Shown: piece after piece, positions 1 to 64,000 of the stretch | Position numbering within the stretch: position 1 is the stretch's first letter | How the letters are laid out: each line of letters starts with the position of its first letter | From: Camarhynchus parvulus | Lineage: Eukaryota; Chordata; Aves; Passeriformes; Thraupidae | Reading direction: 5' to 3' | DNA: 64,000 bases | Assembly: GCF_901933205.1 (NCBI RefSeq) | Contig: NC_044574.1 | Coordinates: 2,420,501 to 2,484,500, forward strand | Program-made: the position numbers and the translations under genes | Notes under the pieces: generated by a model | What the model was told of the DNA's origin: nothing | Database searches by the model: none | Seen by the model: only the letters and a program-made list of their open reading frames with translations

Positions 1-144
1 TTCAGCCGGGTCAGGGCCGGGATGGGCTGGGATGGGCTGGGAACCACCCACAGCAGGGGAGTGGCGTGGCCTGGAACCTTCTCTCTGGGATGGTCACTGG
101 GGAGGGGCTGCTCCAAGCTCAGCCCATCTTTGTCCGCTTTGCAG

Positions 145-3100
145 TTTGAGGATGAGATCCTGCGCAGGCTGGACAGCGAGGTGGAGGGCGGCCGGGGGGA
201 CGAGCAGTACATGCAGCTTTTCAAGAGCATGTGAGTGTGCGGTGACATCCCTGCCACCTTCTCCCCTTTGCTGTCACCATTCCTGCTGCCATCCCACTCC
301 TCCTCACGCTGTGCAGGTGATGCTCCTGTCCCTGGTGACACCCCTGCCCCAGGAATTACCCTATGCCTTAAGTGATAACCCTTGCTTCAGGTGTTATCTC
401 TGCCCCAGGTGTTACCTTTGCCACAGGTGTTATCTCTGCCCCAGGAGTCACCCCTGCCCCAGGAGATGCCCCTGCTCTGCCCAGGCTTTGTCCCTGCCCT
501 TTGCTGCTGGGCAGGGCAGTGGTGGGAGCACAGCAGAGCTGGCTGTGCAGTGGAACCCGCGCCTCCCTCTCTTCCCCAGCCTGCTGAGCTGCTGCCAGAG
601 CCACCCCGAGCTGGCCAAGCCTGGAGAGGACTTTGTGAGGCTGGTGAGCGAGCTCCTGGAGCGGCTCCTGGACTACAGGGCTGTGATGAACGATGAGAAC
701 AAGACCTACAGCATGAGCTGCACCGTCAACCTCCTGGTGAGCACTCGTGCCCTGCTCCAGCTCCCTGAGGCTGGCAGGGATCATCCCATGTCCCAGCTCC
801 CTGGGGCAACCAGGGCTTGTTCCTGTGCTTCCCCAGGTCCCCAGGGCTGGTAGGGCTTGTCCCCAAGTCCCCAGGGTGCCCTTGGCACAGCAGAGAGGGG
901 GTGCACGTGGTGCCAGAGCTGGCATCTCTTGGGATGTGCAGCTGTGTGGGCCATGGCCATCCCTGTGTGGGGACAGTCCTGGCAGCAGCGTGACCCAGAG
1001 GGTGGCTGTGTGGGGGGCTGTGGCATGTGCCACCCCTGTGGCCACTCAAACAGCCTCATCTGCCTTTCCACAGAACTTCTACAAGGAGATCGACCGCCAG
1101 GCCATGTACATCAGGTGAGCACAGCCCTGGGATCCCCTGCAGCACCTGGGCTGGGGGCTCCCGGGCATTCCCAGTGGGATGTGCTTGGCAGGGCGGCCTG
1201 AGGGGCAGGGTGATGGTGCTGTCACCCCCCACACGTGGCTCTGTCACCCCCAGGTACCTGTACAAGCTGAAGGACCTGCACATCAGCTACGAGAACTACA
1301 CAGAGGGAGCCTACACGCTGCTGCTGCACGCCCGGCTGCTCACGGTGGGCACGGGGGGCTGGGGGGCTGGGAGGAGGGGGCAGCCCCGTGGCCCAGGGTG
1401 TGACAGGTCCCCAATCCCTTGTGCAGTGGTCAGAGGAGTCGAATGCAGCCCCTGTGCCAGGCCCACACGGGCTCCACCTGCACACTCAGCGCCAGCTGAA
1501 GGAGGCTCTGTACAACCAGATCATCGAATACTTTGACCAGGGCAAGGTAAGTGTGGCCCCTACAGACCCTGCAGCCTCTGAAACCACAAAACTGGAGGGA
1601 GCTGGGCTGGCTTAGGGCAAGCCTGGCCCCCTTGCCACCAATTCCCCCCTGTTTCATGCTCCCAGATCCCATTCTCAGCACAGCCCCTCACTCCTCATTG
1701 CTGTAGAAGGGCTGGAGTTGCCCTGCAGTGAGCCTGGGCTGGATGGTTCAACCCACAGCCACTGTCCCTCATCCCATCCCTGTCCCATGCTGTCCCATCC
1801 CAGCCCGGGTCAGGAGCTTGGACATCTCTGGACAAAGGCTTGATGGGGTCAGCTGGGGGCTCCAGGGCTGGGCATGGTGGGAAGCCAAGTTCTTCTGCTG
1901 CCCACTGAACCCTCAGTCTCCACAGGAGAGCCCTCTCCCCCTCCTCACAGGGACCAGGGGTGCAGGTGGTCCCTGCTGGAAGCCCCTGGTGCCCCAGTTC
2001 ACCCTGCACTGGGGGGCCCTCTCTCTCTCCTCCAGATGTGGGAGGAAGCCATCCACATCTGCAAGGAGCTGGCGGAGCAGTACGAGAGCCACGTGTTCGA
2101 CTACGAGATGCTGAGTGACATCCTGGTGGGTGCCTGCCTGGCCTGGGGGTGCTGCTGGCAGGGGGAATGGGGGGTCTGCAGGGCCCCCTCCTGCCCTCAT
2201 CCTGCCCCTCTCCTCTGCAGCAGCGAGAGGCCAAGTTCTATGAGAAGATCCTGAAGGTGCTGCGGCCCAGCCCGGATTACTTTGCCGTGGGGTACTACGG
2301 GCAGGGCTTCCCCACCTTCCTCAGGGTAAGCAGAGCCAGGAGCAGCCCCAGAGCTGCCACCTCCATAGCCAGGGACCCCCACTCCTCACTGGTGTCCACC
2401 TGTGCACCACAACTCTCTGAGTGTCACCATCCAGCCTGTTCCTTACCTTCCTTCCTTATCTGTTCCATCCAGGGGACATCCCAGGCTCAGATGGTTTGCA
2501 CAAGTCCAGTCACTCTCCCCTCACCCCCCCATGCTGCCACACCCTCGTAGAAGCCACCAAATTTGTCACACAGGATTTGTCCTTAGCGACATTGCTTGGC
2601 TGGCGCCAATCCTCATTCTCCATGTGCCTTCTTTTGTTTTTCTTCTAGTTCCTGGGTTTGGGGAGATATTTTTTTCCAGATGGGGGGGTGTCTCCTGCTT
2701 GGCAGGAAAGCCTTATCAGCACCAGCATCCCAGTGCTCTGGGGCTTGCTGGCCCTGCTCTGTGGCGCAGGGATGAGCTGTCACCTTCCTGCCCTGCAGAA
2801 CAAGGTCTTCATCTACCGGGGCAAGGAGTACGAGCGGCGTGAGGACTTTGAGATGCAGCTGCTGAGCCCCTTCCCCAGTGCTGAGAAGCTGAAGAGCACA
2901 TCCCCTCCTGGCCAGGACATCACTGACTCCCCAGGGCAGTGTATCCTCTGTGTGCACAGGGACAGGGATGGGTGCGGTGGTGTTTGAGGGTCCCCTGGGC
3001 GAGGGAAGAGAGGAGAATTTGACTCCATGTTTCAGAAGGCTGATTAATAATATATAATATAATATAATATAATATAATATAACATAATATAATATAATAT

Positions 3101-6100
3101 AATATAACATAATATAATATAATATAATATAATATAATATAATATAATATAATATAATATAACATAATATAACATAATATAATATAACATAATATAATAT
3201 AACATAATATAACTATTTATAACATTTATATTATATATGCTATACTAAAACTATACTAAAAGAAAGGGAAAGAAGACATCAGAAAGTTAGAAAGGAATGA
3301 ACAAGAAAATCTTGTGACTGACCAGAGTCCCAACACAGCTGGACCACGATTGGTCATCAAGTAAAAACAATTCACATGAGACCAATCCAAGATGCACCTG
3401 TTGGTAAAGCATCTCCAGACCACATCCCACAGCCATCAGATAATTACTGTTTACATTTCTTTTCTGAGGCTTCTCAGGAGAAAAATTTCAGCAAAGGGAT
3501 TTGTCAGAAAATCTGTCAGTGACAGCTGGGAGCGTGGCTTGGTCTCTGTCCATCCCTCTCCATGTGGGAGTCCCTTAAATGCCCCTCTGTCCCCCTGGGG
3601 CTCACTCTTGAGGGCTCTGGAGCCCTGGCCCCAGCAGCCCTGCCCTGCAGAGTGTTCCTGTGGCTCCTTCACTCCCTCAGACATCCAGTGCTTCACCGTG
3701 CAGCCGGCAGAGGAAGCCAAGGTCCGGCTCAAGGGCCGCAGCATCCCGGAGCAGATCACCAAGTGCGTGTCCACACAGAGCTCTGCTGCCTGTGGGTGGG
3801 TGGGACACACTGCGGGTCCTCTCCCATTTCTGTCCCTTCCCTCCCCACAGCTTCTACAAAGCCAACCACATCCAGAGGTTCAGCTACTCACGGCCTTTCA
3901 AGAGGGGCCCGAGCGATCCCGACAATGAATTTGCTGTGAGTGCTGGGGGGAAGCAGCCAGGACCCTCAGCTGGGGGGGCCCTGCAAGGACCTGGGGGTCC
4001 CTGGTGCTGTGCCCATGGAGGTGGGAGCCCCCCATGCCATGGGGCGGCCAGGGGTGATGGGAGGAGGGTGGGCAGTGACTGCTGCTCTTGCCACAGAACA
4101 TGTGGATTGAGAGGACAACCTTCAGGACAGCCTATCCCCTGCCGGGCATCCTGCGCTGGTTCGTTGTCACCTCCACTGACACGGTGAGGAGGGGGCTGGG
4201 GGGCTGTCTTGGTTTGGAAAGACAGGAGTCTGCTAAGGAAGGAAATGGAGAATGTAAACCCTCCCCACCACTCTGAATTGCTATAATTTTAAATTAAGGG
4301 GCTCTCAGGCAAAAATACGGGAGCAGGAAATTACAGTTCTTTAATAGGGAAGAAATAAAAATAATAAAATAAACAATGCAATCCACTAGAACAACACTGA
4401 CAGAGTCAGAACCCAACCTGACACCCTGTGGGTCAGGGTGTTGGTGGCAGTCCCATTGGAAATGTGGCTGCAGTCCTCTGAAGTATCAGGTGTGGTTCTG
4501 TTGGAGCAAGGAGGATCTGTAGAGAAGGATGCAGTCTTCCTCTGGAGATCTAGTGAGGAAGAGGCAGCTGCTGTTCCTCTGGGGAATCCCGTGGAGAAAA
4601 GCCATGCTGGTGTTCCAGAATCTCAGAGTATATCTGGGTAGGAATGCTTGGCTCCTCCCTCTGGGCAGAGCATCTCACAATGGGATGTTATAGTTCTTAT
4701 CAGTCATGCAGTGACATTCAATAGTCTGTTATCAGCAGAGGTCCCCTCCCAAGGGAGGTGTGAATGTGGTCATTCAAAGAGAGAGATAAGGCAAACTGCT
4801 CACTTGACAAGGTAATCAGCCATATAGATGGTAATGGAAAACATCTTGCATTCAATCTTCAACAGGGGCTCTCCCAGGACCCTGGGGGGTGCTCCAGCCC
4901 TGCCAGGAGCTCAAGCTGGGGATGGGGAGCGCGTCCTGCTTGTGCCATGCTCTGTGGGCAGCAGGGACAGTGTGTGGGATTTGCTGCTCTGTCAGGGGTG
5001 GGTGTTTGGCCAGCATGCAGGGAGGCTCAGGAGCCACGGCAGTGGAGATGTGATGTGCCCTGGTGGCTGTCACAGGGTGTCCTGGCTGGGCTGTCACAGG
5101 GTGCCCTGGTGGCTGTTACAGGCTTCCTGGGGTGAGATGTGCAGCCCCAGGGGTCTGAGGGCTTCCTGGGGTGAGATGTGCAGCCCCAGGGGTCCCTCTG
5201 GGCTTCCTGGGGTGAGATGTGCAGCCCCAGGGGTCCCTCCTGCTGGCCTGGGGAGAGCCCACCCTGCCAGCCTTGACCCCTCCCTGTGCACAGATCATCA
5301 TCTCCCCCCTTGAAAACGCCATTGAGACCATGATGAAAACCAATGAGAAAATCATGAGTGAGATCAACAGGCACCAGAACGACCCCAGCCTGCCCATCAA
5401 CCCCCTGTCCATGCTGCTCAACGGCATCGTGGACCCTGCGGTCATGGGTGGCTTCACCAAGTATGAGAAGGTGAGGAATGCAGGGGCTGTGGTGGGGCCA
5501 GCTGGGCACAGCCAGGACTGGCACTGTGGGGAGCCTTGGGATGGGGATTGGGATGGGGATGGGAGGGGAGGATGCAGCTGGAAGGGTTTGGGGGTGCCAG
5601 TGTCCAGAAATTGTGTGATCCCATCAGAGAAGCACCTGGCTTGGTATTAATTGAGATCACATGGGAGGAAAGGGGGTGGGATCCCAGAGAGGAGAGGGGG
5701 TGGGATCCAAGGAGGAGAGGAGATGGATCCCAGAGAAGAAAAAAGAGAATGGGATTCAGGGTGGAGAGGAGATGGATCCCAGAGAGGAGAGGAGATGAAT
5801 CCCAGAGAGGAAAGGGGGTGGCATTCAGGGAGGAGAGGAGGTGGATCCCAGAGGAAAGGGGTGCCATCCCCAGCCTGTGTGAGCTGGGCCAGCTGGGCAG
5901 TGGGACTCAGGAGGGTCCTTTCAGGCTTTTTTCCAGGAGCTGTACATGCAGGAGCACCCTGAGGACGCAGGGAAAATCGAGAAGCTGAAGGACCTGATCG
6001 CCTGGCAGGTACCAGGTGCAGCATCCCTCTGGCAGGGCCAGCTGGCCCCGGTGCCAGGGAGCCCCACGAATCCCTGCTGTCCCACAGATCCCCCTGCTGG

Positions 6101-8729
6101 CAGAGGGCATCCGGATCCACGGGCAGAAGGTGCCAGAGGACCTGCGGCCCTTCCACGAGCGCATGGAGCAGTGCTTTGAGCAGCTGCGGGCCAAGGTGGA
6201 GGCTCAGTACGGGGTGCGAGAGATGGTGAGTGCCAGGGCCTGGGCACTGCAGGCAGGGCTGGGCACTGCCCTGGGCAAGCCAGTGCAGATGTGGGGCAGC
6301 AGGGAACAGCTGGGTGAGGCCACAGCTGGGGCAGGAACAGGGTGAGGAGCACTGGACCCTGCACCTCAAGGTGCCTCCTAGTGAGAGCCAAGATTACATT
6401 TAAAGGGAGGTGGAAATCGAAAGTAAATAACATTTTACTAATCAATAAGTGACCCTAAGGGATGGATACTGGGGGATAGACATTTAGGACAGGGAATGGA
6501 GAAACACTTGGGGGGTTGACCCTGGCCTCTGGGTAATTCATCGATGTCCTGGACTGAAACTTCTAGAAGGAGGGGATGGGATGCTGAGGATTGGGATGGG
6601 CGTGGGAGGGGAGAACACAGCAGGAAGGGTTTGGGGGTGCCACAATGCCCAGCACTGGTGTGATCCCATCAGAGAAGCACCTGGCTTGGTATTAATCAGG
6701 ATCACATGGGAGGAGAGGGGCTGGGATCCCAGAGAGGAGAGAGGGAGGGATCCAGGGAGGAGAGGAGATGGATCCCAGAGAGGAGAGGGGCTGACATCCA
6801 GGGAGGAGAGCCAGGGTGGGGATTTGGGGATGATCTCAGCAAAGGAAAGGGATTACACAGGTAAAAGGAGGGGGTACAATCTGGGGTAAAGCATTTGGGA
6901 AAAAATACGGGGATACAAAACCAAAACTATTACAAAGTATAAAAACACACGACAACATCTCCCACTGGCCATGGGGGACCTCAGGGTCCCTGCCTGCCCA
7001 GGAGCAGGGCTGGTCAGAGAGGGCACTGACGGCCCTGGCTGTGCCCAGGGAAGGGCTGGGGAGGCTCTGCCCTCTCACCCCTCCTGGCTGTGTCTCTCAG
7101 ATGTTCTTTGAGGACCGGCGGAGCGGCCGACCCCGCTCCATAGCCTGGGTACCTGACTGGGACCGGCTGAGCCACGCTGGAGCCAGGCAAGTGCTGCTCT
7201 GGGGAGTGCTGGTCATCCCCCCTCATCCCCCTCAGCCCTCCCTGCTGAGCCTGCCTCACTCTGGCCCCGGTGCTTTTCTCCCACCTTCCCTTTATGCCAA
7301 GTGCATCTCAGGGGTCTGTCCTGCCAGGTCACCACGGTGACCCATCCCTGTGGGGGACATGGAGGAGAGACACCCCATGTGCAGCCCCCAGGCTCACCTG
7401 GACCCTGCTGTCACCTGAGCCATCCATTCCTGTCCCCCCCACCTGCCCTGCTGAGCTCTGCCGTGGCTGGTGCTGATGCCCGAGTGCAGCCGGTGATGCT
7501 CCAGCCCTGCTCCTCCTTCCCCTGCTGCCCCTCACCTGTCCCGGTCACCCCACAGCACGGAGGCGCCCCCGACCCCAAAGGCTGCCCGCCGGCCCTCGGA
7601 GAGCGAGGAGCGCAGGAACGAGCGCAGGGAGAGCCGCGCCAGCGCCATCTTCGGGTCCCGGCGGCAGGAGGCACGCCAGTCCCTCTCGGAGCTGCCAGAG
7701 CCCAAGGTGATGCTCAGCACAGCCCTGGGGCCACCCTGAGGCTCTGCTCGCACCCCCCTGGGTATCCTGCTGCACCCAGAGCTCCTGGCCCCGCCTGCAG
7801 CACCAGCCCCCAGCCTGGATGGGAGCCCTGGAGGGGCTGGTGGCAGTCCCTGCTGCAGGGAGGGCAGGAGCAGGGGCTGCAGGAGCTGCCATCCAGCCTG
7901 GTATTGCTGAGCCTTCCTTCTGTGCCCCAGGACGAGAAATGGAGACTCTCATGCACCATGAGCGAGAGCAGCCTGAGCGCTGATAGGAAACAGCCCCCGC
8001 CGAGCCAAGCTGCTGCTGGTGATCAGCCCAGCACTGCAGGTACAACCTGCCAGGCCACCTTCCTGAGAGTCCCTGCAGCCCCACGAGCAGGGCTGTGCCC
8101 TCCCACACCACCCCACAGGTCCCCTGATGGTGGCACAGAGTGGGAGCACGTCCCCTGCTGAACACTCCCTGTGGGGCTGCAGCAATTGATCACTGATCCT
8201 GGACCTTGTGCCACTGGGTCTTGGTGCCAAGAGCTGTTCCTGGTGGGAGCCAGCCCCCTGCTCCTGGCTGGGCTCACATCCCACGGCACCTCTGTCCCCT
8301 CTGCCCAGCAGTGCCACACTCCCCTAGGCAGAAGCACTGGCCCTAACAGCCCTGGGGACACTGATGGGCCCTGTGTCCCCCCAGGCTGGCTGAGCCTCCA
8401 TGTCTCCTCTCCTGCCTGCACAGGCTCGTCCCTGTCTCCCACGGGCTTTGGTGGCCGTGTGAAGAGTGCCAGCAAGCTGCCACCGCTGCCCCGCAAGTTC
8501 AGCCCCGCGGTGTACGAGACCTTCCTGGAGCAGAGCGATGCTGCAGCAGCAGGGAAGGTACTGGAGGGGAGAAAATGCAGGGGAGGCACTCAGGGCTGGC
8601 CCTGGCCCTGCTCCCACCACCCCTCACGTCCGTCTCTGCTCTCAGGTGTCCCCAACAGTGGATGGGAACAGAAGCCTCAAGTCACCGCCGCTGCCGCCAC
8701 CCAAGTCCAAGCGTCTGTCACAGCTCTGA
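145..8729 (+). CDS. DOCK2-like Rac guanine-nucleotide exchange factor, 3' part (DHR2 domain and tail)
   Basis: Nineteen exons keep frame: 145-230, 580-736, 1074-1114, 1254-1344, 1427-1546, 2036-2125, 2221-2325, 2799-2940, 3681-3762, 3851-3935, 4097-4183, 5294-5470, 5925-6008, 6088-6225, 7101-7186, 7556-7706, 7931-8039, 8424-8557, 8646-8729. They give 682 residues and a TGA stop; the 5' part is outside the window. The protein is the DHR2 (CZH2) GEF domain of a DOCK-A protein, which loads GTP on Rac with an ELMO partner. Hallmarks are [21 protein letters not shown], split here as VGYYGQGF plus NKVFIYRG, and [12 protein letters not shown], which carries the valine nucleotide sensor. Phrases such as [18 protein letters not shown] and YGVREM fit DOCK2 better than DOCK1 or DOCK5 as I remember them. 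The tail is diverged and ends [14 protein letters not shown], a likely SH3 ligand. True avian DOCK2 is elsewhere, I believe, so this may be a paralogue. Intron 7187-7555 is GC-AG. Confidence 0.9.
361..470. repeat. Short tandem repeat in the first visible DOCK2-like intron
   Basis: GGTGTTATCTCTGCCCCA and variants about five times, period 18 bp. Confidence 0.85.
3024..3510 (-). mobile_element. LTR-like repeat, family 1 variant, with expanded AT tract
   Basis: Reverse copy of the 35873/43449 variant (CTTTCTGATGTCTT-like and GAGGCTTCTCAGGAGAAAAA blocks). Its internal AT tract at 3040-3220 has grown to a near-perfect (AATAT)n array with occasional AACAT units. In a DOCK2-like intron. Confidence 0.75.
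4205..4850 (-). mobile_element. LTR-like repeat, family 5 (reverse copy)
   Basis: Reverse complement of 56417-57081 along its whole length (TGTCTTGGTTTGGAAA at the left, GGAAAACATCTTGCA at the right). In the DOCK2-like intron 4184-5293. Confidence 0.8.
5129..5240. repeat. Tandem repeat, ~41-bp unit, three copies
   Basis: GGCTTCCTGGGGTGAGATGT plus GCAGCCCCAGGGGTC, in the DOCK2-like intron before the exon at 5294. Confidence 0.95.
5535..5860. repeat. Intronic duplication, copy 1, with purine-rich minisatellite
   Basis: GGAAGGGTTTGGGGGTGCCA, then CCATCAGAGAAGCACCTGGC, then GGATCCCAGAGAGGAGAG units. Copy 2 is in a different intron at 6585-6830. Confidence 0.9.
6585..6830. repeat. Intronic duplication, copy 2
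   Basis: Same order of blocks as 5535-5860 at high identity, separated from it by two exons (5925-6008, 6088-6225). Confidence 0.9.
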
Positions 8730-9321
8730 CCTGATGCCGCCACCTGCAGCTGTGCTGTCTGCAGGGGCCACCCCTGCCCAGAGTGTCCCTGTGCCCAGCC
8801 AGCTGCTGGACACACAGCCCTGCTTGATTCTCACCTGCTGGAGCAGCTGTGACACCCAGAGCAGAGTCCCTGTGTGCACCAGGCACTGCCACCCTGTGTC
8901 CCACCAGCTCTGGACACCTCCAGGTGTCCCCTGGGGCTGGGACACCTGGCCCTGGGTGCTTGCTCTGCCTCTGGAGCCACGCTGAGCTCCCACACACGCA
9001 GCCCCTCCCAGCCATGAGGATGTCCCTCCCTCCCTCCCTCCCTCCACCCCAGCTGCCCACGGACTGTGCCAGCGGCAGGAGCAGTGACTTCCCCAGTGGC
9101 ATTTCTGTGTGATTCCTGCTCCCCACTCGTGGGACAGCTCCCACCCCATCCTGCAGCACACATTCCTGGCCCACACTGCACAGGTGTGCACACAGGCCCT
9201 GGCAGCCTCACTCTGCAGAGTCACCTCTCCTGCTCTCACCTGTCACCTGCACCAGGCAGGTGTCACTGCCCTGACTGGCCATGCCACGCTCAGCTCCCAC
9301 CTCTGCACTGCAGCCACGGCT

Positions 9322-9327
9322 AATAAA
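9322..9327 (+). terminator. Poly(A) signal of the DOCK2-like gene
   Basis: AATAAA about 590 bp after the stop at 8727-8729. The intervening 3' UTR shows no other coding exon and has a short CCCT-repeat near 9030. Confidence 0.7.
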
Positions 9328-9532
9328 GGGCAAACACATCAGCCAGGCACCTGTGGGAGCCCCAGCACCCAGCCCTGCTTGCCCACAGCCCACCCAGGGG
9401 CTCACCCCCAGCTGGCACCACCCCAAAGCTCAGGACTCACCCTCCTGCAGCAGGGAAGGGCCCCATGGTCACTTCCCAAGCCACACACAGGGAAGGGACT
9501 CGCTGCTCAACCCCTGAGCTGGCACAGGGCTC

Positions 9533-9538
9533 TTTATT
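9533..9538 (-). terminator. Poly(A) signal of the BNIP3-like gene
   Basis: TTTATT on the plus strand reads AATAAA on the minus strand, about 260 bp past the stop at 9799-9801. It lies about 200 bp from the opposing DOCK2-like poly(A) signal, so the two genes converge tail to tail. Confidence 0.7.
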
Positions 9539-9689
9539 GAGGTGGGCTCAGTATTTACAGTCTGTTTTGGGGAACCTGGAGCTGTAACCAGGGGCTGGGG
9601 AGGGCAGGGGCTGCCTGCAGCTGGAGCTGCCATCAGTGGGTTCCATTCTACGGGGACAGTGGGATCAGCTCCCCAGGCAGGGCTGAGGG

Positions 9690-9712
9690 ACAGACAGACA
9701 GACAGACAGACA
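9690..9712. repeat. (ACAG)n microsatellite
   Basis: Roughly five GACA units in the 3' UTR of the BNIP3-like gene. Confidence 0.85.
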
Positions 9713-9798
9713 GAAGGGCCTGGGAGCAGTCAGGCTGTGCTGGTGCCAGGCTCTCCCTGCGTTCCCAGCGAAGCAGAAGGTGCTGCCTGCCCAGCTCC

Positions 9799-11308
9799 TC
9801 ACAGAGGGTTGGCTGAGGAGGCTGCCAGGCGCTTCCCAATGTAGATCCTGGATTGGAGAGAGTGACTGTGAGGCACTGGAACAGGGTGCTGGGCCCCAGC
9901 AGGCCAGGAGCAAGGGGAGATGGCAGCAGACCACTGCACCTGCTGGGAGCAGTGGTGACAGCAGCCAAGGACGAGCAGCCCAAATCCAGGAGTGTTCCCT
10001 CCTCCCCCAGCCCCATGGTGAGAGCCCCAGACACTCACCCCAGCCCCAGGGTCAGCAGGTGGCTGAGCAGGAGCGAGGGGATGAAGAGCAGCAGCAGCTC
10101 TGAACTGAAAAGTCTCTTCTTCCTCCCCACTGCACCTCCCTGCAGGCTCCACAGCACTGGCTGGGGGGAGCACACAAAGGCAAATTCCCTGGGAAAAGCT
10201 CATGGTTAACAGGGACAGCAGGAAGGGGGGCAGCAGGAGGATGGGCTGGTGGGGGACACGGGACTTACTCTGCAGACAGGTACCGAGGGCAGCGGGCACA
10301 GGCCCAGCCCAGGGACGCTCTCAGGCGTCGCTGCCTCCACTTGGCTTCCTGTGGCACATCCCGCTGGAAGGAGACACAGGGCAGGTCAGAGCAGGGCCTG
10401 GGGCACAGCAGGGTGTGCCAGGGGCAGCTCCCTCACCTGCCGGGGGTGGGGGCAGCCGGGCTGGGGCTGGCTGTGGGCAGGCAGTGCCTCACTCTCCGCA
10501 GGCTGATCACTGCCATGGCTGGCTCTGTCCTCATCCCAGGCTGGGGAGCTCAGCACGAGCAGGGCCCTGCAAAGAGAACCCCTCAGTCACTGAGCCCAGC
10601 CTGTGACACAGCTCAGCAGGGCTCTGGAGCCCAGCTCCCCCTCAGGACTCACCCCTCACTGCTCTCTGTCTCCAGCTGGGCCTCCAGCAGCATCCGCTCC
10701 ACGTCGGCGTGGCAGGAGAAGGGCGAGGGCGCCGCCTCGGGCTCCGGGCAGCCTGGGCCACAGCGCAGCTCCACCCAGGAGCCTGGGGGGGCTGTCAGCC
10801 CCTGCGCTGCTCCAGGACCACCCCTGCACCCCAGCCCTCCCCACACCCCTGACCCGGGACGTCCTGTGCACCCCAGGGCTGCTCTCCCGGGACCGGCATC
10901 TGCCCCCGCCCCCGTGGTGCCCGCACCGACCCAGCCCCCCCAGGACCCCCGGCGCACCTCAGACCCCAGAAACCCCGCCTGGGCTCCCCACGGAGCCGCC
11001 CCCCACCCACAGTGCACCTCAACCACCCGGGGCTCCCGATGCCCCAGACCCGCACGTGTGCACGTCAACCCCTTCACCCCCGGGGGCTCCGCATTGTCCC
11101 GAACCCCCGGTTCCCCGGCCCGCCCGGGCGTCCCATTGTCCCGAACCCCTCGGTGCCCCTTCACCCCCGGTTCCCCGGCTGTCCCATTGTCCCAAATCCC
11201 TCGGTGCCCCTTCACCGCCGGTTCCCCGTCCCGCCCGGGTGTCCCCTGGCCCCGATCCCGCCCCGGTGCCCCGGTTCCCCCCGGACCGTCGTCGCCGGCT
11301 CCCGCCAT
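9799..11308 (-). CDS. BNIP3/NIX-family mitophagy receptor-like protein
   Basis: Five exons are clear and phase-compatible, in transcript order 10653-10782, 10437-10566, 10269-10363, 10039-10188, 9799-9847 (TGA). Exon 2 opens with GSWVEL, matching the LC3-interacting WxxL site of BNIP3 and NIX, then DVERMLLEAQ as in their conserved N-terminal block. Exon 5 has EEFAFV before the membrane anchor, and exons 5-6 encode the C-terminal transmembrane helix FIPSLLLSHLLTLGLG plus IYIGKRL, keeping the Ser-His pair and GxxxG spacing of the BNIP3 dimer, followed by a short tail SSANPL. The family sits in the outer mitochondrial membrane and recruits LC3/GABARAP for mitophagy. The first exon is uncertain: the ATG at 11306-11308 (MAGAGDDG) is in frame and open through to exon 2, but its donor is unclear because the region is a GC-rich tandem repeat. 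The middle is too diverged for plain BNIP3 or BNIP3L; a third family member, as reported in fish (bnip4), is possible. Confidence 0.85.
11090..11290. repeat. GC-rich tandem repeat at the start of the BNIP3-like gene
   Basis: A unit of about 48-60 bp containing GGTTCCCCGG, GGGACA-type and GGTGCCCCTTCACC blocks recurs about four times with differences. It falls within or just after the putative first coding exon, so it obscures the exon 1 donor. Confidence 0.75.
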
Positions 11309-11348
11309 GGCCCCGCGGCTGCTCCGCGCGCAGCCCCCGCCGCTGACA

Positions 11349-11358
11349 GTCACGTGAC
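11349..11358. promoter_or_regulatory. Perfect CLEAR/E-box palindrome GTCACGTGAC
   Basis: GTCACGTGAC lies about 41 bp upstream of the minus-strand ATG of the BNIP3-like gene, in a CpG-rich stretch. This is the consensus bound by TFEB, TFE3 and MITF in lysosome and autophagy genes; USF factors bind the same core. Binding is inferred from the motif alone. Confidence 0.6.
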
Positions 11359-11663
11359 GCCCGCGAGCCCCCATGTAAATAAAACCACCGGCACCGGCCG
11401 CCGCTCTCTTAAAGGGGCGCTGGCTCCTCCCGCTGGGGCCCGCGAGCCGCAGCTCGCCCGGCAGCGGCGGCCTCGCCGCGTTGCCTCTTTAAGCAGCGCC
11501 TACGTGCGGCGCGCGAGCAGGCGTCGGCGGCGGCGCGTGCAGACCCGCACGGACCCGGCCCGGCCCCGCCCCCTGTCCCGTTGACCACGCCCCTCTGTCC
11601 CGCTGTCCCCGTCCCCCCGCCCCGGTGCCCGCACAGCCCGAGCCGCGCCGGACGCTGCCGCCG

Positions 11664-11669
11664 TTTATT
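11664..11669 (-). terminator. AUP1: Poly(A) signal of AUP1
   Basis: Plus-strand TTTATT (minus AATAAA) about 135 bp past the AUP1 stop, inside CpG-rich sequence. It leaves only about 355 bp before the next same-strand start codon at 11308. Confidence 0.7.
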
Positions 11670-11803
11670 TCCGCCGCCAGGGGGCGCCCCCCCCCGCCCG
11701 CCCCGCCCCGCCCGGCCGCCCGCGCGGGGCCCGCGCGCTCCCGGTGCCACCGGCCCGGCCCGGAGCTCCGGTCAGGGGTTGCCACCGGCCCGGTCCGGCC
11801 CGG

Positions 11804-14800
11804 TCAGGGGCTGCCGCCGGCCCTTGCCGCGCCGTGCTTCTCAGCGAACCGCCTGCGGGAGAGAGCGCCTTCCCTCAGACACCGCGGGGCTGGGAGCACC
11901 GGAGGGGCCTCCCGCGAACCCAGCCGGGGATGCCCGCCTGGCCAGGAAGCAGCACCGGGGGACCGGGGACACTGCGGGGACACTGCAGCAGCCCAGCGCC
12001 GGGCTGGCTCTGCTCGCACCGTTCAATCCCGGTCCCCCAAGACCACCCACAGGATCCCAGCCGGGTGTCCCAGTCAGGGATTCCCAACGGGACAATTCTC
12101 TCAGCACCACCCCAGCCATTCAGTGCCCAACAAGCCCAGGCACACTCAGCTTCCCTCAAACACATCCTCAATTTTCTGTATCTTCCTAAAGCAAGACCCA
12201 CACACCAGAACCTGCCTCTTGTGCCAGGATTTGCCTCATAAAAACCCTGCACAGAGATCAAACCCACTCCCCGTGCCCTCACACCAAGGAGCATTAATGG
12301 AGCTGTCCCTGGTGCCAAACAGCAATGTCACTGCCACGGTGCCAGTGGGACCCCAGAGAAACGCAGTCCCACAGGGGCTCCTGTCAGCCAGACATGGAAA
12401 GCCCATTGCCTGGGGCACTTTGGGAGCTGCTGGGGCTGGGATCTGGGGGCTTGGGCAGGGGGAGAATTTGTGTGGCCCTGGGGGAGCTGTGGGGGGCTCT
12501 CACCTCCTGGCATAGTCGTACAAGGCTCGTTTCCTCTCCTGCAGGGACAGGTGACGCTCCACGGGGGACTTTGCAAACTGCTTTGTAGCCGGCTGGAAGG
12601 GAAAGCACAGGAGCCATCAGGACACAGATGAAGTCTCCTTGGTGGCTCTGCAAGGACCTGGCTGGTGCTCCATGCCCTTGGCCAGCAGAGCAGGGAGACA
12701 CAACCCCAAAGTACCTTGGAAGAAGGCGCAGGCACAGAGCCCTGGATGCCAGAAGCAGCTGCAGCCTGAGAGGTAGATGGGGCAGGCAGGTCTCCAGGCT
12801 CTTTACTCTCAGGGAAGAAGGGAACTCTCCCCTCCAGCAAGTTGGCAATGGTGGTGTCCACACAGTTGGTTTGGACTGTGGGGACAAAGGGAACTATTAG
12901 AGATCAGGACACTTCATCCTGCAGCAAGGACAAGGTTTCTTCTTTTGGACCCACATCCCTGCTGGCACCCCAGCTCACCCAGGTCTGTCCTGATGACCTC
13001 CAAGGGCACGTGAGGCAGCACCTCCTTGACCTGCTGTGCCATTGCCACCACCCTCACGTCCTCAGGAGCACCCCTGGGCAGGCTGGGGGGCACCCTGGGC
13101 CGGGCTGCCGGGCGCTGGCTCGAGGCTGCAGGAGAAAGGACAGCGGGCACAGGGTGAGTCTGTCACTGAAAGCACACAGAGATCCCCCAAAAACAGAGCC
13201 CAGGCTGAGGTTCCACAGCCAGGATCCCCACCTGGGGCAAAGGGCAGCCTCTGTGCCGTGTGCCTCAGCCTCTTCATGTGCTCGGTCCTGTCAGCAGCGG
13301 TGATCCGTGTGGATACCACACCCAGCTCCATGGCCAAGAGCTGTGAACACAGAGCAGTCACACCAAAATCACACAACACAAACAGCCCAGGCAGCCCCTC
13401 CACGCTGGGGAGCACGCCAGGGCCACATGGAGCCATGCTGAGGGCAAAAGGGCTGAGAACTGATTTCTCCAGGGCCTCAGGGATGCATTGCAGTGCTGCA
13501 GAGGGCACAAGAAGGATCAGGAATTGCAACATCATCCTGCCAAAATAGGCTGACAAGGAGGTATGAGATGTCTGGAGCTGTCAAATACCCAGTACATAGA
13601 GGCAGGGTGAAGAAACAACTGATTTGTATGATTTGTGGTGTTATAAAAAGGGGGTGAAAGGTTTGAACTTGATGGGAAAAGCCCTGACAGCTGCAGAAAG
13701 GCTCAGTGTGGGGTGGCAAACAGGCCATGAAATAACTGAGCTCTTGCAAGGGGCAATAAGCATGTTCTGTTGGAGTCCTGGATGCTGAGAATTTCAGACT
13801 TTCAGTGCTGACAGACTCTAGCCCCCAAGAGAACACTGCACTTGACCTGAGGCCACAGAGAAAGCTTCTAAAATTAAATAACAGAACTGAGATTATGGGC
13901 GTGTAGTGATTAGAAATGTGTAATATCACATAGTAAAAAACTTAAGAGTTTAAAGCTTTAGAATATAATAATATATATAACAAAAAAAAAGTTTTAATAC
14001 AAAAACTAGTCCTACTTCATAAGCTAAGTAGTATTTTATAACTAAACAAAAAAATCCATATTACAAAAGTAGTTAATTATTAAGTTAAAAATAAAAATAA
14101 TTTAAGTATAATTTCTTAATTAGTTTTTAGTTAAAAAAACTTATAAAAATAAATACATAACCATTTTATAACTTATTAATAAAATATTACAAAACTCACT
14201 ACTTATAAAAGTATAACATAAATGAAAAAAAAACCCCATCTAAGTCTAAACACAAAATACCCATCTACAGCTCCCTCAGCACCCTCTAAACTGCCCACCC
14301 AGTGCTGGGGGAAACCCCACAACCAGCCCTGCTCCCTTATCCAAAAGGCCAGAGAAGGAAGCAGCTGCTGGGGTCTGCCCAAAATCCCCACTGGAACAGC
14401 TCCTGCTGCTCCTCACCCTGTTCCACTTTTTCATGCAGAGCCCAAGAGTGACACTGAGCCACAGAAAACACCTCAAGATCAACATCCTGAGTTAATAAAT
14501 CAGATCTGGAGATGAAACTTTCCAGGATCTGAAAGAGGCTACAGGGAACACTCTCAATCCCAACCTTAACCAAAAAAAACCCAAAACCAACAATGTAGCA
14601 GAGCTCCCATCACAAACACACATCCAGAAATGCCCTCTGCACCTCTGCCTGCAGCCTGTGCCTACCCCAAAGTGCAGCAGTCCCACAGATCCCTGTCCCA
14701 TCCCACCTTCCTACCTCCTGAACTCGGAGCGCAAAGTCCTCAGTCCGCTCGTCCGCTCGTCTGGGGACAGACGGCATCCACCTGAGTGGGGACAGACAGA

Positions 14801-17800
14801 CAGCACGTGGAGCCACCCTGCTGGGAGAGGCCCTGGGGACACCCTGCCATGCCATCCCCACCTCCAGGCTCCCTGCTCAGCCCACAGCTTTCCCCAGAGG
14901 AGCAGCAAAACCCAACAGCCACTCCCGAATGCAGGACGTGGTAGAAGACGGATGTGGCTCACTGGCCTTAATGAGAGAAAGGCCTTAATGAGAGAAAGGC
15001 TTTAATGAGAGAAAGGCCTTAATGAGGATCTGGGGCCATTTACATGGAAGTAGGAAACAGGTCACCCAGAATTCAGGCAGCTAGAACCAGGGAAAGGCTG
15101 TTTTCCTTTGCTGAAATACACCAAGCCCTACATTTGATTCCCAGTCCTTTCCATTGCCCTCATTACAGCAAAGCTACTCAGGGCCTGGGCAGGGCTCTGG
15201 GTCACCCCACTCCCAAGGGATTGTAGGGACAGACAGACACTGCTGGGCTCAGCAGCTTCAAAAATACCCCTGGAAACTTGAACTGAACACCTGGAGAGAC
15301 TGAGACTCCTCTCATTCCCCAAGAGGAACCAGGAGCCCTCTTCACATCAGAAGCTGGACACGGCCAGGCCCAGATGGTGCCAAGCCCAGCCCTGCTGAGG
15401 CACCCAGGGAGGGAGATCTCAGTGCCACGGTGACACCACAGCCCTGCCCACCCCCAACCCTGCCCCAAACAGAAGAGAGAGACGTAGTACCTTACTTGAT
15501 AAACTGTGAAGGGAACGAAGAAGGTCCAGAGCAGCTCTGTGATCCAGGAGGAGTCAGCCACGCTCTGGGGAAGAAGAGAGCACAGTGAGATCCCACCCAT
15601 GGGACAGGAGCAGTGGGCAGGGAGGTGGGCACAGCACACCCAGCTGGAGGATTGGGAAAGGGGCAACAGCAAAGCCAGTGCAAGCCCCAGGGCAGCTTCA
15701 CCCTCATTGGTCATCACCATTTTTCACTTTCCCCCCACTAAGACAGCAGCAAGATTTTCCCTCAGTATCCTCCCATTCCCTACCAGTCTGTCCCTTCAGA
15801 AAGCTACAAAAATGTCAGAAAACCTACTAATGTTTCCTCAGAAGCATGAACAATCCTCCCTCAACATCCTCTCTGTGATGTGCCAACTCCTGTAAGCTCT
15901 CCCAGGGAACAGCACAAGAGGAAACAGCCTCAGAGGAGGCTGAACTTGGATGTTGGGAAAATTCCTCCTTGAAAGGGCTCTCCAGCCCTGGCACAGCTGT
16001 CCAGGGCAGGGGGAAGTCCCCATCTCTGGGGGGATTTAACAGCCCTGCGGATGTGGCACTTGGGGACATGGCCAGTGGTGGCCTTGGCATTGCTGTGGAA
16101 TGGTGGGATTTGATTTTCCAGAGGGATTTTCCAAACAATTCTGTGATTCTCAGACAGGCTTGTGCCTGGGAAGAGGAGCTGTAAATGAGAAAAGCCCTGA
16201 AAGCCCAGGCACAAGATGAACAGAGAAACCTCATCTGGATAAACAGAACCTCAGAACCCTAAACCCAAATGCCTGGAGTGATGCCCACAGCCAGATTTCA
16301 GTTACACTGCCTGTGCCACAGAACAACACCCACAACACCCTCCTGCAACATTCCATGCAACTGGAGCTGGAGAAATTTATTTTTTAACCCCAAATTCAGT
16401 GTTTGGCCCAACCCAGTGCCTAATATACATTACACAATTATATAAGAAAACTTTCCTATAAAACACCAATCAATCCATTCAAAATTTAACATCTCCAACC
16501 CTTCCAGTTTCTGATGGTTTAAAATCACCCCAGAGATCCACCAGGATTTACTCAGCCAATGTGCAGGAAGCACAAAGTCCTGCTCAGACTCTGAAGGTAA
16601 AATTTGAGCCAAGAAGTGACTGTAACCAGCACCTGCTGCTCTCCCTGACATGCAGGAGGGAAGGGATGCACAGACAGACACACAGCTTGTCACATCTCAG
16701 AGTTTCTCAAAGGAACCAAACCCATAAAAGCATAAGATATTCCTTATAAACTGTTCAGAACAGAAAAACTCTCCCACTTTTCTGGAGGACTCATTCAAAA
16801 TGTAACTTATTGCTAGAAAACTGCATCTTCACCCACCTTGTGGCCTGCCTCAACTCTGTCTCAGCTCTGCCAAATATTCCTGCAGTTCCCATCCCTGCAC
16901 ACATGCAGGTGACTCCTCACCCTGTCAGGGGTTCCTGTGCCACAGAAACACCAGACCCATGACTGGCAGCTCTCTGTGGTCACCAGATCATAAATAATAA
17001 ATATCAAAAATAAGAAATTCAATAAAGTCTTGCTGAGAGCAGTTTCCCTGCAATGCCTTTGGCAGTGCTGCCATTGCCCTCATGGACTTTATCCCTCGTG
17101 TGGGGCTGCTCCTGCTCCATGTCCTGTGTCTGTGCCAGGGGCTCTCAGGAGCCTCCAGAGCCCTGATGGCCTTTGGCACAAGGGCTGCCTGCAGCTGCTC
17201 CATTCACTGCAGGGAACTCAGCAAGAGCAAAGCAGACTGGCCATGGAAGCCAGAGGCACAGTGACAGCCAGCTGGGCCACCAAACATCTGTCACACTGGC
17301 CAGTGTAACCAGGCCTCCTGGAAAAGGCATCGGAACGGAGCAGCTGGTTCCAGGCTGCCAGGACACGAGGCCAGGTCACACCACAGGCTCCAAAGGAACA
17401 AGAAAAGCTGTTCCCACCCCACACCCTGTCCCTGTGCCCAGCACTCACCACAGCCACCAACGGCCTCCGGACCTGCAGGGCAACGGGCTGGACCTCATCC
17501 AGGATGGAGAAGGGCCAGGAGCTGGAAAGGAGGAATTCTGCAGTGAGTGACCCAGGAGCCACCTGAAGCTGTTTTGTCACCATACAGCAGAACCATTCCC
17601 AGCCACCCTATCGAATTTGCAGGGGGAGAGAGAATGATCTGATTCCATCTTATCAGAAGGTTAATTAATTACTTTATTATCTATATTATTCTATACTATA
17701 TTGCATTATATTATATTACATCTAAACTGAATCTGCCAAGCACTCAACCCTGCACACAACTACACTGAATTTTGTGACTGTCAGCTGACACTCACACACA

Positions 17801-20313
17801 CACACACACACTTGGCCCTGATAAGGCAAGGAAATAAAACACCATCACTTTGAGTGAAGAATCTCCATATTGCATTCTATTTTTGCACAAACACAGGCAC
17901 AGCCAATGATAAGAATATTCTTGGGAAGAACTGTGCCTTGCTTTTCTCTGTGAAGAGAAATGTAGCTACACCCCCGTGCTGCAGGAATTGCCATTTCCCT
18001 GCTGAGGGAAGTCACCTGAAGCGGAGCAGCCCGGCCCTGCCGTTGGTGGCAGCCTCCTCTGGGAACAGCAGCAGGGGGGGATTCCCTTGCTGGGCCGAGT
18101 ATTCCTTTAGGGAATCCACCAGCTCTGCCCGGCTGCCCGTCACTCCCAGCTCCATGAAGCCCCGGGACCAGCAGATGAACCCTGGGGCACCGCTCAGGGC
18201 AGGCTGCAGGGAGAACAGCAATGAGGAGGAAACCCCGCCCTGCCCACCCTTCCACGCCCTCCAGGCCAACCCTCCCAGGTGACAGAGGTGACAAAGTTGC
18301 TGCTTATTAGCAAAATCCCCTCTGGGACTGAGAGTGACCTGTGTTGATGGTGGCTGAGATGTTACTGCCAGGCCTCAGCCCCTGCTCCACAGGAAATGGA
18401 TTTCAAAATCATCAGTTCAGACTGAGCCCTGCAATCCCAGCTGCCCGTGTCCCCAGTGTTCTCTGCAGCAGTCCCTGACACACTTGGCAGGACACACTCT
18501 GCTCCCAGAGTGTCCCCTGTCCAGGCCAGGGGTAAATCAATGGCTGGGCAGGACACAGGAGCCACACAGAGCCTGCTGACTCAGGAGCTACACACACAAA
18601 GGATTTTACAGAGGAGCAGGGACAGCCCAGACCTACCCAAGCACCACTGACACACAGCTCCCTCCATGCACCCCCTAAACTGCCCACCCAGTGCTGGGGG
18701 AAACCCCACAACCAGCCCTGCTCCCTTATCCAAAAGGCCAGAGAAGGAAGCAGCTGCTGGGATCTGTCCCCTCTTCCACCAAAATCAACCCCCACTGAAA
18801 CAACTCCTGCTGCTCCTCACCCTGTTCCACTTTTTCATGCAGAGCCCAAGAGTGACACTGAGCCACAGAAAACACCTCAATATCAACACCCTGAGTTAAT
18901 AAATCAGATCTGGAGATGAAACTTTCCAGGATCTGAAAGAGCCTAGAGGGAAGCTGGAGAGGGAATCTGTGCCAGAAAGTGAAGCAACAGGACAAGGATT
19001 AATGAGTACAACTGAAAGAGGAGCAATTTAGGCTGGATCTTAGGAGGAAATTTATGGGTGTGAGAGTGGTGAGGTTGCCCAGAGAAGCTGTGGATCCCTT
19101 GAAGTGTCCAAGGCCAGGCTGGATGGGGCTTGAAGCCACTTGGGCTGGCAGAAGGTGACCCAGCCCATGGCAAAGGGTGGCACTGAGTGGGCTTTAAGCT
19201 GCCTTCCACTGATGCCACTGCAGCACCAAAAGGGGCAGAGCTGCCCGTGCCCCGCCCTCGGGGAGGAGCCCGGCCGTGCCCTCACCGTGTTGCAGGAGGT
19301 GAGCAGGCTGACGACGTTGTGGTCGAAGGGGGTGACATGATTGGCAATGAAGACCCTGGCGCCGGCCCCGCGCAGCCGAGGGTCGCTCTGACGCACCAGC
19401 AGCCCCAGCACGGAGCACATCACACGGACAATGAACCTGCCGGGGGAACACGGATCTTCCTCAAATCCTGCCCTCCAAAACACTGCTAGGTGACGTGTCC
19501 AACAGCCAAAGACCCGGGAATTCTGGCGGCTGGATAAACCACGGTGGTACCGAATGGAAATGACACGTCTGGTGCAGGAATTGGTGTGGGGCTGGGACTG
19601 GGATGAGGGCAGCAAGTGCTCATAGAACTCCTGAGCATCACAGCACGCTGATCCACACCAGTCCCTGAGCACTCCAGGGGTGTCTGCCAGCTCCAGGCTT
19701 GGCAGAGGAAGCACCTCCAAGGCTCCCGAAGACACAGATCCTCCCCTGAGCCGAGCCCCCCGGGGCGGCCCTGCCATCACCCCACACCCAGCCCGGGCAG
19801 CAGCAGCACCCCGGAGCCCCCCGAGGTCACCCACCGGCGCACGACGCTGTCGGGCAGGGCGCAGCTGACCAGGAACACGTGGACGCCGATGAAGACGCGC
19901 AGGACGAGCAGGCAGAGCCCCACGGGGGCGTAGAGCAGCAGGGCCAGGAGCAGGAACCCGTCGGTCGGGAGCCTGCAGGGGCAGAGAGCGGCCGGGGCCG
20001 CCTGAGCGTGGCCGGGACGATCCCCAGGACCCACCCTGCGGCCGCCGTTCCGCCGTGCTCCCCCCGGCAAATCTCCCAACCCACTCCGGGACCACCCCAG
20101 AGCCTCCTCGGTTTCCCCCACGGGTCATCCCGACCTTCCTCACGGGGCTTTGCTGAGACACCCCCGCCCTCCGCTGGCCCCGCCACTCCCGCCCAGGGTT
20201 CCCGCGGTTCTCGCGCGGCTCTCCCGGGAGTCCCCACGGCGCGGGCCCCGGGCGGGCGCTCACCGGTGCGAGTCGAAGAGCCGCTCGGGGCCCGGCGCCG
20301 CGGGCGGTTCCAT
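11804..20313 (-). CDS. AUP1: AUP1 lipid droplet-regulating VLDL assembly / ERAD factor
   Basis: Twelve coding exons in transcript order: 20264-20313, 19835-19972, 19286-19436, 18016-18203, 17449-17521, 15491-15564, 14715-14760, 13232-13340, 12979-13125, 12715-12875, 12504-12592, 11804-11852. They total 1275 bp, giving 424 residues against about 410 in human, all in phase. AUP1 sits as a hairpin in ER and lipid-droplet membranes and recruits UBE2G2 for ERAD. Visible parts: N-terminal MEPPAAPGPERLFDSHR; a hydrophobic hairpin LLLALLLYAPVGLCLL; an acyltransferase-like motif NHVTPFDH (H-x4-D); LLLFPEEAATNGRAGLLRF; a CUE ubiquitin-binding domain around VKEVLPHVPLEVI and CVDTTIANLLEG; and a C-terminal UBE2G2-binding helix (LSLQERKRALYDYARRR) ending GGSP. 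The start is the first ATG of the CpG-island exon, matching the human N terminus. It is divergent with HTRA2. Confidence 0.96.
13900..14240. repeat. A+T-rich low-complexity tract
   Basis: About 340 bp of TA/TAA/AAAT-rich sequence in the AUP1 intron between exons 7 and 8, in sharp contrast to the GC-rich surroundings. No coding or element signature is visible. Confidence 0.8.
14271..14545. repeat. Copy 1 of a ~280-bp dispersed duplication within AUP1 introns
   Basis: The block from CACCCTCTAAACTGCCCACC to TCCAGGATCTGAAAGAG recurs nearly identically at 18660-18956. Either a recent intragenic duplication or two copies of one repeat family. Confidence 0.85.
14966..15030. repeat. 19-bp tandem repeat
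   Basis: Four near-perfect units of TTAATGAGAGAAAGGC type in an AUP1 intron. Confidence 0.85.
15905..16160 (+). mobile_element. CR1 LINE 3' end
   Basis: Contains the typical chicken-repeat-1 3' wording (GGGAAAATTCCTCCTTGAAA, then GGCACTTGGGGACATGG, then TTTTCCAAACAATTCTGTGATTCT). 5'-truncated, no ORF, in an AUP1 intron. Confidence 0.8.
17620..17985 (-). mobile_element. LTR-like repeat, family 1 (reverse copy)
   Basis: Reverse complement of the repeat at 55700-56030: the 3' block with TTATCAGAAGGTTAATTAATTACTTTATT at its left end, a short AT tract, a (CA)n at 17794-17812, and the 5' block ending near TTTCTCTGTGAAGAGAAATG. It lies in the AUP1 intron between exons 4 and 5. Confidence 0.75.
18660..18956. 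repeat. Copy 2 of the ~280-bp dispersed duplication within AUP1 introns
   Basis: Partner of 14271-14545. It carries about 20 extra bp (CCCTCTTCCACCAAAATCAA) relative to copy 1 and ends at the same phrase. Confidence 0.85.
19010..19205 (+). mobile_element. CR1 LINE fragment
   Basis: Wording such as GAAGCTGTGGATCCCTTGAA and GTGTCCAAGGCCAGGCTGGA is typical of CR1 ORF2 3' regions. No open frame; in the AUP1 intron between exons 3 and 4. Confidence 0.65.
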
Positions 20314-20556
20314 CCCCGCCGTGCCGGCGCCTCACGGCCGCCCCGCACCCGCCGCCATCTTGCCCGCGGCCGCCCGCCTGGCCCGCGCGGGGCACGCTGG
20401 GAACGCACCGCCTTCCTGGTCCGCCCCGCGCCGCCGCAGCACTCTGGTCCCGATCGCGGCCCTCGGCGGCTCCGGTAGACTCGGTGAGCAGCTCTGGCAA
20501 TGGGGCTGCCTTGCTTCGCTGTCGCGCCGGTTGTCGGTGCATCTCGCTGACGGCGG

Positions 20557-20571
20557 GACTGTAGCTCCCAG
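20557..20571 (+). promoter_or_regulatory. ZNF143/THAP11-like site 1
   Basis: GACTGTAGCTCCCAG, a degenerate match to the ZNF143 (Staf) SBS consensus ACTACAATTCCCAGAATGC. Confidence 0.5.
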
Positions 20572-20574
20572 CGG

Positions 20575-20594
20575 GACTACAACTCCCGGCATGC
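20575..20594 (+). promoter_or_regulatory. ZNF143/THAP11-like site 2
   Basis: GACTACAACTCCCGGCATGC is the best match of the four, retaining ACTACAAYTCCC and the GCATGC end. Confidence 0.7.
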
Positions 20595-20632
20595 TCCGCG
20601 GCAGAACGCGCTTCCGGCAGGCTCCGTCTCGG

Positions 20633-20653
20633 AACTACAGCTCCCGGCGTGCT
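20633..20653 (+). promoter_or_regulatory. ZNF143/THAP11-like site 3
   Basis: AACTACAGCTCCCGGCGTGC, followed by the same TCCGCGG as site 2, which suggests local duplication. Confidence 0.65.
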
Positions 20654-20690
20654 CCGCGGTGGAGGACAGCTTCAGGTGGACCCCGCCTCT

Positions 20691-20709
20691 GAACTACAAC
20701 TCCCGTAGG
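20691..20709 (+). promoter_or_regulatory. ZNF143/THAP11-like site 4
   Basis: GAACTACAACTCCCGTAGG, about 50 bp upstream of the HTRA2 ATG. Confidence 0.65.
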
Positions 20710-20759
20710 GCCCCGCGGCTCGGCCCCGCCCCGGCGGGGCGTGGCTTCCGTTCGGCAGC

Positions 20760-23700
20760 ATGGCGGCAGTGGCGCGCAGGGTGCGGATCCGATGCGTCCC
20801 GGTGCCACCGGGTGTACAGCGCTGGTGCCGAGCGCTGACCGGGACTGCTGAGCCACCACCGCCCCCCTCCCTCCTCCTCCTCCTCCTCCTCCTCCTCATC
20901 CCCCCCGCCACCGTCCGCCTGGGGCCGGTCTCTGGCGGCGGCGGTGGGCGCCGGGGCGGCGGCGCTGGTGCTGCTGTGGGCCCGGGAGCGCCGCCGGTCC
21001 CCGCTGAGCGCCGCCGTGCCCGCCCCGCCGCCCGCCCCTCCGCCTACCTCGCCCCGCGCCGCCTTCAACTTCATCGCTGACGTGGTGGAGAAAACGGCGC
21101 CCGCGCTGGTCTACGTGGAGATCGTGGGCAGGTACCGGCACCGGGGGATTCCCGGGAGGGATTTCCCTCCTCCCGGCGCAGTGTGGCCCCGGCCGCTCCT
21201 GAACCGTCCCGGAGGGTTCCCACAAGTGCGACACGCGGCTGCCACACGCCGCTGCCGCTTCCATGTCCTGCGGGGCCGTGTGGTGGAGCTGCGTTCCAGG
21301 CTGCCCCGTTCCTCTGCCTGCGAGCAGCGCTTGGTGTTTATTTCCCTTTGTGCTCTCTAATGTTCTCACCATCCAATGCCTCAGGTTTCTCGGAGCAGCT
21401 CTGCAGCACTCTGCCCTCCAGCTGGGTGGCTGCTGCTCCCAGCTTGGTGTCACCTGTGTGCAGTGTCACCCTCACTGCATCAGCTGTGAGGCATCAGCTA
21501 GTGCTGCTCCTTCTCTGGGTTCCTGACCCACACTGGCAATAATTCACCACCAGCTGGGCTTTGGCCTTGCTGCTCCATCCCATTTTCCATTCATTTCAGA
21601 AATTTGCATTTTGCTATGCCCTTTGTACCGTGGCAGAGGTTTCTTAAGTAAAAAGGTTTAAAATTCAACACATAATTCTAAACTTTAAATGCTTAATTCA
21701 TATTGCTAATTCAAGTGAACTCCAAAAATCTCTTATTTCAACTTCACCTGACTGCCAGCAGAGGTTGGGCTGCTTGACCAGGGCCCTGAGTTGTGAGTCC
21801 ATTCCTGCTATCAGGAAATGTTTGTGTTGCCTCTCAGGTGTTTGTTACCTGCTCCAAGGCTGGGCTCCCTGCACAGGTCACAGCCCGTCCTGCTCCCATG
21901 TTCTTCTGTTCCTGGTGGGATTGAACCTTTGTGGCTGTGCACGGGTGCTGCATTCCTGCTACATTCATGCACATTCCCCTATTTCTACAGACTGTTGGGA
22001 CAGGGAAGAATTCCCCATTTTGCTGCTGCCTCCCAACCCTGTCCCTGCCACTCCTGACCATGCCCTTCTTTCAGGCACCCCTTCCTGGGCCGGGAGGTGC
22101 CCATCTCCAATGGTTCAGGCTTCGTGGTGTCCCCGGACGGGCTGATTGTCACCAATGCCCACGTGGTGGCCAACCGGCGGCGCGTGCGGGTGAAGCTGGC
22201 CAGCGGTGACATGTACGACGCCGTGGTGCAGGACGTGGACCAGGTGGCCGACATTGCCACCATCAAGATCAAGCCCAAGGTGAGTGCACGTCCTGGTGGC
22301 TGTGGGGACACTGGAAAGTGGGGATGTTCTGTCTGTCTTGCTTTATTGGTAGTACCAATATTATGTCAGAATTTCTGTTGGTCAGAGTGACTCTGAGATA
22401 TGTAAAAGTCTCTTTTCCCAGCCTGGCAGTTGAAGAAGGAGTCAGAATTCTTCTGTTCTTGTTCTCAAGTTCTCTTCCTCTGACCTGCTGAGATCTGTCC
22501 AGCAGGTCAGATTGAGGCACACTGCCCACCCTCGGGGTAGTGTTGTCTTTTTATACTATACACTTTTTATACTTTTTCTTTACCATAACTTCCCAATACC
22601 TATCACCTATGCTAGACAGTTTGTCTCTACTCTAAACCAATCCAAAAGTGCCACCATCACAGCAGAAGATGGGGGCCAAGAAGAAGAAAAAGAAAGGCTG
22701 GACATGCCCAGATTCCTCCATCCTGCCTCCTGAACCCCCATTCTAAAAACCCCAAAAGTCTATTTTTCACCCCGTGACAAACTAACCATTATTCTACTTA
22801 GACTTTTTGATTTGTAATTCTTCATATTAAGGTTGGTAATTTGCTCCATGGGTCAAAATTAAAGGCACGGGGGTCTTGGGCTCTGTGCCAAGGTCTCTGA
22901 GCCCCCTGGGCAGGGGCTGGAGCCCTCCAGGGATTCAGAGGAATTTTTTGAGTTCCGACAGGGATGTGCCTTGGCTTGTTTGGTCCCCAAGGCTGAACCA
23001 AATAGTGGCACTGTGGTGTTTCACCCCAGAGACACTTTTGGCCAGCTGGGTGTTGCAGCTGGGTGTGTGGAGACAAGTCCAGGCATACAGGAGCTCTGAT
23101 GCTCCTCAGATTTCCCTCTGCTGGAGAAGCTTTAAGGTGATGGTGAAGGAAAGGAGTCCGTTCTGATGGAGGGTTTAAATCCAGAGCTTTATTCTGGCCC
23201 ACAGGCCTCTGAATCCAGCAACTCCTCCTACAGGACTCCCTGACCGTGTGGTTGCTCTTTTACCCAGGGGAGGGGAGGAGGGAAGGGGTAGGAAGCCCAC
23301 CAAGCAGGTACAGGAGAGGAGGTCTCAAGGGACAAAGGACACCTGGATGGCCCAATGTCCTCCAGGGGTGGAGGGCATTGTTTGAATCTGCCCAATCACT
23401 CAATGCCCTCCTGGAATGCCAGGACTGACAGACAGTGCTTGGCAGGGGTCAGGGTGGGGAAAGGAGGGATGATTGACACACCTGGGAGGGAATCTTTGGG
23501 GGATAAACCCAGGGTTCTGGGGCAAACCATGAAATCGCTCCACAGCACCGCTCTGTCCCTCTGACCATCTCACTGCCCACAGCACCCGCTGCCCACGCTG
23601 CCCCTGGGCCGCTCGGCCGAGGTGAGGCAGGGCGAGTTCGTGGTGGCCATGGGCAGCCCCTTTGCCCTGCAGAACACCATCACCTCGGGCATCGTCAGCT

Positions 23701-26700
23701 CGGCGCAGCGCGGCAGCCGCGAGCTGGGCCTGGCCGCCTCCGACATGGAGTACATCCAGACCGACGCTGCCATCGACGTAAGGGACACGGGGACATCGTG
23801 GGGACGTGGGAGGGGCTCACATGGAGCATGGGGGGTCTGGCTGGTCACCCATGGATCGGCCTCAGGATGGGGCTTTCGTGGTCTGCTCACACTCTCTCTC
23901 TCTCCTCTGCTGCAGTTTGGGAACTCTGGGGGCCCCCTCGTCAACCTGGTGAGTGCTGCTGCTTGTCCCCTTGCTGGCTGGGGTGGGGATGTGCTGTGTG
24001 CCCCTCTCTCTGTGCCTCTCTGTGGGTGCTGGGAGGCTTCCTGGAGGGAGGAGGGAGAGCATGAGAACCTTGTGCAGTCTCTGAGGCAATTGGAGCTGAT
24101 GGGGCTTTGGTGGAGACCTGGCTGGTGCTGGCAGGGCAGAGCCAGGGACTGCATGGACTCATCCTGTAGACTCAGCCCCTGGGTCCTGCCCAGCCTTGGA
24201 CAAGGGTGGGCACAGAGGCAGGACCCCCGGTTGGTGCAGTAGTTCCCCTGCTCTCCACAGTGATCCAGGCTGGGTCACTGCTGGGATCCCTGGGATCCCA
24301 ATGCCCTTTCCCTGCAGGATGGCGAGGTGATTGGTGTGAACACCATGAAGGTGACATCGGGCATCTCCTTTGCCATCCCCTCAGACCGGCTGCGGAAGTT
24401 CCTGCAGAAGGAAGAGCAGCGCAAGAGTGAGTGGGGACCTCCCTGCTCGGGCTCTGGGGGAGGAGGGTGAGGGAGGGAAACTTTGGGCTCTGCATCCTTC
24501 TTCCTGAGAAATTCAGGAGAGCAGGAGAAGTTTTTGGGGTCTCATCTGGTGTCACAGGAAAGCTGTGCTGCTGCTGCCTTGCCTGGTTCTTCTGTGACAC
24601 TGGGGAGGGACATTCTCTGTCAAAAATCTGATAAACCACAGTGCAAAATGCAACACCTGGAATGCTCCTGCTGGTGCTGGGAGCTGGACTGAGCTGTTGC
24701 AGGGATTTGGAATAGCTCTGCATGTTGCCTGCCCTTAGGGCTCAGCCCAGCACTGCTGTGAGCAGATCTCTGTTTTCCAGCCATGCCATTCCATGTCCTT
24801 TTCCTCCACAGGCTCTTGGTTTGGCAATGCAGAGTCCAAGCGCCGGTACATCGGGGTGATGATGCTGACCCTCACTCCCAGGTACCTGTCCTGAGCTCAG
24901 GGGCCAGCAGGCCAGTCCTGTTGGGGCAGGGATGGGATGGGATCTTCCCAACTAACTGAGGATGCCTGGTTTTGGGAGGATTGTCTCCACAGCTTAAGCT
25001 TTCACTCTCAAATCTCTTTGTACTTGTGTTGTGGTTACAATGCTGGCTGGCTCATGGGTAAATTGGAAACTTGCAAGTTTGTACACTGGTAGCAGACTCT
25101 GAGCAGATAAAAAGTGCTCTCCCCTTCCACAGGAGGGTGGAACCAGGTGGGGGTCAGGCTGTGCTGCAAGGGAACAAAGGACAGGACTAGAGGAAACTGC
25201 CTCAGGCTGTGCCAGGGGAGGTTGAGGTTGGATATTGGGAAAATTCCTCCTTGAAAGGGCTGTCCAGCACTGGCATATGTGCTGAGAGCAATGGTGGTAT
25301 CTCCATACCTGGGGGTATTTAACAACTGTGTGGATGTGGCACTTGGGGACATGGCCAGTGCTGGCCTTGGCAGAGCTGGGGGAATGGTTAGGCTTGATCT
25401 TAAAAGTCTTTTCCAACCCAAACAATTCAGTGAAGTGCCCATGCCAGCAAGCAAGACTGTGCTCTCACCTCTGGGAGAAGGACAACACCTGCTCTGGTTC
25501 TTTGGCTCTTGCAGCCGCATTTAAGGGACCTTCAGCTGCCTCGTGGGGCTGGTGCTGTGCAATGCTGGGCAAACAAACACCTTTGAGGGCTGTGCTCTGC
25601 CCTCCCAAAGCTCTGGTGAGTTCCCCGTTGCCCAGCAGATGGTGCTGGTAGCCGGCAGAACCCGAGGGATGTGGGAGGCCAGCCCAGCCTCCTCCTGCTT
25701 CCCTGGCCACGCTTGCAGGACCGGCTCTGTCAGGAAGCAGCGTGAAATTCCTCGGACACAGCTCTGGGCATGCAGCTCCAGCTTCCACAGAGCCCCTGAG
25801 CCGATCCAGGGAAAGCACCTGACTGCCAGCCTTGTTTGTGCCCAGCAGGAAGGGCTCTCAACAAGGGACTGCTGGCCTTGGAATCGTGTGACTGCCCTGA
25901 ACCTTTCCATCTGGAAACCTTTCCCTGGCACAGGAAGGAGAAGCTGTGTTGGGCACAGGCTCAGGCTCAAACCCTGTTTTTCTGTTTGTGGTGCCCAGGC
26001 CAGATAAGAGGCAGTGGGCACAGAGATGTGTGAGAGTCCCCAAGAAATCTCTTTTTTTGCTGTGAGGAGGGTGCTCAGAGCCTGGCAGGATCCTTGGAGA
26101 TCCTCAAATCCCAGCTGGACACAATCCAGAGCAGCCTGCCCTGACTGAGCCTGCTGGGGTTGGGTGAGATGAACTTGAGAGGCCTCTTCCCACCTTTGCT
26201 TTGTGAAATTGGGAAGGGATGGCAGCTTGCCCTGGGCTGTGGGACAGCACAGTTGAGTTCAGCACAGAGCACAGCCACGTAGGGAGCCCTGACTGGCTGA
26301 GCAGGGACCTGAGAGGAGCAGAGCTGGGCAGAGACTGAGTGTGTGGGTCTGCAGGGATTGGAGCTGATACAGTGTTTGAGGGAAGAATGCTGTCGCTGGA
26401 GACATCCAGCTGGAGTGTTGCATCCACTTCTGGATTTCATTCAAGACGGGTGAGGAGCAGTTGGGGAGAGTCCAAAGAGGAGCTGTGAGAGGTTAAGAGT
26501 CTAAATTTGGTTTAGAAATCCTAAAATCTGTGGGAAAGTGTGAGAAACTGTGATTGTTTAGTCTCTAGACTCAGAAGGAGGGCTCTGCTGACATGTCTGG
26601 CAGGAAGAGGGGCACAGCTTGTGTTGTGTATCCTGCCCAGCTAGGGCAGAGAAGTGAAACTGCAGCAGAGGAGGGGCGGGTCTGACCCCGGGGAGGGGAT

Positions 26701-27463
26701 GTGACATGGGGATGTGCATCACCACAGCTCTGATCCAGCTGGCAGCTGCTCCGGGGGTTTCCAGCTCTCCCTGGTGCCATTTGGATTCTCATCCTCTCGT
26801 TTTGACAGGAGGATGGTGATGTTTGGGGCTGGCAGCTGTGCCTTGTGCTCAGCAGGATGCAGGGACACAGGAGGGGAGGTTCTGTGCCTGTCTCTAACCC
26901 TGTGCAGCTGCAGGGAGTGCGGTGGGAGCCCTGCTCTGCCTCCAGCTCCATCCCTGATGCTGCTCTTCTCTCTGCAGCATCCTGACAGAGCTGAAGCTGC
27001 GTGACCCCACCTTCCCTGACATCTCCTACGGCGTGCTGATCCACAAGGTGATCATCGGCTCCCCGGCACACCAGTAAGTGCTGCCCTGTGCCTTAGGGCT
27101 GCCTGGGGGAGCAGCTGTGGCATGGGTTTTGCTCCAGAGCAGCAGGGCTTGGGCTCTACAGCTGAGAGGGGGACCTATCCCCAGGCTGGCTGTCTTGATG
27201 TAGAACCTCTGGTGCCACAGCTCCTGCCGCACTTGGAGGACGATGACGCCGAGTGTGTGCCTCACCCTGTGTGTGCTTTATCGTGTTGTCCCCTCAGGGC
27301 AGGGCTGAAGGCTGGGGACGTGGTGCTGGAGATCAATGGGACAGTGTCACGGCGTGCTGAGGATGTGTACGAGGCGGTGAGGACGCAGCAGACCCTGGCC
27401 CTGCTGGTGCGGCGTGGCTATGACACCCTGCTGGTGAGCGTCGTCCCCGAGGTCACCGAGTAG
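20760..27463 (+). CDS. HTRA2: HTRA2/Omi mitochondrial serine protease (frame break in exon 1)
   Basis: Eight exons: 20760-21131, 22075-22279, 23583-23777, 23916-23948, 24318-24426, 24812-24881, 26978-27073, 27298-27463, about 414 residues, ending PEVTE. HTRA2 is an intermembrane-space quality-control protease that can be released to bind IAPs. Exon 1 holds a membrane segment ([11 protein letters not shown]), an AVPA IAP-binding motif at 21013-21024 where processing would expose Ala, and [20 protein letters not shown]. Catalytic His is in TNAHVV, Asp in VADIATIK, Ser in GNSGGPL. The C-terminal PDZ domain runs from YIGVMMLTL to the end. Oddity: the ATG at 20760 is in a different frame from the membrane segment and protease; the switch falls at 20839-20915, in C runs and a (TCC)n tract, and the downstream frame has a stop at 20836-20838 and no ATG. 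One surplus base, real or a sequencing error, would explain it. Exons 2-8 are intact. Confidence 0.95.
20868..20897. repeat. (TCC)n trinucleotide tract in HTRA2 exon 1
   Basis: About nine CTC/TCC units followed by a 7-C run, coding for poly-Leu or poly-Ser depending on frame. It lies where the frame break must be. Confidence 0.9.
22364..22960 (-). mobile_element. LTR family 2 (reverse copy)
   Basis: Begins TGTCAG and ends CCGACA on the plus strand, so on the minus strand it runs TGTCGG to CTGACA like the copies at 37374 and 38386. It contains the family's GGGGTGAAAAATAGAC and TGGATTGGTTTAGAG blocks in reverse. The flanks do not show a clean target duplication. In the HTRA2 intron between exons 2 and 3. 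Confidence 0.8.
22961..23550 (-). mobile_element. LTR family 3 (reverse copy)
   Basis: Reverse complement of 36755-37367: both hold a C-rich block, CAGGTGTCCTTTGTCCCTTGAGA-like wording, a GTTAAAAGA/GTAAAAGA promoter-like stretch and an AGTAAAGCTCT/AATAAAGCTCT poly(A)-like stretch. It abuts the family 2 LTR directly. Confidence 0.75.
25160..25435 (+). mobile_element. CR1 LINE 3' end
   Basis: Shares GGGAAAATTCCTCCTTGAAA and GGCACTTGGGGACATGGCCA with the copy at 15905 and ends TCTTTTCCAACCCAAACAAT. In the HTRA2 intron between exons 6 and 7. Confidence 0.8.
26045..26500 (+). mobile_element. CR1 LINE fragments
   Basis: Two CR1-like stretches: 26045-26200 (CCCAGCTGGACACAATCCAG, CCTGCCCTGACTGAGC) and 26330-26500 (TCCACTTCTGGATTTCATTC). 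Degenerate, no ORF. Confidence 0.6.
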
Positions 27464-27614
27464 CAGAGACCACCCAGCTGGAGCCGAGGGTGGGACTGAG
27501 ATGTGTCTGTGCTGGCCAGGCAGAGACAGAGCTTGTGCAGGGCTGGAAGGGGCCAGGAGAGGGGCCTGTGCTTGGGTGACTTGTGGTGCAGCCGTTCCCC
27601 TCTGTATGTACTCA

Positions 27615-27620
27615 AATAAA
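27615..27620 (+). terminator. HTRA2: Poly(A) signal of HTRA2
   Basis: AATAAA about 150 bp after the TAG stop at 27461-27463. Confidence 0.8.
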
Positions 27621-28072
27621 GCACTTTTCTGGCGGCCCCCAGGGCCATGTCATCTCCTTCCCTGGTGGAGGCTGGGCCGTGTGGGACCTTGCTTCTCCTG
27701 GCAGTCCCTACGAGGCAGCTGGGAAGGAGCTTGCTGTGCCTGCAGGGACCTTATCAGTGTTCATGGTGTTCTGCCACCTGCTTGGAACCCACCTGGGCTG
27801 GGATCTGACTCCTCTGTGTACCTGGCAGGCAGCTGGATTGTGTGGCCCCTGTGTGGGTGAGAGCAGCCCTGGAGCAGGTCTGGGACTGGCATTACTTCCC
27901 TGGAGTGCAGCAGTGCTGGTGTGCTACAACCATCTGGTCACATCCCTTCTGCTGGGAGCTCTGTGTCTGCTCCAAGCTCTGTGTCCACATCCCCTCCCAT
28001 GCAGCAGCTTTCCGGGCCATGGTAAATTGGTGTCAGTGCTGGACTCATGATGGCTGAGGTGCCATCTCCTGG
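27621..28072. other. Unassigned intergenic sequence
   Basis: Between the HTRA2 poly(A) signal and the minisatellite. I see no gene, repeat family or conserved frame. Confidence 0.5.
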
Positions 28073-28660
28073 CCCTGATGTCCATCCAGGAGGGCTGAGG
28101 AGGGCCCTGATGTCCACGAGGGCTGAGGACGGCCCTGATGCCCAGGAGGATTGAGGATGGCCCTGATGTCCAGGAAGGCTGAAGATGGCTCTGATGTCCA
28201 GAACGTCTGAGGAGGGCCCTGATGTCCAGGAGGATTGAGGACAGCCCTGATGTCCATCCAGGAGGGCTGAGGACGGCCCTGATGTCCATCCAGGAGGGTT
28301 GAGGAGGGCTCTGATGTCCATCCAAGAGGGCTGAGGAGGGCCCTGATGTCCATCCAGGAGGGCTGAGGAGGGCCCTGATGTCCATCCAGGAGGGCTGAGG
28401 AGGGCCCTGATGTCCATCCAGGAGGGCTGAGGACGGCTATGATGTCCATCCAGGAGGGCTGAGGAGGGCTCTGATGTCCATCCAGGAGGGCTGAGGAGGG
28501 CCCTGATGTCCATCCAGGAGGGCTCAGGACGGCCCTGATGTCCAGGAGGATTGAGGATGGCCCTGATGCCCAGGAAGGCTGAGGATGGCTCTGATGTCCA
28601 GAAGGTCTGAGGACGGCCCTGATGTCCATCCAGGAGGGCTGAGGACGGCCCTGATGTCCC
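28073..28660. repeat. Minisatellite, ~27-33 bp unit, about 19 copies
   Basis: Units of GGCCCTGATGTCCATCCAGG plus AGGGCTGAGGA. Long units carry the CATCCAGG insert and short ones lack it, giving a higher-order mixture. Both strands have long artefactual reading frames. It lies between HTRA2 and LOXL3. Confidence 0.95.
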
Positions 28661-29340
28661 TGAGGGCTGCGTTTGGGAGCCACAGCCGGGGCCGGGGCTC
28701 TGCCTGTCCCGCCCCCAGCTCGCTGTCGGTGCTGGAGCTCTGCTCCCACACACACCCAGCCCCGGGGGACAGCTGGCGGCCATCGGGGAAGGAGCAGCCC
28801 CGGCTGTTCCTCGCCTTCCTGGAAGAGCAGCGGCGAGGGCAGCCCGGAGCAGCGGAGGAATGCGGCTGCGGGGCCAGGCCCTGCCCGTGACGGCGCTCCC
28901 GAGCCCCGGCCCGCTGGTTTTGGGACATGAAAGAAGCACAGTTCCTCGGGGGTGCTGCGGCAAGGGGCGGCTCTGCCCTGAGAACAGCGCTCCTTTCAGC
29001 AGCCCCGGCCCCGCCGGAGGAATTCGCTGCCCCGGCCAGCGCCGCCGGCCCGGGGGAAATGGCGGCGTGTCTGGCATAGCTGCTCGGCTGCGCTGACCGC
29101 AGCGTTCCGGGGCCGAGCCAAGGCCTGCCCCTCCTCCTCCTCCCCGCTGAGGGCACTGGGGAAGGGCTGGTGGGGTCAGAGCAGCCAGCTGAGGGGTGAG
29201 AGCTGGGCTGGAGCTCCCTGGGCCCTCGTGTCACATCCCAGTGTTCCTGACCAGTGTCCCCAAAGGCCCGGCCGGCCTGTGCTCCCACACGAGTCGAGGC
29301 AGCCCTGCTCTGCTGTGAGACCTCAGTTCTTGTGGGTCAT
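28661..29340. other. GC-rich intergenic stretch without a recognisable gene
   Basis: Moderately CpG-rich between about 28.68 and 29.16 kb. Reading frames exist but none has splice-supported or family-like sequence. It could be a small CpG island or regulatory element. Confidence 0.4.
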
Positions 29341-29344
29341 GGTC

Positions 29345-29515
29345 CTGTGGACCCCAATCCTCAAGAGTCACAGCCCCAGGGATTTCCTGTGGACCCCAAT
29401 CCTCAAGGGTCACATCCCCAGGGATTTCCTGTAGACCCCAATCCCCAAGGGTCACAGCCCCAGGGATTTCCTGTGGAGCCCAATCCTCAAGGGTCACAGC
29501 CCCAGAATGGGATTT
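29345..29515. repeat. 42-bp tandem repeat, four copies
   Basis: Unit is GACCCCAATCCTCAAGGGTC plus ACAGCCCCAGGGATTTCCTGTG. The last copy has a few extra bases. Because 42 is divisible by three, frames stay open through it. Confidence 0.95.
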
Positions 29516-29839
29516 CTGCTCGGTAACATTCGCCATGGATCTGGTGAGGTGGAACCAGCTCTACCCCACATCCCTGCTCCTCAGTTCCTCCTCAGTTCCT
29601 CCCTACGTGGTGCTGTGGGGTTGCTGCTGGTCCCTTCCTCTCACCCACCTGGGCTTCCCCCAGAGGACCAGCCCTGGCTGAGGAGGGTGCTGTGGGGCCA
29701 GGGCTGTGTGGATGAGGCAGGGCAGGGACCAGGGGATGCTCCCACACTGGTGACCAGCCCTGCAGAATGAACCCAGCCACCTGCTCCTAATCCCAGCCCA
29801 GAGACGTGCCAGCAACCAGTGGGAAATAGAACTTACAAC

Positions 29840-29845
29840 TTTATA
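29840..29845 (-). terminator. LOXL3: Probable poly(A) signal of LOXL3 (variant)
   Basis: Plus TTTATA reads TATAAA on the minus strand, about 485 bp after the stop. No canonical AATAAA is nearer on that strand. Confidence 0.4.
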
Positions 29846-30328
29846 GAGGAAATAAAATTACAACTGAGAAACGGGGTAGGAGCCACCCCTGGGCAGCGCT
29901 GTGGGCAGAGACACCTGCACCATCCCCGGGGGGACCAGGGGCTCCTGGGGCCCTGTGAGGGTGGTGGGCCCTGGGGCCAGCTGAGGGGGTGAGAGGAACC
30001 AGGGCTGAAGGGGGCGGTGGGATGGGAGGGATGGGGGTGCAGGACCTCCTGGACTGTACCCGTGTGCCGCAGCCCAGGGGATGTGGGCACGCTCTTCTGG
30101 CCAGTGGTTGGGGTGGCAGCCCCAGGCTGGGAGGTGCAGGTGTCGGTGCCTCCAGCACCAGCCCCCCCAAGGTGGGCAAGGGCAGCCGGTGGCGAATCCT
30201 GGGCAGTGCCCGGCAGGACACAGTGGCAGCAGCACTGGGCATCAGGCCTCCCTGCCGGTCTTCCAGCAGCTTCCTCCCACCAGTATGGGGTGAGGGAGGG
30301 AGATGCCTGTTTCCCCAGGGCCAGGGCC

Positions 30329-33300
30329 CTATGAAATCTGGTTGTTGAGCTGACCTGGGTACTGCTCAAACCGCTTGTTGGCCTCCTCGCTGAGCGCATC
30401 TCCTGTGGGCAGAGGGTGTCAGCTCTGGTGCAGTGCATCCCCTGCCAGCACCTTCCACTGTAGGTGCCCCCAGCAGCACCATCCTCATCCTCATGGCTTC
30501 CTGCAGCCCTGTCTCTGCCCTCCACCCTCACCCCCGTGCCGTGCCCCGGGCCATTACCGATGTGGCAGCTGTGCACCCAGATGCGGTGCCCGTCGTACTT
30601 GCAGTTGCATTTCATGGCATTGTTGGTGAAATCACTTTCTGCCACCTCGAAGTTGGGGTTGATCACGACCTGTGGAGCACTGACAGTGAGAGCCCTACCC
30701 CAGCCCCACAGGATGTGTCTCCCCAGCTGTGGTGGGTGTGCTGGAGAGCTCCAAGGAGCCAGTGGCTGCTGATGTGGTGGGGTGGTCCTGCCCCTGTGCA
30801 CCATGAGCAGCGCTGCTCAGAGCTGGAAAACCCATGTGGCAGCATGTCTGAGTCTGCGGGCACGACAGGCAGTGTCCTGTGCCAGCACACCCACTGAGCT
30901 CCAGTGGGAGAGAGGGATGGGTGGCTGAAGTGTGTGGAGGGCTGAGGTGCAGGGACAGAGGCTGGGAGGGTGGCACGGGAGGGTCAGGTGCAGCACCTGC
31001 AGGATGTAGTTGCCTGGCTTGACATCAGTGATGTCAATCCACTGGCAGTCGATGTCGTGCCGGTACAGATCCCAGCAGCCCACGGTGATGCCCTGCTCCC
31101 CAAAGTTGGCACACTCGTACCTCTTGGCCACATCTGCAGGCAGGAGGAGACACAGCTGGTGCCTGCTGAGACCCCCAGCCTGGCTCCACCATGGGACACA
31201 GGCAGGGACAGTGCTGCAGGGTCCCACGTCACCCACCTTCCTCGCACTCGGTGTCCTCCAGGCAGAAGCTGGCCTTGTGTCCCTCGGCCACCTTGGTGCC
31301 GTTGGGGGTCAGGATGTCGTAGTGGGTGAAGATGTCCATGCTGTGGTAGTGCCTGTGGGAGAGAGCCAGTGCCTGCTGCAGACTGCCCTGCCCTGCATCA
31401 GCCCCCTGCTGCCCGGAATGTCCCCACAGCCCCTGCTCCGAGGTGGCAGCACTGTGAGGTTGGGCAAAGCTCTGTCCTGCCCTAGAAGGGGACACAGCTG
31501 TCCCCAGCCAGTTGGCCCACGCCAGCAGAGGGCTCAGCTGCAGGGCACAGCCTGCAGTCCTGTCCCTGCCCTCCAGAGACCCCATTTCCAACACTGCTCA
31601 TCCATGAACAGCCCCTAAACCAAACCAGACAAAACTGGACGCTGAGCACCAGATTTGGGCTATGCAGTGTCACCCTCACCCGGTGCGGAGGGATAGAATG
31701 TAAGAGAATAGTGCAGAAGGTAATCTCACACCTGAGGAATTGCAGCTGTACTAATCACCAAAGATTAGGAACAGGCCTGCCCTGAATAAACCACAGCTGT
31801 GTCCAATAAGAAGACGAGTGCTACAAAAGAGTGGGTTAGCTGGGTGAGGGGAGAGATGGAGTTTGGTGTGCTGTGAGGAGAAATGGAGTTTGTTGGTTGT
31901 GCTGTGAAGAGAGTTGGAGTTTGTTGGTTGTGCTGTGAGGAAGAAGGCGTCAGTGCTGCGAGGAGCTGCCTGTGAGAAATCACCGAGAAGGTATGGGACT
32001 TTTGAAATAAGATGACAACAACCCGGTGTCGCCCTCATCCAGCATCACCCTCTCTCAGTGTCATACTTGCACAGTGTCACTCTCCTTCAGCGTCACTGCT
32101 GCCCAGCACCCTCCTCACCCCGTCCATTGCAGCAGCACCACCCTCTCCCCTCCCTGGCTCCCAGCCCCATCTGTCCCCTCCCTGCCGTGCCCCACACGCA
32201 CCGGTGGCACTCGTGCCAGACCCAGGAGTGGCGGCCAGCCTTGGGACGGAAGTCGGCGCGGCCACGGTTGTGGATCTGCGAGGAGAAGCGGAGCAGGCGG
32301 CGGTGGCCGTAGGGCCAGTTGGCCAGGCGGGCAGAGCTGGCCAGGCAGTTCTCCTCAGCAGCACAGTACAGCATGTGCAGGGGCCTGTCCTCGATGTACG
32401 CCGTCTCCTGCACCAGCGGCGCATGCAGCAGCAGGTCCGAGGCGGCTGGGGACAGGCGGCTGCTCAGGGACGGGCCCTGCTCTCGGCAGGGATGGGGCAG
32501 TGCCCAGGGCTGGCAGGGCTGAACTAGCCAGGGGGGATATGTGCCCTCTGCATTGGCTGGGTGTTGGCTGACACCTGACCTCCAGCTGCAAACCCCACTG
32601 AGCACAGCTCCTGGCACCACAACACTGGTGTCTACAGAGCCCACCACCCACAGACCCCAGTGCTCAGAGTCCATGCCTGCAGATCCCACTGCCCACAGAT
32701 CCCAGTGTTCAGAGTCCATACCCACAGACCCCACTGCCTGCAGACCCCACCACCCGCAGACCCCAGTGCTCAGAGTCCACACCTGCAGACCCCACCGCCT
32801 GCAGGCCCCACTGCCTGCAGACCCCGGTGCTCAGACCCCACCGCCTGCAGACCCCAGTGCTCAGAATTCATACCTGCAGACACCACTGCCCATAGAGCCC
32901 ACAGCCCCTCTCTGCAGAACCCCCACCACACACAAGCCCCCCGTTGCCCCCTGTGCCGCTCACTCTCGGAGCAGATGACGCCCGCAGCGAAGCGCGTGCC
33001 CGTGTTCCTGCAGCTCAGGCTGGCGCCGTGGTGCTGGCAGTGGCTCAGGGACATCTCGTGGCCGGCGCACTTCACCCCGCTCATGACCATCTCTGTCACG
33101 TTGCTGGCGTCCCAGTACCACGTCTCCTGGCAAGGGGGTGAGGCAGGGTGGGTGGCAGGGCTGGTGGCTGGATTGCCCAGGATCACTTATACCCAGGCTG
33201 CAGCCGAGCCCCCCACCACAGCTGCCCACAGGGGTGTGCGTCCCTCTGTCCCCATCTGTCCCCATGCAGCCCCACGGTCATTTGGGAAGTGCTGGCCGGT

Positions 33301-36300
33301 GCCTGTGCTCCCCAGGGCGTCACCAGGGCCCTCCTTGCTGACACCTACCGTCACAGCATGCAGGGAGTAGCCCAGGCCGAGCTGACGACAGGCCACCATG
33401 GCCTCCTTGGTGGTCCAGCCATCGCTGCAGACCGTGCCCCACTTACTGCCTCGCTTCACCTCCACGCGGCCCTCAAACTCTGTCCTCCCGCCGGCCAGGC
33501 GGATCTGCGGGGAAACCCTGGGGCCGTGAGCGGGCACCCCACGCTGTGCCACCTCCTGTCCCACTCCAGCCCCGTCCACCCCTGTCCCCAGCCCCGTGAG
33601 CTGTGGTGGTGGCTGCTGCTGCCCTGGCCAAGCTGGTGCTGGCACCTACTTGTAAGCCGTGGTTAGCGAATCCCAGCCCCAGCTGGCGACAGGCCACCAT
33701 CGCCTCGAGGGTGCCCCAGCCTTCGCCGCACACCAGACCCCAGCGGGGCTGGTCCCCGTCGCCAGCCCCCACCGCCACCTCGACCCGCCCCTCGAAGCGG
33801 CTCCGGCCCCCGCTCAGCCGAATCTGCAGAGAAAGGCGGTGGCAGCATCATCACCGTCACAGGCGATGCTCCCCCTGCACGCAGGGCTGTCCCCAGCCCC
33901 TGTCCCGGGCCGTGCTGCAGTGCCTGCACACGGGGATGAGGGAGCCAGGAACTGAGCAGAGCCAAGCACAGCTTTAGTTGGCAGGGAACTTGCTAAAACT
34001 GGTGGATTTGGGGACAACAAATCGCTTGTGAGTTTGGGAATTGTCTCACCAGCTCAGGGAAAACAGTTCATTTTGAAATGGCATCATTTCAGAAATGACA
34101 GGTGTGAGAGAGTTAAAGATCATTTAAAAAAACTCAAAGTGGATGAAACGATGGGCCAGGGCAAGCAGGAACAAGTGGCTCAATTTGCTTGTTTCATCAC
34201 AGGTTAAAAAAAAATCTCTCTTGGTTATCCCACAGTGATTTTTTTTCTGGTGTTTCTGCTGGGGAGTGGGCACAGGCTGGCAGCAGGAAAAGCAGCAGGG
34301 AGCAGCACCCACAGAGCACCCAGAGCCCCCACAGCCTCCCCTCCACCCTCTTCCTCACAGGGATTCCCACCCACAAAACCCCCAATCTCCCAGGACAGGG
34401 GGAAATGTGTGGGGTGCAGAGCAGGAGAGATGAGGTTCCCACGGGTTCTGTGGGCCTTTCCCAGCCCCTCACTCCGAAGCCCCACTGCTGGGAGCCCCCT
34501 GGAGCCAGCAGATCCCCGTGGTGCGCACCAGGTTCTCGTAGCCCATGTAGGGGATGTTGCAGCGAACAGCAGCGTCCTCCGTGTGCTTGCAGTCCTCCTG
34601 GGTGATGTTCCTGAAGGGACAGTTCCACAGGGACTTCTCGGTGCCCCGGCACTGCACCTCGTTCAGGTGGATGGGGCCCGTCCCTGCAGGAGAACAGCAG
34701 AAATCAGGGCCCTGTGACACAGGCATGCTCAGGGCTGTTGGCATATTTCTCTTCCCAGGGATTTCTGAGATTCACATTCTCTGAACCTCAGAGAAAGGGA
34801 AAACACAATTCTTAGCACTTGCTGTGACCGCGTTGTGCCAAAGTAGAATGCAATATGGAGATTGTTTATCCAAACTGATGGGGTTTTGTTTCCTTGGCCT
34901 ATCAGGACCTAATTGACCTCTCCTGATACAAAATACTAGGCCCAGAAGGACTAGCCAACCTGCAACTAATAGCAACCAAAGCTGCCACCACCCTCCACTC
35001 CAGCCTAATCAAAGCTTACTTAGGATCATTCGCTTTATCCATCCTCATCATCCTCTCTGAACCTCAGAGAAAAGGAAAACACAATTCTTATTTGCTGTGA
35101 CTGTGTTGTGCCAAAGTAGAATGCAATATGGAGATTGTTTATCCAAAGTGATGGGGTTTTGTTTCCTTGGCCTATCAGGGCCAGGTGTGTGTATGTGTGT
35201 TGGGACTGTTGGGTGACAGACATGAGATTCAGTGTAGTGTGTGCAGAGCGCGCGCTTGGCAGGTTCAGTTTAGATGAAATGTATATAATATAGTATAATA
35301 AAGTAATTCATTAGCCTTCTGATATCCCTGGAGTCAGATGCCTCATTCTCTAGCCTGCCTTTGATTTGCAATACAGGGCCACCCATGTCCCCAACTCTTC
35401 CCTCTGTTTTTGGCAGGTCTGAGGGAGTTGGACACTCCAGCCTCCACAGCTGCTGCCTGGGGCAGTGTGGTTGAGTGGCTGTGGTCCCACTGGGATGCTC
35501 CATACGTATCCCAGTGCTCACAGGACACCCCAGCCAAGCAAAGCCTGGGTAAGTGCCTCATCCTCAGCTCCAGGACGGGATGCTTGGTGCTGTAGCAGCC
35601 ACAGGGCCTGCAAGGCCTCCCTGGTGGTCAGTTGCCTAAGATAAGAAATGCCTAGTCGTGATGACTGGACCAAAAGAAGCCCCTCTTCCACCTTCAGACT
35701 CTGTATGACAATAGGTCACTGTTGCCTCAACCCTTACTATGGGACTGTTTCCCAAAACCCCTCTACCCTATATAAACCCCTATTTCTGTGCTGTTCAGCG
35801 GAAGAGCTGTCACTGTCACCCTTTGCAGAAGCTGCTAATAAAGACACCTCTGTGGAACTGTGTCACATTCACATTCTCTGAAAAATCCATTCACCTAGGG
35901 TTTTTCTCCTGGGAAGCTGAGAAGCCTCAGAGAACAAAGGTAAAACAATTCTTATCTCATTTGCTTCTCCTATGTTGTGCTCACAGGTGGAATGTGGTTA
36001 GAGATTGTTTACCAGAGGTGATTGTTTCATTGGTTTTCTGGTGTGTTTTGACTTATTGGCCAATCAGTGCCAAGCTGTGTTGGGACTCTGGAAAGAGTCA
36101 TGAGTTTTCATTATTATCTTTTTAGCCTTCTGTAAGTATCCTTTCTGTATTCTTGAGTATAGTTTAGTATAGTATTCTTTCATATAGTATTTTAAAATAG
36201 TAAATTAGCCTTCTGAGAACATGGAGTCAGATTCATAATTCCTCCCTGTTACCTTGATTTTTTAAGATTTTCTACACCTTCTGATGTTTACATTCTTGTA

Positions 36301-39300
36301 ACTAACTTTCTTACACACTTTCTGTAAATAACTTATTGTTTTGCATTCCTTTATAGAAGAAAAGAAATTTAATAAACTGGTAGTTTGTCCAGTGCCATTG
36401 GAGAGGTGGGACTTTCACCCTCCAATCCACTGTCACTTTCAGAAATCTATAAATATTAGAGTCAGAAAATAAACTTCCCTTTTTTTACCTTAAAAACAAC
36501 AGTGTGTGCACGTTGTGTTATTTCACGTTCTACAGTGACACCTCCCTGCCACGAGGGTTCCAGCAAATACTACAGAACCTCATACAACTCTTCTCCCAAG
36601 TCTGCCAAGGCACTTAGCAAGCAAAGAGCTGAAATTACCGAGAGCTGAATTCAAAGAGCTGATCTCACTTAAGAGTTGATCTGCTTGCTAAGATTGCCTG
36701 GAGCTGGGAGCTTGCCTGAGGGACACGGACAAGTGGAGTGTTGTGGTGTGATGTCATGGTTTGCCTCAGATACCCTGGGTTTCTCCCTGAAGATTTCTTC
36801 CCCAGGTGTGTCAGTCTCCTCTCCCTCCCCCTCCCTTGCCCCCTGCCCAGCACTGTCTGTCAATCCTGGCATTCCAGAAGGGCTTCGAGTGATTGGCAGA
36901 ATTCAAAAGATGCCTCCACCCCTGGAGGACATTGGGCCATCCAGGTGTCCTTTGTCCCTTAAGACTCCCCTCGTACCTGGTTGGTGGCTCCCTACCCCTT
37001 CCCTCCCCCTCTCCCCGGGGTTAAAAGGAACAGGAACCACACAGTCAGGGAGTTCTGTTGGAACTGTTACTGAATTCAGAGGCCTGAGGGCCACAGTAAA
37101 GCTCTGAATCAAAACCCTCCATCAGAACCGACTCCTTTCCTCCACCATCGCCCTAAAGCTTCTCCACCAGAGGGAAACCTGAGGGGCATCAGAGCTCCTG
37201 CATGCCTGGACTTGTCTCCATGCGCCCAGCTGCAGCATCCAGATAGCCAAATGTGTCTCTGGGGTGAAATCACCACAGTTGCTGCCTTTTGGTCAAGCAG
37301 CAAGGGCCAGACAAGCTCAGGCACGTCCCATCCGGCTCTATTGGTAATTATTCCAATAGTGGAGCTTAGCAAGTGTCAGGACTCAGGACATCCCTCTGGC
37401 TGTCCTGAGCAGCCAAGACTCCTGCCAGGGGTCTCAGGGACCCTGGAACAGAGCCCAAAACACCTGTGGATTTGATTATGACCTGTGGAGCAAATTACCA
37501 ACCTTGTATGAAGATCAGCAAGCCACAACAGTTTAAGTAGAATATTAGTGAAGTTATCACGGGGTGGAAAAGTAGATTTTTGGGGTTTTTGGTATGAGGG
37601 TTCAGGAGGCAAGATGGAGGGAACTGGGTGTGTCAAGCCTTTCTCCTTCTTCTTCTTGGCCGCCATCTCCTGCTGTGATGTTGGCACTTACAGATTGGTT
37701 TAGAGTAGAACCTCACTGTCTAACATAGGTGATGGGTATTGGGAAGTAATTGTAAACATTGTACACGTAGTTTTTAGTATAGAAAGATAACACTGCCCCA
37801 GGGGCAGGCAGAGTGCCTGGAACTGTCTTGCTGAGCTGACCTTGGCAGGGCAAGAGAAAATTTTTTTAAGATAACATAAAATAAACAACCTTGAGACCGA
37901 GAAATGAAGAGCCCTGACTCCTTCTTCAAGCGCCGGGCTGGGAAAAAAAACTTTCTAACTTTTCTCGGGGTCACTCTGACCAGCTAGAGATCCTGATAAG
38001 CAAGACTTTGCTATCCAGACACCTACAGCAGCCAGGGTTGGAGAGACCCCAAGAACCCCCTGCTGTAATAAATCAACCCCTCCGCCCTGCAGCCTCACCT
38101 TGGCCCATGCGTGCCCCGGTGAGAGCCTCCTTGGCGCTGCCGAAGCCCAGCTCGCGGCACACCACGCTGGCCGACTGCAGGTTCCAGCGGTCGTCGCAGA
38201 TGGTGCCCCACTCGCTGCTCCTGAGCACCTCCACGCGGCCCTCGCCCACCCTGGCGCCGCCCTTGAGCCGGATCCGGGGCTGTGGGAGCAGGGACAGGGG
38301 TGGGACAGTGTAGGGTGGCACACACAGCGCTGGGATGTGCAGGAACAGGACATTGTCCCCACCTCCCGCTCCGGAGCCGGTCACCTGTCAGGACCCAGGA
38401 CATCCCTCTGGCTGTCCTGAGCAGCCAAGACCCCTGCCAGGGGGCTCAGAGACTGTGGTTTTGATTATGACCCATGGAGCAAGTTACCAACCTTAGACTA
38501 AGATCTGCAAACCATGACAAATTAAGTACAATAATAGTGAATTTATCACAAGTTGAAAAAGTAGATTTTGGGGTTTTTAGAATGGGGATTCAGGGGGGCA
38601 AGATGGAGGGATCTGGGCGTGTCCAGCCTTTCTCCTTCTTCTTCTTGGCCTCCATCTTCTGCTGTGATGGTGGCACTTTTGGATTGGTTTAGAGTAGAAG
38701 CTCACTTCTAACATAGGTGATAGGTATTGGGAAGTAATTGTAAATATTGTACACATAGTTTTTAGTATCAAGACATAACACTGCCCCGGGGGCAGAATGC
38801 CTTGGACTGTCTTGCTGAGCGGACCTCGGCAGGACAGGAGAAAGAATTTTATAGATAAGAAACAATAAACAACCATGAGACCGAGAAATGAAGAGCCCTT
38901 ACTCCTTCTTCAAGAGCCGGGCTGGGAAAAGAGACTTTCCAACTTTTCTCGGGGTCAGTCTGACCAGCTAGAGATCCTGACAGTCACCCAGCAACTCGCA
39001 CACCTGCAGAGCCCAGGGGACACAGCCTGGCCCAGAGTGTGGCACTGTCCTGCTGTGGGCCACCACAGAACTCACCCCCCTCCCTGCAGGGCTCACCTGG
39101 CCCTGCTGCTGCTGCTGCTGGCGCTGTTTCTTCTTGTGGGCACTGCCAGTGGCGAAGAGGGGCCCTGGCACACAGCTGACCACGGCGGGCATGCCCGAGC
39201 TGCAAGCTGCTGAGGAGTTGCCCCGGTAGAACTCGAAGGAGCACATGGACAGGTGCACCTCTGTCCCCGTGCAGGACACCGAGTGCAGGCGGTAGTTGAG

Positions 39301-42300
39301 CTGCTGCCGCTCTGTGAAGAGCCTGTGAGGGGGAGAGGAGCCCTGAGCCACGGCCAGAGTGACCAGTGGCACTGGAGGTGTCACCAGTCACCCTGCCTGC
39401 AGCTGTATGCGCTGGCTGTGCCCCTTGCCCTGTCCCCAGGGTGACACATGGTGCCTGCCACCCCTTGCCAGGTGCCTGTCCCACACCCCCAGCAGCACAG
39501 GGATGCAGGTGGGGGCACACACAGCTCTGGAGCTCCTGCCTCTGGCTCTCCACAGAGCCATTTACCTCTTCTTGGGCCCTACGTCCTCCCTGCGCTTTTG
39601 TTTAGGCTGAGATTTGGAGGCCAGCCTGGAAAATAGAAAACAACCATCACAAAGCCTGGGGTTTCAGGCTGTCACCTCTGCCCTCAGCAGTGACACAGGG
39701 AGCACAGCCTGCCCTAGCTTCACTGCAGGCTGAACTGGGCACCTTGGCACCCATGTGCATCCCCTTTGTGTCACACAGGGGTGCAACAGCATCATCTGCT
39801 GCCAGCAGTGTGACACAGCCACACTCCACAGCAATGATGCAGTTTCCTGCATGCGTCCCACCAGGAAACTGCTGGATGCAGCCACATCCTGCTCTGCCTT
39901 GTCACAGACCAAAAGATCAAACACCAGCAGCCACCATTTGATCAGTCAGGTGTGGTTGTGTCCGTGTCCTCATCCAGACACCATGCCACCACTGTGCCAT
40001 GTCCCCAAGGTGCAGGACACCCAGCAAGCAGCCCAGGCAGCCCCAGGGTGCTTGCCCTGGGATCATGGGACACGGTGGGACTTGCTGCAGGCTGGCAAGG
40101 ACTGCTGCCAGTGAGGGAAGCAGCCCTGGCACAGGCTGAGCCATGAGGGGAAGCTGCTCAGCACACACAAGGTGGAGGTGCAATCCCAACATCCTCAAAT
40201 GCTTGTTTCCCTCAGGGAGGAAGATGCTGAGCGGAGCCAAAACCCCAGAGCCCACAAGGAGTGGAGAGCAGAGTGGCCCAAAGGAGGGCAGGGGACTGCC
40301 AGCCCCAGGGACCAGGCAGAGCCAAGCCTGGCCACTGTCCCCACAGGTTGGTGTCAGCTGCACAGCCCAGCGAGCCCAGGACACAGCACAGGGCTGGGAT
40401 TCACACAGCCAGAGGGCATCAGTGCCCAATCCCACTCAGGAAACCACATCTGGATCTGGGCTCCCAGGACAAGAAGATGCCATGTGTGTGGTGTGAGCCC
40501 CAGGGAGAGCAGCCAGACAGAGGCCTGGGAGGAGATGGGGGTGTGGGACTGCTCCGGCCAGGGCTGAGCTGGGAGCTCTGAGGATCCTGGCTCTTCCAGC
40601 AGCCAGGGAAGAGCACAAGAGGAAAGAGGCATGACTGACAACAAAAGGTTCAGGCTCAGGGTAAGGAAAACCTCTTGCCCATGAGGGCTGTTCCACACTG
40701 GAGCAGAGACCACAGGGCTGCTGAATTTCCATCCTTGGAAGGTTTCAAAGCCAGCTGGATGAAATCCTGGGTTTAACCTACAGCTGGCTCTGCTCCACAC
40801 AGGGAGTTGGACCAGGACTCCCAGAGGTCCCTTCCAGCCTGGATTAGCCTGTGCTTTCATATGACTGTGGCTGTGCAGCCCCAAATTGATCAGCCCCTAC
40901 AAAACAATGTGGCTCCCTGGAGCCAGTTCCTGCTCAGGGCAGAAGGACAGGACTGCAGCCTCATGGAGACACAAAACATTTCTCCCAGAGCTGCAGGGAA
41001 AGGGGCAGTCAGCACCAAACCAGCCAGGAAAAAACACACTGGAGCAAACAGAACCTTCAGGTGGGAGTTGAGGAAACCCATGGGATGACCCTGTCTGAAC
41101 TCCCACCACCAGCTGCAGGAGCTGGCAAGGATGACTGCTGGGGACACAGACCTGGGAGTGTCACAAGAAAGAGCTCACAGTGGGTGTAGGGCACATTCAG
41201 CACCAGGGAAGGCGGTGGGACTGGGGCTCAAGAAAGAGATGCCTCTCTGCCCCAGCCCAGAGAGGATGGGCTCTGGCTCACTGTATCCACCAACAGATCC
41301 AGCAGCAGGGTTCAGGGATGGAGGGAAAAGGCAGCCAGACCATCCCCTGGGCCTGGCAGAAAGGCAGCAAGAATGAGCAGGCAGAGGATGAGTAGCAGAC
41401 CCCAAGCGGATGTGGCACTCAGGGCAGGACCTGCCACACTGTGCCCATCAGCACTGCTGAGCACAGGCTCTGGTGCCCACACCAGCCCATCCTGCAGGGA
41501 ATGGAGGGGTGCACAGCCTTTCCAGCATCCCCAGCGCTGCTTTCTGCAGAAAGCAGCCCATTTCCACAGCCCTTCCTCCCCATCCACCAGTAGAGACAGC
41601 TCTGCTCCAAGGCCACCTGCTGCCCTCCCAGGGTGCCAGGACTCCTGCCTGGTGAGCAGGACAGGGCTGCTCTGCCTGGAGCATGACCAGCCTGGGAGAG
41701 AGATCGTCTCTTGTGGGGAATGGGGGACCCCAGCACGCCCAGGCAGGTGCCCTGGGGTGGGGTTTGTCCCACTGGGCCAGCACAGCCCAAGCCTTCAGTC
41801 TGCTCTGTCCAGATCTGTTTGTGCCCAGATCCATTCTGACAACAGAGACTGGTGGGGCTGGACAGCCCAGCTCTGCCATGGCTCAGCAGATGGGGCCCTT
41901 GCCCCTTACCTGCTGCCCAGCCTGGGCCCCTTGGTCCTGGCTGCTCGCCTCAGCCTCCTGTGGAGCAACACCAGCTCAGGACACACACAGTGCCAGGCAC
42001 AGCGTGTCCCTGCCCCTTGCTCAACCCAGGGTGTGGCTGGAGCATCCCCTGATGGCTGCAAACCTCCCCTAGGGCTGGGGACAGCACTGCCAGGGAGCAA
42101 AAGCACTCCCCTTTGCTGTAGGGTGTGTGGTGGCCACCCCATGGCCCCCCAGCTTGGTTAGCAAGTGCCCAGATGTCCACCTGGGGCTTGGACTGGTGAG
42201 CAGCAGGGTGGGAGGGATTTTAGGAGCCACAACACCCAACAGCACAGCCTGTGCTGTGCCCCCAGCACCACCCCATGCCCCTGGCACCGTCCCCATCCCT

Positions 42301-44388
42301 GCTTGGACACCCCACCCCTGTGTGCTCCCTGCCGGCCTCACTCACCTGTAGAAGTTCCTGTTGACTTTTTTCTCTGCCGGGAAGCCCATCATGCCGCAGA
42401 CCACGCGGCTGTTGTGGCTGTCCCAGCCCTGGTCGCAGATCTGTGCCCAGCTGTCCTTGTAGCGCACCTCCACGATGCCCTCTGTCACCGGCAGCTGCCG
42501 CCGCCCCCCGGACACCACCGGCCGCAGCCGCACCTCCTCCAGGTGGCTCTGCTCCGTCTGCAGGGATCACGTCAGCCCCAGGTCACCTCCCATCCCATCG
42601 CCCCTCCTCCTGCCAGCCCACTCCCAGGGAATCTCCAAGGATGAAGGAGAGAGGTCCCCAAGCATAGATGGGACACAGGGACAGCCAGTCCTGCATTCCT
42701 GCTGGCCACATCTACTGGCTCTGGGCAGCCAAGGATTGAACCTCACGCAGAGAGGAGCTCAGTGCCTCCTGTCCCCTTGGGTCCCCAGGTGCATCTCTGG
42801 GGAGCACAACCAGGAAAGCCAGCACTGCTTTCCTGCACTCCTAGAGAGAGATCCCACACTGTCCCACACCCAGGGTGCCCTGTGGCATCCCAGGGAGAGT
42901 TCCCACACTGCCCCACATCCCAGGGTGCCCTGTGGCATCCCAGAGAGAGATCCCACACTGCCCCACATCCCAGGGAGAGTTCCCACACTGCCCCAACAGC
43001 CTGTGCATCCCAGGAGAATCCCAGACTGCCCCACATCCCAGGGAGAGTTCCCAGACTGCCCCACACCCCACGGTGCTCTGTGGCATCCTGGATGTCACCA
43101 GCTGCTTTGGCCAGCTCAGCAGCCCCCTCACCTCGATGACATTGGAGTCCTTGAAGCCTGGGATGCGTTCATCCTTGCAGACCACACCTGCATCCTCCTC
43201 GTGGCTGCAGTCGCTGTTCCCCCAGCCCCGGTGTTTGCAGTCCCCGATGCTCTTCTCATTTCCAGCACAGTTCACATTGTCCAGCCAGATCCGCCCTGCC
43301 AGACACAGCCTGGGGGTGAGGGGGAGCCAAGCATCCCCTGGGAGCAGGGAAGGTGCCCTGGAGCATGGCCAGGGATCACACAGGTTACAGCAGGAGCTGT
43401 AGCACAAAGCTGAGGCCAGTGAAATGCCAGGAGTGAAGTTCTGGATGGCATTCACATTCCCTGAACTGATTTCTTCACCCAGGGCTTTTCTCCTGGGAAG
43501 CTGAAAGGCAGCAAGAGAGGCCTCAGAGAAAAGGAAAACAATTCTTATCTCATTTGCTTCTCCTGTGTTGTGCTCATGTGGAATGTGTTTGGAGATTGTT
43601 TACCCACAGGTGATTGTTTCATTGGATTCTGCTGTGAGTTGTTTTCACTCTTTGGCCAATCGGGGCCAAGCTCTGTCAGGACTCTGGAAAGAGTCACAAG
43701 TTTTTCGTTATTATCTCTTTAGTATTCAGTAAGTATCCTTTCTGTATTCTTTAGTATAGTATAGTATAGTATTCTTTAATATAATATAATATAGTATAAT
43801 AAAGTAATAAATTAGCCTTCTGATAAGATGGGAGTCAGATGCATCATCTCTCTCTTTGCCAGGGTTGCCTGAATTTGCCTGAAACAATAGCTCTGGGTGG
43901 AGGTCTGCAGATGTGGAGCCTCCACCTCTCCAAGGGACTGCTCTGCCACACAGAAAGCTCCCACACGTGCCCACCTGAGCACACAATCACTGCCAGGCAC
44001 TCTGCAAACACAGAACCTGCCCTTTGCAGAGATGCCAGGGGTGTGCTGTGCCCACCAGCCCTCTCTTACCGACTCCTTTGCCGTACTTGGCGCTGTGGGC
44101 CCAGCCGGTGGCGGCCACGAAGCCGAGGTGGCGGCACAGCACGTGCGCGTTGCCCAGCGTGAAGTCGTCGTCGCAGATGGTGCCCCACTCGTCGTTGTAG
44201 AAGACCTCCACGCGACCCTCGTTGTGCTTGCGGGGGTACCCGGCCAGGCGGAACCTCAGCTGGGGCCCGGGGGGGTGCGTGGGGCCCGGGGGGGTGGGCT
44301 GGGCACTGCCCACCCACAGCCACGCGCTGCCCAGCGGCACCAGCAGCACCAGCAGCTCCGGCCATGCCCATGTGCCGCAGCCTCCCAT
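30329..44388 (-). CDS. LOXL3: LOXL3 lysyl oxidase-like 3
   Basis: Thirteen core coding exons in transcript order: 44070-44388, 43132-43295, 42346-42557, 39097-39322, 38099-38279, 34529-34683, 33650-33823, 32964-33126, 32202-32445, 31237-31352, 30997-31133, 30558-30669, 30329-30402. The sum is 2277 bp, 758 residues (human about 753), all in phase. LOXL3 is a secreted copper amine oxidase that oxidises lysines in collagen and elastin. A signal peptide ([19 protein letters not shown]) precedes four SRCR domains with [13 protein letters not shown] cores, then the catalytic domain with copper-site [11 protein letters not shown], the LTQ lysine in EGHKASF and its tyrosine in [10 protein letters not shown], ending PGQLNNQIS. 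After domain 2 is a basic [11 protein letters not shown] stretch. Exon 1's acceptor at about 44400 implies an upstream noncoding exon. Exon 6 uses a weaker GTGCGC donor. An extra SRCR4 exon is described separately. Confidence 0.96.
31700..32030. repeat. Interspersed repeat with internal ~32-bp tandem units
   Basis: An A/T- and G-rich insert in the LOXL3 intron between exons 9 and 10, unlike its GC-rich flanks. Positions 31848-31950 hold three units of TGGAGTTTGTTGGTTGTGCTG type. TE origin is likely, family not recognised. Confidence 0.6.
32650..32890. repeat. Degenerate tandem repeat, ~17/34-bp unit
   Basis: Repeated CCCACTGCCTGCAGACCCC and CAGTGCTCAGAGTCCA phrases in the LOXL3 intron between exons 8 and 9. 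Confidence 0.85.
33349..33504 (-). CDS. LOXL3: Alternative SRCR4 first-half exon of LOXL3
   Basis: 156 bp, phase 0 at both ends, with a good acceptor (CCCCGCAG) and donor (GTAGGT). It encodes [16 protein letters not shown] ... [31 protein letters not shown], aligned with the neighbouring core exon 33650-33823 ([16 protein letters not shown] ... [10 protein letters not shown]). Both would splice to the same second half at 33126. Using both would put two first halves in one SRCR domain, so mutually exclusive use is the simplest reading; its use in place of the core exon gives 752 residues. Confidence 0.75.
34768..34906 (+). mobile_element. LTR-like repeat, family 1, truncated copy A
   Basis: Starts at the family's ATTCACATTCTCTGAACC phrase and stops abruptly after TTCCTTGGCCTATCAGG, where the mitochondrial-like insert begins. 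Confidence 0.75.
34907..35054 (+). other. Nuclear mitochondrial insertion (NUMT), ND5 C-terminal region
   Basis: Read with the vertebrate mitochondrial code, the ~148 bp are open. Internal TGA would be Trp and ATA Met, giving [18 protein letters not shown] and [19 protein letters not shown], which resembles the end of avian ND5. The A/C-rich plus strand and TA-poor third positions fit mtDNA. Nuclear pseudogenic copy. Confidence 0.75.
35055..35345 (+). mobile_element. LTR-like repeat, family 1, copy B
   Basis: Restarts at CTCTGAACCTCAGAGAAAAG and runs through GGCCTATCAGGGCCAGGTG and a short AT tract with AATAAAG to GAGTCAGATGCCTCATT. Confidence 0.75.
35640..35872 (+). mobile_element. LTR family 4 (TATA and poly(A) signal visible)
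   Basis: Has CCCTATATAAACCCC (TATA box) and, about 75 bp on, GCTAATAAAGACACC (poly(A) signal), the layout of a retroviral U3-R-U5. No internal viral genes are attached. Confidence 0.65.
35873..36240 (+). mobile_element. LTR-like repeat, family 1 variant
   Basis: Shares ATTCACATTCTCTGAA, CTCCTGGGAAGCTGA, AACTGTGTTGGGACTCTGGA-like wording and AAATTAGCCTTCTGAGAACA with 43449-43860. Confidence 0.7.
36245..36754. other. Probable retroelement-derived sequence of unknown family
   Basis: AT-rich sequence with TTTAATAAACTGG and AGAAAATAAACTTCC poly(A)-like stretches, between two LTR-type repeats. No coding frame of note. Confidence 0.4.
36755..37367 (+). mobile_element. LTR family 3
   Basis: Forward copy of 22961-23550. 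Contains GGGGTTAAAAGGAACAGG (promoter-like) and CCACAGTAAAGCTCTGAATC (poly(A)-like). It ends beside a family 2 LTR. Confidence 0.75.
37374..37998 (+). mobile_element. Solo LTR, family 2 (TSD agcaag)
   Basis: 625 bp from TGTCAGGACTCAGGAC to GAGATCCTGATA. It is flanked by perfect 6-bp duplications AGCAAG at 37368-37373 and 37999-38004. A 6-bp TSD is usual for class II (ERVK-like) elements. Intronic in LOXL3. Confidence 0.9.
38386..38982 (+). mobile_element. Solo LTR, family 2 (TSD gtcacc)
   Basis: 597 bp from TGTCAGGACCCAGG to GAGATCCTGACA, with perfect TGTCAG/CTGACA terminal inverted ends. It is flanked by GTCACC at 38380-38385 and 38983-38988. Intronic in LOXL3, antisense to the gene. Confidence 0.93.
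39323..42345. other. Large LOXL3 intron, mostly unique sequence
   Basis: Apart from one CR1 copy, I see no gene, RNA or tandem array. Reading frames on both strands lack splice or family support. Confidence 0.5.
40590..40860 (+). mobile_element. CR1 LINE 3' region
   Basis: Typical CR1 phrases: GAAGGTTTCAAAGCCAGCTGG, GGGAGTTGGACCAGGACTCC, CAGAGGTCCCTTCCAGCCTG. Confidence 0.8.
42850..43085. repeat. Degenerate tandem repeat (~30/60-bp)
   Basis: TCCCACACTGCCCCACATCC and CAGGGTGCCCTGTGGCATCC alternate about five times in the LOXL3 intron between exons 2 and 3. Confidence 0.9.
43449..43860 (+). mobile_element. LTR-like repeat, family 1 variant
   Basis: Closest to 35873-36240. It has a TAGTATAGTATAGTAT tract, AATAAAGTAATAAATTAGCC and the family end GGGAGTCAGATGCATCAT. 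Confidence 0.75.
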
Positions 44389-44509
44389 GGCTGTGTGGCC
44401 CTGCAGGAGCAGACAAGGGTCAGGGTTGTGCTGGAACCCATCCATCCCCTCCATCCAGCCCCCCTGCCCAGCTCTGTGCTGGTTAAACCCCCTCCCCACC
44501 ACCAGCACA

Positions 44510-45210
44510 GCCACGTGTGTAGGAGGGTCGGGGGTTAGGATGGTCGGGACGGACGGAGATGAGAGATCTCTGAAGCCAGGTCGTGGAACTTGGGGTTTAT
44601 TGCAAAGGGCCTGGGTGCAGGGGCCTTTTGGAACTTGGGGTTTATTGCAAAGGGCCTGTGTGCAGGGCCCTGCTGGGAGCTGCCAGCCACAGCTCAGAGC
44701 AGGCCCGAGAGAAGAAAGGGGTAGAGAGGATGAGAGGGTGAGAGAGTAAGAGGGAAAGAGCGTAAGGGAGTAAAAAAGGTAAGAGAGTAAAAGGGTAAGA
44801 GAGTGAGGTTCCTGTTACAATACAATAAATCTTCTTCTGTGTTGAATATTCTGATTCTCACTAACTAATTTAGTACAATATACAAATCTTCTAGCATTTA
44901 CATACAGCCTATAAGAATCATTACATTACTATACTGTGTTACATTTTAAACCCTAAAAACTCCTCTTTAGGCCCCTTCTGCCAAGCTAGTAAGGTCTGCT
45001 CGGACCCTTGGACCTGTCTGCAGGCAGAAGGTGTTGTTTCATCAAAAGGGGATTACCTTCAGTCTGGCCACACCATTGTTTTCCCGTTGTTCAGTAACTA
45101 AGGTATCTCAAAGCTTGCTTTCATTCCAATGTCCCTTATAGCCTCTATATTCTCAAAATCTTTTGCCAGGCCATCATATTGATGATTTCCTGTTTCATCT
45201 TCCCCAACAC
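44510..45210 (-). mobile_element. LTR-like repeat upstream of LOXL3
   Basis: An AT-rich block with GGGGTTTATTGCAAAGGGCC present twice (about 48 bp apart), i.e. AATAAA on the minus strand, then GAGAGTAAGAGGGAAAG-type purine repeats. It resembles an avian ERV LTR; family not certain. Confidence 0.55.
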
Positions 45211-46389
45211 ATATGCCTGGCCAGAGTGCCCCTAACACACAGCCCCTGCACCCCTGGGGCTGTCATGGACCTGCCCAGTGCCCCTGTCCCGCTCTGCCAA
45301 CAGCCCCCACCGTGCTGTCTGGTCACATCCGAAGGGCAGAGAGGGCAGATGGGCACAGGGCTGTGCCCAGGAGAGGTGAATGGAAGGAAGGGAACGAGCT
45401 GCCAGAGCTGAGGGAGCTGGAACAGCCTCAGGGCACAGGGAAAGCCCAGCTGGACCAGCCAGGAGCTCGATCAAACAGCAGGAGCAGGGAATGGCTGCTG
45501 GCTGAGGGGATTCCAGCCCAAGCTCCCGCCCTCCCTTCCATGACGAGCGAGGCAGCCGGAGCATTCGCATTCCTCTGACAATATTTGTGGCTCCCCGAAT
45601 ACCTGAGGGAGATGTGGTATTCCTGTACCAGTCCCACGGCAAACAATAGTGAAAACCCTTCTCTGTGAGCTGCCCTCCCTTCCCAGTGTGCTATTCCCAT
45701 GGATCCTGTAGCTCAGGAGCAGCAATTCTGCACGGGGGGTGTTGACAAGCTCTGACCGTGCCACCATCCCTGCCAGTCCCTTCCATGATGGGAAAGCATT
45801 TCCCCAAAACACCCCCAGGGAAGCCCCCCAGAAGGATATTTCTGTCTCCAAGTCCCCCCTGAGCACAGATCCTGCCCGCTGCACTCACACAGACCCTGCT
45901 TGCCATTAGGAAACATTAAAAAAACCAAGTTTGGGCTTTCCTGGGGTGATTTAAAATTCCCATATTTAGCTGCAGTGTCACAGAGAAAGGGAAACAAATT
46001 CAAACTCCACACAGAGCTGGGGGCTGGCACAGCTGCTCCACCTCCCCACCAGCCTCCAGGGCAGGGTTTTCTCAGAGGAATCAGCCCCATTCCTGCTTGG
46101 TTCACTTTTCCAGATGATGAGGACCTGCTGCACACTCCGACCTCTTTGAGAACACCTCCTGGGCCAAGGCAGGGATGGACCAGGATGGTGCCCAGTGCCA
46201 GCCCCTCTGCCACACCCAAAACACCAGCACAAACCTACACAGGGCCCAGCCCTGCTGCCTGCCTGCCCCTTTGGGCACGTGTGACATTGGAGGTGCCACC
46301 AGGAGCAGTGAGAGCCTCGGGAGGAGCCTGCAGAGATGCTCAGGAAGGGTGAGGAGTCACAAGGACCAGCACTGCTGGTCCAGTTCCAG

Positions 46390-46505
46390 ACACAGTGGTG
46401 GCAATGACTAGATGTGGCACTTAGTCTGGCTGGCAAGGTGGGGATTGGTCACAGGTTGGACTTGCTGACCCTGGAGGTCTTTTCCAACCCTGTAATTCTG
46501 TGTTA
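46390..46505 (+). mobile_element. CR1 LINE 3' end
   Basis: ACAGGTTGGACTTGCTGACC then GAGGTCTTTTCCAACCCTGT and AATTCTGTG, the canonical CR1 terminus. Confidence 0.85.
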
Positions 46506-48109
46506 AATGAGATAAAGCATCACCTCCCTCGGAGCAACCACATCAGCGTGGGTCTGGCTCTCTCCACAGAGCTGCTGGGGACATGGTCCATGCAGCTGGG
46601 GCTGGTGGGAGCCAGCTCTGGCCTCCTGGTGCCTCAGCCGCCTGCTCTGGCACTGCCAGAGCTCAGCAGGACGTGTGTTTGTGGGCAGACAGCAGGGAAA
46701 CGCTCTGCTGAACCTTTTACCCAGCCAGCAGGAAGGGATGGAGGGTGCAAAGGGCCACACCAGCCCTGCCAGTGGCTCAGGAAAGGGGATTTCTGTCCTT
46801 GGAATGGGAATTGTCCATCCTCATCTCCACACTGCCTGGGAAGCAGAGAAAGGATGAGTTTGCCATCTCACAGCAGGAACAAAACTTCTTATTCCACCCT
46901 TGGGTCACCAAGAGGACACTGCCCTGCCCAGAGGAAGGGCTGTAAACCCTCAGAGCTGTCCTGACACATAATGGGAGCCCCCTCAGTGCTAACTGCAGCA
47001 CACCATGGGGGGAGTTTCCTTAGGGATTGGAGCTTCCCCAGCGCTCCTGAGCGAGTGCTGTGGAACTGGGCACTTTCACAACGGGGTCAGTACAACCCTG
47101 AAGGACACAATTAATGCCAATCTCCACGGTCTGGCAGAAATAGCCCGTGTCAGGAAGTGGGAATGGCCTTTTATGGGATCACAGGTCCTGTTAATTGGAG
47201 TAACTGTGTTGATATAACAGGCTGAGACTGGAAGGCATTCGATTCATCTCGCACCACCTTTTAATGAATAATCAGCACTCAACAAAACCAGTGCACCTTC
47301 TGCTAAGTGGATTAAAACTGGTCACCTGCTGGAACGAAAATGTGGTTACGTGGGGAAGTCACCACTCTGTGGGCTTTCTGGTGAGGATCACATGCTTTTC
47401 AAAGCAAAACTGCGCCAGGAGGAGGAAAAAAACACCTTCCTGGTACAGACTGCAGAGACAGAAATGGGGGGAATCGGAGATGGGAATAGGGACAGCCTGG
47501 TAAATCAGCACGGTGCAGCCTACATCCTTGGCTACAGGGAAAATTTAAATCTGTGCATTGAGAAACAAAATACAGAGGAACAGAACATGGCACCTGAAAA
47601 GTGCTTGGGCTTTGTGCAGCAAATCATTGATTCCTCTCTGAACCTCAGCAGTGTGACCTCAAGGTCTGTAATCCCTGCTCCTGGGTCCTGCTCCAGCATC
47701 TCTCATCCCACTGAGCTTCCTCTGCCCTGGCTCCTCAGCTCTGCCACTCACCTCAGAGTTTCCCAGTGACATTCCAGCTGTGCTCTGTGGGTCCAAAGCC
47801 TTTTCCATAGCCAGCCCAGCCCTGCCATGTGAGCTCCCTGCAGCCCAGCACGGCTCTGTGCCCGTTCCTGCAGCACCTCCCTCCCTCTCTGAACACGCTC
47901 CGTGCCCGGGTCCATGTCCTGGGCAGCCAGGCTAACAGGGCTCTCATTGTCCACAGCACTTTTTCCACCTCTGAGGCACAAGCTGTGAGTTTGCTCCATT
48001 CCTGCTGCTCTGCTGCTCGTTTTGCTCATAAGCTTTGCTCTGAATGGGCAGCCCAGCCCAGCATCCCAATCACCCTGTCAGCTCCAGCCTGGGACAGTCT
48101 CCTCTTGGA

Positions 48110-48165
48110 CCACTCTGGATGTGTTTGTGGCACTCTGGATGTGTTTGTGGCACTCTGGATGTGCT
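48110..48165. repeat. 21-bp tandem repeat, three copies
   Basis: CACTCTGGATGTGTTTGTGG repeated almost perfectly. Confidence 0.9.
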
Positions 48166-49087
48166 GCCCCAGGCACAGATGCTCAGCAGAACTCCTCAGT
48201 GAGGGTAAAGGGCCCTGGAGGATGGGCCAGCTGGGCGTGGGAGCTGGGAAGCAGCCCAGGTCCTTGCCACTGCCCACGAAACCTCAGGAATGTCCCAGCC
48301 GGGTGTGCACGAGGCCCTGAGCCACATCCCAGCCTGCAGCACAGCTGGTGGGGTGTTTGAGAGTAATGCAGAGTCAAAATCGTGGGGTTCTCTCCAGTCC
48401 TCGGCCTCAGCCCTGCTCTGCTGAGGTTGACATGGGTGAGAGGACCCTTCATGACACTGCTCAAACTGCTCACATCCTGCCCACTGGCTCTGCTTGTCCC
48501 AGTGGGTGACGGATCAGAGAGCGGAATCACCCTGACAAGTGACTTACAGGCAGGCACTGTCCCCATCACTGCCCTGCATCTTGCACAGGGGCTGCCCCTT
48601 CCAGGACTGTCCAAATCATGTGTGTCCTTCAGCACTCACTGGGCACACAGCAGGACAATCGGTGTCCCCACCAAAACCCAAGTGAACAGCCAGCAGAGCT
48701 GAGGCAGATCCGTGGGTTTGATCAGCACAGGGCATCCCTGCACACAGGGATGACATCCCAAGCCCCAGCAGCAGGGAAAGGCCAGGCCATGGGGGCTCCT
48801 CAGGGATGTGCTCGCCCAGCAGCAGCCTTGGACACACCCACGGGGGACATGGAGCATCCCAGGCACTGACAACTGGGAGGACTCAGAGAAGAGCAGCACT
48901 GGGAAAGCCGCCAGCACAAGGGAGAGGAAGCTCGCTCTGTTTATCCTTCCTTGAGAAGGTTAAGGGGTGACACAGCCACTCTCTGTTGATGTCCCATGCC
49001 GGGACATCCCTGAGAGCACGGGGTCAGGAGAAGGTCTGGTGAGTCCCATGGCTTCAGGGCTCCATCCCTCCCGTTCTCCCCAGGGCC

Positions 49088-49090
<3 letters not shown>

Positions 49091-49137
<47 letters not shown>
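49091..49137. repeat. (CA)n microsatellite
   Basis: About 23 uninterrupted CA dinucleotides, likely polymorphic. Confidence 0.97.
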
Positions 49138-49139
<2 letters not shown>

Positions 49140-50039
49140 CCCTTTCGCAATCCTGCTTTTCCCCTTTTCCCGCTTCCCGGCAGCCCTGGAGAGCCCGGAG
49201 CAAATGTGCACAAAGCAGGGGAGCCCCGACACCCCCACCCTGCTCAGGAGGGGACCTGGCATGGGTCAGAGCTCTGGGGTCTGGAAGGGCACATGGTGCC
49301 ACAAACTGGTCACAGAAGCAGCCCAGGGTGTCACCATAGGAATCTGGATTCCCTGGCAGGATTGGTGTCACTCCCAAAACTACAACCTCCTGTGGCTGGG
49401 AGCTCACTGCCCCTCTCTGCCCACCCCTGCCACCACCGTGTGTCTCCATCCGAGGCAAGGACAGGGACCCTGCTGCAGGAAGGGACAAAATATTGTGTGG
49501 GGCTGGGGTCGCACTCCCCCTCCTCTGACAACTCCCGGTCCATCCCCTTTGGGCTGCCTGATGTCCCCATGTCCTGCTGTCACCACCTAAGCCAGGACAG
49601 GTCCCAGCCCAGCTCGTACCCCCTCCCAGCCCCCGGAGGACACGGCAGGGCCCTCAGCAGAGCTCTGCCCGCTCTGGTCTGAGCTGCCCGGGCTCGGCAG
49701 AGGCAGCCCTGGGAGGAACCGGCAGCCGGCAGGAGGGAAAGCCCTGGGAGGAATGCGCAAACATCGGCCACCCCCAGGGGCAGAGGGGCAGGCAGGGGGC
49801 CGGGGGCAGTGGGGTTGGTGTCCCAGACACCCTGGAGCAGGGAGCCAGCCTTCCCGGACCTGCTGGGGACGGGACCGGCTCAGCTGCGGGCTCCAGAGAG
49901 CAGCAGGGAGGGCGAAAAGCCAGTCGAGAAAAATCATCCCTTCCAGCCCTCCCGCCCCACATCCCTCCATCCATCCTCTCCTTCCATGAGCTACAGCATG
50001 TCCGCTCCTCATGGAAATCCTGACACTCAGGATTTCCAT

Positions 50040-50720
50040 GTGTAACCCGCTGCTCGGCCCGCAGCCCGCACGCTTTGGGGTGCGGTACAGCCCCAAAACC
50101 CGCCGGGCTCCGCTTGCCGTGGGACACCCGCGCTGCCCACGGCAGCTCCGGCACCACGGCACGGCACGGCACGGCACGGACACGGCATCGCCGCCCCCAG
50201 CCCCGCTCCCGGGACATCCCCGAGGCGCCCCGGTCCCGTAAGGCGCAGCCCCCGCCGCTCCCGGGACAGCCGGGCCCCGCGCGGTACCTCCGGGGTGCCG
50301 AACCGAGCCGAACCGTGCCGTGCCGAACCGAGCACAACCGAGCCGAACCGAGCCGTACCAAGTGCTGCAGTGCCGTACCGAGCTGAGCCGTATCGTGTCC
50401 TGCCTTGCCGCGCCGTGCCGAGCAATTTCGGTCGGTGCCGCCGCGCTCCGCCCCGGCCCGCCCCGCGCCGTGCCTGTGGCCGTGTCCGGGGCCGCCCCGG
50501 CCCGCTCCGAGCGGCCCCGGCCCCGCCGCCGGCACGGCCCGCACGGGCCCGGCCCCGCCGCCCCGCCATGGGGCCGGCTCCAGCCCCCGCCCCGGCCGGG
50601 CTCGGCTCCAGGCCCGGCCCCGGCCCCCCGGGACGGAGCTGCTCGGCCGCTCCTGGAGCCGCCAGCCGAGCCCCCGCTGCCGGCGGTTTGACCGTCCCGG
50701 CCCCATCCAGCCCTCTGCTC
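50040..50720. promoter_or_regulatory. CpG island, candidate LOXL3 promoter / noncoding first exon
   Basis: Dense CpG over about 680 bp, about 5.6 kb upstream of the LOXL3 coding start and about 0.4 kb past the OGA-like gene's 3' end. LOXL3 exon 1 has a splice acceptor ahead of its ATG, so an upstream noncoding exon must exist; this island is the best candidate. No conserved ORF is visible in it. Confidence 0.5.
50295..50420. repeat. Degenerate CCGAG/CCGAA pentanucleotide repeat
   Basis: Runs of GCCGAACCGAGCCGAACC type through the CpG island, preceded at 50155-50180 by ACGGC repeats. Confidence 0.85.
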
Positions 50721-51091
50721 ACGCCGGGCAAGAGAGGGAAGCAGCCAGGAATGGTTCGCCCTGGGTGCCCTTCTGCAGAGGCTGCAGTGGGGTGGATGGA
50801 CAGATCCCTCCCTTGGTCATCGTGCCTGTCCTGGGCAGGCTGTGGCCCCCGGACCCCCCCGAGGCCGGGGGTCCCATCCTGCAGGAAAGCCCTGCAGGGT
50901 TGGGGCTGTGAGCTCACACTGCCAGCAGCTGGAGGCTGGGGAGCAGCTGGGATGTGTGGGGAGCTGCTTTGTTTGAGGAGACACAGCAGCAGCCGGTGTG
51001 AGATGTGTGAGAGTGAGGGTGTGACAGGGATGTGCTGGCACCCCAACACTTTCCCCCAAGAAACGAGCCACGGTGAGAGCCCAGCAAACGC

Positions 51092-51097
51092 TTTATT
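51092..51097 (-). terminator. Poly(A) signal of the OGA-like gene
   Basis: Plus TTTATT (minus AATAAA), about 535 bp past the stop codon. Confidence 0.75.
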
Positions 51098-51631
51098 GCC
51101 AAGGACAGCGCTTCCCTCAGGCCCCAGGCACAAAAAGAGAGGCTGCCCCGCCGCATCCCATACCAGATCAGTCCATGCAGACAAGCAGGTCCTCAGTGCC
51201 GAGAGCCAGCCCCAGCACCGGCTGCCCAGTCTCAGGCCACACGGGGCATGGAGAGAGCTGGGCAGCCCAGCCTGCACGACAGGGACACTCCCGTGACACT
51301 AAGGCACCGTGCTGCGCCCCAGGACCACAAACTCAAACACTGCTCACGAGTTCCTGCAGGCCTGAGGGTCCCCAGCAAAAGTGCAGGGCACCCAGCAAAC
51401 ATTTGGGGTGGCACAGAGGTGACTAAATCCCGTGAGCAGCAGAAATAGCTCTCTGCTACCCAGGTACCTCCCAGCCCTGCACACATCCCAGTGACATCCT
51501 GCTCGCCCCCGTGTCCCCTCTCATGTGTACCTGGCCTGCTGCAGGCGCCCCTCTGCTCCCGCTTGCTCAGGCCGATGCTGCGTGGGATGGGGGGCTCAGC
51601 CTGGCCTGGGGCACTGCCTCCCTGTGCCCTG

Positions 51632-54600
51632 TCAGAGGAGTCGTCCCAGGAGCTGAGAGCCGGGAGAGCTGCCCCAGGCCACCGGCAGGGCGACAAAGCC
51701 CAGCTTGCTGTAGAAGCTCAGCTGCTGCCTGTCGGTGTCACTGACCTGGCAGAACACTCCCCGTGAGCCTGCAAGCGAGGTGAGAGTCAGGGCACTGGGA
51801 TTGGGGACACAGTGACAGTGACCCCCTCCATAAGGGAATCAGTCTCTCCCCTGCCCCTTTGTCACAGAGTGATGCCCCGAGACACAGGCCCGCGTGTCCC
51901 CAGTGCAAGGGGAGGGGACAGTGCCTGGAAGCACTGGCAGGGGACAGCTCCCAGCGCTCGGAGGAAGGGCAGCACTCGGAGGTCACACTCACCATTGGCC
52001 CTGAGTGCACTCAGCAGGCAGAGGGCCAGGCTGCGACTGGCCCCCACATCCAGCACACGGGGGGCCGTGCCCAGCTGTACCAGGGAGGGGAAACGCCTCA
52101 GCACGGGCTGGGGCACTGCCAGGGGCTCTGCGTGGAAGAAGAGCACTGCTTCCTCCAGGGCATCCTGCAGGAGACAAGCACAATGAGGGAACCCCCTCCA
52201 CCTCTCCTATCCCCACTCCAGGCATCCCCTCACCTGTCCCAGAGCTGCCCCGCCTGTGCCCAGCTCTGGGGGGTACTTGTGCCTTATGGCTGGCAGCCAG
52301 CTGCTGTCTCGCTGCTGCAGGAAGCCTTCGGCGTGGAGTGCTCCGGCTGCGTAGCCACAGGGGCCATCCTCATCCTCCAGCACAAAGGTGTACTCAGGGC
52401 TCAGGCTGAGGAAGCTGCCCAGGAGCCTGCCAGGGAGAGGGGAAGCATGGCTGAGCTGAGCCTGGAGCACCTGGGAAGCTTCAGAGCAGCCTCTCTCTTC
52501 ATTCCCCAGCTGGACAGCACACCCAGCACCCACTGACAACGCCTCTGAGACCCCTCACCAAGGGGAGCCATTGCAGCCTCCAACACCTCAGAGCAACCTC
52601 CCTCTTCATTCCCCAGCTGGACAGCACACCCATCACCCAGTGACCACCCCTCTGAGACCCCTCAGCCAAGGGGAGCCATTGCAGCCTCCAGCATCCAGGC
52701 TGGACATCCACAGTGGTGGCTGCCATGACCCTGGTGGCCATCAGCATGGGGATGTCCCTCCCTGTCCCTCCCAGTGAGGCCACTGCCAGCCATGGGGCAG
52801 CGCTGGTCCCCACAGGGACGCCAAGAGAGGCCATTCCTCACTCCCCAGCCCTGCAGCATGCCCAGGAGGGAGCCTCAGAGGGGCCACATCTCACCTGTCA
52901 CCGAGGAGATCCGGGTGGGCCACGAGGATCTCTGCCACTTTGGGATCACAGTCCAGACTCTCCCGGCACATGCGGTAAAGCTCTCCCTGGAAGAGCCAGA
53001 TCCATGTCAGCCCTGGCTGTACCTGCCATGCCACAGTGCCACCACCTTCTGCTGGCCTTGGGCTCGTGGCCACAGCACAGGCAGCCTTCAATCCAGAAAT
53101 TGCCATTCCAGTCGGGCATCCCAAGAGCAGCTGCTGGAGCACCAAAAACAACCCTGAAACTCAGGTCTCCAGAGAGCCTGAGCACAGCAGGACATCCCCA
53201 AATGTCCTGTCCTGGTCACAGTTGAGTTTGCTGCTGCAAACATTCTGATAAAAGCCTTGCTCCTGAAAGGGGAGGCTGTCCTGATCACCCAAAAACAGAG
53301 GCAGGACCATGTCCTGCTGTGCCTGTTCCTGCCACGGGCTGATGGGCTCAGCTGGCTCTTCCTCTCAACAATGTTGTTGTCAAGGTTCAGCCTGAGCAGG
53401 CGAGCTGCACTCGTGTCTGTGCTGGCTGCATTTGTGGTGTTAGCCTTTCCTTGAGCTGGACAGGAGCAGGGTGAGGGACAGGGGTGCTCACTACAGGGAA
53501 ACCTTGAACATTTTGTCCCTCCATATCCAGATTCTCCCTTTCCCTCCCCTTCCCATCAAGGGATGTCAGAGCAGAGCTGGCACCAAGCAGGTCACAGCTG
53601 ACAGAAACTGCTGCTCTCCACCAGAGAATCACCCCATAAACTGGATGAGCGTTTGAAGAAGGGATTTGGAGATGGATCCCCACAGGCTCTGGCAGTGCCC
53701 AGAGCTGCAGACTGGTGAAGGCTGCAGAAGTTGCCATCCAGACTTGTCCTGTTCTGGATTTTTCCTGACATCTGCTCACAGCCAGTGTTGGAGATCAGCA
53801 CTGGGGCTGCTCTGGAGATCACCCACAACCTGGCAACCCTGCCCTGTGCTGGTTTATCCATGGCTGAGGGGGTTCCCTCTCCTGCTCTGCCCAGGCCCCT
53901 GTCACAGAGAGGTGGGTTTGCTGAGGCCACATTCTCCAAGCCAGGGTCTGACACGCTGCTGACCACAGCCCCAGAATTTGCCCTGGACCAGCTGACTGAG
54001 CAGAGCTGGACAGAGGGACTCTGCCCCACACTGGGAGCTCAGCCTGGGAGTTCAGCAGCGGATGAACCTGTAATTCATCATTTTATGGGCAGAACAAACC
54101 ACACAAAGGCTCTGGCAGGACCCCCTTCCATGCCACAGCTCCCACCTTGTCCAGGGGCAGCAGCGGGCGCAGCAGGTACAGCTGGCTGGATGGGAAGAGC
54201 GGGGGAGGATGGTAGAAGAGGTCACAGCTGTTCCCCACAGGCAGCAGTGCCTGGAAGAGATACAGCCCATCAGTTCATCCTGGCTCCAAACCTCATCCTG
54301 GAGGCAGCAGGAGAACGGCTCTGAGACTCCTGAAACCCCAGGAACCACGGCTGAGGTGCAGAGGCAGCTCTGTTTGCAGCAGCTCAGCAGCAGGGTTGGG
54401 ATGGTGACTTCCCAATGGCTCCTCAGCCCCAGAGAGAGGGAGGGACCCACTCTCACCTGCAGCTCTCCAAAGAGGCCCCCACGGCGCGCCCAGGGCTCGG
54501 CGTCCCTCCCCAGCAGCATCGGGGCACTGATGCTCTGGCACCCTGGAAGCAGCAGGACACAGACACACCTGAGGTGAACAAAAAGCTGCTGGGCAGGGGG

Positions 54601-57600
54601 AGATCAGCCTCTGTTCTCCCCAGCTGTGCAGCCCAGGATGGTGAGAATGTGCCCTGCATGCTGATTCCCTAAGGAAGGGGCTCAAGGCACACGGATCCCT
54701 CTCACACTGAACTTGGGGACCTGCTCAGGTCATCACCTGGTAGCAGTTCTTGCTTTGTAATAGGCCACAAGGCCCCCAGAGCAACCAGGGAGCTCCAAAC
54801 CAGAGGAAAACTGTGCAAAGTGATGCACAGGCATTCAAAAAACAACCCCACCTCTCAGCCAGGGCATTGCTGCTTCCAGAACCCTTTTCCACACAGGCTA
54901 AGGGGTCTTTGGGATAAAAGGGCTGAGGAACCACATTCTAGAAATGGCTGTGGGATATGATGAAGATCTGCTCCAATAACTGCTCCCTCACTGGCAGCAT
55001 TCCCAGGGCCATTCCTGCAGGCAGAGTGTGGGGAAGGACAGCCTGATGGCTGTGGCATTCACATTCTCTGAACAGAGAGAGAGAGATAATTCTCTCTCAC
55101 AGGTTTCTTCCGGGAGAAGCACAGAGAGAAGAAGAGAAAACAGTTCTTAGCAGAATCCAGTTACCAAATCCCTTCAGGTAAATAATCTCCCTAACACATT
55201 CCACATGTGGAAAAACAACAGGAACAGCAAGTAGAGCTAAGAATTTTCTCTTCTTCCCTCTGTGCTTCTCTAGGGAAAAAAAACAAAACTGTGAGAGAGA
55301 ATGATCTCTCTCTCTCTGTTCAGAGAATGTGAATGCCACAGATGGTGAGTGCTGGCTGCTGCTGTGGGGCTGGAGGTGATGGGGGGCAGCAGCCAGACCC
55401 CCAGCCAGGTGGGTGAGCCAGAGCAGTGCCCATACTTACAGCCAAAGCAGCTCCCCCAGGTGCCCTTGGGGTCCGGGTCGCAGAGAAGGTGACCATCTGC
55501 AAAGGAGGTGAGCGCAGGACACAGATCAGCAATAGAAAATGTCAAGGGGAGGTGAGCTCCAGTGGGGACCCTGGCACTACCAGCTGCACATCAGAACCCC
55601 AAATCTCTGTGCTGGGTCCCAGACACCTTCACCTCCTTCTTGGGGAAGAGAACAAGCTCCAGGTTTCCCCCCAGTGCTGCAGGGTCCTGGCGCTCTGATG
55701 GAGCCCCACATTTCTCTTCACAGAGAAAAGCAAGGCACAATTCTTCCCAAGAATATTCTTATCTCATTTGCTGTGCCTGTGTTTGTGCAAAAGTAGAATG
55801 CAACATTGAGATTGTTTACCCAAAGTGATGGTGTTTTATATCCTTGACCTGTCAGGGCCAGGTGTGTGTGTCGGGACTGTTGGGTGACAGACATGAGACT
55901 CTGTGCAGGGTTGAGTGCTGGGCAGATTCAGTTTAGATGTAATGTGATAGAATGTAATATACTATAAAATAATAAAGTGTTTAATTAGCCTTCTGATAAG
56001 GTGGAGTCTTCCTCATCATTTGTTGGGGTTTGCCTACAAATACTCCACTCTGACACAGCTGGGTTTGGAGAGGTGTGATGGGGATGGCAGGGGCTGGCAG
56101 GAAAGGCAGGGAATGGCAGGGGCTGTCAGGAATGGCAGTGATGGCAGCAATGGCAGGGATGGCAGGAGCTGGCATCAGCCACATACCCAGCCAGAGGACG
56201 AAGGCACTGGCAGCCAGCAGCAGGTTTCGGATGTCCCACAGGTAGGGGTGCAGGTCGTAGAGCAGCGCCCTGCTGGCCGTGCTGACCAGGCGGCTGTGCA
56301 GGCGGCACGTCCGTGCGCAGAGCCGCTGGAAGGAGCGAGCCCGGCCCCGCCACCGCGTGCCCTGGGGACACACATAGCCTGTCAGACACCTGGGGGACAC
56401 CTGAGCCAGACTGCAATGCAAGGTGTTTTCTATTACCGTCTGTATGGCAGATTATCTTTTGTCAAGTGGGCAGTTTGCTTTATCTGTCTCTTTGAGTGAC
56501 CACAATCACTCCTCCCTCGGGAGGGGACATCTGCTGATAACAGCTACTGAATGTCACTGCATGGCTGATAAGAACTACAGCATCCCACTGGGAGATGTGA
56601 GCCCAGGGGGAGGAGCCAAGCATTCCTGCCTGGATATAATCTGGAGATTCTGGAACACCAGCACAGCTTCTCCACTGGATTTCCCAGAGGAACAGCAGCT
56701 GTCTCCTCTTCCATTGGATCTAGAGAGGAAGAATACATCCTTCTCTACAGGACCCCCTTGCTCCAACAGAACCACCCCTGACACTGCAGGAGGGCTGCAG
56801 CCACATTTCCAATGGGACTGCTACCAACACCCCACAGGGTGTCAGGTTGGGTTCTGACTCTATCAGTGTTGTTCTAGTGGACTGCATTGTTTATTTTTTC
56901 CTTTTATTTTTTTTTCCTTTCCCTATTAAAGAACTGTTATTTCCTGCTCCCATATTTTTGCCTGAGAGCCCCTTAATTTAAAATTTGTAGCAATTCAGAG
57001 GGGTGGGGAGGGTTCACATTCTCCATTTCGGGGGACGCTCCTGCCTTCCTTAGCACACACCTGGCTTTCCAAACCAAGACAACACCCCAGCCACCACAGA
57101 CACCTTCCAGAGCAGCCTTACCCCACAGGCATCAGGAGCTGTGGCCGGGACCCCCACGCTGAGGCTGTTTGCTCGCAGCCACCGAAAGTGCTCCAGGAGC
57201 TGCTGTGCTAGAGCCCCGTGCTGGTAGGGCAGGTAGAAGAGCTCCACCAGCATCCGCACCTCCTCCAGGGTCAGGGGTGATGTGGGGCTGGGCACGGCCT
57301 CCTCTGGGGTCAGCGCTGCTGTGGGGTGGGGTCTGGCCTCCTTTGGGGTCATCGGTGCCATAGGGTCAGGCTCAGCCTCTTCTGGGGTCATCGGTGCTGT
57401 GAGGGTGGTCCTGGGCTCCTCTGAGGTCACCTGGGATGTGGGGCTGGTCCTGGCCTCCTCTGGGGTCACCTGGGATGTGGGACTGGTCCTGGGCTCCTTG
57501 AGGGTCACCTGGGATGTGGGGCCAGACCCAGATTCCTTGGGGGTCATGGGGCCAGACTTAGCCTTCTTTGGAGTTACCTGTGATGTGGAGCTCGTCCTGG

Positions 57601-60600
57601 CCTCCTTAAGGGTCATGGGGCCAGATTCAGCCTCCTTGGGGGTCACCCGGGATGTGGAGCTGGTCCTGGACTCCTCTGGGGTCACCTGGGATGTGGGGCT
57701 GGTCTTGGTCTCCTTGGGGGTCACGGGGCCAGACTCAGCCTTCTCTGGGGTCACTGGTGCCATGGGGCTGGTCCTGGGTTCCTCCTGTGCTGTGGGGCTG
57801 GTTAAGGCTTCCTTGGAGGGCAGCGGTGCCATGGGGCCAGGCCCAGCCTCCTCTGGGGTCACTGGTGCCATGGCACCAACCTCATCAGTCAGTGGGGCTG
57901 GGGCACCAGGGCTGGCACCATCCCCAGGTCCTGGGGGTGTCTGGGGCACATCAGTCCTGATGGCCTCAGGCTGGGTGCTGCTGGGAGAGTGGACAGGGCT
58001 GCCATCCCCTGTCCTGGCATCCCTGGTGGGCAGGGAAATGTTCTGACTGGTGTTGCTGGAGCTCGTGGTGGGGCTTGGGCTGGGGAGGGTCTTGGTGGCC
58101 ACGGGGGCTCCTGCAGACTGGGCACTCCCAGCCACGCTGGGCAGAGCCAAGGGGAGCTCACAGCTCCCTGTGGTGAGCTGCTCCCCAGCCCTTGTAGGGC
58201 TCTGCTGGTGGCCAGGGGGTGTCCTGGCTGAGGTCACCTCCCTGCACCCCTCCTCTGGTGCCTCTCCACAGGGCTCAGGGCTGTGCTGGTCTGCCCCACC
58301 AGGAGCAGAGCTGTGGGACTGAGGGTCAGGAGTGACCTCCTGTCCTCCTGCTGTGCCAGGCTGCAGCTTTGGTCCTCCCTTGAGGCTGACACTGGCGTGT
58401 CCTGGGGTCCTTCCTCCTGCCAGAAAGGAACAAGAGGGAAGCTCCCTTGGTACCTGCATGGAAATGGGATGTGACAGCACCAGGGACCTCCACCCCTGAG
58501 CTGGCAGGACCCTGGGCTGGGGTGAGGCTGTGGCTTTGCAGAGGCAAACATTGCAAAACACCAAGCTCACCCCTGGCTGACCTCCTCCTCCAGAGCTGGC
58601 CCAGGCTCTGCTTCTGCCAGCCAAGGAAACCCTCTCCAGGCTGTGGCAGCACACATGGGGCAGCACATGGTGTGGCCCTGCTGCCACACCAGCCCCAGAC
58701 CCAGCTCTCCAGGGATTGAGGGATGCTGCTGCTCATGCAAATCCATTTACCTGGCTCCAAGGCCTGCTGGTTTATCTCAGCCACCCAGTCACGCAGAGCC
58801 AGCTCCAAGGCTTCCTGGGGGCTGTAGCTTCCGTCCTGAGCTCCTTGGCTGTGCCCCAGGGCTCCCTCCATTCCTGAGGAACTGCAGCTCATCAGCCTGG
58901 GCAGCCCTGCAGGGCTGGGCAGGCACAGAGCTGAGTTAGGCATGGTGCCAGGTACCTGCACGCTCAGGGCGGGCACAGCTCCCCAGCTCGCTCCCAAACC
59001 AGGTACCCAGCGTGTGGATGGGGATGAAGTTGGCCTGGAGCTCACAGTTGGGGTTGAGGAGCAGCCCTTGGAGCCTGGACGTGAGGCCAGGAGCTCGGCC
59101 CATGTAGGGGCCCAGGAAGACTCGTCTGCAGTCGTAGTCGTTGGCGTAGAGGTTGTCCCAGATGACGGGAGGGCGCCTCAGGACGGCCTCCACCTCCTCC
59201 AGCAGCTCTGCTGACAGCTCCTGGGACACCACCTTGGGGCCTGGGGTCCAGCACAGACACACAGCAGGGACAAGGACACGGAGATGAGGTTGTGGTCACC
59301 ACAGCCACAGTGAGGAGAGCAGAGCCCCAGCTCAAAGCCCTGCACACCCCAGTGTGAGGCACCACAGCGGGGTCACTGTCACTGCTGGTGGCTCTCCCAG
59401 CACAGCCTGTGGCCACAGGGTTTGCAGACACTGGCCACATGGAGCCACATTTCTCCTCACAGGGAAAAGCAAGGCACAGTTCTTCCCAAGATTATTTCCG
59501 AGATTCATATTCTCTGAACCTCAGAGAAAGGAAAACCAATTCTTATCTTATTTGTCGTGCCTGTGTTGGTGCAAAAGTAGAATGCAACATGGAGATTGTT
59601 TATCCAAAGTGATGGGGTTTTGTTTCCTTGGCCTGTCAGGGCCAGGTGTGTGTGTGTCAGGACTGAAGGCTGAGATTCTGTGCAGTGGAGTGCAGCTGAG
59701 TGCTTGGCAGATTCAGTTTAGATGTAATGTAACATAGTCAAAAAATATATTATAAAATAATATTATAAAATAGATAATAAAGTAATATATAATATTATAT
59801 ATTACTAATAATGGTATTATAATTATTATATTATAATTATCGTTATATTAATCATTATTCATTTATATATTATATTTATATAATATATATTATATTACAC
59901 TTATATTTTTATATTTATAATAATATAATGATATATAACATATAATATAATTATATAATTGATAATTTTATATTTATATTTATAAATGTATAAAATGGAT
60001 TTAAATATATAAAAATATATTAATACAATTAATATATATTTAATATTAATATACTTATATAAAAATATATATTGGAGAAAATTAATATTATTATATATTA
60101 TGTTTATATAATTATTAATTTATTATAATTATGATTTATGATTATTAATTAATTATTATTATAATTATTGTCGTTATTATATTAATTAAATATTATATGA
60201 ATTTATATATTACTAATAATATATATTACTAATAGTTTATAGTATTATGGAATATATATTATATATATTATATATATATAGTATAATAAAGTAATTAATT
60301 AGCCTTCTGATAAGGTGGACTCCTCCTCCTCCTCATCATTTCTCCCTGCCACGGGGGTCAGCCTGGTTTGATGGCCACAGCCCCAGAGCTGGCCCTGGCT
60401 CACCTGTCCAGATGACAGCGATCCCTGGGAGCAGCTTGTGGCCAATGGTCTGCAGGTAGCAGGACTGGCTGGGGCTGGGAGAGCACAGTGAGCTGCAATA
60501 TTCTGGGGAGAGAGCACAGAGCATCCCCTGAGGGCTGGGGAACAGGAGAGGAGAGACTGCCAGGACCGTGGGCTAGTCCTGAGGTGGCCAGAGCTCCTCT

Positions 60601-63261
60601 GGGAGGGTAAAAAGACTGGGAGGAGCTGCCAGGATCATGGGCTAGTCCCAGTCTAGTCCTGAGGTGGCCAGAGCTCTCCTGGGAGGATGAGGAGGCTGGG
60701 AGGGGCTGCTGGCATCATGGACTAGTCCTAATCTAGTCCTGAGATGGCCAGAGCTCTCCTGGGAGGATGAGGAGCCCAGGGAGAGCTCTGGGGGCTGCCA
60801 GGGCACTCAGCTCTCAGCAGGAACGGGGGCACAGCCCAAGGGCACCCCAGTCTGAGGGAGCTCCCCGCTTTGGGCAGCTGGGGCTGCAGGGCTGCAGGCA
60901 GTACCTGTAGGGCAGAAGAGGAAGACTGAGGGTTGGCCCAGCTCCTGGTACACCTGGTTGGCCACAGAGGCCTGAGCCTGGGCCAGGGAGGGGAAGACAT
61001 CTCTGTCAGCTTGGCACATGCAGGGGTCGATGTCGTCGAAGAGCAGCGCGAAGGAGCGGCACCCCAGGGCGGCCACCTGTGGGCACAGACAGGGGCTGCT
61101 GGGACCCCCGGGCAGCACAGACCCTCAAGGAGCTCCACAGGGGCATCTGGGCACGGCACAGCATGGGGCAGCTCCTGCCAAGGGAGTGGCAGCTGCCCAT
61201 GGAGCCACCCCACCGTGCCAGCAGCTCTGTGCCCTCCCTGGGGCTCTGCTCCAGCCTCTGCCACCCTCTGCGACTTCTGGGCCTTGGCTGCTCCTCCTGC
61301 CCCCAGTCAGGAACCCATGGAGCCCTCAGCTCTCTGTCACCATGACAGGGACAGCACACTGGCCACTGGGCAGCCCAGAGCAGCAGGAGGGGTTCACACC
61401 TCATACCAGCCCATGGGGTGGGCACAGACGGGCACATGTGGGTGGGCACAGGGGGCACACATGGGCACATGTGCCCCGGCCTGGGAGCAGTGGGATGAAG
61501 GAATGGCCCACGGTACCTGCCTGAGTTTTTGCTGCAGCAGGAGGCGATCCCCAGCGCTGGAAAACACCATGTCCTGGCCGGCAGAAATGGCGAAAATAAA
61601 CTCCACCCCCTGTTCCTGGGCAGCCCCGATGAGAGACTGCATGCGGGCTGGGGACAGAGCACAGGGGACATGTGAGAGCTGGGAGGCACCGGGGAGAGGG
61701 ACAGGGTGGGGCATGAGGGATGGAGGGGAAAAAAGGATGGAGCAGGACCAAGGAATGGAAGGGAATAAGGGATGGAGGGGGAAAAGGATGGAGCAGGACA
61801 AGGGATGGATGGGGAAAAAAGGATGGAGGGGGACAAGGGATGGACAAGGAATGGAGAGGAATAAGGGATGGAGGGGCACAAAGGATGGAGTGGGATAAGG
61901 GGTGAAGGGGAATAAAGGGAGTAAAGGGTGGATGGGGACAGAGGATGAAGGAGAATAAGGGATGGAATAGGACAAGGAATTAAGGGGAATAAGGGATGGA
62001 GGGGGACAAAGGATGGACAGGGAGAAGGGATGGAGGGGGAAAAGGGATGGAAGGGAGTAAGAGATGGAGAGTGATAAGGGATGGAGGGGGGAAAAGGATG
62101 GAATGGAACAAGGAATGGAAGGGAGTAAGGGATAGAGGGGGAAAAGGGATGAAGGAGAGTAAGGGATAGAGGGGAATAAGGGGTGGAGGGGGACAATGGA
62201 TGAAGGGGAATAAAGGATGGAGGGGGACGAGGGATGGAGAGTGATAAGGGATGGAGGGGGACGAGGGATGGAGAGTGATAAGGGATGGAGGGGGGGATGG
62301 ATAAGGGATGGAATGGATCAAGGGATGGAATGGAATAAGGAGTGGAGGGGGACAAGGGATGGAGAGGACAAGGGGTAGAGGGAGAAAAAGGATGGAGCAG
62401 GACAAGGGATGAAGTGGGACAGGGGATGGAATGGCACAAGGGATGGACAAGGGATGGAAGGAGACAAAGGATGGAGCAGGATCAAGGGATGGACTAGGAC
62501 CAGGAATGGGGGGGACAAGGGATGGAATGGAACAAGGAATGGAGGGAAATAAGGGGTGGAGTGGGACAAGGGATGGAGAAGGGATGGAGGAGAGTAAGGG
62601 ATGGAGGTGGACAAGGAATGAAGGAGGATAAGGGATGGAGGGGGAAAAAGGATGGAGCAGGATCAAGGGATGGAATGGAAAAATGTGTGGAAAGGAATAA
62701 GGGATGGAGGGGGACAAGGGGTGGAGGGAAATAAGGGATGGAGAGAGAAAAAGGATGGAGCAGGACAAGGGATGAAGGGGGCAGGGGATGGAGCAGGACA
62801 AGGGGTGGAGGGAGAGTGAATCCCAGCACTGTGAAAGGAAAGAGCTGAGGTCATTGGGAGGGGAGAGGCTCCAGGAGGACCATTCCCATTCTCTTAAGAC
62901 ACAGAGCACTTCTGACAAGGGTCTGTGGGCCTGGCTGTACTCAAGCACATTGCCTGAGACCCACATGAGAGGCTGCCTGCTCCCTTAGGCAATTCCCCAT
63001 GATGGGCACGGGCTGGGAGTCTTCTTGCCCTTGGCAAGGTCTGGGGGCTTCCCTGCAATGGGCAGGGTCCTGGCAGGGTGGAAACAGCTGGGACACAGCC
63101 CATGCTTCCCCCTGAGGGACCTGGGATGCCTGCAGCCCCCCAGGGGCCCAGCAGAGCCGCTACCTGCCTCATGCTCTGTGTAGGGCTCTCTCCAGAGCAG
63201 CCGATGCTTCAGCTCATCCTTGGGTGCATACATGTAGCAGTTCAGCCCCCGGTGCTGCAGC
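51632..63261 (-). CDS. O-GlcNAcase (OGA/MGEA5) paralogue, missing its 5' exon(s)
   Basis: Fifteen exons in transcript order: 63174-63261, 61517-61647, 60905-61076, 60404-60502, 58956-59240, 58751-58906, 57122-58416, 56187-56361, 55440-55496, 54457-54542, 54146-54250, 52895-52986, 52234-52426, 51993-52164, 51632-51768. All phases join and the stop is TGA. OGA removes O-GlcNAc from Ser/Thr of nuclear and cytosolic proteins. The GH84 domain is recognisable: [19 protein letters not shown], the catalytic Asp pair in [41 protein letters not shown] and [11 protein letters not shown] long Pro/Thr/Glu repeat linker is followed by the stalk ([24 protein letters not shown]) and an acetyltransferase-like C terminus ([37 protein letters not shown]). 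It is too diverged for OGA itself, so it is a paralogue. The exon with the family's VEGFYGRPW start is not in the window. Confidence 0.93.
52479..52692. repeat. ~107-bp tandem duplication in an OGA-like intron
   Basis: Two copies of CTTCATTCCCCAGCTGGACA ... AAGGGGAGCCATTGCAGCCT with few differences. Confidence 0.9.
55700..56030 (+). mobile_element. LTR-like repeat, family 1
   Basis: Best intact copy: from CACATTTCTCTTCACAGAG through CAAAAGTAGAATGCAACATT and ATCCTTGACCTGTCAGGGCC to an AT tract, AATAATAAAGTG and TTAGCCTTCTGATAAGGTGG. Confidence 0.8.
56417..57081 (+). mobile_element. LTR-like repeat, family 5 (forward copy)
   Basis: 665 bp from TGCAAGGTGTTTTC to TTTCCAAACCAAGACA, with CTGGATATAATCTGG and CCTATTAAAGAACTG as TATA- and poly(A)-like sites. 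The reverse copy is at 4205-4850. No clear target duplication. Confidence 0.75.
59447..60345 (+). mobile_element. LTR-like repeat, family 1, split by a ~550-bp AT expansion
   Basis: 5' part 59447-59735 and 3' part 60285-60345 (AATAAAGTAATTAATTAGCC, TTCTGATAAGGTGGA) match the 55700 copy. Between them 59736-60290 is almost purely A/T, as an overgrown version of the family's AT tract. Confidence 0.8.
60545..60778. repeat. ~77-bp tandem repeat, three copies
   Basis: CATGGGCTAGTCC, GTCCTGAGGTGGCCAGAGCT and CCTGGGAGGATGAGGAG recur in order in an OGA-like intron. Confidence 0.9.
61715..62815. repeat. Large purine-rich minisatellite, ~20-24-bp unit, about 50 copies
   Basis: GGATGGAGGGGGACAAG and GGAATAAGGGATGGA variants for 1.1 kb in the first visible OGA-like intron. 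The plus strand is nearly all purine. Confidence 0.95.
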
Positions 63262-63363
63262 CTGGGCAGGGAGAGAAAGGAGTCAGCCAGGCTCCCCACG
63301 GGCTCTTTGCACAGCCACAGGGAGGCAGAGAGCTCAGCCAGTGCTCCCAGTGCTCAGCTCTAA

Positions 63364-63977
63364 TGTGGGAACCCTGGAAATTCCTCTGGCTGCCCTGGGG
63401 GGCTCGAGCCCCTGCCCAGGGGGCTCAGAGACCTTGGCACAGAGCCCAAGACCCCTGTGCCTTTGATTTAGCCCTTGGAAAACAATTACCAACCTTACAT
63501 GAAGAATTACAAGCCATGAAAGTTTAAGTAGAATGATAGTGAATTTGTCACGGGGTGGAAAAATAGATTTTTGGGGTTTTTAGGATGGGGGTTCAGGGGG
63601 CAAGATGGAGGAATCTGGGCATGTTCAGCCTTTCTCCTTCTTCTTTGCCTCCATCTTCTGCTGTGATGTTGGCAATTTTGGATTAGAGTAGAACCTCACT
63701 GTGTAACATAAGTGATAGGTATTGGGGAGTTATGGTAAACATTGTACACATAGTTTTTAGTATAAAAAGATAACACCACCCTGGGGCAGGCAGAGTGCCT
63801 CTGTCTGTCCTGCTGAGAGGACCTCGACAGGTCAAGAGAAAGAATTTTATAGATAAGATACAAAAAACAACCTTGAGATCAAGAAATGAAGAGCTCTGAC
63901 TCCTTCTTCAACAGTCAGGCTGGGAAAAGAGACTTTCTAACACCTCGGGGTCACTCTGAGCAGCAGAAGCCCTGAGA
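63364..63977 (+). mobile_element. Solo LTR, family 2 (TSD ctctaa)
   Basis: 614 bp from TGTGGGAACCCTGG to GAAGCCCTGAGA, flanked by CTCTAA at 63358-63363 and 63978-63983. Its ends have drifted from TGTCAG/CTGACA, so it looks older than the 38386 copy. Confidence 0.85.
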
Positions 63978-64000
63978 CTCTAAGGTTTGTGTCAGACACC

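What the first reader, a model, noticed from the sequence alone, without database searches (positions are those of the whole stretch)
33349..33823. Duplicated, probably mutually exclusive SRCR4 exons in LOXL3
Two adjacent exons (33650-33823 and 33349-33504) encode alternative versions of the same first half of SRCR domain 4. Both are phase 0-0 and both fit the shared second half at 32964-33126. Their sequences differ in the loop between EGRVEV and the WG core, and at the end (GFANHGLQ against GYSLHAVT). Strong conservation of [12 protein letters not shown] in both argues that both are used. A switchable SRCR4 next to the catalytic domain could change substrate or partner choice.
Basis: partly seen in the sequence, partly recalled or inferred. 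Interest (0 to 1): 0.75.

Follow-up and report, generated by a model that had tools for sequence, protein, structure and literature searches.

The report
Ancient alternative exon pair in LOXL3
This songbird gene for a collagen-crosslinking enzyme holds two alternative versions of one exon next to the catalytic part; the pair is at least as old as the split between sharks and bony fishes, and one copy is missing from the placental and marsupial mammal proteins looked at here.

Summary
On the minus strand LOXL3 has two adjacent GT-AG, phase 0-0 exons, A (33823-33650, 58 codons) and B (33504-33349, 52 codons). Both encode the first half of SRCR domain 4 and fit the shared second half (33126-32964); 34 of 52 aligned residues are identical. 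A-only, B-only, A+B and skipped transcripts all keep the frame. The pair is not a bird novelty: A followed by B is encoded in LOXL3 of catshark, sturgeon, bichir, teleosts, frogs, tuatara, turtle and birds, so the duplication predates the shark/bony-fish split. Over 19 proteins B is more conserved than A (mean pairwise identity 0.80 against 0.69). The 55 mammalian proteins examined carry A only, six listed tinamou proteins B only, so either exon alone seems to suffice. Strict mutual exclusivity is not shown: 93 of 187 database models contain both exons, no frame barrier exists, and no RNA reads were available. Best reading: an ancient, selected alternative-exon switch of SRCR4, changing a loop that is glycosylated in LOXL2 and carries a glycosylation motif in many LOXL3 A copies. 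New member of a known kind.

The parts
33650..33823 (-). Exon A: first half of SRCR4, form A (58 codons, phase 0-0); 11-residue loop [11 protein letters not shown] between EV and WG; tail GFANHGLQ
   Evidence: homologous to the segment present in mammalian LOXL3 and in human LOXL2 SRCR4
33349..33504 (-). Exon B: first half of SRCR4, form B (52 codons, phase 0-0); 5-residue loop KRGSK; tail GYSLHAVT
   Evidence: counterparts in catshark, sturgeon, bichir, teleosts, frogs, turtle, birds
32964..33126 (-). Shared exon: second half of SRCR4 (ETWYW...ICSE), phase 0 start, phase 1 end
33505..33649 (-). 145-nt intron between A and B; yUnAy site with its A at -23 and a further AG at -15 before exon B
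34529..34683 (-). Upstream shared exon (second half of SRCR3), donor CTG|gtgcgc
32202..32445 (-). Next downstream exon: start of the catalytic part
30329..44388 (-). LOXL3 coding span from the inferred ATG to TAG; A-form 758 aa, B-form 752 aa, A+B 810 aa, both skipped 700 aa, one stop at the end in each

Best explanation
LOXL3 of jawed vertebrates carries a tandem duplication of the exon for the first half of SRCR domain 4. Splicing joins either A or B to the common second half, giving two complete SRCR4 domains with different loops and a different tail beside the catalytic domain. Shown: both exons are intact here, counterpart pairs exist from catshark to birds, both have been conserved, and A-only, B-only and A+B proteins are in the databases. 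Inferred: the two exons normally substitute for each other, the choice is regulated by tissue or stage, and its effect is on the SRCR4 face next to the enzyme (an A loop of about 9-12 residues, with an N-glycosylation sequon in many species, against a 5-residue B loop without one), so on secretion, processing or partner binding. Double inclusion, which adds a half SRCR domain, may also occur; strict exclusivity is not established. In the placental and marsupial mammal proteins examined here B is not found and only form A remains.
For: Intact GT-AG gene model and frame. A then B in 93 of 187 LOXL3-like hits with the second-half motif (one of them holds the pair twice), including catshark P0147, Polypterus, Acipenser, Amia, teleosts, frogs, Sphenodon, turtle and birds. 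Tree of the halves: A is one side of a branch in 100% of 200 bootstrap trees, and the labels A, B and SRCR3 need the least possible 2 changes. Constraint: mean pairwise identity over 19 proteins B 0.804, A 0.695, second half 0.751. Single-exon lineages: 55 of 55 mammalian proteins A-only, 6 of 6 listed tinamou proteins B-only. Loop: sequon in 64 of 109 non-mammalian A copies; B loop 5 residues in 113 of 116; the six B sequons lie in the core, outside the loop. LOXL2 N455 is glycosylated (PMC10380739, passages), and in the best-fitting LOXL2 models only SRCR4 was rigidly connected to the catalytic domain (PMC6629125, passages).
Against: No RNA reads. Every teleost model counted except two Anguilla rows includes both exons, which may reflect real double-inclusion transcripts; that would make this a pair of cassette exons rather than a switch. 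Several models plainly contain unspliced intron (for example P0011, P0028, P0059, P0079, P0137), so models are weak witnesses. In the tree the B rows are not one clade (two changes, 0% of bootstraps; A lies inside B), though one clade is not rejected (p-AU 0.375). In mammals (0 of 55) and in this bird the A loop has no sequon, so the glycan idea cannot be general. Both structure predictions failed (mean pLDDT 33.9 and 38.6).
Confidence: 0.72

Rival explanations
1. Tandem cassette exons: A and B are usually or often included together, giving a LOXL3 with an extra half SRCR domain; exclusive use is the exception.
For: 93 of 187 LOXL3-like hits hold A and B, including named isoforms (X-numbered) and 'isoform n-Tn' models; A+B keeps the frame at 810 aa; intron A-B is 145 nt with a yUnAy site near its end.
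Against: The lists keep only the best 120 rows each and rank A+B models first because both halves score; the models are predictions, not reads. A+B leaves a half SRCR whose two cysteines would lack their partners (the pairing is recalled; Pfam reports two stretches in A+B, the better one complete, the extent of the other not shown). Mammalian and tinamou proteins do with one exon.
Confidence: 0.22
2. Exon B is little used in birds: kept by past selection, mis-annotated or nearly silent, with A the working exon.
For: Several passerine 'LOXL3 oxidase, partial' models and Gallus isoform X6 are A-only; a further AG lies 13 nt before the B acceptor AG, and B has fewer pyrimidines there (11 of 16 against 13 of 16).
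Against: The window's B matches 48-51 of 52 residues in the three other birds and 38-45 of 52 in the ten ray-finned fishes compared, and B is more conserved than A over the 19 proteins; donor match to consensus equals that of A (7 of 9); the listed tinamou proteins are B-only.
Confidence: 0.08
3. Recent duplication or assembly artefact peculiar to this bird.
For: None found.
Against: The same pair, in the same order, is encoded from catshark to birds; A and B use different codons at 18 of 34 identical residues.
Confidence: 0.01

Closest known systems
Human tandem duplicated exon substitution events (PMC9741552; start of abstract and passages seen)
   Same: Adjacent homologous exons, ancient (most early vertebrate), used as alternatives
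   Different: That catalogue is human-based; its main text contains no 'LOXL', as expected if mammals lack B. Exclusivity rests there on annotated transcripts, not here
OGDH mutually exclusive exons 4a/4b (PMC7969005; start of abstract and passages seen)
   Same: Ancient exon duplication; intron between the pair held to 118-131 nt in birds and mammals, compared with 145 nt here
   Different: In OGDH distant branch points enforce exclusivity; here the yUnAy site nearest exon B is 23 nt from it, and AGs crowd the intron
Human LOXL3 splice forms sv1 and sv2 (PMC6678131; passages seen)
   Same: Alternative splicing changes which SRCR parts LOXL3 carries
   Different: sv1 and sv2 drop whole exons; the passages seen describe no duplicated exon, and exons 2-9 encode four SRCR domains
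LOXL2 SRCR4 (PDB 5ze3)
   Same: Its first half is A-like: long loop, LGFASNAFQ tail; domain next to the catalytic domain
   Different: Human LOXL2 has no B-like segment there; LOXL2 of other species was not examined (0 of the 187 counted proteins has a LOXL2-type catalytic motif). The loop carries N455, changed to Q in a crystallised construct (PMC6629125 passage)

Membership tests
Tandem duplicated (homologous) exon pair | Adjacent exons, homologous in sequence | tested here: met
   34 of 52 residues identical, 71-nt DNA core at 79%
Tandem duplicated (homologous) exon pair | Same phase and plausible splice signals | tested here: met
   Phase 0-0, GT-AG, donors 7 of 9 to consensus each
Tandem duplicated (homologous) exon pair | Conserved in relatives, both copies | tested here: met
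   A then B from catshark to birds; identity 0.695 and 0.804 over 19 proteins
Mutually exclusive exons | Each single choice gives a complete domain | tested here: met
   Pfam SRCR covers profile 2-100 of 100 with either exon
Mutually exclusive exons | One and only one of the pair per transcript | tested here: inconclusive
   Database models: 92 A+B (+1 with the pair twice), 23 B-only, 71 A-only of 187; no RNA reads available
Mutually exclusive exons | A cis barrier to double inclusion (frame, short intron, distant branch point, competing RNA pairing) | tested here: not met
   Frame kept, intron 145 nt, AG at -15; pairing of the two introns flanking A is only a weak lead (3 of 200 block shuffles as low). 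Trans-acting regulation could not be tested
LOXL3 | Four SRCR domains plus lysyl oxidase catalytic domain of LOXL3 type | tested here: met
   Gene model; N-terminal part 98.9% identical over 376 columns to Zonotrichia lysyl oxidase homolog 3 P0005, which carries Pfam PF00530 and PF01186
Putative BMP-1 cleavage site in SRCR4 (human GDD 446-448, PMC6678131 passage) | G-D at that place | tested here: not met
   The window's A reads C-G-E and its B C-S-D; G-D in 55 of 55 mammalian A copies but 10 of 106 non-mammalian A copies; 114 of 115 rows labelled B read S-x (on the labels)

The most novel reading that the evidence does not exclude
LOXL3 of jawed vertebrates is a switchable enzyme: splicing chooses between an SRCR4 with a long, ancestrally glycosylated loop (A) and one with a short bare loop (B) on the domain tied to the catalytic core, and thereby sets secretion, proteolytic processing or matrix target. 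Therian mammals lost the B state and tinamous the A state, so work on mouse and human LOXL3 has missed half of the enzyme's repertoire.
Probability: 0.3. Interest if true: 0.68.

Novelty: new member of a known kind. Interest (0 to 1): 0.5.

Why it matters
In LOXL2, SRCR4 is the one SRCR domain modelled as rigidly joined to the catalytic part (PMC6629125 passages) and is the target of the antibody AB0023 (PMC10380739 passages); the same FASEB paper says that the functions of the SRCR domains remain to be determined. If non-mammalian LOXL3 comes in two SRCR4 forms, results from fish, frog or chick LOXL3 mix two proteins, and comparison with A-only mammals gives a natural test of what SRCR4 does. 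The apparent reciprocal losses (B in the mammals examined, A in tinamous) are a compact natural experiment on exon substitution.

Tried and rejected
Paper searches for a prior description: LOXL3 with 'mutually exclusive exon' (0 papers), LOXL3 with alternative splicing and SRCR (6 listed), lysyl oxidase with mutually exclusive, exon and SRCR (2 listed), loxl3b in zebrafish (11 listed), LOXL3 with chicken and exon (20 of 21 listed), LOXL3 or exon-duplication terms, two at least (20 of 188 listed, LOXL3 count 0 in those 20; lower rows not seen), lysyl oxidase evolution (2 listed), 'mutually exclusive exons' with SRCR (1 unrelated). No listed title or abstract start describes this pair. Only open-licence PMC text was searchable; of the listed papers I opened seven (PMC6678131, PMC4448552, PMC9741552, PMC7969005, PMC10380739, PMC6629125 for passages, PMC9013439 for its outline).

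Dating relative to the LOXL2/3/4 split: in a 57-column tree the human LOXL2 and LOXL4 halves fall with A (support 96/86), but a tree with A+B together without them is not rejected (p-AU 0.289). Undecided. The B rows are not one clade in either tree; one clade is not rejected (p-AU 0.375). The SRCR3 outgroup branch is very long, so the root is not trusted.

Structure prediction of an A+B and an A-only protein gave mean pLDDT 33.9 and 38.6: unusable, so no fold search was made.

Similarity of the first 20 nt of the introns after A and B: 12 of 20; 6 of the 78 donor pairs of the gene reach 12 or more, so no signal. Intron-intron RNA pairing: the introns flanking A pair better than all 200 whole shuffles, but 3 of 200 block shuffles are as low; one species, so a lead, not evidence. 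The introns flanking B show nothing (137 of 200 shuffles as low), nor do the two outer introns (173 of 200).

A first regular-expression count mislabelled some rows and was replaced by profile scoring; the residue counts still rest on the labels. 33 of the 220 database proteins lacked the ETWYW-like motif and were dropped before the count; they include generic SRCR proteins and some LOXL3 models (for example P0136, P0138, P0142, P0143, P0148). Each database row stands for a cluster at 90% identity, so forms hidden inside clusters were not seen. Three B rows parsed with an 11-residue loop and one A row with 6 were not looked into.

Full report
What is there. The minus strand of the window holds an intact LOXL3 gene, inferred ATG at 44388 and TAG ending at 30329, in 14 coding exons (A and B included) with GT-AG introns. 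Its N-terminal part is 98.9% identical over 376 columns to lysyl oxidase homolog 3 of Zonotrichia albicollis (P0005), so the window is most likely from a songbird. Between the SRCR3 second-half exon (34683-34529) and the SRCR4 second-half exon (33126-32964) lie two exons, A (33823-33650) and B (33504-33349). Each starts and ends in phase 0 and each encodes the first half of SRCR4. All four combinations are open: A 758 aa, B 752 aa, A+B 810 aa, neither 700 aa (stop not counted).

Is it more than chance? A and B share 34 of 52 aligned residues and a 71-nt DNA core at 79%. The identical residues use different codons in 18 of 34 cases. With either exon the domain matches Pfam SRCR from profile position 2 to 100 of 100, 71.3 bits for A and 82.8 for B. 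The differences are a 6-residue shorter loop in B, the WG core ([13 protein letters not shown] against [13 protein letters not shown]) and the tail (GFANHGLQ against GYSLHAVT).

How old? Three protein searches (the best 120 of 851, 532 and 1206 hits listed) gave 220 distinct proteins, of which 187 carry the ETWYW-like start of the second half. Scored with profiles of A and of B, 92 hold A then B, one holds the pair twice (an Acipenser sinensis model marked UNVERIFIED_CONTAM), 23 hold B only and 71 A only; no row holds the pair in the order B, A. The A-B holders include the catshark Scyliorhinus canicula (P0147), sturgeon, bichir, Amia, many teleosts (named 3A and 3B), frogs, Sphenodon, gecko, turtle and birds. 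In a tree of the halves the A copies lie on one side of a branch in 100% of 200 bootstrap trees, and the labels A, B and SRCR3 need only the least possible two changes: copies sort by exon, not by species. Against a simple picture, the B copies are not one clade; A lies inside them in both trees, a B clade being neither shown nor rejected (p-AU 0.375), on 57 columns with a very long outgroup branch. One duplication before the cartilaginous/bony fish split is the simplest reading. Whether it also predates the LOXL2/3/4 split is open (p-AU 0.289). PMC4448552 (passages) places the origin of LOXL2, LOXL3 and LOXL4 after the lamprey branch.

Is B used? Conservation says that it matters: over 19 proteins from ray-finned fish to birds mean pairwise identity is 0.804 for B, 0.695 for A and 0.751 for the second half. 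Named isoforms with B alone, A alone or both exist in the listings.

Do the exons replace each other? Two lineages point that way. All 55 mammalian proteins counted, placental and two marsupial rows of Sarcophilus among them, are A-only, although the ranking would be expected to put an A-B mammal above them; each row stands for a 90% cluster, so hidden forms are possible, and no monotreme appeared. PMC6678131 (passages) gives human LOXL3 exons 2-9 for four SRCR domains. Conversely the six listed tinamou proteins (P0028, P0029, P0036, P0040, P0047, P0049; five species) are B-only, and the Nothoprocta perdicaria model P0028 seems to read through the SRCR3-B intron as 54 residues with no A in it (that this is one uninterrupted intron is inference). 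So each exon alone seems able to serve.

Is the choice exclusive? Not shown. Half of the 187 models hold both exons, and among teleosts all counted rows but two Anguilla do; the ranking favours such rows because both halves score, and some models plainly contain unspliced intron (for example P0011, P0028, P0059, P0079, P0137). Double inclusion keeps the frame. The A-B intron is 145 nt with a yUnAy site 23 nt before its end and AGs throughout, unlike the distant-branch-point arrangement of OGDH (PMC7969005, passages). A+B would carry an extra half SRCR with two cysteines whose partners lie in a second half that it lacks (the pairing is recalled), so if it is made it is an odd protein. RNA reads are needed.

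What would the switch do? The A loop between EV and WG is 9-12 residues in 108 of 109 non-mammalian copies and 9 in all 55 mammalian ones; the B loop is 5 residues in 113 of 116. An N-X-S/T sequon sits in the A half of 64 of 109 non-mammalian copies, in the loop, including catshark, bichir, Amia, tuatara, gecko and many teleosts; it is absent in mammals (0 of 55) and in the bird of this window. Six of 116 B copies have a sequon, in the core and not in the loop. LOXL2 has N-G-S at this place (recalled; the 5ze3 chain reads QGS), and N455 is reported glycosylated, glycosylation improving stability and secretion (PMC10380739, passages). In the best-fitting LOXL2 models only SRCR4 was rigidly joined to the catalytic domain (PMC6629125, passages). 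The putative human BMP-1 site GDD 446-448 (PMC6678131, passage) lies in the A segment; the window's A reads GEG there and its B reads SDG, and 83 of 106 non-mammalian A copies have GE, so it cannot be the ancient purpose; BMP-1 did not process LOXL2 in vitro either (PMC6629125, passage). My inference is that the A/B choice reshapes the SRCR4 face beside the enzyme.

Verdict. It belongs to the known kind 'ancient tandem duplicated exon pair', is apparently undescribed for LOXL3 in the open-licence papers that my searches listed, and was easy to miss because the mammalian proteins examined have only one copy.

Noticed in passing
window ~23570-27460, + strand: Open frames of a gene converging on LOXL3 read like the mitochondrial serine protease HTRA2 (name recalled, not searched); one pigeon model (P0010) joins trypsin and PDZ domains with LOXL3, probably an annotation fusion of the two neighbours.
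   Followed up: no
P0028, P0029, P0036, P0040, P0047, P0049 (tinamous): The six listed tinamou LOXL3 proteins lack exon A; P0028 suggests that the SRCR3-B intron is only about 162 nt there.
   Followed up: partly
window 33263-33268: One UGCAUG (an RBFOX-type motif, recalled) on the transcript in the intron just after exon B; by my estimate about a 1 in 20 chance in 222 nt.
   Followed up: no
window 33505-33649 and 33824-34528: The introns flanking exon A pair as RNA better than expected (0 of 200 shuffles; 3 of 200 block shuffles as low), which could loop out A; one species only.
   Followed up: partly
window 27924-29230: Long stop-free minus-strand stretches made of a repeated PSWMDIRALLSPPGWTSG-like unit, a minisatellite beyond the 3' end of LOXL3.
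   Followed up: no
window ~32600-32900: Repeated ggggtctgcaggc(a/g)gtgg-like units in the intron after the SRCR4 second half.
   Followed up: no
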